Virus record (IMG/VR): IMGVR_UViG_3300017971_000276
Span: 1-64,000 of that record
Length of the DNA stretch: 64,000 nucleotides
Source: a virus
Reading direction: 5' to 3' (one strand)
A program made the translations under genes and the position numbers. Every line of letters begins with the position of its first letter. Positions within the stretch are counted from its first letter, which is position 1. This document shows positions 1 to 64,000 of this stretch, piece after piece. The notes under the pieces were generated by a model, which was given only the letters and a program-made list of their open reading frames with translations, made no database searches and had not been told where the DNA came from.

Positions 1-231
1 GGTGGCACCCTACCACCACTACTTAATACTAGGTCTACCAAAATATTTTTCTTTTCTACTTCTCTTATAGATTTTTGTTTTTCAAAATCTTTTCTCTAAA
101 AATATATATTTCTCAATTTATCCCCTATATAGATCTTGACAATCTATCCGAGCGTGGCTATCTATATCATTATAACTATGGACAAATTGTCCTTAAGCCA
201 AATTGGCAAACATCTAATAGGAGGTGCAGAG
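1..231 (+). other. Non-coding leader upstream of hsp20
   Basis: No convincing gene is seen before the hsp20 start. The first 17 bases hold a short inverted repeat (GGTGG at 1-5, CCACC at 13-17) that may be part of a terminator cut by the window edge. It is followed by a T-rich stretch (about 44-120) and a candidate promoter. A small open frame beginning at 75 overlaps hsp20 out of frame and has no ribosome binding site, so it is not called. Confidence 0.6.
136..164 (+). promoter_or_regulatory. Candidate sigma70-type promoter
   Basis: A perfect -35 TTGACA at 136-141 is followed after 17 bases by TATCTA at 159-164, a weak -10 match. It lies about 70 bases before the hsp20 start in the only long leader of the window. 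The weak -10 keeps confidence moderate. Confidence 0.4.
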
Positions 232-642
232 ATGAGAAAATCTTATCTAATCAGAGACTTACCATTATTATTCGACACATTTTTTCTTAAATGGCCTGAA
301 GCGGCGAAACCACCGATGGATAATTTCCCTATCCTTGACAGCGATGCTTCAAATGGCGAACAATTAAAAGGATGGGAGATTCAATTAGCTCTTGCTGGCT
401 TTACAGAAAAGGATGTAAGGGTTTGGTATGAAGGACAGACTTTACATATTGGAGGAGATAATAGTTCTAACGAAAATATTGGTAGTAAATTCTCTTGTTC
501 TTTTCATCATACCTTAGCTATTTCTAAAGATTTAGATCTAAAGGAGTCTGAAGTTTCTTTAAAAGAAGGCATCCTTTCTATTAAGATCCCGATAAATAGT
601 TCAATAAGAAAAGAGAATCATTTATTTGGTTCTTGTAAATAG
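232..642 (+). CDS. Hsp20-type small heat-shock protein
   Basis: A 136-residue protein with an alpha-crystallin domain at about residues 48-122. It starts at the strand around GWEIQLALAGF, continues through the EKDV..WYEGQTLHIGG strand pair, and ends at GILSIKIP, the family's G-[VI]-L strand. Such proteins are ATP-independent holdases that bind unfolding proteins. The start at 232 is chosen over the in-frame ATG at 136 because AGGAGG (219-224) sits 7 bases before it and the family core begins downstream. The tail is short. With the GroES-like gene at 1892 it makes a small chaperone set at the head of the virion gene block, so a role in folding or assembling virion proteins is a reasonable inference. 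Confidence 0.85.
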   Translation: MRKSYLIRDLPLLFDTFFLKWPEAAKPPMDNFPILDSDASNGEQLKGWEIQLALAGFTEKDVRVWYEGQTLHIGGDNSSNENIGSKFSCSFHHTLAISKDLDLKESEVSLKEGILSIKIPINSSIRKENHLFGSCK

Positions 643-680
643 CTTTGTCTTCCGATCTATCTTTCCTTTCTTAATTCTTG

Positions 681-689
681 TGCTATACT
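681..689 (+). promoter_or_regulatory. Extended -10 promoter
   Basis: TGCTATACT matches the extended -10 pattern TGnTATAAT with one mismatch. It lies in the 101-base gap between hsp20 and the TTG-start membrane gene at 744. No -35 is visible at 16-18 bases upstream, which extended -10 promoters do not need. Confidence 0.5.
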
Positions 690-743
690 TAATTTAAGCG
701 AAAACCTTTTTGGGGGAGGGCCAACAAAAGGGAGGAATATAAA

Positions 744-1073
744 TTGACTGATACGGATGATAAGATTGCTGTTGCCATTAAGAGATCTCAACCTGATTGG
801 GCGAAGTGGATTGGCTTACTTTTGACAGTACTCTCTCTTACTGTAGCTGCTGTTGTGTGGGCGAGCACAGAACATTCTGATATTCGATCCTGGACAGCAG
901 ATCAAGACTATGTTACAAAACAAGAGTTAGAAAAGTCTTTTGAGAGACAATACGTACCAAAAGAAGATTTTTCTAGAGTAGAACAGAGTATTATTGATCA
1001 AAAAGAGGATATAAAAGAAATCAAAGATAAGGTTGACAAAATCTTTGAAGTTATCCACAGAAGAAACAGGTGA
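744..1073 (+). CDS. Membrane-anchored coiled-coil protein
   Basis: 109 residues beginning with TTG, supported by GGAGG at 731-735. A basic N-terminal stretch is followed by one hydrophobic segment at about residues 22-41 (W-I-G-L-L-L-T-V-L-S-L...), with no signal peptidase site visible. The rest is a charged helix rich in E/K heptads, ending in KIFEVIHRRNR. The layout suggests a single-pass membrane protein with a coiled-coil tail. Phage proteins of this shape include holin accessory and spanin-like factors, but no family could be assigned. It is followed after 3 bases by the next gene and is probably co-transcribed from the promoter at 681. Confidence 0.65.
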   Translation: MTDTDDKIAVAIKRSQPDWAKWIGLLLTVLSLTVAAVVWASTEHSDIRSWTADQDYVTKQELEKSFERQYVPKEDFSRVEQSIIDQKEDIKEIKDKVDKIFEVIHRRNR

Positions 1074-1076
1074 TCT

Positions 1077-1361
1077 ATGAATGATCCTCGTAACGATACC
1101 CTACTAAAGTTAGCTTCCCTTAGAGACTCCCTAATACAGTTTGCCAAGCCCGAAGTCCTTAAAAAAATTCTAGACCTTTGTGAAGCTCTTGGCACCGATA
1201 GAAACTCATTCGTTAAACAGTTTAAGTTCTGGGCAGAGAAGAATGGTGAAGATTGTCGCTACGCTGCGATGGCCAAACAATTCTTTTTACAGGATCAAGC
1301 AGAAAGTGTTGCCAAACAGATAAATTGGCTCTATCATAACTGGAGCAAATATTATGAATAA
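1077..1361 (+). CDS. Small helical protein of unknown function
   Basis: 94 residues, predicted mostly helical, with two cysteines and a tryptophan/tyrosine-rich end (INWLYHNWSKYYE). No motif of a known family was recognised. The start ATG lies 3 bases after the previous stop and AGGTGAT (1067-1073) can serve as ribosome binding site. It sits between the membrane protein and the tail-tube-like gene, in an operon of small genes that includes the co-chaperonin. Whether it is structural, regulatory or an assembly factor cannot be told. Confidence 0.6.
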   Translation: MNDPRNDTLLKLASLRDSLIQFAKPEVLKKILDLCEALGTDRNSFVKQFKFWAEKNGEDCRYAAMAKQFFLQDQAESVAKQINWLYHNWSKYYE

Positions 1362-1371
1362 GGAGAACAAT

Positions 1372-1842
1372 ATGGAACTTAGAAACAAACTTTGTCGTCT
1401 TTTAGAAATCGCGCAAGAAAAACTATCTCCGCCGAAACAGGATCTCAGTTTTGAAAGGCTGATCTATACAATGGGCTCTGCCGATCCTCGTCCCTTCTCA
1501 AAGCTTACAAAAGGTTATAATTCTTTCTCAGGTTGTGACATCAAAATTATCATAGATGGTAAAACATCTGCTGCAACACAAAGCCTTTGTTGCGACGAAT
1601 ACATCGATGAAGAAGGCAAGAGACAAGTATCAGGTTCTGCTTCTTTTATTGTTTTTGATAAACCTTTTGATTATCTTGGCAAAACAGTAAGACTTATCGC
1701 CAATGGCGCAGACGAGTATGGGAATTTCGCTACATTCTTTGATGAGGAAGTTACATTCATTTCTAAAAAATATGAGTTATCTATTGAGAATGTTGTGGTT
1801 GAAGAACACTATACTTTCAAAATGAAAACCAAAGATGAATAA
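1372..1842 (+). CDS. Rearranged relative of the tail tube protein
   Basis: 156 residues. The start at 1372 has AAGGAG about 8 bases upstream; an in-frame ATG at 1354 overlaps the previous gene and lacks a site. The protein shares exact blocks with the tail tube protein at 26163: YTMGSADPR (residues 32-40), GYNSFSG-x-DIK (48-58), a GS-x2-FI-x-FD strand, and a C-terminal part ending SIEN-VV-EEHYTF against SIDD-IV-SEHSYTY. The first two blocks occur in the opposite order from the tube protein. It is clearly homologous to the phage's own tube but remodelled and much shorter. A tail-assembly or baseplate-associated role is inferred only from that relation; it lies far from the tail genes, beside chaperones. 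Confidence 0.75.
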   Translation: MELRNKLCRLLEIAQEKLSPPKQDLSFERLIYTMGSADPRPFSKLTKGYNSFSGCDIKIIIDGKTSAATQSLCCDEYIDEEGKRQVSGSASFIVFDKPFDYLGKTVRLIANGADEYGNFATFFDEEVTFISKKYELSIENVVVEEHYTFKMKTKDE

Positions 1843-1891
1843 GAGAGTAAACCTCGTCAAAAAGACAGTAATTGCTTATAAGGAGAACAAC

Positions 1892-2161
1892 ATGTTAAAA
1901 CCGACCACTGATTGGATCCTAACCAAGCCTGTAGCACAAAAAGAGAAAGTAACCGACTCTGGTATTGTCCTTGTTACTAAAGAAGAGGATTCTACTAAAC
2001 TTGTTGAGATTGTTTCTTTTGGCCCCGGCGCAAACAAAGACTCCTCCTTGAAGGCAGGAGATATCGTAATGGTTCCAACTCAAACAGGCTATAAAGTAGA
2101 ATTCGATGGTGAAGCTTTCGAGATGGCCAAAGAACAAAACTTTCTAGGAGTTATTGAATAA
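1892..2161 (+). CDS. GroES-like co-chaperonin (Cpn10 fold)
   Basis: 89 residues with the Cpn10 layout: an N-terminal strand (PTTDWILTKPV), a mobile-loop region with SGIVLV, the VEIVSFGPGA strand and the LKAGDIVMVP strand, ending in FLGVIE. Phage proteins of this class, such as T4 gp31, replace host GroES as the lid of GroEL so that the capsid protein can fold. No groEL is seen in the window, so it would work with the host chaperonin. The start at 1892 has AAGGAG at 1879-1884; the upstream in-frame ATG at 1835 overlaps the previous gene. The stop overlaps the next start (TAATG). Confidence 0.8.
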   Translation: MLKPTTDWILTKPVAQKEKVTDSGIVLVTKEEDSTKLVEIVSFGPGANKDSSLKAGDIVMVPTQTGYKVEFDGEAFEMAKEQNFLGVIE

Positions 2162-2550
2162 TGAATAGAAAAAGAATAGATCCCATGAAGTATCCTCTAA
2201 AAGAAGGAGAGTCATGGTGGATAGTACATCCTAATCAAAAGGGTGTAGAGTTCAAAGTTCCTTCAGGAGGAGTAACAGTCTGTACTTCAGACTTCCTAGA
2301 CTTCAAACAGAATACTGTTTATACAATCCTGGGTAATGATCCTCATAATGGTTGGATTACACTCCAGTCTTCTATTGAAGTTGTTGAGATGCCCTACTAT
2401 CTATTTGCAAGATACTTTGATGCAGAAGCCTTTGTTAGAGGTATTCTTAATGATCCTACAGAGCTTGAGGGAGCAGAACCGTTTAACTATAGACCGACCC
2501 TCCCAAAAAAGCCGAGCCAACAAATCGAGCTATTTGAGGATGTAAAATAA
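2161..2550 (+). CDS. Hypothetical beta-rich protein
   Basis: 129 residues with alternating hydrophobic strands (SWWIVHP, GVEFKVP, GGVTVCT, NTVYTILG, GWITLQS) and an acidic end (IELFEDVK). No family was recognised. It starts in the TAATG overlap with the co-chaperonin gene and ends in a TAATG overlap with the ATPase gene, so it is translationally coupled to both. The small beta-barrel look would fit a minor virion or adaptor protein, but that is only inference. Confidence 0.6.
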   Translation: MNRKRIDPMKYPLKEGESWWIVHPNQKGVEFKVPSGGVTVCTSDFLDFKQNTVYTILGNDPHNGWITLQSSIEVVEMPYYLFARYFDAEAFVRGILNDPTELEGAEPFNYRPTLPKKPSQQIELFEDVK

Positions 2551-3104
2551 TGCTAGATATTATGAGATTTTTAAATCCTATTCAATTAAAATTTGTGACT
2601 TCTGAAGATACTTGTGTATCTCTTCTTGGGAAGCGTAGATCAGGAAAAACATATACAGCTTTATATACGGTACTTTATCAGATGCTTACTAAAGAAAATA
2701 TTTCTGTAGTTTATGCTGGGCCATACAAGACGCATGTCGATGTCTTCTTCTCTTCTCTCAAGTCTATATTATCTGAATTAGAAGTAGAAGTTGTCAAAGA
2801 TATTAAAGCTCCGTATTATGAGTTGCGTCTTAGTAATGGAAGTCGTATTCGTGGGTTCTCAACTGCGAGTGGAGTTGCTGCTAAAGGTCAAGATGCTGAT
2901 TTGATTCTGCTTGAAGAAGCACAAACGATAGATAAGTTATCTTTTATGGGAATCTTTCTTCCTATGTTGCATTCTAATCCAAAGATTAAGATTAGAACTA
3001 TTGGTACTTTTGATGAATCTACAATTGCAGACAATGCTCTGTTTTCTTCGTTATTTATTTACAATAACAAACAAATTGTTCTTCCTTTGGAAGGTGTGAG
3101 ATAA
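2550..3104 (+). CDS. Terminase-like ATPase lacking the nuclease domain
   Basis: 184 residues containing a complete terminase-type ATPase lobe: Walker A GKRRSGKT (27-34), Walker B DLILLEEA (117-124), and a coupling-like segment TIGTFDEST. It aligns with residues about 118-255 of the full terminase at 8081; shared blocks include APYYE, NGSR-x-RGF and GQDAD. There is no RNase H-like nuclease domain. Key ATPase residues are intact, so it looks like a maintained paralogue rather than decay. It could assist packaging, regulate the motor, or have another ATPase role in assembly. It is coupled to its upstream neighbour by TAATG and is followed after 1 base by the Zn-binding gene. Confidence 0.75.
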   Translation: MLDIMRFLNPIQLKFVTSEDTCVSLLGKRRSGKTYTALYTVLYQMLTKENISVVYAGPYKTHVDVFFSSLKSILSELEVEVVKDIKAPYYELRLSNGSRIRGFSTASGVAAKGQDADLILLEEAQTIDKLSFMGIFLPMLHSNPKIKIRTIGTFDESTIADNALFSSLFIYNNKQIVLPLEGVR

Positions 3105-3105
3105 C

Positions 3106-3903
3106 ATGGGTGGATCTGGTTCAGGAAAGCCTAAAGGCGAATTACTTAGATTAGATGGCCATGAGCTTATTGATGGCAAGATTCAGAAGTCTAAATTCTT
3201 TGATTTTTTAGGGATGGATTTATCTGACTATAGTAATGTTACTATGACTCCAGAACAAGCTCTTAAATTTAAGAATACTGTTGTCAGGATGAAGTATGGA
3301 GTTGCTGCTGCGATCCCAATGATTTGTGGCGGACCAAAGTGTCCGAATAAACTTTGTGCATTTCATGATGGAGGTGGTTATCCTTTAGGAAAACAATGTC
3401 TCTATGAGGTTCGTATGATTCAAGCTCTGACACGAAGTTATATGGAAGACTTGGCAGTTGATCCAGATAGTCCTTCTGAAATGACTCTTATTAATAAATT
3501 AGTCGAATGTGATTTGATTGATTATCGCGCCAACCTTGGCCTATCAGGTGGCGTAGATGAAGAAGCAGCAACTCTTCTTTCTACGTCAGTTGTGGATAAT
3601 GGCAAAACGATGTCTGAGTCTATAGCAGTTCATCCTCTTCTAGATGCTAAAGATCGAGCTAATAGAACTCGTATGCAAATACAAGATGCTTTTGCTGCTA
3701 CACGTAGAGAGAAATATAAAAAAGCTGCAGCTCTTAAAAAGTCAGAAGATACAGATGCATCTACCTTCCTTGCCGAAATCAAGTCTGTATTTGAGGAAAC
3801 TCCTCAGCAAGCAGTCTCATCTCTTGATAAAATTAAAGAAGACGCTAAGAAAGTGTCTGAAGATCTTTCAGTCGTAGATGTAGATTGGAGTGCTGATGAA
3901 TAG
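3106..3903 (+). CDS. Zn-binding packaging-associated protein, candidate terminase small subunit
   Basis: 265 residues. The N-terminus is short and Gly/Ser/Lys-rich (GGSGSGKPKG). A likely zinc site comprises C74, C79, C84, H87 and C98 in the stretch from MICGG to LGKQC. A helical region follows, and an acidic tail ends VDVDWSADE. Phage proteins with a similar Cys cluster and PxGxxC end occur near terminase genes. The location between a terminase-like ATPase and the terminase large subunit favours a DNA-recognition role, but no helix-turn-helix was identified, so the small-subunit call is tentative. Confidence 0.5.
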   Translation: MGGSGSGKPKGELLRLDGHELIDGKIQKSKFFDFLGMDLSDYSNVTMTPEQALKFKNTVVRMKYGVAAAIPMICGGPKCPNKLCAFHDGGGYPLGKQCLYEVRMIQALTRSYMEDLAVDPDSPSEMTLINKLVECDLIDYRANLGLSGGVDEEAATLLSTSVVDNGKTMSESIAVHPLLDAKDRANRTRMQIQDAFAATRREKYKKAAALKKSEDTDASTFLAEIKSVFEETPQQAVSSLDKIKEDAKKVSEDLSVVDVDWSADE

Positions 3904-6734
3904 TGCTAAATCTTTTTGGAATATCGTCTCTTGCTGGCTCTGGTTATCGAGGGCCAAATCCATGGCTTAATCCTACTTATAACCAAGCAGAAGATATTGA
4001 ACGCTATAAAATGATGCGTGCTTCTAAGCTTGGGTCTTCAGAAGCAGAACTATATAAATACTACACTCAGAAAGAAGAAGCTCCAGAGTGGCTTTCCGCA
4101 ACAGCTAGTGCAGGTAGTGCTCTTCACTTACTAGAAGAAGCAAAAGCAGTTAAAGAAGGCAGAGTGAATGCAGCAGAAGAATTTCTCTATGATCCGTCAA
4201 CAATGACAACTGGTCATATTGATATTACTTATCGTTCTGGTGCACCAGCTGATATTAAAACTGTTTCTGCTAAAAGATTTGCTCAAGTCCGGCAACAAGG
4301 TGCATTTAAGAAACATGTTCATCAGTTAAATTGGTATATGAACCAAAAGAACTCTGAAACTGGTTATCTTGAATATATTAATCGTGATGATACTTCTCAG
4401 AGACTTACTCTTGAAATTGGCTATGATCCTGCAATGTATGAGAGAGACATGGAAAAAGTCTCTAGAGTTCGTCGTCGAGTTGAAAGAGAAATTGAAGCTG
4501 GAATATTAAATGAGGATATGCTTCCTAAAACTGCATCTTTAGAAAGATTACAGGAAGCAGCAATTGAGGAAGCTGGTCAGGCTCTTGAAAATACTAAAAG
4601 GATTCCTTATTTAGAGAAGGTTTATCAAGAAGAGATGGACTATCTCAATTCGGTTTCTGCTAAACGAAATCTTCGTAGATCACAGAGAAGATATCAAGGA
4701 TCAAAAGACCAAGTAGCTCAAGGCGGTCAAAGGTGGAGTGGCAGAGATGACAACTATAATACAATTGAAGGTCTTCGTCACGGTGGTGCAGCAGAACACG
4801 TAAGAAAGTCATTAACTGCTTTTGGTTCTGGTTATCAGCGGAATGTCTCTTTGATTCATGTTGCAAAAGGTACTGATACTAGCGAAATTGAAAGAGAAGG
4901 TCTCCTTCCAAGTAAAACAGAGAAAGGTCTTGCTGGAGATGCAGTATATGCAACAACCAAAGAATGGTTCTCTCAAGCTACAGAAGAACAAAAATCTGGA
5001 TTAGGAATTCCTTATGGTTCGGCTTTTGAGTTTAAGGTAGATCCAAAAACTGTATCTGCTGGATGGTCAGAAGGTGGATTCTTTGGGTTGTTCCCGGAAT
5101 ACAAACAAGAAGCTCTTTCTTCTTTCTTGCAAAGAGAAGACAAGCCAGATATTTATGAAGTTACTGTCCCTTATAAAATTAATCCTAGTCAATTAAAGAA
5201 AATCTCTCCAAGAGAATCAAATGAGATTAGTACTGATGAATCTTCTTTCTCTGGTCTTGATGCCATTAAATATGGCGCAAGTGCAACAATGTTATATGCT
5301 GGGCTGACAGCAAAGAATATCCCTTTTAGGGACAGAATGGAAAAGATAGTTGGTAAGAAAGCAGCTCCGTTTGTAACAAAAGCGCCTGCTGCAATTTGGT
5401 TAAGTAATGAAATGCTTTCTCTTTCTACTGATCCTTCGTTAGAAAATGCTGCTCGTTTTGGATTGGGAGTAGCAGGGTGGGAATTAGGAATGAGACAAGG
5501 TACGAAATTAGGCGAGCGATTAGCAAAAGGGAAACATAAGGGTATACCAGGTGTTATTGGTCATATAATGGCTCCTATTGCGTCTAGTGCTTTGTCAAGT
5601 TTATTTAAGCCTTCTAATAGGCCAATTGAAGAGATTGAAGGTTTGCATCCTGGCTCAGAAGGCCTTGGAACTCAATCAGTTCGAGAAATTAGTGCTTTTG
5701 GTTCTGGGTTCGATGCTCTTAAGTCATATCTCCAAAATGAGACGGTAACAAAAGGCAAAAGAGCTTTCTTCTCTGGTCCACAGAAAGAATATGCTGGTTC
5801 TGAGTCTATTATCTCTAGTGCTTTTAGTGGAAGAGATGATGCATATAATACTATTGAAGGTTTACATCCAGGGTCAAATGGGATGGGAGCTTCTTCTATT
5901 AGAAGTCTTACTGATTTTGGTTCTGGTTGGGATCCTCTTAAAGCATTAGCCAGGAACATATTTAAAGATGTAGATAAAGACCAGGCTTTTAAGAAATTAG
6001 TTGGATCTTCAGAATTTCAATCTGCATTAGAACAAGCGACTCAGAAAGGTATTATTGGAGAAGGCATGTTTGGGTCTGTAAGGAAGATGGAGGGAGTTTT
6101 TAGAGGTAAGAAATTTACCTTCGCTAGAAAGACTGGAGAGATTGGGGAACAAGAAGTAGCTGCTATGCGAGCTGCAGAATCTACAGTTGCACCTTCCGTT
6201 TATTCTGCAAAGCCTGGTCAAATCGATATGGAGTTATTTTCTGGCAAGACATTAGGTGAATTAGCACCTAAAGATATTTCTGCACTTGAAGGAAAAGTTA
6301 CTTCTGCTTTTTCTAAAATTCATAGAGCGGGATACGAACATGCAGATCCTCATCTTGGAAATGTGTTTATTACTGATAAAGATCAAATTGGTATTATTGA
6401 CTTTGGTAATGCAAGAAATCTAGCAGAAGTAGGAGGGACTAATGCTGCTAGTGGAGATATTGATATTGTCTCTAGGCTTATTAAAGCTGCTTCAGAAGAG
6501 AAGTCTCAGTTGGCTGCTATTGATCCATTTGCTGCAGCTGATCCGTTTGCTGCTCAACAAGTAGGTTTGCAGGATGTAATGGCTCAACTTCCTGATCCAG
6601 CAATAGACAAAGCAAGAGCTAAAAGAATGAAGAAATTCCGACAAGTGAGTACAGATGCTGTTGGTATTGGCCATAGAGCAGCTTATAAAGCAGGTAGAAA
6701 ACATTCTGGGTTTAGATCAACAGAATCAATGTAG
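3903..6734 (+). CDS. Multidomain PD-(D/E)XK nuclease / ART-like / kinase-like protein
   Basis: 943 residues with a GTG start inside the previous stop (TAGTG). Residues about 35-215 look like a PD-(D/E)XK nuclease of the RecB/Cas4 type: GHID with D107, D117-I-K119-T and Q141-x3-Y145. Residues about 315-440 (HVAKGTD, I-x3-GLLP, GDAVYAT) resemble an ADP-ribosyltransferase fold; this is weak. Residues about 715-870 look like a kinase: glycine loop GEGMFGSV (719-726), K743, catalytic loop H813-A-D815-P-H-L-G-N820, and D833-F-G. The H-x-D-x-H-x2-N form is like ABC1/RIO/Bud32 kinases. Three copies of an IEGL...FGSG motif link the parts. It probably is a virion cargo or effector protein; targets are unknown. 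Confidence 0.6.
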   Translation: MLNLFGISSLAGSGYRGPNPWLNPTYNQAEDIERYKMMRASKLGSSEAELYKYYTQKEEAPEWLSATASAGSALHLLEEAKAVKEGRVNAAEEFLYDPSTMTTGHIDITYRSGAPADIKTVSAKRFAQVRQQGAFKKHVHQLNWYMNQKNSETGYLEYINRDDTSQRLTLEIGYDPAMYERDMEKVSRVRRRVEREIEAGILNEDMLPKTASLERLQEAAIEEAGQALENTKRIPYLEKVYQEEMDYLNSVSAKRNLRRSQRRYQGSKDQVAQGGQRWSGRDDNYNTIEGLRHGGAAEHVRKSLTAFGSGYQRNVSLIHVAKGTDTSEIEREGLLPSKTEKGLAGDAVYATTKEWFSQATEEQKSGLGIPYGSAFEFKVDPKTVSAGWSEGGFFGLFPEYKQEALSSFLQREDKPDIYEVTVPYKINPSQLKKISPRESNEISTDESSFSGLDAIKYGASATMLYAGLTAKNIPFRDRMEKIVGKKAAPFVTKAPAAIWLSNEMLSLSTDPSLENAARFGLGVAGWELGMRQGTKLGERLAKGKHKGIPGVIGHIMAPIASSALSSLFKPSNRPIEEIEGLHPGSEGLGTQSVREISAFGSGFDALKSYLQNETVTKGKRAFFSGPQKEYAGSESIISSAFSGRDDAYNTIEGLHPGSNGMGASSIRSLTDFGSGWDPLKALARNIFKDVDKDQAFKKLVGSSEFQSALEQATQKGIIGEGMFGSVRKMEGVFRGKKFTFARKTGEIGEQEVAAMRAAESTVAPSVYSAKPGQIDMELFSGKTLGELAPKDISALEGKVTSAFSKIHRAGYEHADPHLGNVFITDKDQIGIIDFGNARNLAEVGGTNAASGDIDIVSRLIKAASEEKSQLAAIDPFAAADPFAAQQVGLQDVMAQLPDPAIDKARAKRMKKFRQVSTDAVGIGHRAAYKAGRKHSGFRSTESM
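4734..4839 (+). repeat. IEGL-FGSG linker motif, copy 1
   Basis: Coding repeat with the pattern SGRDD-x-YNTIEGL-x-HGG...R-x-SLTAFGSGY. It lies between the nuclease-like domain and the ART-like region of the 943-residue protein. Confidence 0.7.
5622..5735 (+). repeat. IEGL-FGSG linker motif, copy 2
   Basis: Coding repeat with EIEGLHPGS...SVREISAFGSGFDALK. It lacks the SGRDD start found in copies 1 and 3 and lies after a hydrophobic Gly/Ala region. Confidence 0.7.
5820..5946 (+). repeat. IEGL-FGSG linker motif, copy 3
   Basis: Coding repeat with SGRDDAYNTIEGLHPGS...SIRSLTDFGSGWDPLK. It stands directly before the kinase-like domain. Copies 2 and 3 share the IEGLHPGS block exactly. Confidence 0.7.
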
Positions 6735-6743
6735 TGCTATAAT
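6735..6743 (+). promoter_or_regulatory. Extended -10 promoter TGCTATAAT
   Basis: A perfect TGnTATAAT match just after the stop of the 943-residue gene and about 43 bases before the glycine-rich gene at 6786. No -35 is visible at standard spacing. The predicted transcript start near 6750 falls inside the hairpin at 6744-6764. Confidence 0.6.
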
Positions 6744-6768
6744 ATAGAAAGATATAATTTCTATTTTT
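6744..6768 (+). terminator. Weak hairpin with T-tail overlapping a promoter
   Basis: ATAGAAA (6744-6750), a 7-base loop and TTTCTAT (6758-6764) form a 7-bp AT-rich stem followed by TTTT. A transcript from upstream could form it, while one starting at the overlapping promoter would lack the 5' arm. The stem is weak, so its efficiency is uncertain. Confidence 0.35.
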
Positions 6769-6785
6769 AAGGAGTGTGAAAATAT

Positions 6786-7262
6786 ATGTTTGGAAAATTA
6801 CTTGCAGGAACATTAGGCGGTGCTGCTATTGGTGGTCTTTATGGAGCTTCTGGAGGAGGAGGAATGGGTGGAGCTATCGGAGGGGCAGTAATGGGAGGAG
6901 CTTTTGGTGGAGCTGGATTTCGTGCTGCTCGTAGATTTGGTGCTGCCAGAGGGATGAGTATAGCAGGAGGAATGAGAAGAGGCTTAGAGTCTGGTATTCG
7001 AGGAGCTAGATGGGGCAGAGGCAAGCTTACTGGTGTCGCAGCAAGATCTCTTGTTGGAGGTGCTGGGTATGGTGGAGTTGCTGCTGGATATGGTGCAGAT
7101 CTTACAAGAGCAGCTGGGATGGGAATGGCTACTGCTCGTGGTGCTATTGGACGTAATGCTACTGCTGTAAATAAATATGGTGGTATGGCACTTGGCGCAA
7201 TAGGCACAGCTTCTGCTGCTCATATTGGATCTTCAATTATGGCTTCTAATAGAGGGTACTAA
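6786..7262 (+). CDS. Glycine-zipper protein, probably membrane-active
   Basis: 158 residues dominated by Gly and Ala, with many GxxxG and AxxxG spacings (for example GGAAIGGLYGAS and GGAIGGAVMGGAFGG). Hydrophobic Gly-zipper segments alternate with Arg-rich turns (GFRAARRFGAARG, GIRGARWGRG). There is no signal peptide. Such composition is typical of small proteins that insert into or oligomerise in membranes; phage injection or pore proteins can look like this. Its start follows AAGGAG at 6769-6774, and its stop overlaps the start of the next Gly-rich gene (TAATG). No named family is recognised. Confidence 0.6.
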   Translation: MFGKLLAGTLGGAAIGGLYGASGGGGMGGAIGGAVMGGAFGGAGFRAARRFGAARGMSIAGGMRRGLESGIRGARWGRGKLTGVAARSLVGGAGYGGVAAGYGADLTRAAGMGMATARGAIGRNATAVNKYGGMALGAIGTASAAHIGSSIMASNRGY

Positions 7263-8029
7263 TGCAATGGTTTGATGCTAATCCTCATGGACCGAATGCT
7301 GGTATTCGTGGGGACTTAATGTGGGAAATTCATGAGGGGGCCAGAGGGATGTTTCCCTCTTCCTTCGCTCGTGGAGGTACTTTTGCAACAACTGCTTTTG
7401 CACCAACAGCTTCAGAAGCGTTTAAGTCTCCTTGGAGAAAATCTATCAAACATGGAAGTCCTCAGCATATCGAGAATCTTAGAAGAATGCAGCGTGCCGA
7501 TCCTGGTAATGAAAGAATAACAAATCAGATAAAGAAAGCGGAGACCAAAAGTGCAAAGTTTGCATTAGGTGGAAGAGTCGCTAGATTCGGTTTAGGATTA
7601 GGAATGGTAGGAATACCAGCGTTTGCAACGCCTGGTGGCATTCAAGAGAAAGGGAAGGCTGTCGCGGCTAGTCTTGTCGGTCAAGTCGGCTGGGAATTAG
7701 GATCTAAAGCAGGGATGGGGATTGGAGCAGCATTAGGGAGTGTTATTCCTGGTCTTGGTACAGCAATTGGTGCTGGGGTAGGTTTCCTTGCTGGCGGCTT
7801 CCTAGGTGCTTATGGTGCTGAAGAAGCGGCATATGGGGTTATGGGAGTTTCAGACAGGATGGTAGAAAGAGAAAGATCTCGTCGTCGTCTTAATTGGAAA
7901 GGTGACACAACTGCTTTTATGACAAGAAGCGCGCATACAATGAGACAACAATCTCTACAAGCAATGAATAGAGGTCAAATGACTGCACGTTCAATGTTAG
8001 GTAGAGAAGGAGTAATGCTCCATCAATAA
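7262..8029 (+). CDS. Glycine-zipper protein with Arg-rich C-terminus, candidate ejected virion protein
   Basis: 255 residues. The N-terminal third is soluble-looking. Residues about 107-195 form a long Gly/Ala-rich hydrophobic region with a clear zipper (GMGIGAALGSVIPGLGTAIG, then GVGFLAGGFLGAYGA). The C-terminus is amphipathic and Arg/Met/Gln-rich (MRQQSLQAMNRGQMTARSML). The order of soluble part, membrane-inserting part and basic amphipathic tail would suit a protein carried in the capsid or tail and inserted in the host envelope at infection. This is inference from composition and from its neighbours, the multi-enzyme protein upstream and the terminase downstream. Confidence 0.55.
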   Translation: MQWFDANPHGPNAGIRGDLMWEIHEGARGMFPSSFARGGTFATTAFAPTASEAFKSPWRKSIKHGSPQHIENLRRMQRADPGNERITNQIKKAETKSAKFALGGRVARFGLGLGMVGIPAFATPGGIQEKGKAVAASLVGQVGWELGSKAGMGIGAALGSVIPGLGTAIGAGVGFLAGGFLGAYGAEEAAYGVMGVSDRMVERERSRRRLNWKGDTTAFMTRSAHTMRQQSLQAMNRGQMTARSMLGREGVMLHQ

Positions 8030-8080
8030 CTTCTGTACAAATATTGAACATTCCTATAAAATCTTATCTTAGGTGATAAT

Positions 8081-10009
8081 ATGAAAGATGAATTAGCAGA
8101 TCTTAGAGAAATGGACTTGCCATTTGATGTTGACGAAGTAATTCCTCAATGTCATGAATGTGTTCGTAGTCAAATCAAAAAATACAATAAACATGTTCTT
8201 GATGGCAAGGTTGTAGGGCGTAAATTCTTAGTTCCATGTACAGGGATTAAGAAAGAGCTTATTTCTCCGATGGAGAAGGCAACTAAAACAGATGATCAGT
8301 TAGGTATTCTTCGTGCAGTTAGAGACAAAGTAGAATTTGCTAAAATGTTCGCTCGTTTACCAGGGAATCTTCCTTGGGTTGCTAGATGGTATCAAGAGCA
8401 AGTGCTTAGATGTACTTCACGTCGTAAAGTTTTAAGAATTGGGAGACGAACTGGCAAAACAGATAGTGTATGTATGGAAATTCTGTTTAAGTTGTTTACA
8501 AGTTCAGATCGTAAAATTTTTGTAACTGGCCCACAGAAAGTGCATGTCGAAGAGATCTTTACTCGTGTTCGTGGTTTTATTGCTGCGAATCCGGTTCTTA
8601 AAGATTCTGTTGTTAGAGATGTAGCTGCTCCTTATTATGAAATCAAAGTTAGGAATGGTTCTCGTGTTCGTGGCTTTGCTGGAGGGGCTAAAGGCAAGAA
8701 GGAAGGCCTTGCAGGTCGTGGGCAAGATGCTGACGATATTTATTGCGAGGAAATGGATTATATTGATGAGACTGCTCTCCGTGGCGGTATTTTCCCTATT
8801 CTCCACACCTCTCCTAATACTTCTCTTTGTGGTTTCTCTACTCCCACAGGCTTTAAGACTCCTTATTATGCTTTGTGTGAAGAAAGTCCTCATTATAAAG
8901 AATTCCACTTCACATATAAAGTTCTACCTTGGTGGAAACAAGTTGAAGGAGAAAAGAGTTCTTTTACAGAAGAAGAATGGACACATGAGTATTTAGCAGA
9001 ATGGGGAACTTCTGAGTCTGGTGTTTATAAGCCAGCATATATAGATCGAGCTTTAGCTGATTACACATATGAAGGGATTAATAGAAATCCTTCGTGGAAA
9101 TATACAATTGGGACTGACTGGAACGAAAAACATGGTACTGAGATTGTGGTTCTAGGCTTTAATCCTTTCACAAATAGATTCCAAGTTGTAGATGCTCTTC
9201 ATGTAGAAAGCTCTGAGTTTACGCAGCTGACTGGTGTGTCTAAACTGCTTGAGATGAATCGCAAGTGGAGACCACATTTTATATATATTGATGCTGGGAA
9301 TGGCAGTACTAACTATGAGCTTTTAAGGAAAACTGCATATGAAAATATGCGTAGGGATGGAGACAGAGACACTGCTAACTTATTGAATATGCTGAAGAAA
9401 TATGACGCAGGAGCTTCTATTGAGATTCGGGATCCTGTTACTTCTCAAAAGAAGAAAAGCCCTGCTAAACCATTTATGGTAAATGCTTCTGTTCGTTTAT
9501 TTGAGCAAAATAAAATTAGGCTATCGGCTCATGATCATATTCTTGAAAAACAACTAAGAAGTTACATTATTGAAAGGATTACGCCCACAAAGACTCCTGT
9601 CTATGGGCTTGAAGATCCTAAAGCAAAAGATCATAAATTAGATGCTTTAAATTTAGCAATAGTTGCATTTCAGTTAGAATTTGATAGTCTACATACTAGG
9701 AATGTTAATACTCAAGTTGCATCAGTGCCAGACCCAAGGACTTTAAAGAATCAACAATCTCAAGATGAGAAAGAAAGATTTGCGACTCCACAAGAAAGAA
9801 GACTAGATGGTGGCTTTGAAAAAACACTTGTTGAAGAACAGCTATTTGCATCGACACCTGCTAGAATAGATAATGGTCTTGATGGAATTCGTACTAATAG
9901 ACCGGGATGGTCTACAGATGAAGAGGATTTACATATCCAAAGGTTTTTACAACGTAGGCGTGGTCGACAATCTATTAGAAGAAATCGGCCAACAAGATCA
10001 AATTTCTAG
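8081..10009 (+). CDS. terL: Terminase large subunit
   Basis: 642 residues forming the DNA-packaging motor and nuclease. Walker A is GRRTGKTDS (121-129), Walker B is DDIYCEEMD (218-226), and the coupling motif is near GFSTPTG (251-257). The C-terminal RNase H-like nuclease shows the expected acidic residues: D346 in IGTDWN, D404 in YIDAGNGS, and a KDHKLDALNLA segment near residues 560-570. An N-terminal extension carries a C-x2-C pair (CHEC, 24-27). AGGTGAT at 8071-8077 precedes the ATG. The full architecture marks it as the working terminase, unlike the short paralogue at 2550. Confidence 0.95.
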   Translation: MKDELADLREMDLPFDVDEVIPQCHECVRSQIKKYNKHVLDGKVVGRKFLVPCTGIKKELISPMEKATKTDDQLGILRAVRDKVEFAKMFARLPGNLPWVARWYQEQVLRCTSRRKVLRIGRRTGKTDSVCMEILFKLFTSSDRKIFVTGPQKVHVEEIFTRVRGFIAANPVLKDSVVRDVAAPYYEIKVRNGSRVRGFAGGAKGKKEGLAGRGQDADDIYCEEMDYIDETALRGGIFPILHTSPNTSLCGFSTPTGFKTPYYALCEESPHYKEFHFTYKVLPWWKQVEGEKSSFTEEEWTHEYLAEWGTSESGVYKPAYIDRALADYTYEGINRNPSWKYTIGTDWNEKHGTEIVVLGFNPFTNRFQVVDALHVESSEFTQLTGVSKLLEMNRKWRPHFIYIDAGNGSTNYELLRKTAYENMRRDGDRDTANLLNMLKKYDAGASIEIRDPVTSQKKKSPAKPFMVNASVRLFEQNKIRLSAHDHILEKQLRSYIIERITPTKTPVYGLEDPKAKDHKLDALNLAIVAFQLEFDSLHTRNVNTQVASVPDPRTLKNQQSQDEKERFATPQERRLDGGFEKTLVEEQLFASTPARIDNGLDGIRTNRPGWSTDEEDLHIQRFLQRRRGRQSIRRNRPTRSNF

Positions 10010-10017
10010 GAGGCACA

Positions 10018-10482
10018 ATGAGCCTTGAAGTGTATTTCAGAGATTCAAATGGTTTAATGTCTTTAGCTACTGTTGGCACAGACTTAGCCAATCCAGTTAC
10101 TACTACTCATGATGGGAAAGATGGAGATGAAATTGCAATTGTTCTTTATCTTAGGAATAATGATTCCTCTAGATGGTATTCGAATATTAAAATTACTCCT
10201 GTAGATCTTATAGATGCAAACCCTTATGGTGATGTTATATATAATGAAACTGGCTGGGGAGTAAAACTAAATAAAGGTGGATCAGAACCTACAGAAGCTG
10301 AATGGGATGATATTGATTGGGGATACCATATTGATATGGACAACATTGGGTCTGATGGAATAGGAGATACAAGTACTTATTATCCATTTTGGTACCTTGT
10401 TTCTTGTCCGCCAAATACGAATGCACAAAACAAAACTGACATTGTTCTTAGAGTAGAGTCAACAGAGAACACGGTGATTTAA
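10018..10482 (+). CDS. Beta-sandwich virion protein, unknown role
   Basis: 154 residues rich in Asn, Asp and Trp with regular strands (DEIAIVLYLRNN, SNIKITPVDLI, TDIVLRVEST). This looks like a jelly-roll or Ig-like module. AGGAGG lies just before the ATG (10008-10013). The protein at 59809 is similar in style (short, extracellular-looking beta protein) but no clear sequence match was seen. It lies between the terminase and head genes, so a head decoration or adhesin role is possible. The stop overlaps the next start (TAATG). Confidence 0.55.
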   Translation: MSLEVYFRDSNGLMSLATVGTDLANPVTTTHDGKDGDEIAIVLYLRNNDSSRWYSNIKITPVDLIDANPYGDVIYNETGWGVKLNKGGSEPTEAEWDDIDWGYHIDMDNIGSDGIGDTSTYYPFWYLVSCPPNTNAQNKTDIVLRVESTENTVI

Positions 10483-10892
10483 TGTCCGATCTTAAAAAAC
10501 TCCTAAATCCTAATGATGCGGAAGCTTTAACAGAGCAAGCAGGAGTATCTTGGGTCCCTAAAGAACCAAGAGAGATTTTATTGCCTTATATGTCAGATGT
10601 TCCAAATCAAGAAGAGAAATCTGATCTAGATGCAAGAAGAGAGAAAGCAAAACAAGTAGTCGATGGATACACAGGAGTTATTGAAGACTGTAAGAGACTA
10701 GAGGCCGAAATTGAAGATCGCTGCAAAGATGCCACAGTTCCTCTTAATAGAGCACAACATCTTTCTGTGATAAAAGCATTGGGTCGTATCTTTGGTCTCG
10801 GCGAGCAAGAAGAAATTACATTTGAAATGTATAAAATATGTATTCGTGAATTAGCAAAACTTTCTAATGATACAGGAGCTCCATCCCAATGA
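10482..10892 (+). CDS. Hypothetical helical protein
   Basis: 136 residues. A proline-containing N-terminal part (VSWVPKEPREILLPYMS) is followed by a charged helical region with coiled-coil potential at about residues 55-85 and a C-terminal helix bundle. No family is recognised. It starts in a TAATG overlap with the preceding gene and its end overlaps the next start by 4 bases (ATGA), so it is part of a tightly coupled set leading to the portal. It may be a minor head or packaging accessory protein. Confidence 0.6.
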   Translation: MSDLKKLLNPNDAEALTEQAGVSWVPKEPREILLPYMSDVPNQEEKSDLDARREKAKQVVDGYTGVIEDCKRLEAEIEDRCKDATVPLNRAQHLSVIKALGRIFGLGEQEEITFEMYKICIRELAKLSNDTGAPSQ

Positions 10893-11281
10893 TGGCATTT
10901 GAACCAATTAATGAAGAAATTTATGACGAAGCAGCAACATATATTACATATGCTAAAATTTTTCCATATATTTTAGATCATTTTGTTAGTCGTAAAGATG
11001 CAAAGCAAATGATGCTTCCTAGTAATTTGCCCGTCCAGACTTCTATTCAAGTAATACCAGGACAAGCTGTTGCTACCGCTGGAGGCCCTACTGCCCAATC
11101 TGGTACTACAGTCTCCCCTGGCTCTGGAAGCGGACAGGGAACCGTACAGGCTAGTTATAACGGCTCTTATGCGAATGCCGAAAGTCAGGTGCTTAAACAA
11201 CAAGTCAAAGCGAAGAAAGAAGCTGGAGGAGTTGCTGTTGAAGGATTAACAGAGGCTGTCTCTACTGCTACAGGTGAATAA
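10889..11281 (+). CDS. Hypothetical low-complexity protein
   Basis: 130 residues. A helical, acidic N-terminus (residues 1-45) is followed by a disordered Gly/Ser/Thr/Gln-rich stretch (about 55-95, including SPGSGSGQGTVQ) and an Ala-rich end. It starts ATGATG, overlapping the previous stop; the second ATG at 10892 would be an equally possible start. Its stop overlaps the next start (TAATG). The long flexible linker suggests a connector between assembly partners, but the function is not known. Confidence 0.55.
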   Translation: MMAFEPINEEIYDEAATYITYAKIFPYILDHFVSRKDAKQMMLPSNLPVQTSIQVIPGQAVATAGGPTAQSGTTVSPGSGSGQGTVQASYNGSYANAESQVLKQQVKAKKEAGGVAVEGLTEAVSTATGE

Positions 11282-13242
11282 TGGGTTTTACAGACGACGA
11301 AAAAATTATTCGAACTAATGAGAAGAAGGTTATTAAATCGTCAGATGGCAAAACAATTAGCCTGTCTGTAAATCCAAATAATCCTTTTGCACAACATGAC
11401 TATGCTCTTGTTGTTAACACCTTTGAATTAGAAGCAGCGAATTGGGCTGAAGAAGACTATGCTTTAGCCTATCATTATAAAGATGTATATTCTACTAGAA
11501 ACTTTTCTGAGCGTGTCAGAGAACAAATGAACTATTATCCTGGCATGCATCAAGCATCTGCTGTTCCTGCTGAAGATCCTGCATATACAAAAGCTAAAGA
11601 GATGTCTTCTGAAAGAATGTCTTTTTGGAATAATTCAATGGACCATCCAGATGCTTTTATGAATGGGCTGCGTTCTAGACAACAAGATTTTGATTATAGG
11701 GAAATTTTTGGTTCAGATACGAGTGCTAAAACAAAAGCAGAACAAGTTGGCAAAGTACTTACAGAATGTATTCCTTGTTTTGATAGGCTTCTTGATTTAG
11801 ATGGTTTGCTTCCGGATGGAGATTTATTAGAAGTTCATTTATTGAATCTTAATTTGCGAACAGACTTGCTTGGCCAGATTCGCGATTTGTTTAAGAGCCC
11901 AGGAATGTATTTAGATGTTTGTGAGCTAATTAATCTTTTGGCCCGTCTATGCCCACAAGACCTGTTGGCTATCCTTTCCTTATTGACACAATATCTTGCA
12001 AAACTTAATCTGGATATTAAATTCAATATCGATTTTATTGTTAATCTTGTTGGTACAATTCTAAGTCCGTTTCTAGATGCTTTGTCTCAATGGCTAGATA
12101 AATTCATCCAAATGTTATTGGCACCTACACTTTGTGTTGTTGATCATATTAATGAAATTATTCTTACTGCACAAACAATGAAGATTCCATTGTCTCAAGC
12201 AACGGCAAGTCTTGATGCAGATATAGGGAATGCTGCTGGCGATCAAAATATGGCAGCGAATTTTACTGCAGGAGCAAATCCCGACGACCAATGGATTTCT
12301 GGAGAGCTAGAAAGATTCAATACTCCTGATGAACAAAAATATAATCCATCAAGACCTGAGTGGCCAGAGGAAGAGACGGAGCTTGCTGCCGAGGAGATGA
12401 AGGAATCGATAAATCCTAGTCTGTCTGAAGCAGAGAGAGAAGAAAGAAATAAGAGATGGGCAGAGCTTAGAGCCAAAGAGGCAAAGAAACGTAAAAAAGT
12501 TCCTCCTCCTTTAAGAGCTGGCAATCAAAGAGATGGTACAAGATGGAGTAAAGATGATATACCTCAATCAGAGAAGTGGAGCAAAGAATTCTCTGTTGGT
12601 AATGAGAACAATCCTCCTGAGAAACAAAACAAACCTCTTGAGGCTCGTGAATATTTTGATCCAGAACCACTTGTTAATTCTGTTGTTCAATTGAGAAATA
12701 TTATGCAAGGAGCAATTAGATATGTTCAAGATTGGTTCGATTATGCTATACAAATGATCTATGATCTTTTAGGCACAGATGCAGGTTGGATGATTAAGAA
12801 AACAGATACTTCTATTGTTAAGTCTAGAATCATTCAATTGATCTCTATTATCAAAGCTATTATTGAAGCTGTTTCTCGCAATGGTTTGAAATGTGGAGTT
12901 AATAGTAACTTTGATGATGGACAACTTAAATTCATTCTTGAAGATGGACTAAATAAATTCAGTGCTACGCAATTTAAAGTGCTTGATGATGGTACTATTA
13001 ATATTATTCCTCCAGGTTCAAAAGCTCCTCCTTCAGCAGAGCAAGTTGCTTCTGCAGTAGAGGATTTATCAGAGGCAGACAGGAATCAAACTGATACTCC
13101 AAAAGCCAAAGAAGTTAAGCAAAAATCTGTAGAATCAGGTATTATAGTCAAGAATTGTCTGCGTGATGTCACTGCAGAAGAATTAACTCAAGCCAGAGAA
13201 TGGATTGCCGATTACGAGAGGAGAACTGGCGGTAATGGCTAA
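11281..13242 (+). CDS. Large hypothetical protein with hydrophobic core, probable virion protein
   Basis: 653 residues. Residues 1-170 are polar and contain several aromatic stretches. Residues about 175-300 are strongly hydrophobic and Leu/Ile-rich (LLAILSLLTQYLAKLNLDIK, then FIVNLVGTILSPFLDAL). Residues about 345-450 are highly charged and probably disordered or coiled. The last 200 residues are mixed alpha/beta. No known family is recognised. It sits immediately before the portal, overlapping it by 8 bases. The hydrophobic segment may pack inside an assembly or enter a membrane at infection. Confidence 0.6.
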   Translation: MGFTDDEKIIRTNEKKVIKSSDGKTISLSVNPNNPFAQHDYALVVNTFELEAANWAEEDYALAYHYKDVYSTRNFSERVREQMNYYPGMHQASAVPAEDPAYTKAKEMSSERMSFWNNSMDHPDAFMNGLRSRQQDFDYREIFGSDTSAKTKAEQVGKVLTECIPCFDRLLDLDGLLPDGDLLEVHLLNLNLRTDLLGQIRDLFKSPGMYLDVCELINLLARLCPQDLLAILSLLTQYLAKLNLDIKFNIDFIVNLVGTILSPFLDALSQWLDKFIQMLLAPTLCVVDHINEIILTAQTMKIPLSQATASLDADIGNAAGDQNMAANFTAGANPDDQWISGELERFNTPDEQKYNPSRPEWPEEETELAAEEMKESINPSLSEAEREERNKRWAELRAKEAKKRKKVPPPLRAGNQRDGTRWSKDDIPQSEKWSKEFSVGNENNPPEKQNKPLEAREYFDPEPLVNSVVQLRNIMQGAIRYVQDWFDYAIQMIYDLLGTDAGWMIKKTDTSIVKSRIIQLISIIKAIIEAVSRNGLKCGVNSNFDDGQLKFILEDGLNKFSATQFKVLDDGTINIIPPGSKAPPSAEQVASAVEDLSEADRNQTDTPKAKEVKQKSVESGIIVKNCLRDVTAEELTQAREWIADYERRTGGNG

Positions 13243-15418
13243 TACTGAAAAACACCAGGACCAGATAGCTCCAGCTCCAGAAAAGAATACAGGGTTTCGT
13301 ACGCCTGAGAAGAAAAGTATTATTCCAAAACATCTTCCTTCTCCAACAAAAGTATATACCTCTAATATTGGAAGAGGTCGCGCTCCTACACTTAGATGGG
13401 AGTTCCCTGAATGGGATCTTGTTGAAACTGGAAGAATCCTTGACACAGAATCATATGTGAGACGAGCGTTTCGTGTAAAGAAAAATCTGTTTCTTAAAGA
13501 AGGATATGAGTTTACTGGTTCTAATATTGCTAGAGTTCGATATATCAAGAGACGCTTACAACAGATGGAGCAAGCAACAGGGGGGCCTTTCCCTGTTCTT
13601 CTATCTGAAACAATTGCATCTTTAATTAGAACATCAAATGCATTTTGGGTAAAAGTTCGCAAACAAGTTTCTTCTGGAGGAGGACCAAGAGTCACCCCAG
13701 AAGGCAAGAGGCTAGAGCCTGTAGCTGGTTATTTCTTACTTCCTGCTGAAACAGTTCGTATTAAACGAGATGAATTTGGCAAAATCGTTAAATACCAACA
13801 AGATATTCATGGCAAAGTTGAAAAAGAATTTCGTCCTGAAGATGTTGTGCATTTTTATTTTGATAAAAGGCCAGGATATTCTGTGGGGACTCCCTCTTTA
13901 GTCCCAGTCAAAGATGATATTCGTGCTTTGCGTCGAATCGAAGAAAATGTTGAGTTGTTAATTTATCAACATCTTTTTCCTCTGTTCCATTATCGAGTTG
14001 GAACACAAGATGCTCCAGCAGCAGTATTTCCTGATGGCTCTACTGAAATTGATGTTGTAAAGATAGAAGCAGCGAGAATGCCTTCAGATGGTTGTTGGGT
14101 TACACCTGAAAGACATGAGATTACTCCTCTACAAGCCTCTAGTTCTCCTTTGGCAGTAGATAAAGTAATTGATCATTTTAAGCAAAGAATTTTTACTGGA
14201 CTTGGTGTCTCTTCTGTAGATATGGGCGAAGGGGGTACTGCTAATCGCAGCACTGCTCAAACTATGTCTCGAAATCTTATTGACGATACTAAAGCCGATC
14301 AAAAAGAGTTTGGAGCTTTATTCTATTCTTATATTATTCAAGAGCTTCTTTTAGAATCTACTTTCCCCTCTTCTACCCTTCTAGACGAGGAGAATAGAGT
14401 CTATCTTAAATTCAAAGAAATTGATTTAGAATCTCGTCAAGCTAAAGAGAATCATTATGTGGATATGTTTCTTAAGAATGCTATTACACATGATGAGATG
14501 CGACAAAGTATTGGTCTTGAGCCGTTCCAAGGGCAAGGCTGGCCGACAGGCACAAAGAAAACTCAAATGTTTACCAAGGGCGATGGAGACTGGGGCAATA
14601 CTAATTATGGTCTTGTTGAAAGAGATAAGATTATTCTTCAATCCTTAGATGAACCTGGAACAGATGCTTCTCAAGCAGAATCTCAATCAAGAACCAAGCA
14701 AGCTAATGCTCAAACAGCTGGTGGCAATGCAGTTGCTAATAAGAATGCTCCTGCCAATCAACATGGAGCTAGGTCTTCTGCTAAAATAAATAAAGATTCT
14801 TTAGATTTTATTTACAAACAGAGTCCTCCAGTAGAAAACATCTATACTGCTCTTAAAGAAGATATTGTTGATCAAGTACGAAGAACTGGTCTGGTTGTCT
14901 CTAAATTAGAACTAGCAATTAATATGTCATTCTCAGAGGCTCGTGATAGATTAGTTCGCCAAGCCAGTCAAGCATATAGAACTGGCCTCCGTGAAACAGG
15001 AAGAATGATTTGGGAAGTGCGTGTTGACAAAATTGATGCTAAGATTCAAGATCATGTTGAAAGATATGTAAATAGACTCCGTGATAATTTATTTGATGCA
15101 ATTAAAGCACATACTTTCAAAAGAAAAGCTCTTAAAATTGAGGATGCTATTTTTGTGGAAATAATTTTTAATGCACTTGAGCACAGGACTAGGATGATTG
15201 ATAAGAGTGAAGTTATGCGTGCATACAATTATGGTTTAGCTAGTGGGCATCGTTTGAATGGGTTTAATAAAATGCATTCTGTAAGAAACGGAAGCGATCC
15301 ATGTGACACTTGTGACAACCACTCTTTGAAATACGAATCTACGGATGCTATAATTTACGAAGACTTACCTCCATTGCATCCTAATTGCACATGTACTATG
15401 CAAAAGGTAGGCCAATAA
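13235..15418 (+). CDS. Portal protein fused to a Mu gpF/SPP1 gp7-like domain
   Basis: 727 residues from the ATG at 13235, preferred over an in-frame TTG at 13205; an AGAGGAG sequence lies at 13217-13223. The first about 480 residues have portal features: a preliminary alpha/beta region, the RIKRDEFGKIVKY strands, the PEDVVHFYF and GTPSLVPVKDDI motifs, and a long C-terminal helix. The last about 150 residues carry the Mu gpF-type minor head domain with its Cys/His cluster C690-x2-C693, H715-P-N-C718-x-C720. The portal forms the DNA-entry dodecamer; gpF-type proteins are usually separate minor head proteins. The linker between them (about 480-520) is Gln/Ala/Asn-rich. Confidence 0.85.
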   Translation: MANTEKHQDQIAPAPEKNTGFRTPEKKSIIPKHLPSPTKVYTSNIGRGRAPTLRWEFPEWDLVETGRILDTESYVRRAFRVKKNLFLKEGYEFTGSNIARVRYIKRRLQQMEQATGGPFPVLLSETIASLIRTSNAFWVKVRKQVSSGGGPRVTPEGKRLEPVAGYFLLPAETVRIKRDEFGKIVKYQQDIHGKVEKEFRPEDVVHFYFDKRPGYSVGTPSLVPVKDDIRALRRIEENVELLIYQHLFPLFHYRVGTQDAPAAVFPDGSTEIDVVKIEAARMPSDGCWVTPERHEITPLQASSSPLAVDKVIDHFKQRIFTGLGVSSVDMGEGGTANRSTAQTMSRNLIDDTKADQKEFGALFYSYIIQELLLESTFPSSTLLDEENRVYLKFKEIDLESRQAKENHYVDMFLKNAITHDEMRQSIGLEPFQGQGWPTGTKKTQMFTKGDGDWGNTNYGLVERDKIILQSLDEPGTDASQAESQSRTKQANAQTAGGNAVANKNAPANQHGARSSAKINKDSLDFIYKQSPPVENIYTALKEDIVDQVRRTGLVVSKLELAINMSFSEARDRLVRQASQAYRTGLRETGRMIWEVRVDKIDAKIQDHVERYVNRLRDNLFDAIKAHTFKRKALKIEDAIFVEIIFNALEHRTRMIDKSEVMRAYNYGLASGHRLNGFNKMHSVRNGSDPCDTCDNHSLKYESTDAIIYEDLPPLHPNCTCTMQKVGQ
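15326..15354 (+). promoter_or_regulatory. Consensus promoter inside the portal gene
   Basis: TTGAAA (15326-15331), a 17-base spacer and TATAAT (15349-15354), with the extended element TG at 15346-15347. This is the best promoter match in the window. It lies about 80 bases before the protease/scaffold gene and would drive protease, scaffold and capsid genes separately from the upstream operon. Confidence 0.65.
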
Positions 15419-15431
15419 TAGGAGTATAAGA

Positions 15432-17576
15432 ATGTCTGATATTGCTCTGTTTAGAGATTATTATAAGATTGTGAAGCCAAAAGAAGAAGAAGTTACAAAG
15501 TGGAAAGACTCATTAGTCGCTTCGCCAGTTAATAGTTACTCTTCTGCCAGTGCGGCAACAAAAGGTCTTGAGGTTACATTTGAGGCAACCCATGCAGCTT
15601 TGTTTAATGATAATTTAAGATTCTATTTGCCCTCTCGTATGATGGATGGAGTCAGTACTTTTATCAATCGTAAAAAGCCTGCTAAGATTCTTAAGCACCA
15701 TGATTCTCAATCTGATCCTGTTGGTATTATTGTAGGGGCCGAATATATTCCTACAATACCAGAGGGACTAGAGAATGATAAGAACATCCAAATTATGATG
15801 GATAGTTCTAATAGCATTACCAAGCAAGTTGCTGCTGCTAAAAGATTTTTAAGATCTGGAATTCCTTTCTCTGATGGATGGAGAGGACTTGGCTATATCC
15901 AATTAAAGGGCGTTCTTTTAGACGAAAAGGCTATTCAACAAGTCTCTGATGGTTTGTTTGATGCTGTTTCTACTTCTTTCCGCTCTCCTGGACATGCATA
16001 TTGTTCTGAATGCCAACAAAACTGGGCAGCAGATGGTTTTTGTGAACATGAACCAGGAAAGAAATATGGGGACGACGATGATGACAAAGTAATTTGTGCT
16101 GTAGTTCCTGGAGTCCATAATTATGATGAATGTAGTCTTGTTGTTTTTGATGGAGATCCTTTAACTCAAATCTCTATTGGACATCAAGATTCCGTAAAAG
16201 AATTTTCAGTCAATACAAAAGACTGGCAAAACAACTCTGTCGAGGATTCAAATAGCTTTGCGTTCTCATTCAGAGACTATAAGGAGGAAAATACCATGGC
16301 AGACAAAGCAACAGAGGTAATTCTTTCTGATGCTGAACAAGAGGTAATGGCTGCCGTTAAGAAGCTTCGTCCTGAGCTGGATGAGATGCAAGCTACAGAC
16401 ATTGTTAAAAAGCTAGTAGCAATGAAGACTGAGGATGGTTTGTACCCTCATCAAGAGGAAGCTAATCTTAACGCAGAAACTGCTTTTGTTTATGCTCTAG
16501 AAGAGATTGAAACTGCTGATGAAAAAATTGATGCAGATGCTATCTGTGACGAGATGCAAGCAGAATTAAAAGCAATGCTTGAGGAAGAGCTTCTTCCACA
16601 AGAAGAGTATGAGGCTGCTGATGCAAAACTAAGCACAGCTCAACGGAAGAAATTATCTGAGTCTACTTTCTGTGGTCCTGATCGTTCATTCCCAGTTCCT
16701 GATTGTGCTCATGTTACTGCTGCACGTCGTCTTATTGGTCGCTATAAAGGACCAGGTAGTAAAGCTAAAATTCTTTCTTGTGTAAATCGTAAAGCAAAAG
16801 CTCTTGGTTGCGATAGCAAGAAAGATTGTAAATTGCCAGAGGTTAATGAACAGAATGACAAGTTTGAAATTCCTTCATGTGATATGATTGATACTCTCGA
16901 AGATAAAGAGGCGAAAGAATTATTTAACATGATGGAAGCAGAAATGATCAGCCGCAACTTGAAACTTGAAAGACCTTGTGCTAAGTGTGCATCTCATGAA
17001 GATGAAGCAAATAGGTCTAACAAAAAACTAGAGGATGCAGAAGTGAAAATTTCTGGACTAGAGAATACACTGGTTGTTCTGCGTGATGAACTAAGAAATC
17101 AAATCAATGATTATATGTCTTTGGTAGATCAAAATGTAGAACAAGGTGTTCGGCTAGTAGCAGCGCAGAAGGATCATTTGGCTCTTGCTGGTACTGTGTC
17201 TGGTCAGTTTGAAAGTCTTGAAAAAGCTATGGATTCTTTAAAAGAATCTGACATTAAAGAACAACAAACACTTATTCTTAAAGACTTTAATCTTGAGAAT
17301 ATTATGAACAAAATTAACGATGGTATGGCCAATGAGCCAACAGAAGGCGTAGAAGATCCAACAGTGAATAAGGATATTGACAATAACCAACTTCCTGATG
17401 GTCTTTCTCGTACTGCTATAGAGGCAATTGAAAACATGCGTGATTTCATAAAGAAAGGCGACCATGTGCAAGCAAAAAGACTTTATGGTAGTATGGTAAC
17501 GTTGAAAGTAATCGACGAAAAGCTCGTACCATTTGAAAATCTTTCAGCAAAAAACAACGCAGTTGACGCTGAATAG
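15432..17576 (+). CDS. Prohead protease with C-terminal scaffold
   Basis: 714 residues. The first about 280 residues resemble an S78/U35-type prohead protease: H89/H90 in KHHDSQSDPVG is the likely catalytic His, and S180/S182 in AVSTSF the likely nucleophile region. It is followed by a C-x2-C...C-x-H cluster (YCSEC, FCEHEPG) and the strand pair CSLVVFDGDP. Residues 289-714 are charged, helical and scaffold-like, including a SFPVPDCAHV segment common in phage assembly proteins and a coiled coil at about residues 515-565. The protease would cut the scaffold and itself during head maturation. GGAG and an ATG at 15432 lie 13 bases after the portal stop. Confidence 0.75.
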   Translation: MSDIALFRDYYKIVKPKEEEVTKWKDSLVASPVNSYSSASAATKGLEVTFEATHAALFNDNLRFYLPSRMMDGVSTFINRKKPAKILKHHDSQSDPVGIIVGAEYIPTIPEGLENDKNIQIMMDSSNSITKQVAAAKRFLRSGIPFSDGWRGLGYIQLKGVLLDEKAIQQVSDGLFDAVSTSFRSPGHAYCSECQQNWAADGFCEHEPGKKYGDDDDDKVICAVVPGVHNYDECSLVVFDGDPLTQISIGHQDSVKEFSVNTKDWQNNSVEDSNSFAFSFRDYKEENTMADKATEVILSDAEQEVMAAVKKLRPELDEMQATDIVKKLVAMKTEDGLYPHQEEANLNAETAFVYALEEIETADEKIDADAICDEMQAELKAMLEEELLPQEEYEAADAKLSTAQRKKLSESTFCGPDRSFPVPDCAHVTAARRLIGRYKGPGSKAKILSCVNRKAKALGCDSKKDCKLPEVNEQNDKFEIPSCDMIDTLEDKEAKELFNMMEAEMISRNLKLERPCAKCASHEDEANRSNKKLEDAEVKISGLENTLVVLRDELRNQINDYMSLVDQNVEQGVRLVAAQKDHLALAGTVSGQFESLEKAMDSLKESDIKEQQTLILKDFNLENIMNKINDGMANEPTEGVEDPTVNKDIDNNQLPDGLSRTAIEAIENMRDFIKKGDHVQAKRLYGSMVTLKVIDEKLVPFENLSAKNNAVDAE
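16281..16287 (+). promoter_or_regulatory. Internal ribosome binding site for nested scaffold
   Basis: AAGGAGG lies 8 bases before an in-frame ATG at 16296 within the protease/scaffold gene. It is as strong as the sites before the capsid genes. Confidence 0.7.
16296..17576 (+). CDS. Nested scaffold protein (in-frame internal start)
   Basis: Translation from the internal ATG (codon 289 of the protease gene) would give a 426-residue protein beginning MADKATEVILSDAEQE. It consists only of the scaffold part: acidic helices, the SFPVPD-AHV segment and the coiled coil. The strong AAGGAGG site at ideal spacing is the evidence. Phage lambda makes Nu3 scaffold from inside protease gene C in the same way. 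This arrangement would supply many scaffold copies per protease. It shares the stop codon with the full-length product. Confidence 0.65.
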   Translation: MADKATEVILSDAEQEVMAAVKKLRPELDEMQATDIVKKLVAMKTEDGLYPHQEEANLNAETAFVYALEEIETADEKIDADAICDEMQAELKAMLEEELLPQEEYEAADAKLSTAQRKKLSESTFCGPDRSFPVPDCAHVTAARRLIGRYKGPGSKAKILSCVNRKAKALGCDSKKDCKLPEVNEQNDKFEIPSCDMIDTLEDKEAKELFNMMEAEMISRNLKLERPCAKCASHEDEANRSNKKLEDAEVKISGLENTLVVLRDELRNQINDYMSLVDQNVEQGVRLVAAQKDHLALAGTVSGQFESLEKAMDSLKESDIKEQQTLILKDFNLENIMNKINDGMANEPTEGVEDPTVNKDIDNNQLPDGLSRTAIEAIENMRDFIKKGDHVQAKRLYGSMVTLKVIDEKLVPFENLSAKNNAVDAE

Positions 17577-17595
17577 ATAAGGGAGGTAACAAAAG

Positions 17596-19017
17596 ATGAC
17601 TATTCCAAGAGGATATGTTGCAGATCACAAGTTTTGGGACCGTATGGGCCGTATTACGCCTAATGTTGAATGGTCCGAATCTCATCGTCCGCACTTTGAA
17701 AGCATGCCAGCCCCATGGCTCCCCGTGCAACGCAAAGAAGAAGAAATCGAGTATTACATCGTAGTCTCTTCTGGTAAAGTTGTTGCTGAGTCTCGTGAGG
17801 GGCATGTTGTTCCTGCTGGCTTGCGGAAAGCCTGGAATGTAGCAGCTGGGTCTAATACTCTAGCTTATACAGCTACAGACGTAACCGAAGGCACAATTGA
17901 CTTGACAACTGGTGTTGCGGTTACTGGTGCTGTGACTTATACACAGACACAGCTTACAACTGCTCTCCGTCAGCGTGGTCTGATTCGCCACAGCGAGTTT
18001 GCAATGGACTTCATTAGCAAGCCTATTGGATTCGCCTCTTATAACTATTACAAGGCAGCCGGATCTGATCATTTCAATCCAGCCAATCTTTATCAACACA
18101 ACTTCCGTCCACAGGCCTTAGTTGCAGTAACATGTGACTATGTTTCTACATTCCCAGTGCTTCCAGCATTAGCGACTACAGAAACAATGGCCAATGACAA
18201 TACTGGTGGAGCTGCTGCTGCTATGGAGAACTTCTTCAATGGCACTACTACTCCTCGTGTTGCTGGCTGGTTTAATGCGACACAAATTCATGCAGTAGAC
18301 CGTTACGCAAGTGACGTTGCCGCTACTGACAATGTTGTTGCTTACATGTTTGTAAATTATCCAGTGGCTCATATTACAGAAGATAGTCCAATTACTGCTT
18401 CTGTTGCTGGTCTTACTCGTGAAGTTAGCGCAGTGACTGCAATTAGTGCAGCAGGCGATTACTTCATCGATTATGAGATGGGCGTCCTTTTCCTCTATGA
18501 GGCTGGCGGGAATGCTATTCCTTCTCCATGGGCTGTGGGTTCTACTATTACTTATTATCACTATGCCACAACTGGAACAGCAACGAATACAGTAAGCACA
18601 TATGCATGTGCAACTGGCAATCTAGAGTATGGCGATTTCCTAACATACGATAGTAATAGTAACCTTATCAAGGCTACTCTTGATATCGCCAATGCAGAAG
18701 GATACACATCTGCAGGTGCTGTTTATTCAGCAGATCCTGAGTATGATACCAATGCAGATAACGCAGCTGTATCTTCACAACTAGAACAAGCAATTGATAA
18801 TCATATCTTTGGTGTTGTTGGTCAGATCATCGGTACAACAGTATTTGGTGAAGGTCGTCACTCTAAAGATTATTTGGACCGTGTTGCTACTGCTTACCAA
18901 GGACAGACTGCTGCAAACATGCAGACTCCTGGTAGCGCAACTGGTGGACGTACGGACCAGCTAACTTATACAAATGCAGCTGAGCGCATGATCATTGTTA
19001 ACTTGATCTTCCGCTAA
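17596..19017 (+). CDS. Abundant head structural protein, possible decoration protein
   Basis: 473 residues. The protein is rich in Ala, Thr, Val and Tyr with many beta strands, few lysines and no cysteine cluster. The DNA uses more G/C-ending codons than the neighbours, as does the capsid gene, pointing to high expression. GGGAGG precedes the start at 17581-17586. The sequence ends ERMIIVNLIFR. It is flanked by the scaffold and the major capsid gene, so a capsid decoration or second shell protein is likely, but no family was recognised. A tail-side role is less likely from its position. Confidence 0.6.
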   Translation: MTIPRGYVADHKFWDRMGRITPNVEWSESHRPHFESMPAPWLPVQRKEEEIEYYIVVSSGKVVAESREGHVVPAGLRKAWNVAAGSNTLAYTATDVTEGTIDLTTGVAVTGAVTYTQTQLTTALRQRGLIRHSEFAMDFISKPIGFASYNYYKAAGSDHFNPANLYQHNFRPQALVAVTCDYVSTFPVLPALATTETMANDNTGGAAAAMENFFNGTTTPRVAGWFNATQIHAVDRYASDVAATDNVVAYMFVNYPVAHITEDSPITASVAGLTREVSAVTAISAAGDYFIDYEMGVLFLYEAGGNAIPSPWAVGSTITYYHYATTGTATNTVSTYACATGNLEYGDFLTYDSNSNLIKATLDIANAEGYTSAGAVYSADPEYDTNADNAAVSSQLEQAIDNHIFGVVGQIIGTTVFGEGRHSKDYLDRVATAYQGQTAANMQTPGSATGGRTDQLTYTNAAERMIIVNLIFR

Positions 19018-19041
19018 TGCCGAAGAAGGAGGATATTAAAA

Positions 19042-20304
19042 ATGGGTAGAAAGCAAATCGATCATGAAGTAGCCTTCGGCGACAGTTATGAGGTATTTCT
19101 TGATACATGGCTAAGCAATGGATTCAACAAGCCAACACAAACTCAGCTTGAATTCAATGATATTATGGCCACACCAAATGCCGCATATTGGATGCCGAAA
19201 GTAGTCGAAGATATCGTTCGCGAACCTGTTGAGCCTATGCTAATTGTTCCAAGTCTTTTGGATCGGATTCAGTATACCCCAGCAGCACGGATTACCTTCC
19301 CTGCAATTGGAGCCTTAGTGGCTTACGATCTGGGCGAAGGCCAATCATATCCCGAACAGCAGCTGAATGTAGCACCTGGTTCTATCACTATTAATGTGGG
19401 AAAAACTGGTGTTGCCTTCAAGATTACTGAAGAGATGAGAAAGTATTCTCAGTTTGACGTAATCAATATGCACATCCGTGCAGCTCGTCGGGCTCTTGAT
19501 CGTCATAAAGAACAAAAAGGTATGAATTACATTACCTCTATGGGTGTTACTTTGTTTGACAATCTAACTCCAACAAGTTCTGTTTATGGGACATGCACAG
19601 GTCGCTCTATTACAGGTTCTGGTAACGGTTCTTGTCGCATGGAAGATCTTCTAAAAGCATATGCACATATTATGATGCAGGGTTATACCCCTGACACCAT
19701 TCTAATGCATCCCCTCACATGGTCTATGTGGATGGCTGATCCTCTGCTTCAAACCATCGTGAAGAATACTGGTAATGGTTCTTGGTTCCAACCACACAAT
19801 ATACCGAAGTCTGGTCTGCCATGGGCAAATGCTTCGCAGAACAAGATGGGTATTAGTAGTGGATATGGACAGTTTACTCCAACTGGGAATGCAGGGTCTG
19901 AGACTCCTAGTACTGTTTCTGAAATTGATCAGAATCTAAATTCTGCCCCAGTAATTCCAAGTTACTTCCCACATCCATTACGTGTACTCGTTAGCCCCTT
20001 CGTTCCATTTAATGTGCACAATAACACTTGTGACATGATGATCTTTGATTCTCAGAATCTTGGCGCTCTCGTTGTTGATGAGGACGTTAGTATGGATCAA
20101 TGGGAAGACATGGCTACTGATATCACAAAAGTGAAGCTGAAAGAACGTTATGCATTCGCTATTTATGAAGATGGTCTGGCCATCGGTGTTCTTAAGAACA
20201 TCCCAGTTAAAGCAAATGAGATTGCTCTACCCGTTAGTGCAACTATTTCTGCTGCTGGTTCACTCGATGATATCGATACCACAACTGCTATCAGCGGACT
20301 ATAA
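19042..20304 (+). CDS. Major capsid protein (HK97 fold)
   Basis: 420 residues. The position directly after protease/scaffold, the AAGGAGG ribosome site at 19026-19032 and codon usage biased like a highly expressed gene all point to the major capsid protein. The sequence pattern fits the HK97 fold: an N-terminal arm, an E-loop region (about residues 95-125, GEGQSYPEQQLNVAPG), a spine helix with RAARRALDRHKEQ, a P-domain strand with DTILMHPLTWSMW, and late A-domain strands (LRVLVSPFVPF, DMMIFDSQNLGALVVDE). N-terminal processing by the prohead protease is possible, but the site cannot be set. Confidence 0.8.
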   Translation: MGRKQIDHEVAFGDSYEVFLDTWLSNGFNKPTQTQLEFNDIMATPNAAYWMPKVVEDIVREPVEPMLIVPSLLDRIQYTPAARITFPAIGALVAYDLGEGQSYPEQQLNVAPGSITINVGKTGVAFKITEEMRKYSQFDVINMHIRAARRALDRHKEQKGMNYITSMGVTLFDNLTPTSSVYGTCTGRSITGSGNGSCRMEDLLKAYAHIMMQGYTPDTILMHPLTWSMWMADPLLQTIVKNTGNGSWFQPHNIPKSGLPWANASQNKMGISSGYGQFTPTGNAGSETPSTVSEIDQNLNSAPVIPSYFPHPLRVLVSPFVPFNVHNNTCDMMIFDSQNLGALVVDEDVSMDQWEDMATDITKVKLKERYAFAIYEDGLAIGVLKNIPVKANEIALPVSATISAAGSLDDIDTTTAISGL

Positions 20305-20332
20305 TTCGTAGCGTCGTTATGACGTAGCATCG

Positions 20333-20377
20333 AAAGGGAGGAGGAGCGGTCGGTCTCCTTCTCCCTTTCTTCTTTCT
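20333..20377 (+). terminator. Strong rho-independent terminator after the capsid gene
   Basis: A 14-bp stem (20333-20346 with 20355-20368, one G-U pair) and an 8-base loop are followed by a T-rich tract CTTCTTTCT. It lies 28 bases after the capsid stop. It would uncouple the high-level head transcript from the connector and tail genes, with partial read-through supplying the latter. Confidence 0.8.
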
Positions 20378-20394
20378 AACCAAGGAGTAGAGCT

Positions 20395-20928
20395 ATGAAG
20401 CTCGTTAAGATTAAGCTGAGTGAAAGTCCTTTCTGGTTTCTTGGGAAGGCTATAAAGCTCAATCGTTCAAAGCCATTTAGCGATCTTATTAATGTTGATT
20501 CTCTGTCTGATGAAGACAAAAAAATTATTGATAAGTCTATCTCTAGATGTGAGATTAAGCTTTTTGATTCAGAGGGGAATAGAATTCCTTCTTTGGAAGA
20601 GGCTGGCTATATTAGGGGAGAATTTTCTGTCAGTCTAGAAGATATTAAAGAAGATCAATCCGACACTGTTCCTGAAGTTTTTTCTGTTACTGTTGGTAAT
20701 GATGACGAAGACGAAGAAGATGAGATTCTAGAACCTACAGAAACAGACTATGAAAATGCAGAATTAATTCTGAGTAAGAATGGGAATACAGTAAAGAAAA
20801 TTATCAAAGAGACTTCTGACTCTGAAGAGGGTTTGTCCTTATTGCATGCATGCTTAACTATTGAAAAACAAAATAAGAATAGGATTGGGATTATTAATTC
20901 TATTGAACAAAGGATTATGGAGTTTTAA
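20395..20928 (+). CDS. Hypothetical acidic protein
   Basis: 177 residues. A small alpha/beta N-terminal part (MKLVKIKLSESPFWFLGKAI) is followed by a very acidic segment around residues 100-125 (NDDEDEEDEILEPTETD) and a helical C-terminus. No family is recognised. AAGGAG lies before the start at 20383-20388, just after the terminator. It stands between capsid and neck genes and may be an assembly or head completion protein. There is one base between its stop and the next start. Confidence 0.6.
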   Translation: MKLVKIKLSESPFWFLGKAIKLNRSKPFSDLINVDSLSDEDKKIIDKSISRCEIKLFDSEGNRIPSLEEAGYIRGEFSVSLEDIKEDQSDTVPEVFSVTVGNDDEDEEDEILEPTETDYENAELILSKNGNTVKKIIKETSDSEEGLSLLHACLTIEKQNKNRIGIINSIEQRIMEF

Positions 20929-20929
20929 G

Positions 20930-21184
20930 ATGAAGGATGTTGATGTTAATAGTAGAGAATTTCGTGCGAAGTTAGAGCTTGAAGACACTGGAGAAATCAC
21001 ATTAAAAGTCACAGAAGAATTAATTTCTAAACTTCGTGCCTTGGCCAAGCAGCAAAAAGCAGAAAGTTCTGCTGAAAAATTTGCTGAGATTTTAGGCAAT
21101 GGAGGCAAGGATACTCCGGAGGCTTTTGTAGAAGAAGCAAAAATTAATTCAATTGCAGACACTCTAGAGATTGAGGAGGAGTAA
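20930..21184 (+). CDS. Small hypothetical protein
   Basis: 84 residues. The start at 20930 is chosen because GGAG at 20919-20922 fits it, whereas an in-frame ATG at 20861 lies deep in the previous gene. A short strand pair (FRAKLELEDTGEITLKV) is followed by a helix (EELISKLRALAKQQKAE) and an acidic end. No family is recognised. It belongs to the neck-gene cluster by position. Confidence 0.6.
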   Translation: MKDVDVNSREFRAKLELEDTGEITLKVTEELISKLRALAKQQKAESSAEKFAEILGNGGKDTPEAFVEEAKINSIADTLEIEEE

Positions 21185-21189
21185 TTTAG

Positions 21190-22989
21190 ATGGCCACAGT
21201 TCCAAGTGTAGTCAATGTTTATCCGGCTAATGGTGCTGTAGGCATCCCTATTGGCGACCAAATTACAGTTACATTTGACCAGGAGATGGATGAAGATTCC
21301 ATTAACACTGGTACGTTTGTTCTTACTGGTCCAGATCAAGGTGTCTTCTTTGGTGGGGAATTAAATCCATTTGAAGAGCCTGGTCTTAATGCTGATGATA
21401 TTTTAGACTCTCCGTATTTTGGAGGGTTTGTAAAATGCACTGTTTCTTTCTCAAGAGTTGATGCTTCTGGTTCTCCTGTTGCAGACACTGAAGTTGACTA
21501 TACTGGAGCGGGCAACCTTTGGCGTACGGTTGCTACTTTGACACCTGAAGCTCCTCTAGCCTCTAATAAGCAATATTCTGCTATCCTTGCTGGAGATGAA
21601 GATCCTACAAATGCTTTTGATAGTGGAGTTCGAACAAGAACAGTTTTTGATCCAAATCCAGTTTCTGTAACTGGCACTGGTGTAATTTATACTGGTGGAG
21701 GCTATACAGGAACGATTCAAAAAACCTACACTGTAGAGATAGTAACAGGAGGACAAACAGGTAATGCTACTTATCAGTGGTGGGATAATTCTGATCCTTT
21801 AACTTTATATAGTGGTATTACTGTTACGGGCCGTCGAGAGCTTGATAATGGGATGTACATTACTTGTGATCCTGATGGTACTTTTGTATCTGGAGACAGG
21901 TGGACAATTGTTTGCATCCCCTTCTTCTCTCTGTTAAATACTTACAGATGGACATTCTCTACGGGTAGTGGGGCTATTGCTACTCCTCCCTCAACATCTA
22001 GTACAAGTGGCATCCAAGAGCTTGCAGCAAGCGCTACAGCTTCAACTTTATCTATAGACTCCGTAGACCCAACAGGTGGAGAGTATGGAGTCGCTATCTC
22101 TACAGATCCTTATGTTGGAGAAAGAATTACAGTTACATTTGATGATACTTATCCTATCAATGCTTCTACTTTAGTGAATGCTGTAAGTATTGAATCTAAG
22201 CCAGCAACAGGCGTGGATGATCTTACTTCTATTACCTATACTGGGGATTTAAGTTTCACAACTTCTTTAGTTGGAGACAATGTGTTAAGAATTGATTTGG
22301 ATCCTGGTCAGCTTTATCAAAACAATATAGTTATTGTTACTCTTGATGAAACTATTGCTAATACCCAAGGTACAACTTTGGGGTCTGACTATATTACTTA
22401 TTTTGCAACAACCTATACTCCAATATACACAACTCTTAGAAGGATCCGTCTTGATCTTGGTCCTTTATTAGTTAATGTACCAGATGAGACTATTATGCTT
22501 GCAATTCTAGAAGCTTCATTAATGGTTGATGCTATCTCATTTGTATCAACAACTGATAATGCTAACTTCTTAAATATGGCCAAGCGTGAATATGCTACAT
22601 GTCTTGCAGAGCTTATGCTTGTTAACGGGATAGCATCTGATACTAATTCTTCTGATCGGATGAGTAAAACTCTTGGAGATCTTAATGTCTCTAGATCTGG
22701 TGGTGGAGGTAGTCTATCAGACGCTCAAGATAGACTGAATGGTTGTATAGAATATTGGAAAGTAGCAGTTCAAACAGGAGGAGAAATTGCTCCTGATACT
22801 TCCTTAAAACCAGGTTCTACTGTCAAAGGGGCAAATGCAGAAGATGCTATTGCTGTTGGCAGACAATGGGAGGCTACTTCAGGCCTTGGCTATTATCGGC
22901 CATCAACAAATACTTCTGTTAGAGGTAGCAGCTCTCGAAGAGCACTTAAGACATGGAGACATAAAAACTCTTGGAGGACTAACGACTAA
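21190..22989 (+). CDS. Head-tail connector with N-terminal Ig-like domains
   Basis: 599 residues. Residues 1-100 form a Big_5/SbsA-type Ig-like domain (VYPANGAVGIPIGDQITVTF-x-QEMD). Residues about 100-270 contain further strands, and a second Ig-like domain spans about 290-400 (DSVDPTGGEYGVAI, ITVTFDDTYPINAST). Residues about 415-600 are helical (RRIRLDLGPLLVNVPDETIM, then YATCLAELMLVNGI), similar in character to gp6-type head-tail adaptors that plug onto the portal. An adaptor decorated by surface Ig domains is unusual. GAGGAGG precedes the start. Confidence 0.6.
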   Translation: MATVPSVVNVYPANGAVGIPIGDQITVTFDQEMDEDSINTGTFVLTGPDQGVFFGGELNPFEEPGLNADDILDSPYFGGFVKCTVSFSRVDASGSPVADTEVDYTGAGNLWRTVATLTPEAPLASNKQYSAILAGDEDPTNAFDSGVRTRTVFDPNPVSVTGTGVIYTGGGYTGTIQKTYTVEIVTGGQTGNATYQWWDNSDPLTLYSGITVTGRRELDNGMYITCDPDGTFVSGDRWTIVCIPFFSLLNTYRWTFSTGSGAIATPPSTSSTSGIQELAASATASTLSIDSVDPTGGEYGVAISTDPYVGERITVTFDDTYPINASTLVNAVSIESKPATGVDDLTSITYTGDLSFTTSLVGDNVLRIDLDPGQLYQNNIVIVTLDETIANTQGTTLGSDYITYFATTYTPIYTTLRRIRLDLGPLLVNVPDETIMLAILEASLMVDAISFVSTTDNANFLNMAKREYATCLAELMLVNGIASDTNSSDRMSKTLGDLNVSRSGGGGSLSDAQDRLNGCIEYWKVAVQTGGEIAPDTSLKPGSTVKGANAEDAIAVGRQWEATSGLGYYRPSTNTSVRGSSSRRALKTWRHKNSWRTND

Positions 22990-23558
22990 TGGCTGGCACA
23001 AATCCATATACAAGTCTTTATCCAACAACTCTTTCTGGCAAAGAACTTGATTTGAGGACAGAGATGCATCGTACGCTATATGGAGCTATAGATGAAGAAC
23101 CCAAAGGACGTTTAGGACTTTTGCGACGAATGCGTAGAGATTCAAATGGAGACCTTGTTCGTTGTCCCTGTCGAGATAATATTACTGACGAACCTGACAA
23201 AGATTATTATTGCAGGTATTGTCTAGGTATGGGCTATTTTTGGGACGAAGCCAAAATAGTGTATTATAGAAATGATGATTCTTTTCGCAAACGTGAAGGG
23301 AAAAATCAAGAATTTGAAGGCGATGACTTCTTCTTGGAATATGATGTTGTTATTGCGCCGGAAGATTATATTGTTACAGTTGATTTGGATTCTGAGGGGA
23401 AGCCTACTCTTCCTGTAACAAGAAGTAAAATGTTTAAAATTTTAAGTGCTGATCCTTTTAGGTCAGATAATGGTAGAATAGAGTTCTGGAGAGTTCGCGC
23501 TGTAGAAGAACGTAAATGGAGTATTTGGTATGACGTCAAGAATAGACAACATAACTAG
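22989..23558 (+). CDS. Head closure/neck protein with Zn-ribbon
   Basis: 189 residues beginning in the TAATG overlap. The N-terminal half carries C59-x-C61...C75-x2-C78-x-G-x-G, a DnaJ-like zinc knuckle (PCRD to CLGMGYFWDE). A beta-barrel-like C-terminus follows (DVVIAPEDYIVTVDL, SKMFKILSADPFR). Similar Cys-knuckle plus small-barrel proteins serve as head-closure or stopper proteins in tailed phages. It lies between the adaptor and the tail-terminator-like gene, which fits. The exact neck position is inferred. Confidence 0.55.
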   Translation: MAGTNPYTSLYPTTLSGKELDLRTEMHRTLYGAIDEEPKGRLGLLRRMRRDSNGDLVRCPCRDNITDEPDKDYYCRYCLGMGYFWDEAKIVYYRNDDSFRKREGKNQEFEGDDFFLEYDVVIAPEDYIVTVDLDSEGKPTLPVTRSKMFKILSADPFRSDNGRIEFWRVRAVEERKWSIWYDVKNRQHN

Positions 23559-24243
23559 AGTCACCTCCTCAGAGGCAGTGGATATTCGAGTCAGACTTAA
23601 TGAGTCTGAAATCCAGTCTCTTGTGAATAGGTATCTAGAAAGTGTCGACACTGGCAAAAGGACTCCAGTTTCTGGTGCGGAACTATCTGATTTTTTTGAG
23701 TTGGTACAAAATTCTGTTGTCTCAAAACAAAGACAAGAAGGGGTATTAGACGATAAACTTATTTTAGTTGTTGAAGATGATCCTCCAGAGACAGTAGACA
23801 CAGAAGCAATAACATTCTATTTGAAGACTAGAGTTCCTGGTAAATTTGACCAAGGGCCTTCAGGAGCAGGTAGGATTAAAGAAGTAACTCCTCATAGGAG
23901 AGCAATTATTGACCACCCTGAAGCTCCTGGTCAAAAACTTGTGACTATGGGAAGATATTATGACAATTGGGTTACTTTTAATGTTTTCGCTCGAACCAAT
24001 AAAGTAGCAAGAGAAAGATTGCTTTGGTTTGAGAGAATGATGGATATTTATAATTGGTATTTCCGTCTCTATGGTTTCCGGGTTATTGAAGAAGGAGTTG
24101 GAAGCAGAGAGAAGGTAAAGATAGATGAACTTGTGGTAACAAAATACCCCATCACCTATATGGTGAGAACAGATGATACGTTCCATTTTAGCACTCAAGA
24201 ATTAAGACAAATTCTTATTGATCTGGAACTATCTACTAATTAG
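23530..24243 (+). CDS. Tail terminator/completion-like protein
   Basis: 237 residues. It overlaps the previous gene by 29 bases; GGAG at 23517-23520 supports the start at 23530. The C-terminal half has a layout seen in tail completion proteins: a long strand with VTFNVFARTNKVARERLLWF, the helix FERMMDIYNWYF, then strands KVKIDELVVTKYPITYMVRT. The N-terminus is helical and acidic. It immediately precedes the sheath gene, the usual site of the tail terminator. No exact family was recognised. Confidence 0.55.
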   Translation: MTSRIDNITRVTSSEAVDIRVRLNESEIQSLVNRYLESVDTGKRTPVSGAELSDFFELVQNSVVSKQRQEGVLDDKLILVVEDDPPETVDTEAITFYLKTRVPGKFDQGPSGAGRIKEVTPHRRAIIDHPEAPGQKLVTMGRYYDNWVTFNVFARTNKVARERLLWFERMMDIYNWYFRLYGFRVIEEGVGSREKVKIDELVVTKYPITYMVRTDDTFHFSTQELRQILIDLELSTN

Positions 24244-24254
24244 GAGGGTTCGTA

Positions 24255-26141
24255 ATGGCATATCCAAATCTTCCAGGAGTAAAACTTTCTAAGAATGATG
24301 GGAATTTGGCTCCTACAGCAGCAGCGAGAGCGCCTCGTGTATTAATTATTGGTACTGCTGGCCAAGGTCAGGGCGATGAACTATTCTTAGTTCCTACAAC
24401 TTCTCAGGCCAAAAGTGAGTTTGGCAATGAAGGAACTTTAATTCGCGGCATGTGGGAAGCTCTTAAAACAGGAGCTGAGGAAGTCGCTCTATATCGTATT
24501 GGTTCTACTTCTGCAGTCCTAGACCATGTTGGTGATTCTGCTGGTTCAGCAGGATATAGGATTGAAACAGTAACTCAAGATGCATCTGCAGGAACAGATT
24601 ATGCTTTGTATTTTGACGATACCTCAGATCGATTGGTTGTTCGGCGCAATACTGACAATCTAGTTGTTTGGGATAACAACCCGTCTAACCCTATTGATCT
24701 ATTTGAAGTAGTAGTGAGTGGGTATAGAGCTGCAGCAGGTGGGCCAGATATTGGTTCTGCTTCCGGTTTTATTAACCTTGCTAGTGTTGATCCGTCAACA
24801 TATGCAGGCACAGAATTTACTGCAGGCACAGATGGCTTAAGTCTTTCTAGAATGGAAATGTATGAAGAGCTATATGTTGCTTACAAGAATCTAATGTCTG
24901 AAGCATTTGATGTTATTGTTCCAATGGATGTCTATTTAGATGACTATAATATAGTTAATCAAGGACACTTTAAAGGAGCAGTTTCTCCTGTAATCCCAGT
25001 CGGTCAGCAATATCCGACAGCTGGAGCATTCTCTCCTACTGTTGATGTTGACTCTCTTGGTAAAGTTTTTGTTGAAGAGTATGAAGGCGAATTTTATTTC
25101 TGGTGGGATACTGATGGAGATGGCGTTGCAGAGGTATTTCCTACTCCAGCAATTGGGTCTTCTAGCTCAACAACAAAGATTGATGGAACGACTTTAACAA
25201 CTGCTGATTTCCATGAAGTTAACTTCGGTTATCAGCTATCTCGTTTTCTGTATGACTATAGTGAAGAGATTGTTGACGCAACTGGTGTTATTGGTGTCCT
25301 TCCTCCCGACAGTAATTCTCTGCGAGATAGAGCTCGTTGGTTAGGACAAGATCCAACATGGACATTAAACACAAACACAGGAGAATATTACATTGCTGCT
25401 CCATCTGCAAATGGGACTGGCTTACTTGGTAATAAGTTTATGGTTGGCCGTTTTGATCATAGAAGCGGAGCGTTTGGTGGCGGAATGATCCTAACTGATA
25501 CTCAGTTTATGGATGGAACAGAACAAGTTGATGACAATAGTATTGCTGTTGATCTTGGTAAATACATTTCTGTTGTTTCTGAGACTGCATTCTTAAGAAA
25601 CAATTGGTATCCTGCTGGCTATCGTGCATCTATTGCATCTTCATATGCAGGATTTTATATTGGTCTTCCTCCATCAAGTGCACCAACGAATAAAAACATT
25701 TCTGGTTCTTCTATCATTTATAAAATGGCAATGGGAGCCTATGATAGTCTAACTGGTGCAGGCTATGTCTCATTACGGAATCGTCCACTTGGTGGAACCG
25801 TAGTAACAGATGCGCCAACAGCAACTCTGCCAAATTCTGACTGGAGACGTTTGTCAACAGTGCGGATTGTTAAAGAAGTTGTAGACAGAATTCGTTCTGG
25901 TCTTGATCCGTTTATTGGAGAAGGAACTGGTGCTTCTGTACGCGCAAGTATGGAAAGTGTTGTCGGAGAGATTCTCCTGCAAGCAAAACGAGATGGCTAT
26001 CTGCAAGATTATAAGGAGTTTAGTATCATTCAGACTCCTCAACAAGAAGTTCTTGGCGTCGTTGAAGTCAATCTGACATTGATTCCAGCGTTTGAGATTC
26101 GCCAGATTAATCTAACAGTTTCACTAAGCAAGTCTGGCTAA
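24255..26141 (+). CDS. Contractile tail sheath protein
   Basis: 628 residues with the N-terminal pattern of phage sheath proteins (YPNLPGVKLSKNDG, then RVLIIGTAGQG), a variable middle domain, and the conserved C-terminal domain: GYRASIASSYAGFYIGLPPSSAPTNK, YVSLRNRPLGG, STVRIVKEVVDRIR. A final strand, EVNLTLIPAFEIRQINLTVSLS, fits the handshake arm linking subunits. The sheath surrounds the tube and contracts to drive injection. AGGAGG precedes the start. It is followed by three tube-fold genes. Confidence 0.9.
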   Translation: MAYPNLPGVKLSKNDGNLAPTAAARAPRVLIIGTAGQGQGDELFLVPTTSQAKSEFGNEGTLIRGMWEALKTGAEEVALYRIGSTSAVLDHVGDSAGSAGYRIETVTQDASAGTDYALYFDDTSDRLVVRRNTDNLVVWDNNPSNPIDLFEVVVSGYRAAAGGPDIGSASGFINLASVDPSTYAGTEFTAGTDGLSLSRMEMYEELYVAYKNLMSEAFDVIVPMDVYLDDYNIVNQGHFKGAVSPVIPVGQQYPTAGAFSPTVDVDSLGKVFVEEYEGEFYFWWDTDGDGVAEVFPTPAIGSSSSTTKIDGTTLTTADFHEVNFGYQLSRFLYDYSEEIVDATGVIGVLPPDSNSLRDRARWLGQDPTWTLNTNTGEYYIAAPSANGTGLLGNKFMVGRFDHRSGAFGGGMILTDTQFMDGTEQVDDNSIAVDLGKYISVVSETAFLRNNWYPAGYRASIASSYAGFYIGLPPSSAPTNKNISGSSIIYKMAMGAYDSLTGAGYVSLRNRPLGGTVVTDAPTATLPNSDWRRLSTVRIVKEVVDRIRSGLDPFIGEGTGASVRASMESVVGEILLQAKRDGYLQDYKEFSIIQTPQQEVLGVVEVNLTLIPAFEIRQINLTVSLSKSG

Positions 26142-26162
26142 TTAAGGGAGGAATGATAGACA

Positions 26163-26837
26163 ATGGCACTACAATCGGCATTCACAAGAGGCTATAATAG
26201 CTTCTCAGGCGTGGACATTAAGGCTGTTATCGGTTCTAATGTAATCGGTAGCATCCAAGGTATTTCATACCAAGTGTCCCGTGAAAAAGCTCCTATTTAT
26301 ACAATGGGTAGCGCAGATCCACGAGCATTTGCTAGAGGCAAACGTGCAATTGCTGGTTCTTTGGTCTTCATTCAGTTTGATCATGAACCACTAATGTACG
26401 AACTAGCAAACCCTGATCCTAAAGAGGAGAGCAGAAGACTTTATTTCTTGTCTGATATTGATGACCTTCGTCCTGAATATCGAGCAGGAGAAAGAGTTGA
26501 AGTTGCGACAACAGGAGTAAGCCCAGTATCAGCAGAAAGCACAAATGTACCTGGTGCTAATATTGGCCAACAAGAGAGTAATATTACAACTGCAGGGTCT
26601 GATCAACAAAAGGCATTACCTTGGTACGCAGATCAGATTCCGCCATTTGATGTCGTTTTAGGCGCAGCAAATGAGTATGGCGCATTGTCTATTATGAAGA
26701 TTCTTGGTTGTGAGCTTATGAACTCTGGATATGGTGTCTCTATTGATGATATCGTTTCCGAACATAGCTATACATATATTGCTCATGGTCTATTGCCATG
26801 GGTAAGCCAAGGTGTTCATGAAGACATGTTAGGCTAA
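26163..26837 (+). CDS. Tail tube protein
   Basis: 224 residues. Directly after the sheath, as expected. It carries the tube-fold blocks GYNSFSGVDIK (10-20), IQGISYQVSREKAP (31-44), YTMGSADPR (46-54), IAGSLVFIQFD, ANEYGALSIMKILGCEL and SIDDIVSEHSYTY. These recur in the next two genes and, in a different order, in the gene at 1372. A segment around residues 100-150 (VEVATTGVSPVSAESTN) is a loop insertion. As the simplest copy, next to the sheath, it is taken as the main tube. Confidence 0.8.
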   Translation: MALQSAFTRGYNSFSGVDIKAVIGSNVIGSIQGISYQVSREKAPIYTMGSADPRAFARGKRAIAGSLVFIQFDHEPLMYELANPDPKEESRRLYFLSDIDDLRPEYRAGERVEVATTGVSPVSAESTNVPGANIGQQESNITTAGSDQQKALPWYADQIPPFDVVLGAANEYGALSIMKILGCELMNSGYGVSIDDIVSEHSYTYIAHGLLPWVSQGVHEDMLG

Positions 26838-26856
26838 TTGTCAGTTTGTCTATTTG

Positions 26857-26884
26857 CAGAGCTAGGGAATTGACTCTAGCTCTG
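26857..26884 (+). terminator. Stem-loop between tube and second tube-like gene
   Basis: CAGAGCTAG (26857-26865) and CTAGCTCTG (26876-26884) form a perfect 9-bp stem with a 10-base loop. The following TTCTCCCCTCTC is pyrimidine-rich but not a T-run, so it may be an attenuator or RNA-stability element instead of a full terminator. It would let the tube be made in excess over downstream tube-like proteins. Confidence 0.55.
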
Positions 26885-26909
26885 TTCTCCCCTCTCTATA
26901 AGGAATAAA

Positions 26910-27830
26910 ATGATCAGTTATCGCGCACCATTAGATAAAGGTCTTGTCGCATACGATGAAGGTGGAAGGGTCATAGGTCCTGTTAGCAATGCTACAGCTT
27001 CAGAATACTTAGGTTGGGGAAGCTATTCTGGTGCTGATATTAAAGTAATTGTGCATTATCCTAGAGATTTTAGCGCAATAAAACTTCTTAACGAAGACAG
27101 AAGAAAACATGAAATGGATTTATTCCAACTTGATAATCAAATAGCAGTACTTCAAAATACTGTAAATGCTTATCAAGGATCTCTTTCTGACAATCAAGTT
27201 ATTCAGTTAAATGATAGAAGAGCGGCAGTAACAAGCCAACTTGAACTAATTGACAAAGAGATTGTTAAGGCTAAAAATATTCCTACCTCAAAAGTTATTG
27301 GTGAGCTTCAAACAATGTCTTATAGTGTGTATCGTGAGAAGTCACCTGTTAGAACCCTTGGTTCTGTATATCCAAGAGCTTATGTTCGCGGCCCAAGAAC
27401 TATTGGTGGCTCAATGATTTTTACTGTGTTTAATCAACATGTCCTTCATGAGATTCTAGAAATGAATCTAAAGTTCTATAACACAGGAACTAGTGATCAT
27501 GACAAATATACTTATTCTACAAATCTTCCAGATCAGCTTCCTCCACTAGATATGAGTCTAGTGTTTGCAAATGAGTATGGTTCTATTTCACATATGGGCT
27601 TGTATGGTGTAGAATTTATGCAAGAGGGAACAACATTCTCTATCGAAGATATTTTTACTGAGAATGTAGTGCAGTATGTAGCAAGGGATATAGATCCAAT
27701 GAGACTAGTAAGCAAACGAGAAGTTGATGGTCAGGGAGTAAAAGATGAATGGAGTTCTACTGCCTCCTCTTTGTTAAAGAATAAACAGTTTAAAAACAAT
27801 CATTTAGTCAGAAGGAATCAATTTATTTAA
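26910..27830 (+). CDS. Tube-fold protein with coiled-coil insertion
   Basis: 306 residues. Tube-fold blocks are present in order: GSYSGADIKVIV, ELQTMSYSVYREKSPV, RTLGSVYPRAYVRG, IGGSMIFTVFN, ANEYGSISHMGLYGVEF and FSIEDIFTENVVQYVA. Between the first two blocks is an insertion of about 80 residues (about 55-130) with a heptad-like coiled coil (EDRRKHEMDLFQLDNQIAVL). AAGGAA precedes the start. It may form a special ring, such as a tube initiator, baseplate collar or end ring, rather than the bulk tube. It ends in TAATG. Confidence 0.7.
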   Translation: MISYRAPLDKGLVAYDEGGRVIGPVSNATASEYLGWGSYSGADIKVIVHYPRDFSAIKLLNEDRRKHEMDLFQLDNQIAVLQNTVNAYQGSLSDNQVIQLNDRRAAVTSQLELIDKEIVKAKNIPTSKVIGELQTMSYSVYREKSPVRTLGSVYPRAYVRGPRTIGGSMIFTVFNQHVLHEILEMNLKFYNTGTSDHDKYTYSTNLPDQLPPLDMSLVFANEYGSISHMGLYGVEFMQEGTTFSIEDIFTENVVQYVARDIDPMRLVSKREVDGQGVKDEWSSTASSLLKNKQFKNNHLVRRNQFI

Positions 27831-28744
27831 TGGCACTTAGAGATCAAAATGGCAATTATGTTACTCCTCATGGCATTGGCTCTTTTGCTTATGAATATGA
27901 CTGGTTTAGTGGCTCTCAGATTGGAGTCATGATTGGCGATGTCTTGATTGATAGTGGTGTCGCTATTAGTTTCAATGTAGAGCAGACAAAGACTCCTGTT
28001 TATGGATATGCCAACCAATATTATACTTTTGTCTCTGATGGCCATGTGCTTGTTCAAGGTGTTTTAACTATCGCCTTTAAAGAGGCAGGATACCTTTTAT
28101 GGCCAATGCAAAGATACCAAGAGAAAATTGGAAATATCAATTCTGTTAGCGATGAAGAGAATTGGCACCAAAGACATGGCGCTAATGTTTGGACGAGTCC
28201 TAGATATTCAGTTGACTCAAATGGTAATATAATCAATTCTTATAACCCAAGCGAAGTAGGAACAAGTTTAACAGCAGCCGCTAAAGCAGCCAGACGTAAA
28301 AAGGTAATGGAAGCTAATGTAGAACAAATGTTTGGCTGGCAAGAATCTTCTGTTCAGAATAGACAAAATAAAAACTTTAATCGATTCTGGCAAGAACTTG
28401 GTGCTCTTCCTGATGATGAATTTGAAGACTGGGCAGAAGTATTTGAAGATGCCATTTGGTATGGTTCTGATGCTGCTAACCCAACTGTTAGAGATAAACT
28501 CTTTTCAAAAAACTTACCTTATGATAAAGAAATAACTGATGAGAATGTTTTGCGCCATAGAAGAGCAGACCAATATCCACAAATTGATATGTGGATTGTT
28601 TATGGCGATATGTCTCGTCAACCAGCGAATCATACTGTCAAGAAAATTCTTGATCTGTCATTTACTGGCCAGTCTCAAACTATTGAGATTTCTGGTCAGC
28701 CTATATATGAGCAATATAATTTTATTGCTAGAAACCTAGTTTAA
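27830..28744 (+). CDS. Third tandem tube-fold protein
   Basis: 304 residues. More distant tube-fold blocks: DWFSGSQIGVMIGD, GVAISFNVEQTKTPVYGY, FVSDGHVLVQGVLTIAF, QIDMWIVYGDMS and VKKILDLSFTGQSQTIEISG. A central helical insertion at about residues 100-240 separates the first and second halves. Start lies in TAATG with the previous gene, so the two are made together. Its position before the tail chaperones suggests a ring at one end of the tube. Which end cannot be told from sequence. Confidence 0.65.
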   Translation: MALRDQNGNYVTPHGIGSFAYEYDWFSGSQIGVMIGDVLIDSGVAISFNVEQTKTPVYGYANQYYTFVSDGHVLVQGVLTIAFKEAGYLLWPMQRYQEKIGNINSVSDEENWHQRHGANVWTSPRYSVDSNGNIINSYNPSEVGTSLTAAAKAARRKKVMEANVEQMFGWQESSVQNRQNKNFNRFWQELGALPDDEFEDWAEVFEDAIWYGSDAANPTVRDKLFSKNLPYDKEITDENVLRHRRADQYPQIDMWIVYGDMSRQPANHTVKKILDLSFTGQSQTIEISGQPIYEQYNFIARNLV

Positions 28745-28759
28745 ACAAGGAGTTAGAGA

Positions 28760-29524
28760 ATGGGAAAAGCACGTCTGAAACCGCAAGTTGCGGCGCAGTA
28801 CGGTGAAGAACTTGCAGTCGCAGAGCAAATGGCACAAGTTGGTTTTGATCCGAAAACCAAGAAACTAGATGAGAGTATTTATGGTCCAACTACTATTGCT
28901 TTTAATCCAGTTGAAGAAATGAAGGCTATGCGTGATGCTAATATTACAGATAATAGTTTTTTAGAAGCAAGCATGGAGGAGCTACAAATGAATCAACCAA
29001 ACTTAGTTAATGATGCCCTAGACGCCGTCCAGGCCGAAGATCCTTCTTTCCCTATACCAGAGCCTGCGGTTTCTGTCCAGGCGCCTCAAGAGGAGGCACA
29101 GGCCGATACAGAAGAGACTGAAGAAGCTTCTGTAGTCCCTGAGAATCCAGAGCAGCGTCTTGAATGGGTTGCAGAGCAGTTGTCTCTTTTGAATCCACAA
29201 GCACCAAATGCTGCAGCATTAAGGCAGTGGAAGCAAATGCATGGGAATGTATTTGTTCTTCAGATTGAAGATCATGTGTTTATTTATCGTTATCTAAAGC
29301 GTCAAGAATGGGCACAGCTACAAGCTAATGAAGCATTCCATAATCTTCGTCCTGACCAACAAGAAGATAGTATTGTAGAAAGATGTACTCTTTGGCCAAA
29401 ATTCAATCCTCATACTAAAGGTGGATTGCCAGCAGGAGCAGCTTCTATGTTGGCAGAACAAATTAGAATTCAATCTATGTTCTTGGATCCAGCGCAAGTA
29501 GCAAATATTACGATTAAACTGTAA
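28760..29524 (+). CDS. Tail assembly chaperone-like protein
   Basis: 254 residues. Residues about 1-70 are helical, residues 85-130 are an acidic Pro/Glu/Ala-rich linker, and the C-terminus (about 135-254) is a compact domain with YRYLKRQEWAQL and IVERCTLWP, resembling tail assembly chaperones. It is followed in TAATG overlap by a second chaperone-like gene and then by the giant tape-measure-position gene, the classical order. No slippery heptamer was seen at the junction, so the usual frameshift fusion is not supported. Confidence 0.55.
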   Translation: MGKARLKPQVAAQYGEELAVAEQMAQVGFDPKTKKLDESIYGPTTIAFNPVEEMKAMRDANITDNSFLEASMEELQMNQPNLVNDALDAVQAEDPSFPIPEPAVSVQAPQEEAQADTEETEEASVVPENPEQRLEWVAEQLSLLNPQAPNAAALRQWKQMHGNVFVLQIEDHVFIYRYLKRQEWAQLQANEAFHNLRPDQQEDSIVERCTLWPKFNPHTKGGLPAGAASMLAEQIRIQSMFLDPAQVANITIKL

Positions 29525-30219
29525 TGAGTTTTGTATCTATACTAGAGTCGATTCGACAAGAGAGCAAAAGTCTTTATGTTGTTTCTCTTCCTGATGATAC
29601 TGAAATATCATTTCGGCTCCCGTCTACAAAACAAGCTTCTCAATATGCTCAGGTCCTTTCTGTTGCTAAAGGAAATGGTAGTTTAGAAACAATTATCTAC
29701 AATCATATTTTTGAAGAGTTTGTAACTGACAAGTATATTGCAATTCATAATGAGAATCTTAAAGCTGGTGTTCCAGAAACAATTGCAAAAGTTATCCTTT
29801 ACCTTTCTGGTGCAGATGAACACTTCAAAGAATATACACAAACATTGTGGAATCTTTACAGAGAGCAGACAAATAGTATAAGCTCTATAATGAAACGTAC
29901 AATCTGTAGTGTTTTTGGTGGATATAAGTTTTCTGATTTAGACGAGTTGACATATCAGGAGCTTGTTGAGATTTATATTGAGGCTGAGAAAGTACTTGTT
30001 AATCAAGGTATAATAGAACGAGAACTTGCTTTTGCAGATCAAGAAGAAGAGAAACCAGTTTCTGTTGAGAATATGATTTCTCAAGACACTAAAGATTATC
30101 AACAGTTTGACGCTCCTGAAGCTGGTCCGTCTATGAGAATGACAGAAGATCCTGCTTATAAAGCCAGGAAGGAAGAGCATAGGGTTATGCAAAAGTTACG
30201 TAAACGTCAAGGAGGATAA
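29524..30219 (+). CDS. Second tail assembly chaperone-like protein
   Basis: 231 residues. An N-terminal strand region (SLYVVSLPDDTEISFRLPS) resembles the substrate-recognition part of tail chaperones, and the middle is helical (SIMKRTICSVFGGYKFSDLD, YQELVEIYIEAEKVL). The C-terminus is charged and ends VMQKLRKRQGG. It overlaps the previous gene by TAATG and stands directly before the giant gene at 30225. AAGGAGG at 30209-30215 lies at its end and serves that next gene. The role is inferred from position. Confidence 0.55.
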   Translation: MSFVSILESIRQESKSLYVVSLPDDTEISFRLPSTKQASQYAQVLSVAKGNGSLETIIYNHIFEEFVTDKYIAIHNENLKAGVPETIAKVILYLSGADEHFKEYTQTLWNLYREQTNSISSIMKRTICSVFGGYKFSDLDELTYQELVEIYIEAEKVLVNQGIIERELAFADQEEEKPVSVENMISQDTKDYQQFDAPEAGPSMRMTEDPAYKARKEEHRVMQKLRKRQGG

Positions 30220-30224
30220 TTATC

Positions 30225-33200
30225 TTGGTAAACCCTAACCTTGCATATGGGGAGCAACCAAGCATGCCTGGTCAAGGGTTAGGACAAAACCAGGGTAGTT
30301 TGGCTGGTTTAGCTCTTGGAGCTGGTGCGATTGGTGCTGCTGGCTTTATTCCAACAAAAGGCGGTCGATTGTGGGATACCTATCTAGCAGGTATTCGTGC
30401 AGTTGAAACTGGATCCCCTGGTGGGATTCTAAGAACCTTTCGTACTTCTGAATTTCTTTCCCCTTTAGAATCTTATTCTGCTGTCTCAGCAGCTCCTGCC
30501 GATATTGCTCGTGGTAAATATGGCAAATATTTAAAGTCTACATTTGGAGAAGCAAGTAGCTATACTCTAGAACGAACTGGTTTAGCTTTTGGCCAAGTCA
30601 AAGATGCTTCTGGTAAAGTTATTGGCATGGGTCTGCAAATTGAAGCTGGTACTCAAAAGGGTGCAGCTATTGCAGATTTCGCGGCAAGAATAGAAGGAAT
30701 CCAACTTGGTAAATTTCAGTCTTTAAATGATGCTATTCTTCGGAATAAATGGGAGACTTCTAAAACTCCATTGCCTTACCAAGAGTGGCTAAAGACTATA
30801 GAGCCACATCTTCGAAGACAACGTCTTATTCTTGGATCAAAACTTCGAACCAAACTTACTATTGCAGGTAAAGATTTCCAGTTGTCTCAAAGGATGGCTG
30901 GGAATGTTGCAAAAGCAGAAACTCTTGGCAAGCTGCTCAGAGCTAAAGCAGCAACTACAGCCAGTCGTTTAAATATTCTTCTAAGGGCACCTGTTGAGCT
31001 TCCAGGAATTAAAACTCTTGCTGAGAAAGTTCCAGGTCTTCGTTCTCTAGCTGTCAAGCCAGGAACAAGCCTTCAGCTTCTAGGAAGATATACAGGCAAA
31101 GGTCTTGCTGTAGGTGCAGCATGGAAAGGGCTTGAATATGTAGATTATCTAAGAGCAGAAGGTTCTCCATGGGCTCCTGTGTTGGCAACTGCAGGAGGAG
31201 CTGGACTAGGTGCTCTTTTGGCCCGCAAACCGGGGATGAAGTTCTCAAAGGCTGGTTTGATTGCAGGTGCTGCACTTGGTTTGACTGCTGGTATAGCTCC
31301 TAGATTTGAGCATGGAATTATCCATGGTATTGCTTCTATGGCTACTGATGCTAATGTCACGAGAGCTCAATTGTCTCAGACAATGGGGTTCACAGATACG
31401 ATTAGAGAACAAGAACAAATTACTCCTGGGTTTATGGATCTTAAAACAGCTCTTGGTTTCGGAGGAGTCGGAGCCTTAGCAACAGGTCTTGCTGATTACT
31501 TGTCTTTTGTCGGATCTTCTATGACTGCTCGTGTTGCAACAAAAACACCTCTCTCTCATATATTCGAATCTGCCAGAGAGAAAAGAGCAACTAGACTTGC
31601 AGATAAACTTTGGGGTTCTAAGTTTGGTACTGCAATTAAAAAAGTACCAGGACTTAGAAAGTTAACGAATATAAAAAGCCCTATGGCTCTTGGTTTCTTA
31701 GGAGGTATAACGGCATGGGGAGTTGCTGCCACAGCACTTGGAACTCTTTCTGGCAGACCTACTGCTCCTATTGCTGGCCTATTAGGAACTTCAGAAACTC
31801 CAGAAGAATTACAGGCTATCTATTCTGGCGAGAAAGAAGTAGCAATTCGCAAAGGTAGATGGTGGGAATTCGGGAGAAGTACTGCTTTTGAAGGTGGCAG
31901 GATACAATATTATAGACCTCATATGATGGCTCGTTTAAAATCTAGAGCATATCAAAAAGGCATGTATGGGTCTGAAGAAGAAAAATGGGCACATGATCCA
32001 TGGCTAAATCCTATGAAAGCTCTCTTCGGTTCTGATGAATGGAAGTATCATTATGAAGAGAAGTATCAATACGAAAGACCTGCTCCAACAACTGGTACCT
32101 ATGGCGAGAGTGTACCATTCATTGGACCACTAGTTGCTGCTACATTCGGCAAGCTATTTAAGCCTCGGAAGAAAGTCCGTGCAGAAGAGTGGGAACTTGG
32201 AGGAGGACAGTATCTACATCATCAAGATGTTAGAGGGGAAGAAGAGCCTTCTTATATGCTCGGTGGTCTTGGACCAGGAGCCCCTGTTGCTAAAGAAGAT
32301 CCTTCACAACTTCTAAACGAACTAAATTACAGACGCAGAGAAGCTGTTGGTCTTATGGGCTTTATGGAAGGGGCTATTACCAAAGCTGCAATTGGCAGAG
32401 AAGAGTTTTTAGAAAACAAACAAACTCTTGCAGCGATGGGAGGAGAAACAGGAGCAGAATACTGGCTGTGGAAACATATGAATCTTGGTGGAGGGATGGG
32501 TACTACTGAGGCTGTGAGGCGTTTCCTCCCTCGTACAAGAAGCTATCTTGATACCTATAATCCTCTACGCAATGCAATGCCTTCTTGGGTACCAGAGGAT
32601 TATTTCTTAGACTTACGTACAGGGAATCCATTTGAGAAGATTCCTGAAGCCGAGCTTAGACTCCCTGGAGAAGGATATGCTGCTTTGCATCCTGAGGTAG
32701 AAGGTCTGTCTCCTGAAGAGTATCCCCTTGCTCATAGGGTAAAGATTCTTGGCGATATTGCTATGTATAGCAAAGAGTATGGTATTGCACTATCTCAAGC
32801 CAAACGTAATTTAAATAATCTATCTCAAGAAGAAGTTGCTATGGTTCGAGAAACTGAAAGACAAGTTAAAGAGAAGAAGAAGAGAAGAGGATTCCAAGAA
32901 TATGTATTTTCTGGCGACCAGCTTGAAACAATGGACGTAACAGTATCTGAGATTATTAGTCCTCGTAGGTTCCGGACTAAAGAACTTGGGGATGTAATGA
33001 TTGATGTCCCAGGGATTGGAGCTATCAAAGATACTGCTGGTGCTTTAGAATTTGCGAAGGAGACTCTTCTTGGCCGACAGATCCAAATCCAGACTCCTTC
33101 TCTAGAGTCTAGAAGACTAACTATGAGTACTACTGGTCCTGTAATGAAAGCCGCACCAATGGTTGGGGGAACAGATTATGGACAGTTGTTATCTAGTGAA

Positions 33201-35564
33201 GGTCTTGCGGCACATAAAGAATTAGAAGATGAGTTTAAGAGAATTAGATTTACAGGCTCTGAACAGCTTGCTGGCAAATTGGGCGAATATATTACACATG
33301 GAATTGAAACTCCTCTTGAGTATTTAACTCCTTTGTCTCCTGCTTCTAAATTAATTCGTCAACGTTCTGCTATTGAAGAATATGTTGCAACAGAAGCAAT
33401 TGGTACAAGTAGTTCTTTCTGGGATAAGCCTATAGAGAATTTCCTGAAGCCTGCATTAAACATGGCCAAATATAAAGCAGGGATTACTGAAATCCCTGAA
33501 GAAGTAGAACAAAGAAGAGATATCCAAGAACATTTTGATATGCTGAAATGGGTAAAAGCTTCTCGTCTCGAAGCAAAAGCTCGTCAATATGGAGACTTGC
33601 AAGCAGCGTCAGGATTTAAAAGAACTAAAGAAAGAACTTTGTTTGGTGTTGATGTTTTTAAAAGCCCAACTAATATAATGAGAGCTCTTCCCCGTCGAGA
33701 AAGAGATTTCTTTGCTGAGTTTTCTAATGCCAAAACAGAAGAAGACAGAGCACAAATTCTTCAATTAATTCCAGAGAATGAACGTAGGATTTATGTCTCT
33801 CAATGGATGAGGCAACAAGAAAGAACTGCATATGCTAAAAGAACAGCAAAACTTTCTAACGAACAAGACGATAGAGTTATTGCAACAACGGCTTTAATGC
33901 GTAAGGGTGAAGGTTTCTCTTACACTAACAAACAAGAAGAACAATGGATGAACGAGACTCAAGGACAGGTTGAGTTCGATGAATGGCTAAGAGAACAGAA
34001 AGCAGAAGAGTATTTTCAAACTCATTCCCTTCCTGGTGCTGATTGGTTAGGCTGGTGCCTACCTGCAAACCAAGAAGTTTTAATATCAAACTATACTTTT
34101 TCGCATGCTTGTGATATAAAACCAGGAGACAAAGTGGTTACTTTACAAGGAGAGAACATTGTGAAAAAAGTATTTAAGAGAGAAATTAAAGAAGCAATTA
34201 GGACTCTAACAGTTTGTCATAATAGTGTTTATTGTATGAGTGCAACTAATAATCATTTAGTTCTGGGTATTGAAACAAAACCATGTAAATATAATTTGAC
34301 TCCTAATTCGGTCTGTACTCATGAAAGTAATTCTTGGAAATGTCAGTTCTGTACAACAAAACATTATCAGTCTTATTCTGCTCGTTGGATGCCAATAGGA
34401 GAAGTTACAACAGACATCTATTTGCCAATTCCATTATTAAAACATGCAGATAAGGATCCTACTATAGATATTGGATCTCTAGATTGCTTCCCAAAAAACA
34501 CAGTAGTTTCTGATGATTGTCTTAGACCTAAAAGCGGAAGGATTAAACCGGTTAATCGTTTCATTGCATTGAATGAATCTGTCTGCTGGTTGATTGGTTA
34601 CTATCTTGCAGAAGGTAATGTGTGGGCAGTTGGAGATAGGATGCGTGGGGTTCAGTTTACTGCTAATATTAATGAAGTCTCAATCTTAGAATTAGCACAA
34701 AAAATTATCAAAGAGCACTTTGGTCTTAATAGTGAAATTCGTTATAAGAAGAATCCAAAATCAAAGAGTGCTTATCTGCAAGTTGCAAGTAGTATATTCG
34801 GATGGCTTATTGACCATTGGGTGGGAAGATTTTGTGATAAAAAATTTGCACCATCTTGGCTTCAAGATATAACTTATAATAGCCAAGTAGCATTACTAGA
34901 TGGACTTAATACAGGAGACGCTTCAAAAGATCATCGTAACAGACTTGCTTTAGCAAATAGAGAATTATGTACTATGGCCAAAAGACTCTATGAAGCTCAA
35001 GGGATTCCTGCCAGTTTACATGGTCCTAAGAAGATAGAGAACAGGAAAGACCAATATGTTGTAGAGCCTTTAAGAAAGTCTTTATCTGCATTTGTTGGTA
35101 GTAACTTTATTGCTTATCGTATTAAAGATATAGAAGAGACAGAATACCAAGGAACTGTATTCGATTTTGAAGTAGAACAAAATCATATGTATTGTTCTCC
35201 AATTGGAATATACCATAATAGCCCATCAGTAGACCTTGAAGATGTTAAGTTGCAATATGTAGAGATGGCTGGTCTTGATCACCATGATTTTGATCTTTGG
35301 GGACAACGCAAACGTGCTCTTGCCAGAAAGCCATATATCAATCCAACTCTTATTGGAGAGATGGAAGAAGCAAAAGAACAATATCAAGATTCTTGGAAGG
35401 TAGCAGCAAACTCTGATGTATTGTCTCGTATGTTCTCTGAACATAAAGCTGAAGTAATAATGTCAAAACTAGATGCAAACTTACCAGAAGACAGATACAA
35501 TGTTCAAGTGCAAGATGGAAGAAGAGATCTTGTTGAGCAAGCTTACAAACAACTTGGAGCATAA
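30225..35564 (+). CDS. Giant virion protein in tape-measure position, interrupted by an intein
   Basis: 1779 residues as translated, 1391 after removal of the intein (residues 1278-1665). The start is TTG with AAGGAGG 9 bases upstream. The N-terminus carries Gly/Ala hydrophobic segments (SLAGLALGAGAIGAAGFIP) and others recur at about residues 310-390 and 405-420. The remainder is helical and charged. Position between tail chaperones and baseplate hub suggests the tape measure, but long coiled coils are lacking. The extein around the junction (DWLGW then SPSVDLEDVKL) appears to be a compact motif. It may also be an injected protein. Confidence 0.6.
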   Translation: MVNPNLAYGEQPSMPGQGLGQNQGSLAGLALGAGAIGAAGFIPTKGGRLWDTYLAGIRAVETGSPGGILRTFRTSEFLSPLESYSAVSAAPADIARGKYGKYLKSTFGEASSYTLERTGLAFGQVKDASGKVIGMGLQIEAGTQKGAAIADFAARIEGIQLGKFQSLNDAILRNKWETSKTPLPYQEWLKTIEPHLRRQRLILGSKLRTKLTIAGKDFQLSQRMAGNVAKAETLGKLLRAKAATTASRLNILLRAPVELPGIKTLAEKVPGLRSLAVKPGTSLQLLGRYTGKGLAVGAAWKGLEYVDYLRAEGSPWAPVLATAGGAGLGALLARKPGMKFSKAGLIAGAALGLTAGIAPRFEHGIIHGIASMATDANVTRAQLSQTMGFTDTIREQEQITPGFMDLKTALGFGGVGALATGLADYLSFVGSSMTARVATKTPLSHIFESAREKRATRLADKLWGSKFGTAIKKVPGLRKLTNIKSPMALGFLGGITAWGVAATALGTLSGRPTAPIAGLLGTSETPEELQAIYSGEKEVAIRKGRWWEFGRSTAFEGGRIQYYRPHMMARLKSRAYQKGMYGSEEEKWAHDPWLNPMKALFGSDEWKYHYEEKYQYERPAPTTGTYGESVPFIGPLVAATFGKLFKPRKKVRAEEWELGGGQYLHHQDVRGEEEPSYMLGGLGPGAPVAKEDPSQLLNELNYRRREAVGLMGFMEGAITKAAIGREEFLENKQTLAAMGGETGAEYWLWKHMNLGGGMGTTEAVRRFLPRTRSYLDTYNPLRNAMPSWVPEDYFLDLRTGNPFEKIPEAELRLPGEGYAALHPEVEGLSPEEYPLAHRVKILGDIAMYSKEYGIALSQAKRNLNNLSQEEVAMVRETERQVKEKKKRRGFQEYVFSGDQLETMDVTVSEIISPRRFRTKELGDVMIDVPGIGAIKDTAGALEFAKETLLGRQIQIQTPSLESRRLTMSTTGPVMKAAPMVGGTDYGQLLSSEGLAAHKELEDEFKRIRFTGSEQLAGKLGEYITHGIETPLEYLTPLSPASKLIRQRSAIEEYVATEAIGTSSSFWDKPIENFLKPALNMAKYKAGITEIPEEVEQRRDIQEHFDMLKWVKASRLEAKARQYGDLQAASGFKRTKERTLFGVDVFKSPTNIMRALPRRERDFFAEFSNAKTEEDRAQILQLIPENERRIYVSQWMRQQERTAYAKRTAKLSNEQDDRVIATTALMRKGEGFSYTNKQEEQWMNETQGQVEFDEWLREQKAEEYFQTHSLPGADWLGWCLPANQEVLISNYTFSHACDIKPGDKVVTLQGENIVKKVFKREIKEAIRTLTVCHNSVYCMSATNNHLVLGIETKPCKYNLTPNSVCTHESNSWKCQFCTTKHYQSYSARWMPIGEVTTDIYLPIPLLKHADKDPTIDIGSLDCFPKNTVVSDDCLRPKSGRIKPVNRFIALNESVCWLIGYYLAEGNVWAVGDRMRGVQFTANINEVSILELAQKIIKEHFGLNSEIRYKKNPKSKSAYLQVASSIFGWLIDHWVGRFCDKKFAPSWLQDITYNSQVALLDGLNTGDASKDHRNRLALANRELCTMAKRLYEAQGIPASLHGPKKIENRKDQYVVEPLRKSLSAFVGSNFIAYRIKDIEETEYQGTVFDFEVEQNHMYCSPIGIYHNSPSVDLEDVKLQYVEMAGLDHHDFDLWGQRKRALARKPYINPTLIGEMEEAKEQYQDSWKVAANSDVLSRMFSEHKAEVIMSKLDANLPEDRYNVQVQDGRRDLVEQAYKQLGA
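34056..35219 (+). mobile_element. LAGLIDADG-type intein
   Basis: 388 residues. It begins with Cys (block A, CLPANQEVLI) and ends with HN before extein Ser (block G; GIYHN then S). Block B has SATNNHLVLG with the TxxH-like NxH pattern, and block F is VFDFEVEQNHMYCS. The centre has two homing-endonuclease helices: WLIGYYLAEGNVW (about residue 1455) and LLDGLNTGDAS (about 1556), with E and D at the catalytic positions. All splicing residues are present, so class 1 splicing and an active endonuclease are plausible. Confidence 0.9.
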
Positions 35565-35568
35565 TTAA

Positions 35569-38500
35569 ATGCCATTTAATAATGACGAACGATCTCCTCT
35601 ATGGGGTCTTGCTGCTGGTGGAGCTCTTGCTGGTGGGGTCGGATATGCTTTTCTTAAGAACAGGAGTTCTTTAGCTCGCGCTTGGAAGATGGGAAGTCAA
35701 GATGTTACTGGTCCTCCTTCTGGTCTTATTGACGAGATAGCTGGATTTCAAACTGGCAAGATTCCAGTAGCACAAGGAGCAATATTTGATGAAGCAATGG
35801 AAGCAACTGCTGCTTCTTTTGAACGTCGTGTAGGATTGACTTCAGCAAAGCAAGACATTCAAGCAGCTGCATATGAAGCTATTCTTGGTGGAGGGCAAGC
35901 CTCTCATGAGGAAGCTATTTCGGCAATAAAAAACATCTATGCACAAGAGAATGCGACAGGAGCATATAGAGCAGCTGTTGATGTTATTGGCCAACAAGGT
36001 GGAGACATTGCTACTTTTGAATCCAGATTTGGTGCATTTGCAACAACTACAGATAGAGCTTCTATGTTGGCCGGAACAGAAGTCTCTTTAGGTGGTTATG
36101 GAGAGATGCCAATTAGTTCTACTCTTCTTCGTAATCTTCCAGAAGAAGCACAGCAGCGTGCCTTGGCACACCAAAAACATATTGGGCAAGTTGCTGCTGG
36201 TAAATTTGATGTCTCTTGGGATTATAAAGTTGTTAAAGATATAATTGGAGGCAAAGAGATAGAAACACCTATGGCAATTGTCTCAGCGGGGAAGCAACGT
36301 CTTGGAGAAATTCCTTTAGCAAGCACAGGTCTTACATATAGTGGCAAAGGTCTCGCCTCTAGACATTTTACTCGTAGAGGTTATATGGCAGGTGGAACTC
36401 AACTGAGTTTTGCAGAATTATATGAAAGAAATATAACTGATGCTATCAGTAAAGCTCATACACATGCAGAATTAAAACAGAATGTACTTAATTCTCATAG
36501 AATTCTTATTGAACAAATGAACGATAGAGATTCTTCTCGACGTGCAGCTGCTGTTTTTGGGAGTCCTTTTATGGCTCCTGGTGGTCTTGCTCAGAAGAGA
36601 CTTATGACATATGAAGCTGTCCCGTATGAACAACTTGATCCAGAAGACATAGAAAACCTTCTTGGCTCTAAAACAGGCCTTTATCCTTACACCTCACCTG
36701 GAGCTGCTGGCAAAGGAACCTTAACCACAAGAAATGTTTCTGAAGAATTGTTTGGCCCTCTTGGCCGATTGGTTTCTGCTGAACAACGACCAACTCAATT
36801 TATAAGACCAGAATGGGGGGTTACAGCTGAAGCGAAGGGAGAAGCTAGAGGTTTCGCTGGTTTGTTCGGTCAGAAGTATCAACGATTTGATCGCAAAATC
36901 CAAGGAGCTAGATATCGTAGTTATTTATATGGAGGGAAAGGAGCAAGTGCTCTCGATCCCGGAGCTTATAGTGCTCCTCAGCTGACTACCTTTTATGCGA
37001 AACCTGCAACAAAAGGATATGGTCTTGGCTATCAATCAGAAGCTCTAAATAAAATACTTGCTGCAGAAGAGGGGGTTATCTCTGGCAATGTAACAAACAT
37101 GATGGAATATGAACGTGTTGTTCAGAAGAAAATTGCTCTTGATGAAGGCCTAAGAGTCAATAAAGATTTATTAAGGCAATTCCAAGATCGTCGCTTAGGA
37201 GCTGGCCCAATACAATTAGAGGGAGCTTTGCCTTCTGGATTTATGGGAATTGAGAGAGGAACTGGCAGAGAGGTTGCTGGAGAAATTATTGGAGCTGAGC
37301 TCACAGGCAAAAATGAAGCTAATATTTTCTTGAGGGAGAGAAAACAACTTTCTGAAAATCAAATGTGGAAGTTTTTCTCTGAAGAAAATAAGTTTATGGC
37401 TGCAGCAGCAAGTGAAGGAAGGATGACAGAAGTTCTTGAAGCAGCTGGTGCTGAAAGAGCAATCGCTGGCCAACAGATAGAGGCTGTGTTCTCTGGCAAA
37501 CTTGTGGCTAGAAATAAGATGGCTCTTATTACCCAACAGACAGAAGCAGCATCTATGTTCTTAGGTCAAAAGCTTGATATGGGTGCGATACAAATGACTC
37601 CTCAGATTCAAGCCTTTTTAAATGATCCTTCAGCTGCTCTAGACGTTGCAGGGAAGATGAGACATGGTGGTGCCAACGCGGATATCCAAATTCAAAAGAG
37701 CCTAATGGGTCTAACTAAAGGCTGGGGCTTCTCTAATAGAGAGCTTGGCCTTACCTTCGGTCTTGCTCCTGAAGAAGCTCTTGAGTCTGGAGTCCTTACA
37801 GCAAGACAGAGAATGGCTGTAAGAGAATCTGCTGGAGTTATTGGCCTTGGTAAAGGTCGTCTTGGCGACATTGCAACAGAGGGCGGAGCTGGTCGTTGGG
37901 GTTCTTTTGAACAAACTGGTTTTAGAGCTTTGTCTATGAAAGGTGAAGTTGGCCAAAGATATGCTTATGAATTATCAAGGCGTATTTCCGGCAAAGGAGA
38001 ACTAGATCCAGCTAACAAAATGATTGAGTCTCTCCTTGGTGAAGAAGGTATGATCGCTGGATTACGAAGAGGACAAGTTCCTAACATTACTGATATTGGT
38101 GCAAAAGAATTAGTTCAACAAGAAGGTCGATATGTTGGTCTCGGACAAAAGATTAAAGCATTTGGTGGCTCTGACGTAATGTATGTTCCAGGTCTTAGTG
38201 AAGCTCCTGGTATCATGGAAGATATTATTACTCCTCGTGGGGAACGTGTCCGCTCCCCGTTGGTAAGAGAAATGACTTCATTCCAGTCTTTGTTAAGAAG
38301 GGGCAAAGCTTCTTCTGAAGAGATTGAACTTGCAGCAGAATCTTTAAGGAAAATTGCAGTTCAAACATCAGAGGCTCAAGCTGCGGCAAGAGGTAAAATT
38401 ATTGGTTCTAAAGTTCTAACAGGCATGCGTAGGACTTTTGAAGAGGATGCAGATGCTTTTCGTATCTCTGGCCAAATGGGCGAAGAGATGTTTGAAGATC

Positions 38501-39972
38501 TTATGGGCCGAGCAGCTACAGAGGAGCAGGCTAATTTTCTGCGCGAGCAAAGAGATCTTTTCCGGAAAGGCAAGACTATGACTGGTGGGATGTGGCGGCA
38601 TCCAACTACTGGCCCTGAATCTTTTCAGTTTGTAAAGTTTAAGAAAGATGCTCGTATTGCAAATGGCATGGTTGCTGCACCAACACAATTTGGCAAGCTT
38701 CAATTCCAAAGTGGAGAAAATCTTCCTGTCGATGTATCTGCTATGGTTGGTTTTAAAGGTGACTTCGATAAAGATACATTCGTTCTGTCTGCTATCTCTA
38801 ATAGACGAACGAGCGACATGGCTCGTCGCTCAATAGATAACAAAATGAGAGCAGATTATTCTAAATATTTGTTTAACCATTATTCAATGAAAGATGCTAT
38901 TGATGGCCGAGTTGGAAAGAAAGCAATTCTAGACATGACTTCTGATCAAGCTCTTCAAGAAGGTTACAGAAGATTATCCACTGCTAAAACAGCGACAGGA
39001 CGTGTAAATATTGCTTTGCAAAAACTTAAAATTGGTGTTCAGAGTTCGGCTCCTGAACAATATCGTCCTTTGGCTGAAATGTTTTGGCATCTTGAAGAAG
39101 CTGCTATTAGTGGCAAGCATGGTGTTCTTAGCTCTGATTTATATCAAGCTATTGCTCAGTCTGTAGAAGAAGGTGGGCCTTCAGGAATCTCTCGAATGGA
39201 AAATGTAATGAGAGAGTTAATGGGAGAGGAAAGAACTATTTCTGGGACAATTACAGATGCTTTTGGCAACGTTCGGCAACATTCTTTAGAGTATAATCCT
39301 CGTCAATGGGCTGAGATGGCAATTGCTTCACATGATGCTGTAAGCCAAGATGTAGATATTGCCATGAGATCCGTTGCAGCTGCGAGGGGAAGGAACCTTG
39401 ACCAAAGAACTTTAAGTGATCTTGTAGAAATGTATCATGCCCGTAGAACTGGGTCGGTTGATTTTGCACAAGCGGTCATGGAAGCTAATGCTGCGAATGC
39501 AGATCAGTTTACAACTAAAGGGACTCGTCTTCTTAGAAAAGCACAAATTAAAACAAGGAGTGTGTTTAGTGCAGTTAAGAGAGCAGGAAAACCATTGTTA
39601 GCAGGAGCAGGGATTGCAGCAGGAGTTATGCTTATGGCTCCCAGTACATCTGGAACACTTAGATCCCCTGAAGGCTCAAGCGCTGGCAGAGGAATGACTC
39701 CTGATGATTATGGTCCTCCTGGTGGCCAAGGCATGCTACCTCCACCTCCTGGAATGAATGCTTCTCCAAGGGCTTACGATCTGGGTGGCGGCAAAATGAC
39801 TTCTCATGCTAATATAAGAATGCGGATTAATGATCTTGACTCCTCGTCTAGAGATTTTATGAGAAGCGCTAGGCAGCTTAGCAATGGAGGTCAAGTTAAT
39901 ATTAGAACCCGAGACGACAGGTCTATTCTTGACCCCCGAATGCTTGCCAATAAGATCCATGAGAGGCTGTAA
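35569..39972 (+). CDS. Giant virion protein with RNA-polymerase-like DxDxD motif
   Basis: 1467 residues. The N-terminus has a short Gly/Ala hydrophobic segment (LAAGGALAGGVGYAF). At 1065-1069 lies D-F-D-K-D, preceded by a WRHPTTGPES segment and VSAMVGFKG, and followed by TFVLSAI. This resembles the catalytic loop of double-psi beta-barrel RNA polymerases (DxDGD), in which three Asp hold the metal; the usual Gly is Lys here. Near the C-terminus a hydrophobic helix (KPLLAGAGIAAGVMLMA) is followed by a Pro/Gly-rich linker and a basic end (RTRDDRSILDPRMLANK). An injected polymerase is a hypothesis; a structural role remains possible. Confidence 0.45.
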   Translation: MPFNNDERSPLWGLAAGGALAGGVGYAFLKNRSSLARAWKMGSQDVTGPPSGLIDEIAGFQTGKIPVAQGAIFDEAMEATAASFERRVGLTSAKQDIQAAAYEAILGGGQASHEEAISAIKNIYAQENATGAYRAAVDVIGQQGGDIATFESRFGAFATTTDRASMLAGTEVSLGGYGEMPISSTLLRNLPEEAQQRALAHQKHIGQVAAGKFDVSWDYKVVKDIIGGKEIETPMAIVSAGKQRLGEIPLASTGLTYSGKGLASRHFTRRGYMAGGTQLSFAELYERNITDAISKAHTHAELKQNVLNSHRILIEQMNDRDSSRRAAAVFGSPFMAPGGLAQKRLMTYEAVPYEQLDPEDIENLLGSKTGLYPYTSPGAAGKGTLTTRNVSEELFGPLGRLVSAEQRPTQFIRPEWGVTAEAKGEARGFAGLFGQKYQRFDRKIQGARYRSYLYGGKGASALDPGAYSAPQLTTFYAKPATKGYGLGYQSEALNKILAAEEGVISGNVTNMMEYERVVQKKIALDEGLRVNKDLLRQFQDRRLGAGPIQLEGALPSGFMGIERGTGREVAGEIIGAELTGKNEANIFLRERKQLSENQMWKFFSEENKFMAAAASEGRMTEVLEAAGAERAIAGQQIEAVFSGKLVARNKMALITQQTEAASMFLGQKLDMGAIQMTPQIQAFLNDPSAALDVAGKMRHGGANADIQIQKSLMGLTKGWGFSNRELGLTFGLAPEEALESGVLTARQRMAVRESAGVIGLGKGRLGDIATEGGAGRWGSFEQTGFRALSMKGEVGQRYAYELSRRISGKGELDPANKMIESLLGEEGMIAGLRRGQVPNITDIGAKELVQQEGRYVGLGQKIKAFGGSDVMYVPGLSEAPGIMEDIITPRGERVRSPLVREMTSFQSLLRRGKASSEEIELAAESLRKIAVQTSEAQAAARGKIIGSKVLTGMRRTFEEDADAFRISGQMGEEMFEDLMGRAATEEQANFLREQRDLFRKGKTMTGGMWRHPTTGPESFQFVKFKKDARIANGMVAAPTQFGKLQFQSGENLPVDVSAMVGFKGDFDKDTFVLSAISNRRTSDMARRSIDNKMRADYSKYLFNHYSMKDAIDGRVGKKAILDMTSDQALQEGYRRLSTAKTATGRVNIALQKLKIGVQSSAPEQYRPLAEMFWHLEEAAISGKHGVLSSDLYQAIAQSVEEGGPSGISRMENVMRELMGEERTISGTITDAFGNVRQHSLEYNPRQWAEMAIASHDAVSQDVDIAMRSVAAARGRNLDQRTLSDLVEMYHARRTGSVDFAQAVMEANAANADQFTTKGTRLLRKAQIKTRSVFSAVKRAGKPLLAGAGIAAGVMLMAPSTSGTLRSPEGSSAGRGMTPDDYGPPGGQGMLPPPPGMNASPRAYDLGGGKMTSHANIRMRINDLDSSSRDFMRSARQLSNGGQVNIRTRDDRSILDPRMLANKIHERL

Positions 39973-39975
39973 TAA

Positions 39976-42900
39976 ATGACTGATTCTGATACACTAAAAC
40001 AATTTAGCGACTATAGAATAGGGACTAGAGATCGTGAAGATTATGAAGAAGGATTTGGTTTGTATGATGATTGGGCACTAGGAGTCTCAGATCCTAATTT
40101 GCCTGACGGGACAAACAGCAAAGAGCTATTAGAAGAAGCTATTAATTCTGTCACTCCACAAGATGTATTTACTACTTCTAGTTTTTCTACTTTTCCAGAT
40201 AGCTTTTTGATTGTTAATGATATTTATTTTACTGATGTTCCTACAGCCGCTATATCTATTGATTCTCAAACAGATGTTTTTGTTGGCGAGACTCTAAGGT
40301 CTCCTGCTCCAGTAATTGATTCTGAAGGTCGTCAAGATTTTGTCTTAAGGCTCAGTCTTCCCTTCCCTCCTGGGGAAGCACAATCTATTAAGCTTAAAAG
40401 ACTAGTCTCTCAAATCTCAAAACATCCATTCTTGTTTATTTATAATAACAATATTAAACAAAAACTAGATGTTCCTGAAAATGAATCTACTGTTTTTGTG
40501 CTAGAGGCAGCAACATTACGTTCTACTCAAGAGACTGTTGGCCTTATCGTGTTAGATATGCAGTTGCATTATTTTAACTACAAGCCATTTAGTAAGCATT
40601 ATTATTTTAATACTGCTCTTCCTGGATATACAGAAGAACCAGATCAAGTTTCTAGGCATGAAGATATAGAAATTGATCTTACTGAATTTGGCGGATATGA
40701 AGCTTCTGAGCATACAATATCTAAGCTTGCTGACCGAACAAGAAATAATATTCGACAAGGTATTAAAAACTTAACCAGAACTAAAAGGGAAAATGTTCCC
40801 GTTAATATGCCATCAGAGTCTGACGCATGGATGTATTTTGCTAATCATCTTGAGACTCAAAGTGAAGCTATTACAGGAATCCCTTCTGACTATATTGGTT
40901 TTACTCTTAGAGAGTATATGCATTTTAATCCACCTGATTCTAAATATGCAGACGGAGAGAGCACATTAGCTGACTTAATGAACTCTCGCTATGAAGAGGT
41001 AAGTCCTCTTTATCGTGCAGACAAATGGCAAGAAGCTCTTGCAAAGAAACATGATGAAGAAACTAAATATAGTGTAGAAGGGACAACTGCACAAGAGAGA
41101 CGTTACCAAGAAGAGATAGACCTTTCTCTCGAAGGGGATATTACTGCTCCTGTTAAATTTACTAACCCTCGTGGCCAAAAATTAACTATTCAACTTCTTG
41201 ATGAGAATGGGAATGTGCCAACGAATGCCAGATATGAACTTACAAAGTTTGCAGACAGAAGGAAACTGACAAAAGATGAAGCAGTCTTCCTCTCCCCTGA
41301 TTTGATCCGCAAACTTGCTCTTGTCGCGAAACATTTCTCAGGAAGAACAATTGAAATTATTTCAACACAAAGAGATCCAGGATGGGTGAAGAAACGAATT
41401 CCTCGACCATCTAATTGGAAGCCTAGTTATCATATCCAAGGCAAAGCGATAGACTTTCGGGTTAGAGGCATTCCTAACCAATCTCTGTATGAATATATAA
41501 AAACATTACCGAATACTGGCGCTGGGTTTTATCCCAATTCTGTCTTCTGTCATATGGATGCACGAAACAGTAGTTTTTTCTGGGTTGATTTATCTGGCAA
41601 AGGCGAAAACTCGAACTATGCACTAAAGACAAATAATGTAAGAGAACTTAATAAATACCTAAATGATCATTATCGTCTCGCAGGAGATTCTGTTTCCTCA
41701 GAAATTGATTCAGATATTGAAGAGATTGAGTCTAATTTAGGCACAGACAAAGACAGGGAAAAACAGGCTAAAGATATTGCACAACAGAAAGGCAATGTAG
41801 CTGATTTAATAGAGAGACAGAAAGAGCTAAACAAGCACAAAACAGAAGCTGACTATCAAAAAGCACAACATCGTAAAGAACAAAAGACAGAGAAGAATAA
41901 AAATGACAGAATGGCATGGATTGAAAGTATTGAAAAACAACACGGAGTCCATTATTATTACGATGATCCAAAAGTAAGAAATGTTTTTTATAGAGATATG
42001 GGTCTAAATATTTCTAGTGATCCTACTGTCCAAAGATCAGGAGCTGCATTAAAAAACATGGTGTGTTCTGCAATCTCTGTATCCTTTGGGCATCGAATTG
42101 CTCCAATCCCTCTTCTTAGTCAGTCTTTCTATACTTATCAATTTTTGGGATCCGGTAACAAAAGTGGGCAGATTGTGCTAACTTTTGCAGGTGAAGAAGG
42201 CAAGACGTCTGCCCAATTGGTTAAGCGGTTAATTTGGAAAGCTAGAGATAACGCCAGAGACTTTACATCTGTGATTAAGAGTGTTGGATCAATTGGCTTA
42301 GAGCATACTGCTTTTGGAACAGGCGAACAGAATACAATCATGGCTCTTGCTAATATTGATAATATTGTTGTAACAGATATCAAAGAGTCTAATTCCCCAG
42401 AAGGCGCTGACAAGCATCAATTGGTTATTGAATTTATTGCTCAAGAATTTGCAGAAGAGAAACTTGAAGAAAGGTTTACTACTACTTTAGATACGAAGAA
42501 GAGAATAATTAGAGCAATATTACAACATGTAAAATCAAGACAACCAAAAAATGCCTTGTCTGGGGCAGTTCAACATAGAGCAGGTCGTTCGACAGATCCA
42601 TTAGACCTAAATGCAATCTTTGTTTCTCACGATCTTGTAAGTGCCAATACCTCTTCTGAAGGAAAACCTTACCGGCTTATTGGTGACACTCCTTTATGGG
42701 TTGCTAGATTGCTTGTAGAGGCAGCAAACATTTGCAAGGAAGCTAATGATAAGATGCCTCCTGTTAATTGGCAGGTTTCAAAAGGGGCTAGTGCAACATG
42801 GCAAGAAGTATATAAAGCTTGGGGCGCTGGCAGTATCATGCGTGGCAAAACAGCTAATATCGATTCTTCTGAACGGAACGCTACTGGTATTCAAGCAGCT

Positions 42901-45900
42901 ATAGATCAACCAGATATTGACCGTCAAAATAATACGGCTAGGGAATATTCAAAAGATAAAGACAGTGCCTCTTTAGTTGCTGATAGTGTTCAAGCATCTA
43001 GAACTCGTGAGCAAAATGGCATTTATGATAAGAATGGAGGGCCAAAAACAAATAAGTTTCATAAGCAAGTTTTTGACGAATGGCTTTCTAAAATGAATCT
43101 TATTGTGAATGAGTTTAAGACTCATTTAAATGATGGAGAAATAGTTGATAAATATTTCTCTGGTGTTTTAGATAATCTGACAGCAGTGATAGCTGGAGAT
43201 ATTTCTTCTTGTTATCTAGATATCGGATTGCCTAATGTTCCAGGAGCACCAGTTCCTTTGCCTCCAGAATTTTTCTTATATGATGATTCCCATGAAGATC
43301 CATTGGTTTCAAACATGACAGACGATAGCAATATGGAAAGGTTATTGAAACGACATGTCGAAACAGAGATGGCTTCAATCAAACATTATATAGATGAAAG
43401 TTTTCTTGGTGGTTCCTATTTGTCAAAGAACCTTCCGAGAATTCTAGAGCAGAGAGCCTCAGACCATGAACGTTTTGAAGGAGAGAGGAACTTTTCTACA
43501 TACTATAACTATTTTACTCATGGAGCTAAGTCTTGGGAGCCTATATATACTCGTAGGGACGAACAAGATCCTGCTATTAAAGGTGTTCGTCAGTGGCTAG
43601 ATTCCGTTGCGAGTCATTATGGCTCAGCCGATGACAAAGAACAAAGAATCAATTACCTGAAGAATATTATAGAGCTATCCCCTTATATCGCAAGCGGTAG
43701 GCATTGGGAGACTCCTCTAACTGAGCAAGACAATTCTGCTCTTGTAAGATCATTGTATAAAGATGCTGAAGACGTATTGGCCTTCGGGCCAAATCCGATT
43801 TATGGACATGTAGACGCAACAATGAGAGGACAGCTAGAAGATCCTGCAAACGAGCGCAGAGCCCAGGCAATTGAGAATAAAAAAGCTGTTGAAGCTATGA
43901 AGAAACCAATTCCTCCTCAATACAAGGCAGGGCTATTCCTTACTGGCAAACATGGTGAAGGGCCAAGAGAATCAATGGAGCTTCCAGGACGTACAGTCCT
44001 TGCAGATGGTGCAGTTACGTTTGGTCAAACAGAAGCAGAGAAGAAAGATAGCAAACCAAGTTTCTTTGATGAGCTTGTTCAAATGGGTAAAGATTTTGCA
44101 GATGCAGATTCTTCTGGTGCAGTTGGCGGGTTTGTGTTGAATGCACTGTCTGGCGGTAGTAGCCTTGGTGGCTCCTTGTCAGGATTGTACCAAGGCTCGA
44201 AGATTGTAGAGAAGGCAGCAGGAGCTATTGATGCATATGCATTAGATGCAGGAGCTGCTAAATATGATCATGCTTTCTCAAAGATGGCACAAGAAGATGA
44301 GATAAAACAAATTGCTCAAACGGCTAGCCGAACTGCTCTTGGACGTAGGCGAAATGATCTGTCTATGAGAAGAGCCTATCCTACTTTTAAAATATATTTT
44401 ATCGAAGATGATAGTGGAGAGACTGAATTAATTGATGACGGCATCCTGAGGGCTTTTGATGACTTCTATAGTTATTCTGCCATCCAAGAAATCAAAGTTA
44501 CTCGTTCTAGACATATTGCTGCAGACATGGCTGTCATTAGGATGACAAATATTGGAGGCCTCTTATTAAGAAAACGCTTTGGAGAGAATGATAAAGACTT
44601 AACGAAGTATGGTATCAATGCAGAGAAACAAGGAATCTTTGCAGATACAGAGCGAGAACATCCTTTTGAAAAGATGATTCTACAGGACGGTATTAAAGTT
44701 CAAATCCGTTTGGGTTATGCTGCTAACCCAGAACATCTTGAGACTGTTTTCCTTGGCCAAATTGTAGAGGTAGGGCTTGCTGAGAGAGGAAAGATAATTG
44801 AGATTGCTTGCCAGGGATATGGTGCAGAATTAGAATCTGTTGAACTTGGCCCCCTAGAGAATGGAAAGTATTTCTTGTCTTCTCAACAAGTGTTGTCTGG
44901 TGCGATCATACAAGATTCTATTGCTAATTTTGGAAGACAAGATAGATTCAATCGAGACAACCCTGCTGCTATGCGTCATTCTTGGACTGGAGGCCGAGCG
45001 ACCGGATTCTTTAGTGGGTTGAGTCCTTCTAATATTCATGAAGAGTGGTCGGACAGAGGTTTAGAAACTATTTTCAATAGATACCAGTTCTTAAACTACC
45101 AACAAGATGACAATATTTATGCTCCTCCTCCTGAGACTTATTCTACTAGCTGGACTAAATTTTGGAACAATGCTTGTATCTATCGCCCGCTAAAACAAAC
45201 TCCGTGGCAAATCTTCAAAGAACACGAGCTAAGACATCCTGGCTATATTTCTCTTGCTGTTCCTTATGGGCATTCTCCAAGAATGACAATGTTCTTTGGT
45301 AGTAAAATGCAACATTATTGGAGCAAGCCTCCTTCTTCATTAGAAATTGAATTAGCACGTGGAGCCAAGAACGATATTGTTCGGATGAGGAAACAAGGTC
45401 TTGAATTGTTTGAGAAAGGCATGGTTAAAGAACTTGTAAAATTTGTTGGCAAGTCTCCTAAATTAGGGGCAGCTATCTTTAACGATGTTATGACTATTGG
45501 TACTAGATATGATACCGGTTTCGCTATTGGCGAATTATTTGGTAGATATGTCCCGTTCCGTAATTATCATTATTTTGATAGCTATCATCATATCTTAAAA
45601 AACAATATCCGATCTTCAGTTGATGGTACATTTAATGAAGTTGAGATATATTACACAGAGGATGAGAATGATATCATAGACCCAGACAGAGACGATCTGG
45701 AAGAGAATGTCGCTTCTGTCGCTAGGGGATATGAAGGTTTGCTGGCAGTTAAACTAGATGAAAATATTCCAGAATCTGCTATTCGTTCTTTCCGTGGTGA
45801 ATATCCCTCTTGTGTTACTGTTGATATGGCACGAAGATATGCTCAAGGCATCTTTGGAAGAACATTAAGAGATGCTTACAAAGGGGAACTTTGTGTTATT

Positions 45901-46452
45901 GGAGACGAGAAGCTTAAGCCATATGACGTGTGTTATCTCAATGATGCTTCAATCAACATGACTGGTCCAATTGAAGTAGAATCTGTAACACATATCTTCA
46001 ACAGAGACAATGGTTTCGTTTCTATTATTACTCCAGATCTTTGTTTAGAAGTAAATGATTATTATACTTCTAGTGTCTTTGATGTAACTGCTTCTGCTAT
46101 GAACTTTACTTTTGCAGACTGGGTTACTGGTGCGAATATATTAAAAGGCGTTGGTTTTCTTGGGTTGCTTGCTGGTGTAAAATTTATGACATGGACACAA
46201 GATGGCGCTCCTGTTGTGGCAACGCCACTTACATTAGGCGGAAAGCCCTTTATAAGCAATTCTCTTGGTCCAAATAGAGTTTCATTGTTCTTCTCTCTAA
46301 TGGGCAAGTGGAATCAATATTGGGATGATCTTGGTGATGCATGGAGAAAATTTGATGTGTCTGAAGCTTTCTTCGAAAACAGAGTTAATCTAGTTAAGGG
46401 ATTCTATGAAGCCCTTGGTTCTGGTGCACAAGGAGGATTAGAGGAGGCGTAA
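39976..46452 (+). CDS. Baseplate hub protein with M15-type peptidase domain
   Basis: 2158 residues. The N-terminal 230 residues are beta-rich. Residues about 430-545 match the M15/DUF882-type murein endopeptidase: SYHIQGKAIDFRV with H486 and D493, and VFCHMDAR with H526, the Zn ligands, plus FFWVDLSGKG. A charged helical linker follows (about 585-650). Later segments, VQIRLGYAANPEHLETVF and GQIVEVGLAERGKIIEIACQGYGAEL (about 1570-1620), resemble hub proteins of the gp27/Mu gp44 type. The C-terminus has a hydrophobic stretch. It probably digests peptidoglycan as the tail penetrates. Confidence 0.75.
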   Translation: MTDSDTLKQFSDYRIGTRDREDYEEGFGLYDDWALGVSDPNLPDGTNSKELLEEAINSVTPQDVFTTSSFSTFPDSFLIVNDIYFTDVPTAAISIDSQTDVFVGETLRSPAPVIDSEGRQDFVLRLSLPFPPGEAQSIKLKRLVSQISKHPFLFIYNNNIKQKLDVPENESTVFVLEAATLRSTQETVGLIVLDMQLHYFNYKPFSKHYYFNTALPGYTEEPDQVSRHEDIEIDLTEFGGYEASEHTISKLADRTRNNIRQGIKNLTRTKRENVPVNMPSESDAWMYFANHLETQSEAITGIPSDYIGFTLREYMHFNPPDSKYADGESTLADLMNSRYEEVSPLYRADKWQEALAKKHDEETKYSVEGTTAQERRYQEEIDLSLEGDITAPVKFTNPRGQKLTIQLLDENGNVPTNARYELTKFADRRKLTKDEAVFLSPDLIRKLALVAKHFSGRTIEIISTQRDPGWVKKRIPRPSNWKPSYHIQGKAIDFRVRGIPNQSLYEYIKTLPNTGAGFYPNSVFCHMDARNSSFFWVDLSGKGENSNYALKTNNVRELNKYLNDHYRLAGDSVSSEIDSDIEEIESNLGTDKDREKQAKDIAQQKGNVADLIERQKELNKHKTEADYQKAQHRKEQKTEKNKNDRMAWIESIEKQHGVHYYYDDPKVRNVFYRDMGLNISSDPTVQRSGAALKNMVCSAISVSFGHRIAPIPLLSQSFYTYQFLGSGNKSGQIVLTFAGEEGKTSAQLVKRLIWKARDNARDFTSVIKSVGSIGLEHTAFGTGEQNTIMALANIDNIVVTDIKESNSPEGADKHQLVIEFIAQEFAEEKLEERFTTTLDTKKRIIRAILQHVKSRQPKNALSGAVQHRAGRSTDPLDLNAIFVSHDLVSANTSSEGKPYRLIGDTPLWVARLLVEAANICKEANDKMPPVNWQVSKGASATWQEVYKAWGAGSIMRGKTANIDSSERNATGIQAAIDQPDIDRQNNTAREYSKDKDSASLVADSVQASRTREQNGIYDKNGGPKTNKFHKQVFDEWLSKMNLIVNEFKTHLNDGEIVDKYFSGVLDNLTAVIAGDISSCYLDIGLPNVPGAPVPLPPEFFLYDDSHEDPLVSNMTDDSNMERLLKRHVETEMASIKHYIDESFLGGSYLSKNLPRILEQRASDHERFEGERNFSTYYNYFTHGAKSWEPIYTRRDEQDPAIKGVRQWLDSVASHYGSADDKEQRINYLKNIIELSPYIASGRHWETPLTEQDNSALVRSLYKDAEDVLAFGPNPIYGHVDATMRGQLEDPANERRAQAIENKKAVEAMKKPIPPQYKAGLFLTGKHGEGPRESMELPGRTVLADGAVTFGQTEAEKKDSKPSFFDELVQMGKDFADADSSGAVGGFVLNALSGGSSLGGSLSGLYQGSKIVEKAAGAIDAYALDAGAAKYDHAFSKMAQEDEIKQIAQTASRTALGRRRNDLSMRRAYPTFKIYFIEDDSGETELIDDGILRAFDDFYSYSAIQEIKVTRSRHIAADMAVIRMTNIGGLLLRKRFGENDKDLTKYGINAEKQGIFADTEREHPFEKMILQDGIKVQIRLGYAANPEHLETVFLGQIVEVGLAERGKIIEIACQGYGAELESVELGPLENGKYFLSSQQVLSGAIIQDSIANFGRQDRFNRDNPAAMRHSWTGGRATGFFSGLSPSNIHEEWSDRGLETIFNRYQFLNYQQDDNIYAPPPETYSTSWTKFWNNACIYRPLKQTPWQIFKEHELRHPGYISLAVPYGHSPRMTMFFGSKMQHYWSKPPSSLEIELARGAKNDIVRMRKQGLELFEKGMVKELVKFVGKSPKLGAAIFNDVMTIGTRYDTGFAIGELFGRYVPFRNYHYFDSYHHILKNNIRSSVDGTFNEVEIYYTEDENDIIDPDRDDLEENVASVARGYEGLLAVKLDENIPESAIRSFRGEYPSCVTVDMARRYAQGIFGRTLRDAYKGELCVIGDEKLKPYDVCYLNDASINMTGPIEVESVTHIFNRDNGFVSIITPDLCLEVNDYYTSSVFDVTASAMNFTFADWVTGANILKGVGFLGLLAGVKFMTWTQDGAPVVATPLTLGGKPFISNSLGPNRVSLFFSLMGKWNQYWDDLGDAWRKFDVSEAFFENRVNLVKGFYEALGSGAQGGLEEA

Positions 46453-46892
46453 TGGCTGAAAAATTTGCAGGACATAGTGTTTTTGGTAGCCGTCTTAATC
46501 AAATTGTCAGCAAGACTGATCACCTTGATGTGGGCAGATTTAAAACTGCTCGTGCTATCCTTAGAGAGTCCTACAATGGACTGTATGTTTTCCGTATGGA
46601 TCTCCTTAGTCCTGATGGGGAAGTCGTAAGAAGAACAGGTCCAATTCCAGTAATTGGTACAGAGGACCAGCTCGCTGCATCATACGGAAGTCCACAGAAT
46701 ATGGTTGGCCTTGAAGATGAAGTTTGGGAGGCTATTATTTTTTATCATGGGACTACAGTCAGTAACGGCATTGCTCTAATCACAAGAAGGCTACATCAGT
46801 TAGAAGGCGGAAGATTTGAAGCTACTACCATTGCTAATGAATTAGTTGCTCGTGGAGCTGCATATGCTCCTCCTGGTTCTGGTATGATGTAA
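46452..46892 (+). CDS. Hypothetical baseplate-region protein
   Basis: 146 residues beginning in a TAATG overlap with the hub gene. A beta-strand pair (GLYVFRMDLLSPDGEVVRR, GPIPVIGTED) and a compact helix-strand end (ALITRRLHQLEGGRFEATT). No family is recognised. Its position after the hub and before the gp25-like wedge protein suggests a small baseplate part such as a hub-wedge linker. The gene ends before the only promoter in this region. Confidence 0.55.
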   Translation: MAEKFAGHSVFGSRLNQIVSKTDHLDVGRFKTARAILRESYNGLYVFRMDLLSPDGEVVRRTGPIPVIGTEDQLAASYGSPQNMVGLEDEVWEAIIFYHGTTVSNGIALITRRLHQLEGGRFEATTIANELVARGAAYAPPGSGMM

Positions 46893-46901
46893 TGGTATAA
46901 T
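46893..46901 (+). promoter_or_regulatory. Extended -10 promoter TGGTATAAT
   Basis: Perfect TGnTATAAT match directly after the stop at 46892, followed by AAGGAG and the start at 46921. No -35 is clear at standard spacing. It could add transcription for the baseplate and fiber genes. Confidence 0.55.
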
Positions 46902-46920
46902 AAGCAAGAAGGAGTTTCTT

Positions 46921-47268
46921 ATGGCAGATCCAAAAATATTAAAAGTGAATCCATCCTCAAAAGCAGGGATCGTTGTTTCTGAGAATACGGTTAGGTCGAC
47001 TGTAAATGAAGACAATGGTATTATGATTGACGAGAGAGGGACAACAATCACAGGCCCAATGAGCATTGCCGCAAGTCCAAATCAAATTAGAGTAGGAGGC
47101 TTGTTCACTTTTCAAAATTCAATTTCTGGGATGCTGCCATCTACTATTGCGACTCCTTCGCCTATGTATATGGTAGACCCGCCAATTAAACAAGTCCAAA
47201 ATCTTGTGCAGCAAGTTGCTATTATGGGAGCAATGATTGGCGGAACAATTGCTATAGGAGCTGCATAA
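46921..47268 (+). CDS. Small hypothetical protein, possible spike or baseplate part
   Basis: 115 residues. Strands rich in Val, Ile and Asn (AGIVVSENTVRSTVNEDNGI, GTTITGPMSIAA) may form a small beta-helical or beta-prism element, followed by a Pro/Met segment and a hydrophobic Gly-zipper-like end (AIMGAMIGGTIAIGAA). No PAAR or LysM motif is present. It has its own promoter and AAGGAG. Position between hub and gp25-like gene would fit a needle-tip or small baseplate protein, which remains inference. Confidence 0.5.
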   Translation: MADPKILKVNPSSKAGIVVSENTVRSTVNEDNGIMIDERGTTITGPMSIAASPNQIRVGGLFTFQNSISGMLPSTIATPSPMYMVDPPIKQVQNLVQQVAIMGAMIGGTIAIGAA

Positions 47269-47271
47269 TAA

Positions 47272-47712
47272 ATGGCTCAAATTTATGATAGAACAGATCT
47301 TACTTGGTCTCGCAGAGGAGATTTAGCTATCGGTCATAATGGAGACATTATGGATACTTATGAAGATCCTCTTCGTTCTTTGTATCAAGAGATTAGGACT
47401 AGAACGATGTCTGTTCTTGGAGACTGGAAGAACTACCCAGACTTGGGAGCCAACCTAGAAGATTTTGTTGGCGAACCAAATTCAAAACGCACAGCAGAAG
47501 CTATTAAAATTAGGATTGTTGCCTCTATTACCCGCAATGGGCTTGTTAATAATTCTGATCTTAATGTAAAATATACACCAATTGATATCGATAAGATTAT
47601 GTTTAGGATATCTGTAAAGGTTGCTCCTACCGCACAGAATGGCGGTAGCAATTATCTCGGAATAAACTTCTTATATGACTACTCCGAAAATCATGCATAC
47701 TTTGTTAGTTAG
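47272..47712 (+). CDS. gp25-like baseplate wedge protein
   Basis: 146 residues matching the gp25/IraD-like family of contractile-tail baseplates: SRRGDLAIGHNGDIMDTYED, then LYQEIRTRTMSVLGDWKNYP, LGANLEDFVG and a final strand pair. In T4 gp25 this protein starts sheath assembly at the baseplate by binding the first sheath ring and gp6. Here it directly precedes the gp6/J-like gene, which is the usual neighbour. It starts 3 bases after the previous stop. Confidence 0.85.
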   Translation: MAQIYDRTDLTWSRRGDLAIGHNGDIMDTYEDPLRSLYQEIRTRTMSVLGDWKNYPDLGANLEDFVGEPNSKRTAEAIKIRIVASITRNGLVNNSDLNVKYTPIDIDKIMFRISVKVAPTAQNGGSNYLGINFLYDYSENHAYFVS

Positions 47713-47720
47713 GAGTTAAT

Positions 47721-48980
47721 ATGGCCTTTTTTGAAAGAACACAAAGAGACATTGTATCTGATGCTCTTGAGAATTTAAGCAGGACTACAAATATTACTCA
47801 GCTTGCTCCGGGGGCAAAGGCAAGATTTATTTTAGATAGTGTCGCCCAAGAGCAAGCTAACCAACATCGTATATTTGACGTTAACCTAATGCAGGCTTTT
47901 ATTAAATATTCTGATGGCAAGTTTCTTGATTTCTTTGGGGATATGATGTCTCTTCCTCGCCGAGAGCCTACACATGCTGCTGACGATGGGGAGAACTTTA
48001 TGTTCTATGTTAGCACTGGAACTTTTGGTAGTATCAATGGAGGGGCAAACTTTACCATCCCTGCTGGCACAACTGTTCAAACTGTACCGTATGAGGGATC
48101 TGTAATCACTCCAGGTATTGAGAACCAGGCTGTTATACGTTACACAACTACATCACAAGCAGTTGCAGAAGCAGGACAGTCTTTTGTCTATGTACCAGTT
48201 CGTGCCATGCTTGAAGGAAGAAATTCTGATGTCCCTCGGAATGTCTTAAACAAGCACCAATTCCAAAGTTATTTATCTTCTCAAAATGAGAGTTTAAAAT
48301 GTACGAATCGCTATGCGATTTCAAATGGAGAGGATAGAGAGACTGACGACTCTTATCGATTCCGACTTTCAGAAGTTTTTGAAGCAAAAAATTTATCTGT
48401 ATATGCTGCTATTCGTCTTGCTGCTTTGAGCGTCCCTGGTGTCGCAGATATTACAAGCGTTTTAGCAGAGCAAGGTCCAGGTACATATTCTATTTACATC
48501 AAAGGACTTACCCCAACAACAAGCCCTAAGTTATTGAGCGAAGTAACTGCAGCCTGTCAGAGTGTTTCTTCTTTTGGTGTTAGGCCATTTGTTTTAGCTC
48601 CTTCTCCTATCGGACTAGAATTGGTTGCTGCTGTTACTTGGAATCCAAGAGCAACTACAGCACAGATAGCTGCTGGCTATAGAGACATGAGAAATGCTCT
48701 TGAGAACTATTTAAACAATACAGACATTGGTCAAGTGGTTTATTTTTCTGATATTGTTGATCTTTTGCTACAGGCTTCTCCCTATGCATTTAGCATTGGA
48801 GCAACAAACTCTAACCAGTTTGAAGAGGTTTATGCCTATAGAAGTGACCCTATTAAACAAGGGACAGTAAGAAATATTGTTGTAGGAGACAAGATTGAAC
48901 CATTATATAATGAAAGAGTCATCTTAGAAACCTCTGGCCGACATAGAGGTATCCAATTCATGACTAGGAGTCGAGTATAA
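47721..48980 (+). CDS. Baseplate wedge protein J/gp6-like
   Basis: 419 residues. Matches the baseplate J-like family in layout: an N-terminal helical part, a beta domain with TIPAGTTVQT, the ENESLKCTNRYAISNGEDRETDDSYRFRLSE motif region (approximately residues 190-225), a domain with AAIRLAALSVPGVADITSV, and a C-terminal strand domain. These proteins form the wedge ring that carries tail fibers and triggers contraction. TAGGAG precedes the start. The stop overlaps the next start (TAATG). Confidence 0.8.
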   Translation: MAFFERTQRDIVSDALENLSRTTNITQLAPGAKARFILDSVAQEQANQHRIFDVNLMQAFIKYSDGKFLDFFGDMMSLPRREPTHAADDGENFMFYVSTGTFGSINGGANFTIPAGTTVQTVPYEGSVITPGIENQAVIRYTTTSQAVAEAGQSFVYVPVRAMLEGRNSDVPRNVLNKHQFQSYLSSQNESLKCTNRYAISNGEDRETDDSYRFRLSEVFEAKNLSVYAAIRLAALSVPGVADITSVLAEQGPGTYSIYIKGLTPTTSPKLLSEVTAACQSVSSFGVRPFVLAPSPIGLELVAAVTWNPRATTAQIAAGYRDMRNALENYLNNTDIGQVVYFSDIVDLLLQASPYAFSIGATNSNQFEEVYAYRSDPIKQGTVRNIVVGDKIEPLYNERVILETSGRHRGIQFMTRSRV

Positions 48981-50617
48981 TGGCACTCGGAACGTATCCC
49001 AGTAGACGTTATTCTAAATCATGGATAACTCAAAGGATTGTCAATAGAGCACCCGAATGGGCACACATAAGGAAAAGCCCTGTCTCTGTTGGTCAACAAT
49101 TATTAAATCCTTTGTCTTTATATATTCAAGATACCATCCAACAATTAACCAAAGAACGTTTTAATATGTTTGCTTCTTCTGCGGATTTAAATGAAGTCGA
49201 TATCCTTTATCGTTTAGATTTGCCAGACGAAATGGAGTTTACTTCTAGTCAAGATTCTTCTGGTGTTGCTACTTATACTCCTCCACATGTATACGCCACA
49301 ATAAGCGGATCTGAATATGAGATCACTCAAGCAGAGTATAATAATATAGAGACATTAGCATATGACTGTATAGCTTCAAGAGTTGCTGATGGAGAAGTTT
49401 CTTATTCTTATTCAGAAGTAATCCCTCGTACTACTATTGAAAACCTTGCAAGTATTTCTCCTGGAACAATTGTTGTTAATGGGCATTTATATATTACTCT
49501 TGAAGACAATGAGACATGGGAAGAAAGATCTGCTGATCGTATCTATTATGTAAAATGTTATATTACTGGTGTAACTAGAAAAGGGACTGAAGTTACAGAA
49601 GCAGTGCCATTAAGATACAATGGGACTTTCAAAACAGTGAATGAGTGGCAAAGTGTTACATCTGTAATGGTTAGCTATGCTGATGCTGAAGCATATCTTA
49701 CAATAGAAACTTTTCCGTGGAATAGAGATGGTCATTTAGATTCCCAAAATATTCTAGTCCCTCCAACTGGAGGAGAGAGACCATTGTTTGTTGATCTTAG
49801 CTCTAGGTCTTGGGGCTCTACGTTAGTAGGAAAAGGCTTTACAGTTAGTGACTTTGACATTATTCGATCTGGAATAGAAGAGAAAGAAGTCTTTTATGAG
49901 ATTGAATTGCTTGACCAAAGTGGCTCAAACATCACTCTTAATGGATTCGTTCTAAAACCTAATAGCAGATTCATGTATGCGGTTGATGATAATAATTTAT
50001 ACATCTATGATACCTCTCTTGAATTTCCTGACACAAGAGGTTTAGAAGAAGATTCTCCAGAAACAAAAATTGACTTATGGTCAGACCGCTGGATTAACAT
50101 GAGAGGAGACACAGCAAAGTTAAGAACAAGGAATAATGCAGTGTTGGATCCTCCTTCTAGATTTAGATGGCACATGTTAGACCCAGATGGCAATGAATAT
50201 TATATAGACACTAATGGCGTTCTTTGGCCAACAACAACAGATGCCTGGATTGAGAATAGCAAATGGAACGATGGTCTATTTGATGAGCAAGAAATTTCTT
50301 TGTCTTTTACTAAAAACGGTGTTTATGTAATTACATTTGAGTCTCAATATTGGGATGATAAATTTTCTGTTTCTGCAACATATAAAACAAAATATTTGTT
50401 CTTTGTTCCTTCTATCAGACCAGAAGCACAGTTCTCATTGCCAATTGGACTTGTAGAGCCAGAAGAGATTGGGATTGATTCTGATTTGCGAGTCTGGCTA
50501 AAACGATATGGTTCTGTTCATTTATTGAATGTCTTCCATGATTATTTTTTGGTTGATTATCAAAACAAAAGAATTTGGTGCAAAGAGCAATATCCATCTA
50601 TACGGGTGACAACATAA
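48980..50617 (+). CDS. Baseplate/tail structural protein
   Basis: 545 residues. A helical N-terminus (residues 1-75; LLNPLSLYIQDTIQQLTKER) is followed by many beta-strands with Trp/Tyr-rich segments (SRFRWHMLDPDGNEYYID and similar) and Ig-like-looking modules at about residues 290-480. No named family is recognised. It is translationally coupled (TAATG) both to the J-like gene and to the next gene. Position right after gp6/J makes a wedge or fiber-anchor role probable. Confidence 0.55.
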   Translation: MALGTYPSRRYSKSWITQRIVNRAPEWAHIRKSPVSVGQQLLNPLSLYIQDTIQQLTKERFNMFASSADLNEVDILYRLDLPDEMEFTSSQDSSGVATYTPPHVYATISGSEYEITQAEYNNIETLAYDCIASRVADGEVSYSYSEVIPRTTIENLASISPGTIVVNGHLYITLEDNETWEERSADRIYYVKCYITGVTRKGTEVTEAVPLRYNGTFKTVNEWQSVTSVMVSYADAEAYLTIETFPWNRDGHLDSQNILVPPTGGERPLFVDLSSRSWGSTLVGKGFTVSDFDIIRSGIEEKEVFYEIELLDQSGSNITLNGFVLKPNSRFMYAVDDNNLYIYDTSLEFPDTRGLEEDSPETKIDLWSDRWINMRGDTAKLRTRNNAVLDPPSRFRWHMLDPDGNEYYIDTNGVLWPTTTDAWIENSKWNDGLFDEQEISLSFTKNGVYVITFESQYWDDKFSVSATYKTKYLFFVPSIRPEAQFSLPIGLVEPEEIGIDSDLRVWLKRYGSVHLLNVFHDYFLVDYQNKRIWCKEQYPSIRVTT

Positions 50618-51567
50618 TGGGCAACAATGTAAAATTTCAAGGATTCTCGTTTCTTATTGAAGTTCCTTCTGAATACACTGGGACTCCAGAGGCAAAGAAT
50701 ATTGTTAATCATTTTGATTTGACTTCTGATCTTGTTTCATTGAATAGGATAGAGGGAGAATCAAATATTGATTTTAAACAAAGAATTATGGATGTTGCTG
50801 TTCATCCAGGCGGGGGAACATATGATGGTGTTATAAATGGCATTACCCGTGCCCTCGGATATGCTCGTGAGAAAGCAATCAAGATAGAGTTAGCTCTTGA
50901 TAGCTCTGGCGACCCTATTGCTAGGAATCCTAGAGTAGAAATTTTATCTAATAAAGTTATCTTGTACAGCGATCATCGTCCAGACGGGACTCAAACAATA
51001 GACAAGACTATTCGTATTTACCAACCTGAAGACGCAGGATATTTTGTCGAAGATTTAGTATCCCAAATTAATTCTTCTCAATGTTTTACAGCAAGTGCCT
51101 ATAGCGGAATTCGTCCTAACATGCACTCTACTAATCTGGTAAGAGGAAATACAGATCTTTATATTCAAGGGGATCCTCTAATAACAGACACCCGTACCAT
51201 CTTGTCGGCTCAAAACATAGTAGAAGGAAGTTTCGTTTTTGATGAAGACGATCTTTTCCAAACAGAGGTAACGACAACACCAAGCGCAGAAGGGGAGTAT
51301 ATGATCGACAGGGTCAATGGGAAGTTCTATACTTACTCTATTCCTCAAGGAGATCTTGGAGTCTCTTATCATGCTGGTGTTTTTCCATTTGAAGTAGACT
51401 ATAGTCCTATAAAGATTTATACTCTTCAAGATGATGATTTCCAATATGAGCTCTTCGATCATGAAACTCTTGACTCAGGAGAGGAAGCAAATGCTCTTCC
51501 GAATCGAGAAGGTTCTGAAATCTACCACCAGCTGTTTGACGAAACAGAAGTATTCTGGGGCGAATAA
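50617..51567 (+). CDS. Baseplate/tail structural protein
   Basis: 316 residues. The start at 50617 in the TAATG overlap is preferred over an in-frame ATG at 50575 inside the previous gene. The protein is alpha/beta at the N-terminus (KFQGFSFLIEVPSEYTG, GVINGITRALGYAREK) and beta-rich later, with an acidic C-terminus ending EVFWGE. No family was recognised. It lies in the tail appendage gene block and is followed with no gap by the gene at 51568. Confidence 0.55.
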   Translation: MGNNVKFQGFSFLIEVPSEYTGTPEAKNIVNHFDLTSDLVSLNRIEGESNIDFKQRIMDVAVHPGGGTYDGVINGITRALGYAREKAIKIELALDSSGDPIARNPRVEILSNKVILYSDHRPDGTQTIDKTIRIYQPEDAGYFVEDLVSQINSSQCFTASAYSGIRPNMHSTNLVRGNTDLYIQGDPLITDTRTILSAQNIVEGSFVFDEDDLFQTEVTTTPSAEGEYMIDRVNGKFYTYSIPQGDLGVSYHAGVFPFEVDYSPIKIYTLQDDDFQYELFDHETLDSGEEANALPNREGSEIYHQLFDETEVFWGE

Positions 51568-53850
51568 ATGACAATTTCAAGATCAACAATAAACGTGACC
51601 ACAAAACAAATTGTCACCCGTGAAATGAGCACAAAACCATATGTTGGTTTTGAACATTTGACTGAGACTCCAGATGGATGGCGCTTTGATATCAAAAGAT
51701 GGTGTAGCCCATTTGATCTAAGACTTCCCAGCCTCCCCCGTTTATCTGACCCTTCTACTCAAGGCATCTCTGCTTCTGAATACTTTAGGTCTGGAGTTGG
51801 TTCCGCTAGTTTAGGAGATTTGTTTGTTGAGGATTTTGAAGAAGTTTTAAGAGCAGGAGAAAGACATTGGTATCCAGAAGTCAGGCATGGCTCGTATTAT
51901 AGATATAACACAGACTATTTCTATTATGGAGACAATAGCCGAGTTCAATATATTGATCCAACAGAGAATAGGTCTGGAAGAAATTATATTGAGTTGGATA
52001 AAATGCCGGATGTTAGCTCTCCAGTTCTTGCTGCTACATTTAAGCGCAACCATTTAAAAGAATCTATTTACAAGACTAGGATTGCTCAAAGGTATCAGTT
52101 CACTGGCACTTATAGCGGAGGTATAGAATTAGATACTGTTTCTGATATAGGCAAAATTAATTGGTCAAATGTAGACATGACCAAGAAAGAATTTATTGTA
52201 GACCATACGATAGACAATCTTACAAGGCTTTGGTTTAACAGAGACTATACTGAAACCTTTGGTGTTGTGCCTGCAACATATCAAGATCTAGGGGCTTGTG
52301 AGTATATTGGACTATCAACTGGCACTCCCTATCAATTGTTCTATCTTCCATATTTCCCAGTTCTAGCAAATGATTCTTTCCATTTGTATGTCGCAACAAA
52401 TAATACTTGGGAGGAATGGACAAGAGTAGATTCTTGGTGGGAGCTTATTTCTACAGACTGGTCTTACCAAACAAGAAATAGGTATTTTTTAGATAAGGAT
52501 CTTGGCATAGTTTATTTTGGTTCTGCTGAAAACGGCGGGGTCCCTCCAATTGGCAGGCATCTTGTAGCGACTTTCAAAACAACTTTAAGAATTGAATATG
52601 AAGAGTTAAGTCGCGAAACAAAAATCATTGCAAAAGATGCTGATGTTAATCCTGTTACTCAGTCTGTAAATCAAGGGTTCGTTTGTATCTCTCATGCAGA
52701 TCTTGAGGCAGCAGGGATAACTCTATCTATTGATAAACAAAAAATCATTGGAACTTCAGATCCAGTAGAGTATGGCCCAGTTACTGTTGGCTCAGACTAT
52801 GCGATCTTAAAAGCTCATGTAACAACTTCTTCTGGATTGCCAGCAGCAAATATTGAAGTGGGATTTGAAATGAGTCCACAAGACATTGGCTATCTTGCAG
52901 GATCTAGTTCGTCTGTTGCAGCTACAGATTCTTCTGGAGATGCATATACTAATTATCAGCCTCCTTCCTCTGCAGACTCCTTAGGGTTTTATACAAAGAC
53001 AGTAAGGAATTCTACACACCCTTATTATCCTGGAGAGAGAGAAGTCATTCTTAAAGTCTCTGACCCTGGTCTCCAAGGTAAAGAAGATGAGATATATCTT
53101 TATCAAATCTTAAAAGATGATCCGATTATGGGATATGAGACAGTAGATGATTTCTTGTTGAATCTATACTATCAACAGACTCCTGTGTGGGTTCAAGATT
53201 CCACTGACTATGCTCGATGGAGTCAAGAGATGATTCAAGAATATGAATTAGAAGAATGGGTTAATTCGACAGAAGGCACCGAGATGAATGGCAGGAAGGT
53301 TGTTGTTTACCAAATTAGCGGAGCAGACAATACAGACTCTTATGCTATAAATCCTGTGACCGGGCTTGCTGGAGCAGTTGTTCCTGTTCGACCTTATTTG
53401 GTTGAACAAATTAATGATGCAACTGATCCTTACAATGGGTATTGGAGATTAATTTATCCTGCTGGGGCAATTTTAGACTGTGGTCCAACTTCTACTTATG
53501 ATGTTGGCGGATACTGGGTTGCTTCAAGTAGAGTGGTTTCATTTCAAGCACATTGTTGGAGTCCGTATTATAATAGATATATCTATAGTAATACTATAAC
53601 GGCTCGTGTTAGCTTGCCACAATATTTACTTGGCGAATACTTAAACGATCTCGGAAAAATTCCATTTGGATGGAAAGTACTTACTGATACAGACAATGTT
53701 GCAGCTGGTCTAGATGGTGCGACATTTATTACAATTAATCCACACGATGGCCCATATGAAGTCATTGACTTAGTTGGTGGAACTGGTGGAACCGGAGAAT
53801 GGGCAGACGCCCCATTTAGAACACTGAGCTTCGGCTTCACAATCCTATAG
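51568..53850 (+). CDS. Large tail protein with an Ig-like domain
   Basis: 760 residues, rich in Tyr, Trp and Asp. Residues about 410-510 look like a Big_1/invasin-type Ig-like domain: YAILKAHVTTSSGLPAANIEVGFE, then SSGDAYTNYQPPSS and EREVILKVSDPG. The C-terminal part ends in a PFGWKVLTD...IDLVGGTG region. The ATG directly follows the previous stop. Surface-exposed Ig-like domains are common on phage tails and may help weak binding to host surfaces. A baseplate or fiber-base role is likely. Confidence 0.6.
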   Translation: MTISRSTINVTTKQIVTREMSTKPYVGFEHLTETPDGWRFDIKRWCSPFDLRLPSLPRLSDPSTQGISASEYFRSGVGSASLGDLFVEDFEEVLRAGERHWYPEVRHGSYYRYNTDYFYYGDNSRVQYIDPTENRSGRNYIELDKMPDVSSPVLAATFKRNHLKESIYKTRIAQRYQFTGTYSGGIELDTVSDIGKINWSNVDMTKKEFIVDHTIDNLTRLWFNRDYTETFGVVPATYQDLGACEYIGLSTGTPYQLFYLPYFPVLANDSFHLYVATNNTWEEWTRVDSWWELISTDWSYQTRNRYFLDKDLGIVYFGSAENGGVPPIGRHLVATFKTTLRIEYEELSRETKIIAKDADVNPVTQSVNQGFVCISHADLEAAGITLSIDKQKIIGTSDPVEYGPVTVGSDYAILKAHVTTSSGLPAANIEVGFEMSPQDIGYLAGSSSSVAATDSSGDAYTNYQPPSSADSLGFYTKTVRNSTHPYYPGEREVILKVSDPGLQGKEDEIYLYQILKDDPIMGYETVDDFLLNLYYQQTPVWVQDSTDYARWSQEMIQEYELEEWVNSTEGTEMNGRKVVVYQISGADNTDSYAINPVTGLAGAVVPVRPYLVEQINDATDPYNGYWRLIYPAGAILDCGPTSTYDVGGYWVASSRVVSFQAHCWSPYYNRYIYSNTITARVSLPQYLLGEYLNDLGKIPFGWKVLTDTDNVAAGLDGATFITINPHDGPYEVIDLVGGTGGTGEWADAPFRTLSFGFTIL

Positions 53851-53858
53851 GAGTTATT

Positions 53859-56800
53859 ATGAGTAGAGACCAAATGCAAGATGTTTTCCCTATTGTCTTT
53901 GATTTCAAGAAGGGCGAGCAACCAACAGCAGAAAAGCTCTCTGGGCTTGTTAAGCATGTCGATGGTGGCTTTGGCAGGATCACTCAAGGTGTTGGAGACC
54001 CTTGGGACTACCAAGCTCATACGGGCTCTGGTGGGGCTTTTGATCTAAGTCTTGAAAACCTAGGACAGTCTAGTCTGGCTAGAATTATTGGTCCTTCAGA
54101 TTGGCTTTCTCCGTCTGCAAGTGATTGGAATCAGGCAGCAATAGGAACAGTCTCACTATCTCAAGACAGGAACCAATGGACACTAGGATTCCCTCTTGTC
54201 AAGGTCACTTCTGATATTAACGAGACTAGTCAGGTGTCTGGGAGTGTAACTCCTTTGGCATGGGGCTCTGAGATCCTTGTAACTCAGGATACAGGAAGTG
54301 TTCTTAATAATAGAGTAGCTTCTCCTTATCTTGTTGTCTCTGATGGGGATTTTTATGTTGACTTTTATAAAGGAACAATTACTTCTTATAAAGTACCAAC
54401 GAATACGATTAAGCTAGCTTTTGTTGGTATTCATATGTTTGGGCCTGGTGTCCCTTGGGGTACTCACAATGTAATCCCTACCTGGGAACAAAGTGTTTTA
54501 TGCAATGTGACAAAGACACATGATGCAGGAAGCAATAGCTATTATACTCTTACCTTGCCAACATTTAGCAATCAGACAAGGTACTCTCATCTTCCGTCTT
54601 TTGGACAAAGTACTTTTGGTTCTGGTGCAGGTAGTGATACTTCTTGGACTCTGGTTCCTGGCTCCCTTTCTACTTATCGATTGCCCGCAGCATTAACAGG
54701 AGCGAGCTTGTCTGCAGGAGACACAGTCCCTGAAGGTTATTGTTTGTTATGGCAAGGAGATGCAGATGGAAGAGTAATTCCTCAGGTAGAATTCCAATAT
54801 CTAAGTGCAACAACTATGACATTGGTAACCCCAATAGACTGGTTGAACGAGGGAGATAATTATCGTCTTATTATTTCTGGAACAAGTGCTGCCGAAGCAA
54901 TTAACTATCTGTTTCAAATCTCACGAAATAATGAGCATGTAGGGCTCACTGACAACCCTACAGTCGGGTATACAATTCCTTTATCTCATGACAATCTACA
55001 AGACAGATATACCTCTAATATTAATTCTGCTCTTACTGATGTAGACAGATGGAAGTTTAGAGAGTCTGATTATGGTACTAATTGTCACCCTCAGTATATT
55101 CATCGAGGCGGTTATATGACTGATGATGCTGATGGGAATAGTGCCAATGCCATGAGAGGCGCTTTAGCAATGGCAGGAGATATTGATGCCAACTTCTATC
55201 TTGGCACTGCTTTATATATGGGAGGACTTTATAAAACAGCCGCTTTGTCTTTTGGTGGTGGCTCAGTAGACGAAAGAGATCAATATTCTAATGCAATGAT
55301 AAGGCTAGATGGTACTTTTATAACAACAACATATGATTCTTGGTCTTCAGGGATTGCTAAGCGCACACCATTTAGTTTGAATGGGACAGGAGCCGAATCA
55401 GATGTTGGATATGATTATGTAGCTCTTGGTGCTTTGTCTGTTTATCCTTCTCTATGTGCTCCATTATATTTAAGAGGTCATTATCCAGGAGGATCTTATG
55501 ATGAAACTAAAAATGGTGCAGTTCTTGGATTTGATTTAGGTCAACGAAATGAAGCCAACTATGTCCGCTTGATGGAGAGTACACGTAGTGGCCTGAATGA
55601 TGCTATCCATCAGCCTGCAAACACAGGACAGTCTTCTACTAGTGCGTTGTCTATTATGCCTGGTTTAAGTGCGGTATCAGGCTTTAAAAGAATTTCTGAC
55701 GAGCAGGTTCGTGAGTTTAGGTTTCGTGGAGTCCCTTATGTTTCAAGTGCGACTAACACAACAGATGCTCTAGGTGGTGCAACAATCAGAGGTGCTGGCT
55801 CTAATATTCCAGAATTTGAACATCACTTTACTTCTCCTAGTATTCTTGGTGCAGACTTCCTTAATGTTTATTCAAATGCAATCTTCTTCTCTGACACAGG
55901 AGATGGCAAGACAACTTCATTTACAGACAATGGAACTGGCTGGTTAAATGGCAATTCTGGTGTTGGTACAGGATATACTCATACTCCTTCTGGACTTTAT
56001 TATATCCCTGACACAGCAACAGTAAATGGTTATTTGTCTTTCTATCAATGGGACACAGCAATTGGAAACGCAACCAATTGTTTCTCTGTTGGTCATGATC
56101 ATGGGATGTATTACCAAGGAGCTAACACACAGCTTATTCAAGGGAGTACTCCTACTAATCGATTAGCACATAAAGTATTATTAGATCTTACTACTTCAAA
56201 GTGTAGCCTATGGAGTCTTGGAAGTTCTAGCTCTTCTTTGTATATTGGTACAAGCGATACTGATGATACGACTGGCTGGCTAGCTAACATGGCTAATATA
56301 GCTGCTGGCAATTCTGTAAATGTATTATCTCATGGTGGAGGGATTTCTCTAAGCGCAATGACAGAGACAGGCGGTTCTAGTAGAGACATCTATATTAGAA
56401 CCTTCCATGCTAATGCAGCTGATACTTCTGGCAATGTTAACATTAGCAGTGAGGATTCAGATGTTATTGTTAATGCTGGCGATGCGATAGCCATGACATC
56501 AACAACAACAATGGCAATTGGCGCAGGCACTACAACAAATATTTATGGCAATGGTAATATTTCTTTAACTTCTGGATCTGGAGCAGATATCTTATTTGAT
56601 TCTGGAGAAGATATTGTTTCTACTCCTGTTGGTGAATTTAGAGTTGGGGATTCTGCTTTAAGTGGCAGCAATACAACAACTAGCATTAACCTTTATGCAA
56701 GAACCGGAGCGAATATCTTAACTGGACATTCTGCTATCTCTAGTGCAGATATTACTATCTCTGGGTATGGAGACATTCTCCTATATTCTAGGCATAGCTC

Positions 56801-57242
56801 TAATGACATAGAAGCGAGAAGTTATCATGATGTTATACTCTCTCCTAGTTATACTGACGTGACTGGTGCTGGAGGAGATCTGATTTTTAATAATCTTGTC
56901 GTTGGTACTGCTTCTGCTACTTTAACAATTGCTGCAAGTGGAGAAGTAAGAAGAACTTCTTCTTCTAGAATAACAAAACAAAACATAAGTAGTTTAGAAA
57001 ATGCCGATTGGATTTATGACTTAAATCCTGTTTCTTTTGAATTTAAAAACGATCCTTCTCAGCCCCATTATGGCTTCATAGCAGATGAAGTACATCGTGC
57101 AAATCCTATTGCTGCCTATATGCCAGCAGAAGAAAAAGATCAAAATGTTTTTTATAACTCTATTTTTTCTGCTTTAGTAAAAGCAGTTCAAGATCAAAAG
57201 AAAGAAATCGAAGATCTAAAATCCCAATTAGAGAGTAAATAA
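53859..57242 (+). CDS. Tail fiber with C-terminal S74 intramolecular chaperone
   Basis: 1127 residues. The N-terminal part (about 1-280) is a probable attachment region with beta domains; the long middle is beta-helix-like with Gly/Ser/Thr repeats (about 750-1010). The last about 95 residues form a Peptidase_S74 chaperone: S1035 and K1040 in the SSSRITKQNI region, then LNPVSFEFKN, GFIADEV and a terminal coiled coil (QDQKKEIEDLKSQLE). In this family the chaperone trimerises, folds the fiber and then cleaves itself off. AGGAG precedes the start. Likely receptor-binding fiber. Confidence 0.75.
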   Translation: MSRDQMQDVFPIVFDFKKGEQPTAEKLSGLVKHVDGGFGRITQGVGDPWDYQAHTGSGGAFDLSLENLGQSSLARIIGPSDWLSPSASDWNQAAIGTVSLSQDRNQWTLGFPLVKVTSDINETSQVSGSVTPLAWGSEILVTQDTGSVLNNRVASPYLVVSDGDFYVDFYKGTITSYKVPTNTIKLAFVGIHMFGPGVPWGTHNVIPTWEQSVLCNVTKTHDAGSNSYYTLTLPTFSNQTRYSHLPSFGQSTFGSGAGSDTSWTLVPGSLSTYRLPAALTGASLSAGDTVPEGYCLLWQGDADGRVIPQVEFQYLSATTMTLVTPIDWLNEGDNYRLIISGTSAAEAINYLFQISRNNEHVGLTDNPTVGYTIPLSHDNLQDRYTSNINSALTDVDRWKFRESDYGTNCHPQYIHRGGYMTDDADGNSANAMRGALAMAGDIDANFYLGTALYMGGLYKTAALSFGGGSVDERDQYSNAMIRLDGTFITTTYDSWSSGIAKRTPFSLNGTGAESDVGYDYVALGALSVYPSLCAPLYLRGHYPGGSYDETKNGAVLGFDLGQRNEANYVRLMESTRSGLNDAIHQPANTGQSSTSALSIMPGLSAVSGFKRISDEQVREFRFRGVPYVSSATNTTDALGGATIRGAGSNIPEFEHHFTSPSILGADFLNVYSNAIFFSDTGDGKTTSFTDNGTGWLNGNSGVGTGYTHTPSGLYYIPDTATVNGYLSFYQWDTAIGNATNCFSVGHDHGMYYQGANTQLIQGSTPTNRLAHKVLLDLTTSKCSLWSLGSSSSSLYIGTSDTDDTTGWLANMANIAAGNSVNVLSHGGGISLSAMTETGGSSRDIYIRTFHANAADTSGNVNISSEDSDVIVNAGDAIAMTSTTTMAIGAGTTTNIYGNGNISLTSGSGADILFDSGEDIVSTPVGEFRVGDSALSGSNTTTSINLYARTGANILTGHSAISSADITISGYGDILLYSRHSSNDIEARSYHDVILSPSYTDVTGAGGDLIFNNLVVGTASATLTIAASGEVRRTSSSRITKQNISSLENADWIYDLNPVSFEFKNDPSQPHYGFIADEVHRANPIAAYMPAEEKDQNVFYNSIFSALVKAVQDQKKEIEDLKSQLESK

Positions 57243-59800
57243 TGACTACAGTTACAGCTAGTTTTCAGTTCCGTTTAACAGGAGTCACCAGTGATCCTTT
57301 TGATACGCGAACTAGACAAAATGTAAAAAAGCAATACGCAAAGATTGTATATCTAGAGGAACCTCCTTCAGATGCAGTCAGGTTATCTTATGTTGGCTCG
57401 AAGGAGATAACTCCTAAAGATAATTTGTTTATTGGAGATAGATCTGATGCTTTGTATGCAAATTCAAAAACAAGCACTACAGAAGAATTTATTTCTACTT
57501 CTGATAGCGGGACAGAAGATGTTGCTAGTATAAACTTTCTAGTCACACAAGAATTCGTAGAAGCAGCATCTGGATATATACCATTATATTACAAGCACAA
57601 CATAACTTCTGTCGTAATTCCAGAATCTATTAAAGTATTTGATCAAAACTACAATCTGGTTAAAACTGACAAGTGGAAACTAGTTGCAGAACATGATTAT
57701 GACGAGGATACTGGAGTAAAGCTTACAACGATAAGTCAATATAATTTATTTAACTCTTTAGAAAACTCTTTTAATTCTTCTAATGGTAGTTATGTCGTGT
57801 ATTTTGTTCAGTATACATATGTGTCTGGTTCCTCTGAAATCACAGTCACAGAGATTCTGAATAATGAGAAAGCATATAAGCCAGCAGTAGCAGAAGACTT
57901 TTGGCATCTTACTCCTGGCCAATTAAAACCTTGGGTCTATGCTTATTATCGTGATGACTATTCTGTTACCTTTCCTACAATTAGTAAATTTGCAATTAGG
58001 TATTTAGAGTCAGAAAGAGTATCTGTTAAGCATCCTGTTGACCTGACGGACACAGAGCCTTGGTTCCCAAGGATTACAAATGGTTCTTTTACTCATGGTT
58101 ATGCAGGAGATGTTTCTACCTACAGCATCCCAGAATTTGAGAATCAAGCTTTTAGTCCATTGGAGCCATATAAAATTGCTGCTCGTAAGCTTTGTCAGAA
58201 GATTGACAAACGTCTTTTAAAGCTGCCCCATGAAGAGATTCAGACTGGTTCTACTTTTAATAGTATTTCAATTGTCTTTGAGAAAGATGATACTGCTGAA
58301 TACGCTATAACAACGGACTCTACTTTAGATGGGACTCCGTATTTTGACTTTGATGGTCATAGAGTTCTAGATTCTGATGGAGAAGAAATTACTTGGTCCA
58401 CTAGCAATCTGCTTAGTTTTGATCGTCGCTCAGGAATAGTATATGTAGGATTTGATATCTCTGACTCTCATGATATCTATGCTACTTATCCTTATGAAGA
58501 AAAATATTATACTTTTACTAGTATGATGATGAATCCTATCTTTGATAGTAATGTTCATAAAGAGACAAGAATTATCTATCTTGTTCCTAAGAACAGTGCG
58601 AATGAGAATTCTGCTACACAAACAGCATCCATCATGTGGTTAAAAGCTTCCCGTGCAGATGTCATATTGAGCACTAATCAAGATGGGACATACGGTAATG
58701 AAAATGTAAACTTTGATGCTCGATTAAACAATACTGATGGATATGTTATCAATGGTATTTTGGGAATGCATTATTCTTGGGAGGCATCAACTATTGCCCA
58801 AGCACAATCTCCAGCTACTGTCGTTGAAATTCTTCCAGGACAACCTGTATATGTTCAATCAACAGAAACATTTCCTAAAGAAGGCTGGCTTCGAGCACAA
58901 GATGTCGCAGGTCATTATAGATATTTTAAATATTCTAGCAAATCAGACACCTACTTTACTTTGTCTACAAGCTCTACAGAAGTACCTACAAATGGTCTAA
59001 TTAATATTCCTGACGGGAATACTATTGAGCTTGTAAACTTTGTGCAGGAGCGCTCTACCCTCTCTGAGAGGACTTCTGCTAGTGAGGTTGCTGCGTATGG
59101 TGGAACTGGAGTTCCTTCTGTTTATTCTCAGTATTTTGTTTTAGCGGAGATGTCTGTAAATCCTCCTCACAGTAAAGAAGGATTAACAGTTATTGATGTA
59201 AGAGAAGATGGTGGGGGAATTGATGAAGATAAATATGACGAGGCTAAAGCTATAAATCCACAAGTACAATGGATGAATGACTATGAATCTTTTGATGGTC
59301 AAGTTTATCCATCTAATGCCGTTATTGTAGTTAAGCTTCCTAAGACTACGTTAGATGATTTTAGTCTTGATAACTTAAGAGAAATAATCAGCGAGAAAGT
59401 TCCTTATGGAATTTATCCATTGATTAGATTTTATGGCTATGAACCAAGGGTTATCAGTATCCTTCCTACTTCAACTGTTGGCGCAATTGAGGTAAAATGG
59501 GAGAAGGAAGGTTCTGAGTTTGTTTATGATATCTGGTATGCTCATAATGAAAGCGGCCCATGGACAAAAGCAAATAGTTATTTGCTAACTGATGGCACAG
59601 GTTCATATAATAGTTTTACAATAGAGGGACTCACTGACGAATCCCCATATCTTGTTAAGATAACAATGCAAGATAGATACTACTCATGGTGGTATGGTTA
59701 TAATGGCTACAATAGTATTGCAGGTGGCCTTGGTCTTGATGAGACTGCTCCAACACCATCATTTGGAAATGTTGCTAATTTCCAGTTTAGAGTTCTGTAG
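57242..59800 (+). CDS. Large tail protein with C-terminal fibronectin-III-like domain
   Basis: 852 residues, starting in a TAATG overlap with the fiber gene. Mostly beta, with many Tyr/Ser/Asp. Residues about 735-825 look like a fibronectin type III domain (VISILPTSTVGAIEVKWEKE, DIWYAHNESGPWTKA, FTIEGLTDESPYLVKITMQD). A short motif at the N-terminus (SFQFRLTG) recurs at the extreme C-terminus (NFQFRVL). Such domains often bind surface sugars or act as spacers. Probably a fiber or baseplate-appendage component. Confidence 0.6.
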   Translation: MTTVTASFQFRLTGVTSDPFDTRTRQNVKKQYAKIVYLEEPPSDAVRLSYVGSKEITPKDNLFIGDRSDALYANSKTSTTEEFISTSDSGTEDVASINFLVTQEFVEAASGYIPLYYKHNITSVVIPESIKVFDQNYNLVKTDKWKLVAEHDYDEDTGVKLTTISQYNLFNSLENSFNSSNGSYVVYFVQYTYVSGSSEITVTEILNNEKAYKPAVAEDFWHLTPGQLKPWVYAYYRDDYSVTFPTISKFAIRYLESERVSVKHPVDLTDTEPWFPRITNGSFTHGYAGDVSTYSIPEFENQAFSPLEPYKIAARKLCQKIDKRLLKLPHEEIQTGSTFNSISIVFEKDDTAEYAITTDSTLDGTPYFDFDGHRVLDSDGEEITWSTSNLLSFDRRSGIVYVGFDISDSHDIYATYPYEEKYYTFTSMMMNPIFDSNVHKETRIIYLVPKNSANENSATQTASIMWLKASRADVILSTNQDGTYGNENVNFDARLNNTDGYVINGILGMHYSWEASTIAQAQSPATVVEILPGQPVYVQSTETFPKEGWLRAQDVAGHYRYFKYSSKSDTYFTLSTSSTEVPTNGLINIPDGNTIELVNFVQERSTLSERTSASEVAAYGGTGVPSVYSQYFVLAEMSVNPPHSKEGLTVIDVREDGGGIDEDKYDEAKAINPQVQWMNDYESFDGQVYPSNAVIVVKLPKTTLDDFSLDNLREIISEKVPYGIYPLIRFYGYEPRVISILPTSTVGAIEVKWEKEGSEFVYDIWYAHNESGPWTKANSYLLTDGTGSYNSFTIEGLTDESPYLVKITMQDRYYSWWYGYNGYNSIAGGLGLDETAPTPSFGNVANFQFRVL

Positions 59801-59808
59801 GAGGAACA

Positions 59809-60333
59809 ATGACTGTCAACCTAACATTATCAGAAACTTCAGGTGGCTATTCTTTGGCAGATACTACAGATTTAGGATCTGTTACTCCTGGGAATGCAGT
59901 AGGTCATCAAGATGTTTTTATTTCTCATGATGCAGAAGTTAATCCAATTACAACTTGCACTCTTTATCTTGTTAGGTATGCAGGGAGTAATTATCTTGGC
60001 ACTGATGCTGATGCTGATTTTACTCAAATTATGGGATGGGGAGATGCTGCAACTGGAGGAGTGGAGCTAAGCATGACTCCTGATTCACCCTGGACTACAG
60101 GCAATAAGTTTGCTGCTGGATGGAGCTATTTTAAAAATGGTGCAGGAGATATTAATAGCCAAATTCCATTAGACAAAGACTCTATTGTTGTTGGTACAGT
60201 GCCTGTAAGTGATGGAGAAATTCCTGTTGCAGGAGAGGCTCATATCCAAATTGATATTGATGTTCCCGCTTCTCCTGGGTCTTCTGGTTATAAGGCTTTT
60301 TCATTAGTCTTTGCATATTCGGCGACATCATAA
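59809..60333 (+). CDS. Small beta-sandwich virion protein
   Basis: 174 residues of mostly beta strands (TVNLTLSETSGGYSLADTTD, HQDVFISHDA, TCTLYLVRYAGSNYLG, HIQIDIDVPASPGSSGYK, FSLVFAYSATS), with no cysteine cluster. It looks like a jelly-roll or Ig-like module of a tail appendage, comparable in style to the protein at 10018. AGGAGG precedes the start. Its stop overlaps the ATG of a 26-codon frame (TAATG). Confidence 0.55.
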   Translation: MTVNLTLSETSGGYSLADTTDLGSVTPGNAVGHQDVFISHDAEVNPITTCTLYLVRYAGSNYLGTDADADFTQIMGWGDAATGGVELSMTPDSPWTTGNKFAAGWSYFKNGAGDINSQIPLDKDSIVVGTVPVSDGEIPVAGEAHIQIDIDVPASPGSSGYKAFSLVFAYSATS

Positions 60334-60413
60334 TGGCTACTAATACTAAAAACAAAAAGTCTCCAGGAACACTTCCGTCTCCAAGCCATGAAGTTTTGCC
60401 TACTCAGTCTTAA
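60333..60413 (+). CDS. Very small basic peptide (26 residues)
   Basis: An ATG inside the TAATG overlap opens a 26-codon frame encoding MATNTKNKKSPGTLPSPSHE... ending in TQS. The TAATG coupling is the same as at many real junctions in this window, which supports translation. The length and low complexity give no functional clue, and it may be a chance frame or a remnant of a longer gene. Confidence 0.3.
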   Translation: MATNTKNKKSPGTLPSPSHEVLPTQS

Positions 60414-60429
60414 AAATATCTTATAACAC

Positions 60430-60457
60430 TTGCGCTTTTTGGCTTCATGTGTAATAT
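60430..60457 (+). promoter_or_regulatory. Possible promoter before the DUF1617-like gene
   Basis: TTGCGC (60430-60435) and TAATAT (60452-60457) are spaced 16 bases apart in one of the few gaps of the window, 45 bases before the start at 60502. Both hexamers are imperfect. Confidence 0.3.
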
Positions 60458-60501
60458 TTAAGTTTGAAATTATCACGTTAAATCAACAACAGGAGTAACT
60501 A

Positions 60502-60987
60502 ATGAAATTTACAAGAGAAAATCTAATCAAAGTTTGGCATGCTCTTACAGTTCTCTCTACCGAAAAAACATCTGCTAAGGGAGCCTATGCTATTGCAAAG
60601 AACAAACGTCTTGCTGAGACAGAGGTTAAGTCAATTGAGGATGCTCAGAAGAATCAAAAAGAGCCAGAAGGTCTTATCGATTTTGAGAATGCTCGAATCA
60701 ATCTTTGTAACGAACTTTGTGATAAGGACGAAGAGACTGGGGCTCCGGTCCTGAATGGGAAAAACTTCTCCATGAGCGAGAATGCAGAAGAATTTAACAA
60801 GCGTCTTACGGAACTTAGATTTGAACACAAAGAAGCTCTAGATGCTCAAGAGAAAATCATTAAAGATTTTGAAGACTTTGTAAAAGAGGAAGTTGAAATC
60901 GCATTCCACGAAATTAAAGTAGATCAGCTTCCCGATAGTGTAACTGCTGAACAAATTGGAGCTCTCGGCGATATTGTCGTCGAATAA
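60502..60987 (+). CDS. DUF1617-like protein
   Basis: 161 residues, nearly all helical with heptad stretches. The N-terminal pattern (helix LIKVWHALTVLS, then AKGAYAIAKNKRLAETEV) and the later helix KEALDAQEKIIKDFEDF resemble DUF1617 phage proteins, of unknown function and usually located near tail fiber or lysis genes. CAGGAGT precedes the start. An assembly or regulatory accessory role is possible. Confidence 0.5.
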   Translation: MKFTRENLIKVWHALTVLSTEKTSAKGAYAIAKNKRLAETEVKSIEDAQKNQKEPEGLIDFENARINLCNELCDKDEETGAPVLNGKNFSMSENAEEFNKRLTELRFEHKEALDAQEKIIKDFEDFVKEEVEIAFHEIKVDQLPDSVTAEQIGALGDIVVE

Positions 60988-61000
60988 GGAGTGAGAAAAA

Positions 61001-61315
61001 ATGAAATTGGAAGTAACTCGTATCTATAAGAATTCAGCAACTGATATTATTAGAGTAGATACAATTTACATGCAACCGACAACAAACCAATTAACTTCTG
61101 GTGTTAACGCAAGGACTTTCTATAGAGATTTGTCTACATCAAAATTGCATGAGCCAGCAGATAGGGTCGTTGCTTCTATTCAACTTATTACTTCTGCAGA
61201 TACTGTTGAGACTGCGACTGGTAATTATCTTACTGCCACATGGACAGGAAGAAATGCGGGGGTCCCTATTCTCTGTGACATGTCTGATCTACCTCGTGTT
61301 GGCAACACCGTTTAG
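61001..61315 (+). CDS. Small hypothetical virion protein
   Basis: 104 residues, mostly beta strands (MKLEVTRIYKNSATDIIRVD, RVVASIQLITSADTVE, YLTATWTGRNAGVP). No family is recognised. It follows the DUF1617-like gene by 13 bases with AAGGAGT as ribosome site and precedes the next small gene by 11 bases. Probably part of the tail appendage group because of its neighbours. Confidence 0.5.
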   Translation: MKLEVTRIYKNSATDIIRVDTIYMQPTTNQLTSGVNARTFYRDLSTSKLHEPADRVVASIQLITSADTVETATGNYLTATWTGRNAGVPILCDMSDLPRVGNTV

Positions 61316-61326
61316 GATATTCTAAT

Positions 61327-61791
61327 ATGGGAGCCTGGATAAAATTCTTCAAGGACGGACCGTCCGAACATGGCTCTGATATCGATATCGCTAAAGGCAG
61401 AGCTTCTTGGTCACGCGGACGTCTAGATAGCATTACAGCTGTCCAATTGTTTGACAATACAGTTTGTCTAGATGTTCGTGTGCCAAATACATCTTGGCAC
61501 CAGTATGATAGGTATTTAGCTTTCCTTGGTGATTTTGGCGAGAATGCTTCTTCTCGTTCTGCTCGTGTTGTCCAAGCAGAAATAAAGCATCATCATGTCG
61601 GCCAGTCAGTTCGTTATATGAGAGTCAATAACACATCCTTTATAAACATGGACAACTCTCAAACAGGGAAAATAATTTCTTCAGAAGATGTTGGATTGTG
61701 GATTACTGGATATATCCTTAGCAATGGGAAAACAGGGCTAGAGTTTTGTAGGAGAGGAGCCTTTAATGGCGACAAGCAAATACTTAAATAG
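61327..61791 (+). CDS. Small hypothetical protein
   Basis: 154 residues. The opening pattern (GAWIKFFKDGPSEHGSD, then GRASWSRGRLDSITAVQLFD) recalls small beta proteins in other large phages that begin with a W-x2-F/Y-x-DG motif, but no named family was identified. The rest is beta with a GLWITGYIL strand near residues 130-140. The gene overlaps the next start by 26 bases. Its function is unknown. Confidence 0.5.
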   Translation: MGAWIKFFKDGPSEHGSDIDIAKGRASWSRGRLDSITAVQLFDNTVCLDVRVPNTSWHQYDRYLAFLGDFGENASSRSARVVQAEIKHHHVGQSVRYMRVNNTSFINMDNSQTGKIISSEDVGLWITGYILSNGKTGLEFCRRGAFNGDKQILK

Positions 61792-63754
61792 CATTTTAAA
61801 AATCATGCCCGCAGTTCAGGCAAGGCAACTGGCTGATTTATTGCAAGACTTACAGTCTAAAGGTACTGTTAGGAATGCAGAAGAATATAAGACTAAATTA
61901 CAAGAACTATCTGTCATAGTAAACGATGCCGTTCCTCAGCCTTCGTTTGAACAAGTCCGTGCTTTAGTCTGGAATCTTTGTTCCTCTGATGCTCACAACG
62001 CTATGATGCAAGCTTTTAAGAATGACCTTGAAGCTGCATTCTTGCAGGTAGATGAGATCGGAGAAAAGCTTGATGATCATAATGAACTTCTGATGAAGAA
62101 CATGATGTCTGACCTTGAACGTGCGCTTGACGAACAAGAGAATCATATTAGAAAGCTAGAATGGCTTGCTGATCAGAGCAACGAATTTACTTATGTCTTG
62201 GTTAATTCTTTTACTTCTTCTTCTTTGCTTCATGTCTCTAGAACAGAATCTAATGCAGACTCTTTGTATTTTGACAATCGTACATATAAACAAAAAACAT
62301 CTGTAGAGCTTCCTTCTGCCACTGTCTCTGAGAGAGGGAATAAACTTATGTTAGATGTTTCTGTGGATCCAGTCATTAAACCTGTTGGGGTAAAACTTCA
62401 CACTGACCAATATTCTTATGCCACTGAAGTCAGTGTTGATATTGACAACCCGATCACAAATACAATAGACGGAGAACGTGGAACGTTTTGGTTTAAGAAT
62501 ACATATACAAAAAATAAAGTTCCAAAAGTATCTACTGTCCTGGAATTTGATTTAGGAAGAGGTACTGATGTTAATTACATCATTGTTGAGGGAGCGACAC
62601 AAGAGCCATTTTTTGTTGAAAGGATCGAGGGCATCTCTCCTGGTGGACATCGGATAAGTCTGAAGTCAACAAGTATAGAAGTAAACGGAAAAACAAGAAT
62701 AGATTTTGATCGTTCGTTTGTACAATCTGTTAAGGTTTTCTTTGCGGTTTATACTTATCACAAAGTAGACTATTGGACTCCTAAAGATACAGATGTGCAC
62801 GATGCCTTTGACTCTTCAAATAGATATGATCGCCTTAAACGAAAAGATTCTTTAGCCGCAGTCTCAAGGGAGGCTTTGTCTTCAGAGTCCTTGGCTGACT
62901 TGTGTAATGTTCCTGTTCCTGTATCAAAACAAGTCAATGCCCACCGCTATACTTTTGCATTGGATAATGTTTGGTTTGGTAATGATCTTTATAAAGATTC
63001 TGGTATCTTTGTATCAAAGCCGTTAAAGATAACCAATATTGGGTCCTTGGCTGTACGTGTTGATGAAGAAGTTCAATCTGGTGTTACACAAGACACTATC
63101 GAATATGAAATTATTAAAATAGACAAGGCCCCTAAATATAAAGAAACAAAATTTCCAATCCCTAAACTTAATCAAACATCTGTTGTGAGCGAAAGACTTG
63201 TCCTTACTAAAAGAGAATCTGCTTCTGTGAAAAATGATGTTGGAATGCTTAGGTTCTGTCCTTATATCCCTAGCGATTGGTCTTCCTCATATGCTGATCC
63301 AATTGTTGTATATGAGAATGGTCGAGAGTTAAATGCAGGAACAGAATGGGAGTTCGCTTTTGCAGAAGAAACTGCTGTAAATGGGACTCTTGATTGGAAA
63401 ACTGTATTTACACAAGCTGTAGATTTCTCTAACTTTACATTAACGCCTCCTAAGATGTGGATCAAAATAAACAATGCCAAACTGAATGACGTCTATACTG
63501 TAGACTATACTCCTAGAACAAGCGATTATAATATTAATGAAGCAGGAACTAACGAACAAGAAACAGTTTGGCTTGATGCGGACAAGACTGTGTATCTAGA
63601 GAATGGTGGCCGAGTATACTTTAAGAGAGAAGATCCAGATGTTACAATAGATTCTGAGATATATTTACAGATCACCTTAAGACGGAATAAGGCATCTCAG
63701 GCATCTACCCCAGAACTATATGAATATGCAGTACTAGCTGCTAGTTATGATTAG
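61766..63754 (+). CDS. Tail appendage/baseplate structural protein
   Basis: 662 residues. The start at 61766 inside the previous gene is supported by an AGGAGAGGAG site just upstream. Residues 1-150 are helical with a coiled coil (LDDHNELLMKNMMSDLERALDEQ), and the rest is beta-rich with jelly-roll-like segments (VSTVLEFDLGRGTDVNYIIV, RISLKSTSIEVNG), which recall carbohydrate-binding modules. Such layout suits a fiber or baseplate protein with an N-terminal trimerisation region. No precise family is recognised. Confidence 0.55.
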   Translation: MATSKYLNSILKIMPAVQARQLADLLQDLQSKGTVRNAEEYKTKLQELSVIVNDAVPQPSFEQVRALVWNLCSSDAHNAMMQAFKNDLEAAFLQVDEIGEKLDDHNELLMKNMMSDLERALDEQENHIRKLEWLADQSNEFTYVLVNSFTSSSLLHVSRTESNADSLYFDNRTYKQKTSVELPSATVSERGNKLMLDVSVDPVIKPVGVKLHTDQYSYATEVSVDIDNPITNTIDGERGTFWFKNTYTKNKVPKVSTVLEFDLGRGTDVNYIIVEGATQEPFFVERIEGISPGGHRISLKSTSIEVNGKTRIDFDRSFVQSVKVFFAVYTYHKVDYWTPKDTDVHDAFDSSNRYDRLKRKDSLAAVSREALSSESLADLCNVPVPVSKQVNAHRYTFALDNVWFGNDLYKDSGIFVSKPLKITNIGSLAVRVDEEVQSGVTQDTIEYEIIKIDKAPKYKETKFPIPKLNQTSVVSERLVLTKRESASVKNDVGMLRFCPYIPSDWSSSYADPIVVYENGRELNAGTEWEFAFAEETAVNGTLDWKTVFTQAVDFSNFTLTPPKMWIKINNAKLNDVYTVDYTPRTSDYNINEAGTNEQETVWLDADKTVYLENGGRVYFKREDPDVTIDSEIYLQITLRRNKASQASTPELYEYAVLAASYD

Positions 63755-63762
63755 GAGAAAGA

Positions 63763-64000
63763 ATGGCCAATAAGCATCTTACAGTTCCACCTAATGAGGT
63801 AGCACTAGCACGGCTTAAAGTCCTCCTTGAGTCTGTAAATGATCTCTATCATTCTGGAGACATGGTTCTTGAGTCTAATATTGTTTCTTCCTATCATGAA
63901 GCCTTAAATTTATTTTATGAATCTCTTGATAGTTCTATCCTTGGTTCTGTTATGAAGATTTATAAGGGGGCTCCTGCTGACCCTGCTACTTATAATATTT
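63763..64000 (+). CDS. Partial hypothetical protein, cut by the window end
   Basis: An open frame of 79 codons runs from ATG at 63763, preceded by TAGGAG (63752-63757), to the end of the window without a stop. It begins MANKHLTVPPNEVALARLKV. The visible part is helical with no recognised domain. It follows the gene at 61766 by 8 bases. Confidence 0.6.
   Translation, partial: MANKHLTVPPNEVALARLKVLLESVNDLYHSGDMVLESNIVSSYHEALNLFYESLDSSILGSVMKIYKGAPADPATYNI

Follow-up and report, generated by a model that had tools for sequence, protein, structure and literature searches.

A predicted tail-tube paralog with its β2-β3 loop peptide on the N-terminal arm, encoded beside a GroES-like gene in a viral contig

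The β2-β3 loop of tail tubes and the locus studied

All described major tail proteins share a loop between strands β2 and β3, which in the characterised tubes forms the main contact between rings, usually with the N-terminal loop as its partner (PMC8718954). Loss of this loop blocks tube formation or stacking in T5 and SPP1, and in YSD1 it leaves single hexameric rings (PMC8718954). The loop governs the stacking of subunits and, separately, the activation of the tube sensor DSR2 by the tube, as taken up below.

We analysed a window of 64,000 nt (positions 1 to 64,000 of the IMG/VR record IMGVR_UViG_3300017971_000276), in which a gene for a 156-aa protein of predicted tube fold, here called the permuted gene, lies in an operon with Hsp20-like and GroES-like genes (Table 1). 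It is not encoded beside the tail sheath: the separation of 24 kb from the tube gene noted in the initial annotation stands. The known fold occurs here in a genuine but uncommon variant, for which regulation of tube subunits and an immune decoy are the candidate functions. We found no description of a permuted tube or tube decoy of this kind in the literature.

In the family of the main tube, the β2-β3 region (REKAPIYTMGSADPR..RGKR.IAGS) is the best-conserved part across 37-41 tubes. The main tube gene is the first of three tube-fold genes in a row after the sheath (26163-28744), the second and third being divergent tube paralogs, and the annotation of KLEB27-3 likewise has three tube-fold genes in series. 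The family is labelled 'major head protein' in PHROG 9206, OR602862.1 and NC_041884.1, although the window member is found directly 3' of the sheath gene and the family has matches to tail-tube folds. A tube-like loop motif, PIYLMGSAPP, also occurs in a 112-aa ORF (L026:12590-12928) with a tube HMM E-value of 4.5e-4.

Table 1. Features of the permuted gene, its operon and the tail module in the 64,000-nt window
Feature	Positions	Strand	Support or remark
Hsp20-like small heat-shock protein	232..642	+	Pfam HSP20 2.9e-8; start picked by ribosome-binding site
One-transmembrane coiled-coil protein, operon member	744..1073	+
Conserved 94-aa operon protein, directly upstream of permuted gene	1077..1361	+
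ATAAGGAGAACAAYATG left copy, ribosome-binding site and start of permuted gene	1358..1374	+	exact
Permuted tube-fold gene, 156 aa	1372..1842	+	HMM of the tube family from viral contigs, E 5e-11; hhalign, tube family vs 156-aa protein, 98.1%, E 7e-14
Predicted N-terminal amphipathic helix, residues 2-18, missing from tube	1375..1425	+	AlphaFold2 pLDDT about 80-85; hydrophobic moment 0.45
Relocated loop block IYTMGSADPR, residues 31-40	1462..1491	+	exact match to tube residues 45-54; disordered in model
GYNSFSG block, residues 48-54, where the tube core begins	1513..1533	+	exact match to tube residues 10-16 (26190-26210)
β2-turn-β3 hairpin, residues 68-94, tube loop deleted here	1573..1653	+	model and alignments
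ATAAGGAGAACAAYATG right copy, ribosome-binding site and start of GroES-like gene	1878..1894	+	exact
GroES-like co-chaperonin	1892..2161	+	Pfam Cpn10 1.5e-11; PHROG 8e-13
Conserved 129-aa operon protein, 3' of GroES-like gene	2161..2550	+
Truncated terminase-ATPase paralog, without nuclease part	2550..3104	+	PHROG terminase 3.7e-9
Full-length large terminase (comparison)	8081..10009	+	PHROG 1.2e-31
Tail sheath, marks tail module	24255..26141	+	PHROG 7.5e-67
Main tail tube, parental family	26163..26837	+	PHROG 2.5e-43; 36% identity to annotated KLEB27-3 tail tube
IYTMGSADPR at canonical site, tube β2-β3 loop	26295..26324	+	exact block match

Shared blocks and predicted structure

The start of the permuted gene is preferably placed at 1372, as AAGGAG lies immediately 5' of this codon; the upstream ATG at 1354, chosen by the ORF tool, gives 162 aa and an ORF that runs into the preceding gene. 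The initial annotation had pointed to two blocks, YTMGSADPR and GYNSFSG, in reversed order relative to the main tube. Both are present in that order, and the first is longer than reported: the exact common block comprises 10 residues (IYTMGSADPR), a match far beyond chance, the longest exact match in 2000 shuffles of the tube being at most 7 residues. In the alignments, the blocks that follow (GKR..SGS..FI.FD, A.EYG and S.E/D..V.E..YTF) come in the same sequence as in the tube, as had been claimed. The DNA identity to the tube is 25 of 36 bases in the 12-codon stretch of each of the two transposed blocks, and six of the nine degenerate codons of IYTMGSADPR differ, with a TCT/AGC switch at the serine. 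Since the codons have diverged and the peptide blocks are kept, the gene is neither a fresh copy of the tube nor an obvious assembly slip, and the exact retention of the peptide despite the changed codons argues for selection acting on it.

Profile comparisons with the tube family (Table 1) match the 156-aa protein significantly; the tube profile has no sequence match among solved structures. We obtained a single AlphaFold2 monomer model from a 40-sequence alignment (mean pLDDT 78), in which the N-terminal helix is followed by a disordered segment, residues 23-45, with pLDDT under 50 and the relocated block within it, and then by a well-modelled core. Residues 45-156 resemble tail tubes, Hcp and related tube-fold proteins, with Z up to 10.2 over 106 residues at 3.8 Å, where the Z scores are a re-ranking of Foldseek hits whose own E-values are weak. 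The protein thus has a tube-type β-sandwich homologous to known tubes. The β2-β3 loop was not found in its canonical place, being replaced in the model by a 5-residue turn that joins strands E68-78 and E84-94 and appearing as a deletion in the alignments; the strand assignment of the moved block comes from alignment to this hairpin of the model, and in that region the monomer model of the tube itself is poor. A helix flanking the sandwich, as in tail tubes, is not seen after strand 3 of the single model, and the N-terminal helix is its only one. Sequence, homology and model together make it very probable that this is a tube fold from which the loop has been removed and in which an amphipathic helix is followed by a flexible N-terminal arm bearing the loop peptide.

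The segment swap proposed in the initial annotation survives as the relocation of one segment, but not as an exchange of two blocks: as the β2-β3 loop is gone from its own site and the arm at the N-terminus now carries the loop peptide, the event is rather a loop transposition. Tandem duplication at the F(A/T)RG stretch common to the tube is a possible route by which it arose.

We found no direct protein relative of the permuted gene among phage records and viral contigs, and no true second case of the permuted DNA order in IMG/VR or the GTDB representatives. The sole match to this order in a viral contig is a 122-aa ORF immediately 5' of a larger capsid-like ORF, which shares no further tube motif and is attributed to chance; five matches in genome contigs are all chance ones once translated. 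An assembly error or a unique, unexpressed pseudogene had been named as an outcome that would undo the original proposal. The exact order was indeed seen in no other phage of those scanned, but the gene does not look like an obvious artefact or pseudogene: its reading frame is unbroken, a ribosome-binding site of its own precedes it and the operon around it is tight.

The operon and its distribution among relatives

The operon runs from the Hsp20-like gene through those for the one-transmembrane coiled-coil protein, the 94-aa protein, the permuted protein, the GroES-like protein and the 129-aa protein, and continues with those for the truncated terminase ATPase, for a protein of 265 aa and for a large Cas4-like/kinase-like protein. 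The claim that the permuted gene lies between chaperone genes is correct for the GroES-like gene directly 3' of it but not for the Hsp20-like gene, as the two genes at 744-1073 and 1077-1361 intervene. The motif ATAAGGAGAACAAYATG has just two exact matches in the whole window, which bracket the permuted gene, and is the longest common upstream word among 946 gene-start pairs; promoter and terminator scans gave background levels. The large protein encoded at 3903-6734, which varies among relatives, has an ABC1/kinase-like part besides one that resembles the Cas4 nuclease, and its FSG-DD-N-IEGL motifs are repeated.

The truncated terminase keeps the region of Walker A and B and shares 37% identity over 124 aa with the full-length TerL of the phage (E 1e-28). 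A matching truncated terminase is carried by the relative G003; close to the operon in G009, G051 and G054, a similar RR.GKT motif was recognised by eye in ORFs of 163-192 aa. The reading frames of the large terminases in G001, G004 and G051-G054 (L177-L188) span about 1045-1123 aa and are interrupted in frame at one of two sites, near query residue 125 or 221-226, by an insertion that may be an intein.

We found the operon in about ten distinct viral contigs, some of which may be incomplete although the operon itself is covered. A tube-like gene is present in it only in the window and in the near-identical pair G004/G012, where a 177-aa loop-less relative (L117:2551-3084) is 30% identical to the 156-aa protein (blastp E 2e-11). 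The G004/G012 protein resembles ours in being encoded in the same operon and in having an N-terminal extension and a deleted loop, but it is encoded on the opposite side of the GroES gene and its extension has no detectable loop block; the loop sequence is kept in the main tube of that phage and not in its short protein. An LGSV in its N-terminal region is suggestive of a permutation by eye, but shuffles give p about 0.25 and we do not claim one. Whereas the short proteins of G004 and the window are about 30% identical, their main tubes are 77-78% identical. A third loop-less short member occurs in G023 (L028:13163-13576), within the tail gene cluster, and the three short loop-less proteins group together on a tree with support of 0.96, albeit with long branches. 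Relocation of the loop is therefore documented once and its loss three times.

The closest relative, G001, whose tube is 92% identical, has no short tube relative anywhere in its 140-kb contig, and there the 94-aa gene leads straight into GroES; hence the permuted gene is accessory. In G003, this slot is occupied by other ORFs without detectable relation to tubes; for one of them, of 133 aa, hhalign gives a probability of 1%. The bracketing by ATAAGGAGAACAAYATG, the absence from G001 and the content of the G003 slot suggest a gain-and-loss cassette and not a core tail gene.

Candidate roles and known counterparts

The reading we prefer, with a probability of about 0.36, is that the protein is an accessory tail-tube paralog that would limit tube polymerisation by holding subunits or capping the ends of rings. 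In the proposed mechanism, the core would remain able to pack against tube subunits, and the arm would present the conserved loop peptide at the site where the loop of the following ring usually docks; without a loop at the canonical position, stacking could not be passed on. The protein would then hold free tube subunits or transiently occupy a ring end, and premature or off-pathway tube polymerisation would be limited. Binding without stacking is what the loop biology of characterised tubes, taken with the deletion of the loop here, would predict. A location among GroES- and Hsp20-like genes suits a helper better than a component of the virion, but the neighbourhood is weak evidence, as the chaperone operon exists in relatives without the permuted gene. 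Against holding or capping stand the short G004/G012 relative, in which the loop sequence is not detected (p about 0.25), and the near-identical tube of G001, which manages without the gene. The roles suggested initially, namely to cap, initiate or hold tube subunits, are candidates compatible with the findings, but the absence of the gene in G001 and its position outside the tail module speak against a cap or initiator that is essential. Since the gene is an optional extra, a part in building the tail is improbable; its product probably acts as a regulator of tube subunits or deceives a bacterial sensor of them.

The latter option was omitted from the initial annotation and fits nearly as well as holding or capping: a loop-less tube mimic might occupy a tube sensor (DSR2 or similar) without switching it on and so shield the real tube, which we regard as a plausible and serious rival, if a somewhat less probable one. 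DSR2 senses the monomeric tube and needs the β2-β3 loop for activation, yet a tube that carries a linker instead of this loop still associates stably with DSR2, in a similar ratio (PMC10981675); the 156-aa protein lacks exactly that loop in place, according to alignments and model. The accessory distribution, fast divergence and variable cassette slot also fit an arms-race gene. However, the exact loop peptide on the arm is needless for a pure decoy and might even activate the sensor. Moreover, point mutations in the loop disrupt an interaction surface in a second DSR2 structure paper (PMC11087589), so that a tube without the loop may bind less strongly than was claimed. The large terminase and the portal are sensed by Avs proteins (PMC11348598), and the truncated terminase, the third gene downstream of the permuted one, could serve likewise against such sensors; that a natural loop-deleted mimic binds a tube sensor without activation and the truncated terminase acts as a second decoy is nevertheless unlikely, and the G003 operon, with a truncated terminase and no tube-like gene, indicates that the two need not have a common purpose. 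If true, trimmed copies of recognised virion proteins would constitute a general strategy for blunting pattern recognition.

A minor part of the tail or a relic is less likely than either of these. Known tubes begin and end with separate hexameric rings, e.g. the gp48/gp54 hub and gp3 terminator of T4 (PMC8718954), and a minor ring of this kind (initiator, cap or terminator) at one tube end could be loop-less because it must not propagate; the short member in the tail cluster of G023, which groups with the permuted gene, is in line with this. Such a ring is distinctly unlikely here, given that the gene is missing in G001 and most operon-bearing relatives, lies outside the tail module and shares far less identity with its G004 counterpart than the main tubes share with each other. 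A decaying duplicate without selected function would account for the confinement of the tube-like gene to two phage types, its divergence from the tube and the lack of any clearly permuted relative, but we consider it improbable in view of the intact reading frame and dedicated ribosome-binding site within a tight operon, the confidently modelled core, the 10-residue block unchanged amid synonymous changes and the loop-less relative retained in the G004/G012 operon. That the order was produced by chimeric assembly of unrelated reads is highly improbable: though it comes from a single metagenomic contig and was found nowhere else in the contigs scanned, the blocks do not reproduce the tube at the nucleotide level, no frame break is seen, the flanking operon is syntenic with relatives and a related gene occurs in the G004/G012 operon.

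A natural protein with this loop off its site but on an arm would separate stacking from DSR2 activation. Binding to tube subunits would make it a model for how tube polymerisation is controlled in nature; binding to tube sensors would show that phages counter pattern-recognition immunity with trimmed versions of the proteins that form their virions.

The closest known counterparts are the tubes of the PHROG 9206 type (Moorella phage MTATph1, Bacillus phage KLEB27-3 and Acinetobacter phage ME3), with which the 156-aa protein shares a homologous β-sandwich and the blocks GYNSFSG-DIK, GKR..(S/A)GS..F..FD, A.EYG and S..D/N..V.E..YT. It differs from them in lacking the canonical loop, with the loop peptide on a helix-bearing N-terminal arm, in having no post-strand-3 helix in the model and in being encoded 24 kb from the sheath-tube module. 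The SPR tube with its loop1 replaced (PMC10981675) lacks the same loop, binds DSR2 and activates it poorly; it is an engineered mutant of another tube family. In YSD1, the engineered loop deletion likewise yields a tube fold without the loop in place and forms hexameric rings, whereas the protein described here is natural and keeps the loop peptide elsewhere.

Follow-up and report, generated by a model that had tools for sequence, protein, structure and literature searches.

Results

Gene order around the candidate gene

The window analyzed here, the 64-kb stretch at positions 1 to 64,000 of IMG/VR record IMGVR_UViG_3300017971_000276 from an uncultured virus, makes up the structural half of a phage with a contractile tail. 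Its genes run in the order large terminase, portal, major head protein, tail sheath, two paralogous tube-like proteins, a 1779-aa protein, the 1467-aa protein under study, a 2158-aa hub/lysin with an M15 peptidase, baseplate wedge, and fibers. The contractile tail follows from the presence of the tail sheath gene (24255-26141, + strand; PHROGs tail sheath, 7.5e-67). Upstream of the large terminase gene, a 943-aa protein (3903-6734) shows an N-terminal Cas4-like exonuclease match and a C-terminal ABC1/protein-kinase-like match.

The 1467-aa protein, a candidate virion RNA polymerase, is encoded by a single open reading frame of the tail module (35569-39972, + strand), found in a single copy in six virus records, and its homologs are of similar length and lie in the same gene order. 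The upstream neighbor (30225-35564, + strand) encodes the 1779-aa protein, which is orthologous by hhalign to ME3 gp35 and MTATph1 CDS0026 (E = 1e-48 to 1e-52) and to KLEB27-3 gp031 plus gp033 (E = 4e-16 and 8e-35). The downstream neighbor (39976-46452, + strand) encodes the 2158-aa baseplate hub or tail lysin, recognized by Pfam, PHROGs, and tblastn. Three isolated jumbo myophages, Acinetobacter ME3, Bacillus KLEB27-3, and Moorella MTATph1, have matching hub (by tblastn) and sheath proteins. Orthology and shared order of the sheath, the gp35-type structural protein, and the hub place the window's tail module in the lineage of 0305phi8-36 and ME3. Because both flanking genes are orthologous, the gene between them occupies a slot that is common to the four lineages. 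The original prediction had placed the candidate next to tape-measure and hub genes. The hub is confirmed, whereas the upstream protein is an ortholog of ME3 gp35 and not an established tape measure.

The 1779-aa protein, a highly conserved structural protein adjoining the candidate gene, contains an intein of about 388 aa (approximately residues 1278-1665; Pfam match). One homolog (L002, 4626-10001) has an insert at the site of this intein, another (L008, 2145-9998) carries two additional long insertions, at sites equivalent to residues 551 and 759 of the 1779-aa protein, and the other homologs are free of insertions. Such repeated insertion into the family suggests a functionally critical protein.

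Catalytic signature and its conservation

The signature of two-barrel polymerases is defined by three Asp residues alone, DxDxD (PMC10770324, PMC7824862). Both motifs originally reported in the 1467-residue protein are exact: D1065-F-D-K-D1069 lies at 38761-38775 and the preceding R-x-P-T-x-G-x-E-S segment, R1010-H-P-T-T-G-P-E-S1018, at 38596-38622, just outside the interval first quoted (38650-38800). These and all other features within the gene are on the + strand. We propose that the former is the Mg2+-binding catalytic triad of a double-psi beta-barrel, DPBB-A, and the latter the counterpart of the R-x-P-T loop. The 1467-aa protein thus has an R-x-P loop approximately 35 to 55 residues before a D-x-D-x-D triad, the segment beginning 55 residues upstream of the triad. 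An R-x-P in matching register ahead of the triad is also present in E. coli rpoC (NRAPTLHR), in the crAss polymerases, and in P23-45 gp96 and gp64. By sequence comparison, crAss-like polymerases have DFDID or DFDVD, YR[IV]P[TN], and a Ser at the matching distance; Carjivirus has RIPTEGKQS (YRIPTEGKQS) against RHPTTGPES in the 1467-aa protein. The Lys at the fourth motif position had been regarded as making the match imperfect, but this is no objection: Gly is dispensable there, since in crAss virion polymerases this residue is V or I, the motif reading DFD[V/I]D.

DxDxD alone is unremarkable, occurring in 8 of 47 window proteins against 4.8 expected from shuffled proteomes. The window holds one case of R-x-P with D[FY]DxD 30 to 60 aa behind it, a pairing that 2.3% of shuffled proteomes also contained; for the crAss-derived form R-x-P-[TN]-x4-S ... 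DFDxD, the figure was 0 of 3000 shuffles. Conservation was assessed over ten distinct full-length or near-full-length sequences, the window protein and nine IMG/VR homologs with 39 to 64% identity to it. R1010, P1012, G1015, S1018, Q1020, G1064, D1065, D1067, and D1069 are invariant in all ten, while the fourth position of DFDxD (residue 1068) varies among K, R, and N. When ME3 gp36 (18% identical over the region) is added, 14 of 273 columns remain invariant, and nine of these fall within the two motifs.

A candidate lysine motif of DPBB-B, W600-K601-F-F-S-E-x-x-K608 (37366-37392), is proposed from conservation, with K601 and K608 invariant in 10/10 sequences. Its counterpart in ME3 gp36, LKFFSVGSKS, is in register in two of the three MAFFT modes and has K-F-F-S-x-x-x-K in common with the invariant W-K601-x-F-S-E-x-x-K608; in KLEB27-3 gp034, which has TKFVSDAGHR, the motif is only partly kept. 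Hydropathy reveals an N-terminal hydrophobic segment at residues 11-29 (35599-35655) and a C-terminal one at residues 1339-1361 (39583-39651). The latter is found, again by hydropathy, in the homologs tested, ME3 gp36, and KLEB27-3 gp034, and ME3 gp36 has an N-terminal hydrophobic segment at 25-47. A module of about 55 aa (39802-39960) forms the C terminus of both the 1467-aa protein and KLEB27-3 gp034 (26% identity; hhalign P = 0.02).

These features bear on the reading that the 1467-aa protein is only a tape measure or pilot, with DFDKD forming a loop of structural or Ca2+-binding function and R-x-P arising by coincidence. The hydrophobic segments near both termini are in keeping with a protein of the tail or of ejection; chance often yields DxDxD by itself, and FG-GAP-type Ca2+ loops elsewhere contain GDFDxD. 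In the 1467-aa protein, however, the motif is not followed by the GDG repeat typical of such loops. Among 80 stretches screened from a pattern scan of genome contigs, the eight that carry the motif pair in frame proved to be FG-GAP-like or due to chance.

The same slot in isolated phages

The protein in this slot of ME3, gp36 (1603 aa), reads SREPAQGTMSSQ ... GGDHDQD, and that of KLEB27-3, gp034 (2434 aa; L031 17004-24308), reads NRYPTINQSTIQA ... KADYDGD, which is near the rpoC pattern NRAPTLHRLGIQAF ... NADFDGD. Both motifs of both proteins were in register with the window family in every MAFFT run (three modes, full lengths, unguided). Among nine phage records, KLEB27-3 gp034 alone matched Pfam RNA_pol_Rpb1_2 (PF00623), with E = 7e-5 per genome and 0.015 per protein, below the curated cutoff. 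Neither protein is annotated as a polymerase, and KLEB27-3 gp034 is labeled "structural protein" in the deposited record. A literature search found no description of a polymerase in the slot between the gp35-type protein and the hub, and a similar protein at the same gene position in related isolated phages has apparently gone unrecognized until now.

MTATph1 keeps the flanking orthologs, while its slot protein (CDS0027, L030 18513-22442) is without DxDxD and matches RNase_T (DEDDh exonuclease, E = 5e-5). The coding sequence in the slot is broken up by genes for a transposase and an IstB-like ATPase (L030 22539-24781), and CDS0031, beyond the insertion sequence, is the C-terminal module and resembles the C terminus of KLEB27-3 gp034. 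It may be that MTATph1 has lost the polymerase core from this slot. The original prediction had turned on whether homologs lack the three Asp residues: none does among the close homologs, ME3, and KLEB27-3, but the MTATph1 slot protein does. Residues 68-262 of KLEB27-3 gp034 are common to CDS0027, being the region that matches RNase_T in MTATph1, and this exonuclease-like region precedes the polymerase-like part; to judge from the sequences, exonuclease and polymerase may be fused in one KLEB27-3 tail protein.

A slot lacking the motif in MTATph1 is in keeping with a tape measure or pilot and nothing more. Such a protein would nevertheless leave unexplained why R-x-P-x-x-G-x-x-S-x-Q and D-x-D-x-D are retained at 18% identity and why the KLEB27-3 counterpart matches RNA_pol_Rpb1_2.

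Sequence and profile searches

Searches of Pfam, PHROG, NCBIfam, and PDB sequences gave no match for the 1467-aa family. The silence of Pfam is no argument against a polymerase, since phi14:2 gp66 is likewise without any Pfam match. Whole-family hhalign comparisons with the crAss, gp96, gp64, ME3, and KLEB27-3 proteins were not significant. When the catalytic region was compared with known polymerases, only cr55_1 and rpoC came near the tail of the empirical null, and profile-profile scores against most individual known polymerases were within the noise of random windows. Conversely, the window family was not recovered when an HMM of known DPBB-A regions was run against about 4,000 open reading frames. 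With the window-family profile, the known polymerases taken together outscored other long phage open reading frames (p = 0.005) as well as shuffled versions of themselves (p = 0.0005), a significance that is inflated by the mutual dependence of the crAss sequences. Profile similarity between known polymerase families is itself reported to be mostly not significant beyond the DxDxD region (PMC10770324), and we regard significant profile similarity as a practical, weak criterion between distant families rather than a defining one.

No relative of the 1467-aa protein was found by tblastn of annotated phages or in bacterial and archaeal genome contigs, and no family member was among the 80 of 100 listed matches screened from a pattern scan of genome contigs. 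No second polymerase-like paralog was found in these records, several of which are incomplete.

The very strong divergence from all known polymerases might indicate a descendant of a two-barrel polymerase that is now catalytically dead and kept as a tail scaffold, and loss of the motif from the slot does occur, as seen in MTATph1. We consider this very unlikely: the Asp triad and the R-x-P loop are invariant in homologs down to 39% identity, which would be needless in a dead enzyme.

Predicted structure

AlphaFold2 models of residues 190-1330 (10 sequences) and 928-1200 (11 sequences) reached pLDDT values of 53 and 46, respectively, and owing to this low confidence they are unusable as proof of fold; a double-psi barrel is not seen in either low-confidence model. 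Locally, strand 963-966 and helix 968-980 are predicted at a pLDDT of about 75 to 82. They belong to residues 940-982 (GSKVLTGMRR..FRISGQMGEEMFEDL; 38386-38514), the proposed first strands and helix of DPBB-A, which by eye seem to resemble rpoC and KLEB27-3 gp034. The order predicted near the motif in these low-confidence models, strand 963-966, helices 968-980 and 985-999, strand 1004-1009, and strands 1019-1055, would in our reading fit the expectation for DPBB-A. Residues 1136-1158 (LSTAKTATGRVNIALQKLKIGVQ; 38974-39042) are a candidate bridge helix; they are conserved and predicted to be helical at low confidence, and the resemblance to a bridge helix is one judged by eye.

In Foldseek, RNA polymerase chains filled the first 27 places among the PDB matches of the 273-aa model. 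They came from the enzymes of phiKZ, AR9, plastids, cyanobacteria, and bacteria, and none was individually significant (best E = 0.13); the larger low-confidence model had the AR9 polymerase as its top match (E = 0.038, prob 0.89). As many of the polymerase matches are copies of one protein and the amino acid motif contributes to the score, we treat these model-based matches as supporting evidence only. A search of viral folds in BFVD gave only long, low-quality matches. Foldseek polymerase chains are also left unexplained if the protein is a tape measure or pilot alone, a reading that we consider unlikely on balance.

Discussion

In our view, the 1467-aa protein is likely to be a two-barrel RNA polymerase made of one chain and carried in the tail of a contractile-tailed phage related to 0305phi8-36 and ME3. 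It would probably represent a new and highly divergent two-barrel lineage among virion RNA polymerases. The RNA polymerase reading of the original prediction is supported by the invariance of the motifs, the motif pair in ME3 and KLEB27-3, the beta'-like Pfam match, and the Foldseek matches, against which stands a family profile similarity that is not significant.

In the mechanism that we envisage, residues ~940-1085 would form DPBB-A, with Asp1065, Asp1067, and Asp1069 holding the catalytic Mg2+; the upstream barrel at ~510-615 would form DPBB-B, with Lys601 and Lys608 as candidate residues; and the segment near 1136-1158 would be the bridge helix. With the hydrophobic segments near its two termini serving as anchors or for insertion, the protein would be stored inside the tail tube or at the tube's end. 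It would enter the cell with the DNA and transcribe the first phage genes before the host RNA polymerase is needed. With no second polymerase found, later genes would depend on the host polymerase or on an unrecognized enzyme.

We infer virion packaging from the gene position and from the "structural protein" label of the KLEB27-3 counterpart. Another two-barrel polymerase, a PolD-like DNA polymerase or an RNA-dependent one, or a polymerase made in the cell and not packaged, would share the signature, which alone cannot separate these enzymes; PolD and the RNA-interference polymerases also have the two barrels (PMC10770324, PMC7824862). The gene, however, lies inside a late structural module, between two structural genes, its KLEB27-3 counterpart is called structural, and there was no PF05183 (RdRP) match. 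We judge these readings very unlikely.

A packaged RNA polymerase may also have a role in the tail itself. The ME3 record links gp35 to 0305phi8-36 YP_001429636 and gp37 to YP_001429638, the hub. In 0305phi8-36 the tape measure was assigned to orf146, mainly by tail length, the hub is orf147, and alignment of orf146 with its counterpart in a relative was confined to the final 60 residues (PMC2147016). As orf146 directly precedes orf147, the 1467-aa protein would sit in the assigned tape-measure slot. This gene order also suits the reading as a tape measure or pilot only. Tentatively, we raise the possibility, which falls short of being probable, that in the whole 0305phi8-36-like jumbo lineage the gene in this slot encodes a single-chain two-barrel virion RNA polymerase that is also the tail-length or pilot protein. 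If true, this would be a second, very divergent union of polymerase and tape measure after P23-45, and the link between the two seen in that phage would be a recurring design.

In a survey of 224 jumbo phages, an own RNA polymerase was found only in the phiKZ-like group and in two YonO-carrying phages (PMC7824862), so that no packaged polymerase was reported for the 0305phi8-36-like lineage. If our reading is true, packaged polymerases are more widespread, having been overlooked because few catalytic residues are recognizable, and the family represents a new branch of two-barrel polymerases. The isolated phages ME3 and KLEB27-3 allow the polymerase idea to be tested directly.

The nearest counterparts are ME3 gp36 and KLEB27-3 gp034, which are like the 1467-aa protein in slot, flanking orthologs, motif register, and C-terminal hydrophobic segment. 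They differ in sequence (about 18% identity), in the triad itself (DHDQD in ME3, DYDGD in KLEB27-3), and, in the case of KLEB27-3 gp034, by an extra N-terminal region resembling an exonuclease. Through ME3, the tail module of the window belongs to the lineage of 0305phi8-36, whose gp146 (tape measure) is by gene order the positional counterpart of the 1467-aa protein; its YonO-like polymerase, gp99, differs in lying outside the tail module. phiKZ and AR9 are likewise myophages with a packaged polymerase, and their polymerase chains are Foldseek neighbors of the low-confidence models, yet their virion and non-virion polymerases are multisubunit enzymes split over four or five polypeptides, as against one here.

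The crAss virion polymerase, of which a crAss-like member from phi14:2 has a solved structure (6VR4) and is an RNA polymerase (PMC10770324), is like the 1467-aa protein a single-chain giant. In this family, to which phi14:2 gp66 (AGO48955) belongs, the DFD[V/I]D motif is without Gly and the R-x-P-T-x-x-x-x-S register is identical. In contrast to gp66, the 1467-aa protein is shorter, and the two have no significant sequence similarity. Crassvirales are podoviruses, whereas a tail sheath is present here, which places the window outside the crAss-like family. In P23-45, the virion RNA polymerase gp96 and the tape measure form one fused protein (PMC10770324), which resembles the 1467-aa protein in being a giant tail protein with DxDxD and an upstream R-x-P, a tape-measure position, and hydrophobic segments. 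P23-45 is a siphophage with a 5002-aa polymerase and tape measure, while here a myophage encodes 1467 aa, and gp96 has G at the fourth motif residue where K or R stands here, with no profile similarity found. Like the 1467-aa protein, gp96 was found by DxDxD alone, its sequence similarity being undetectable.
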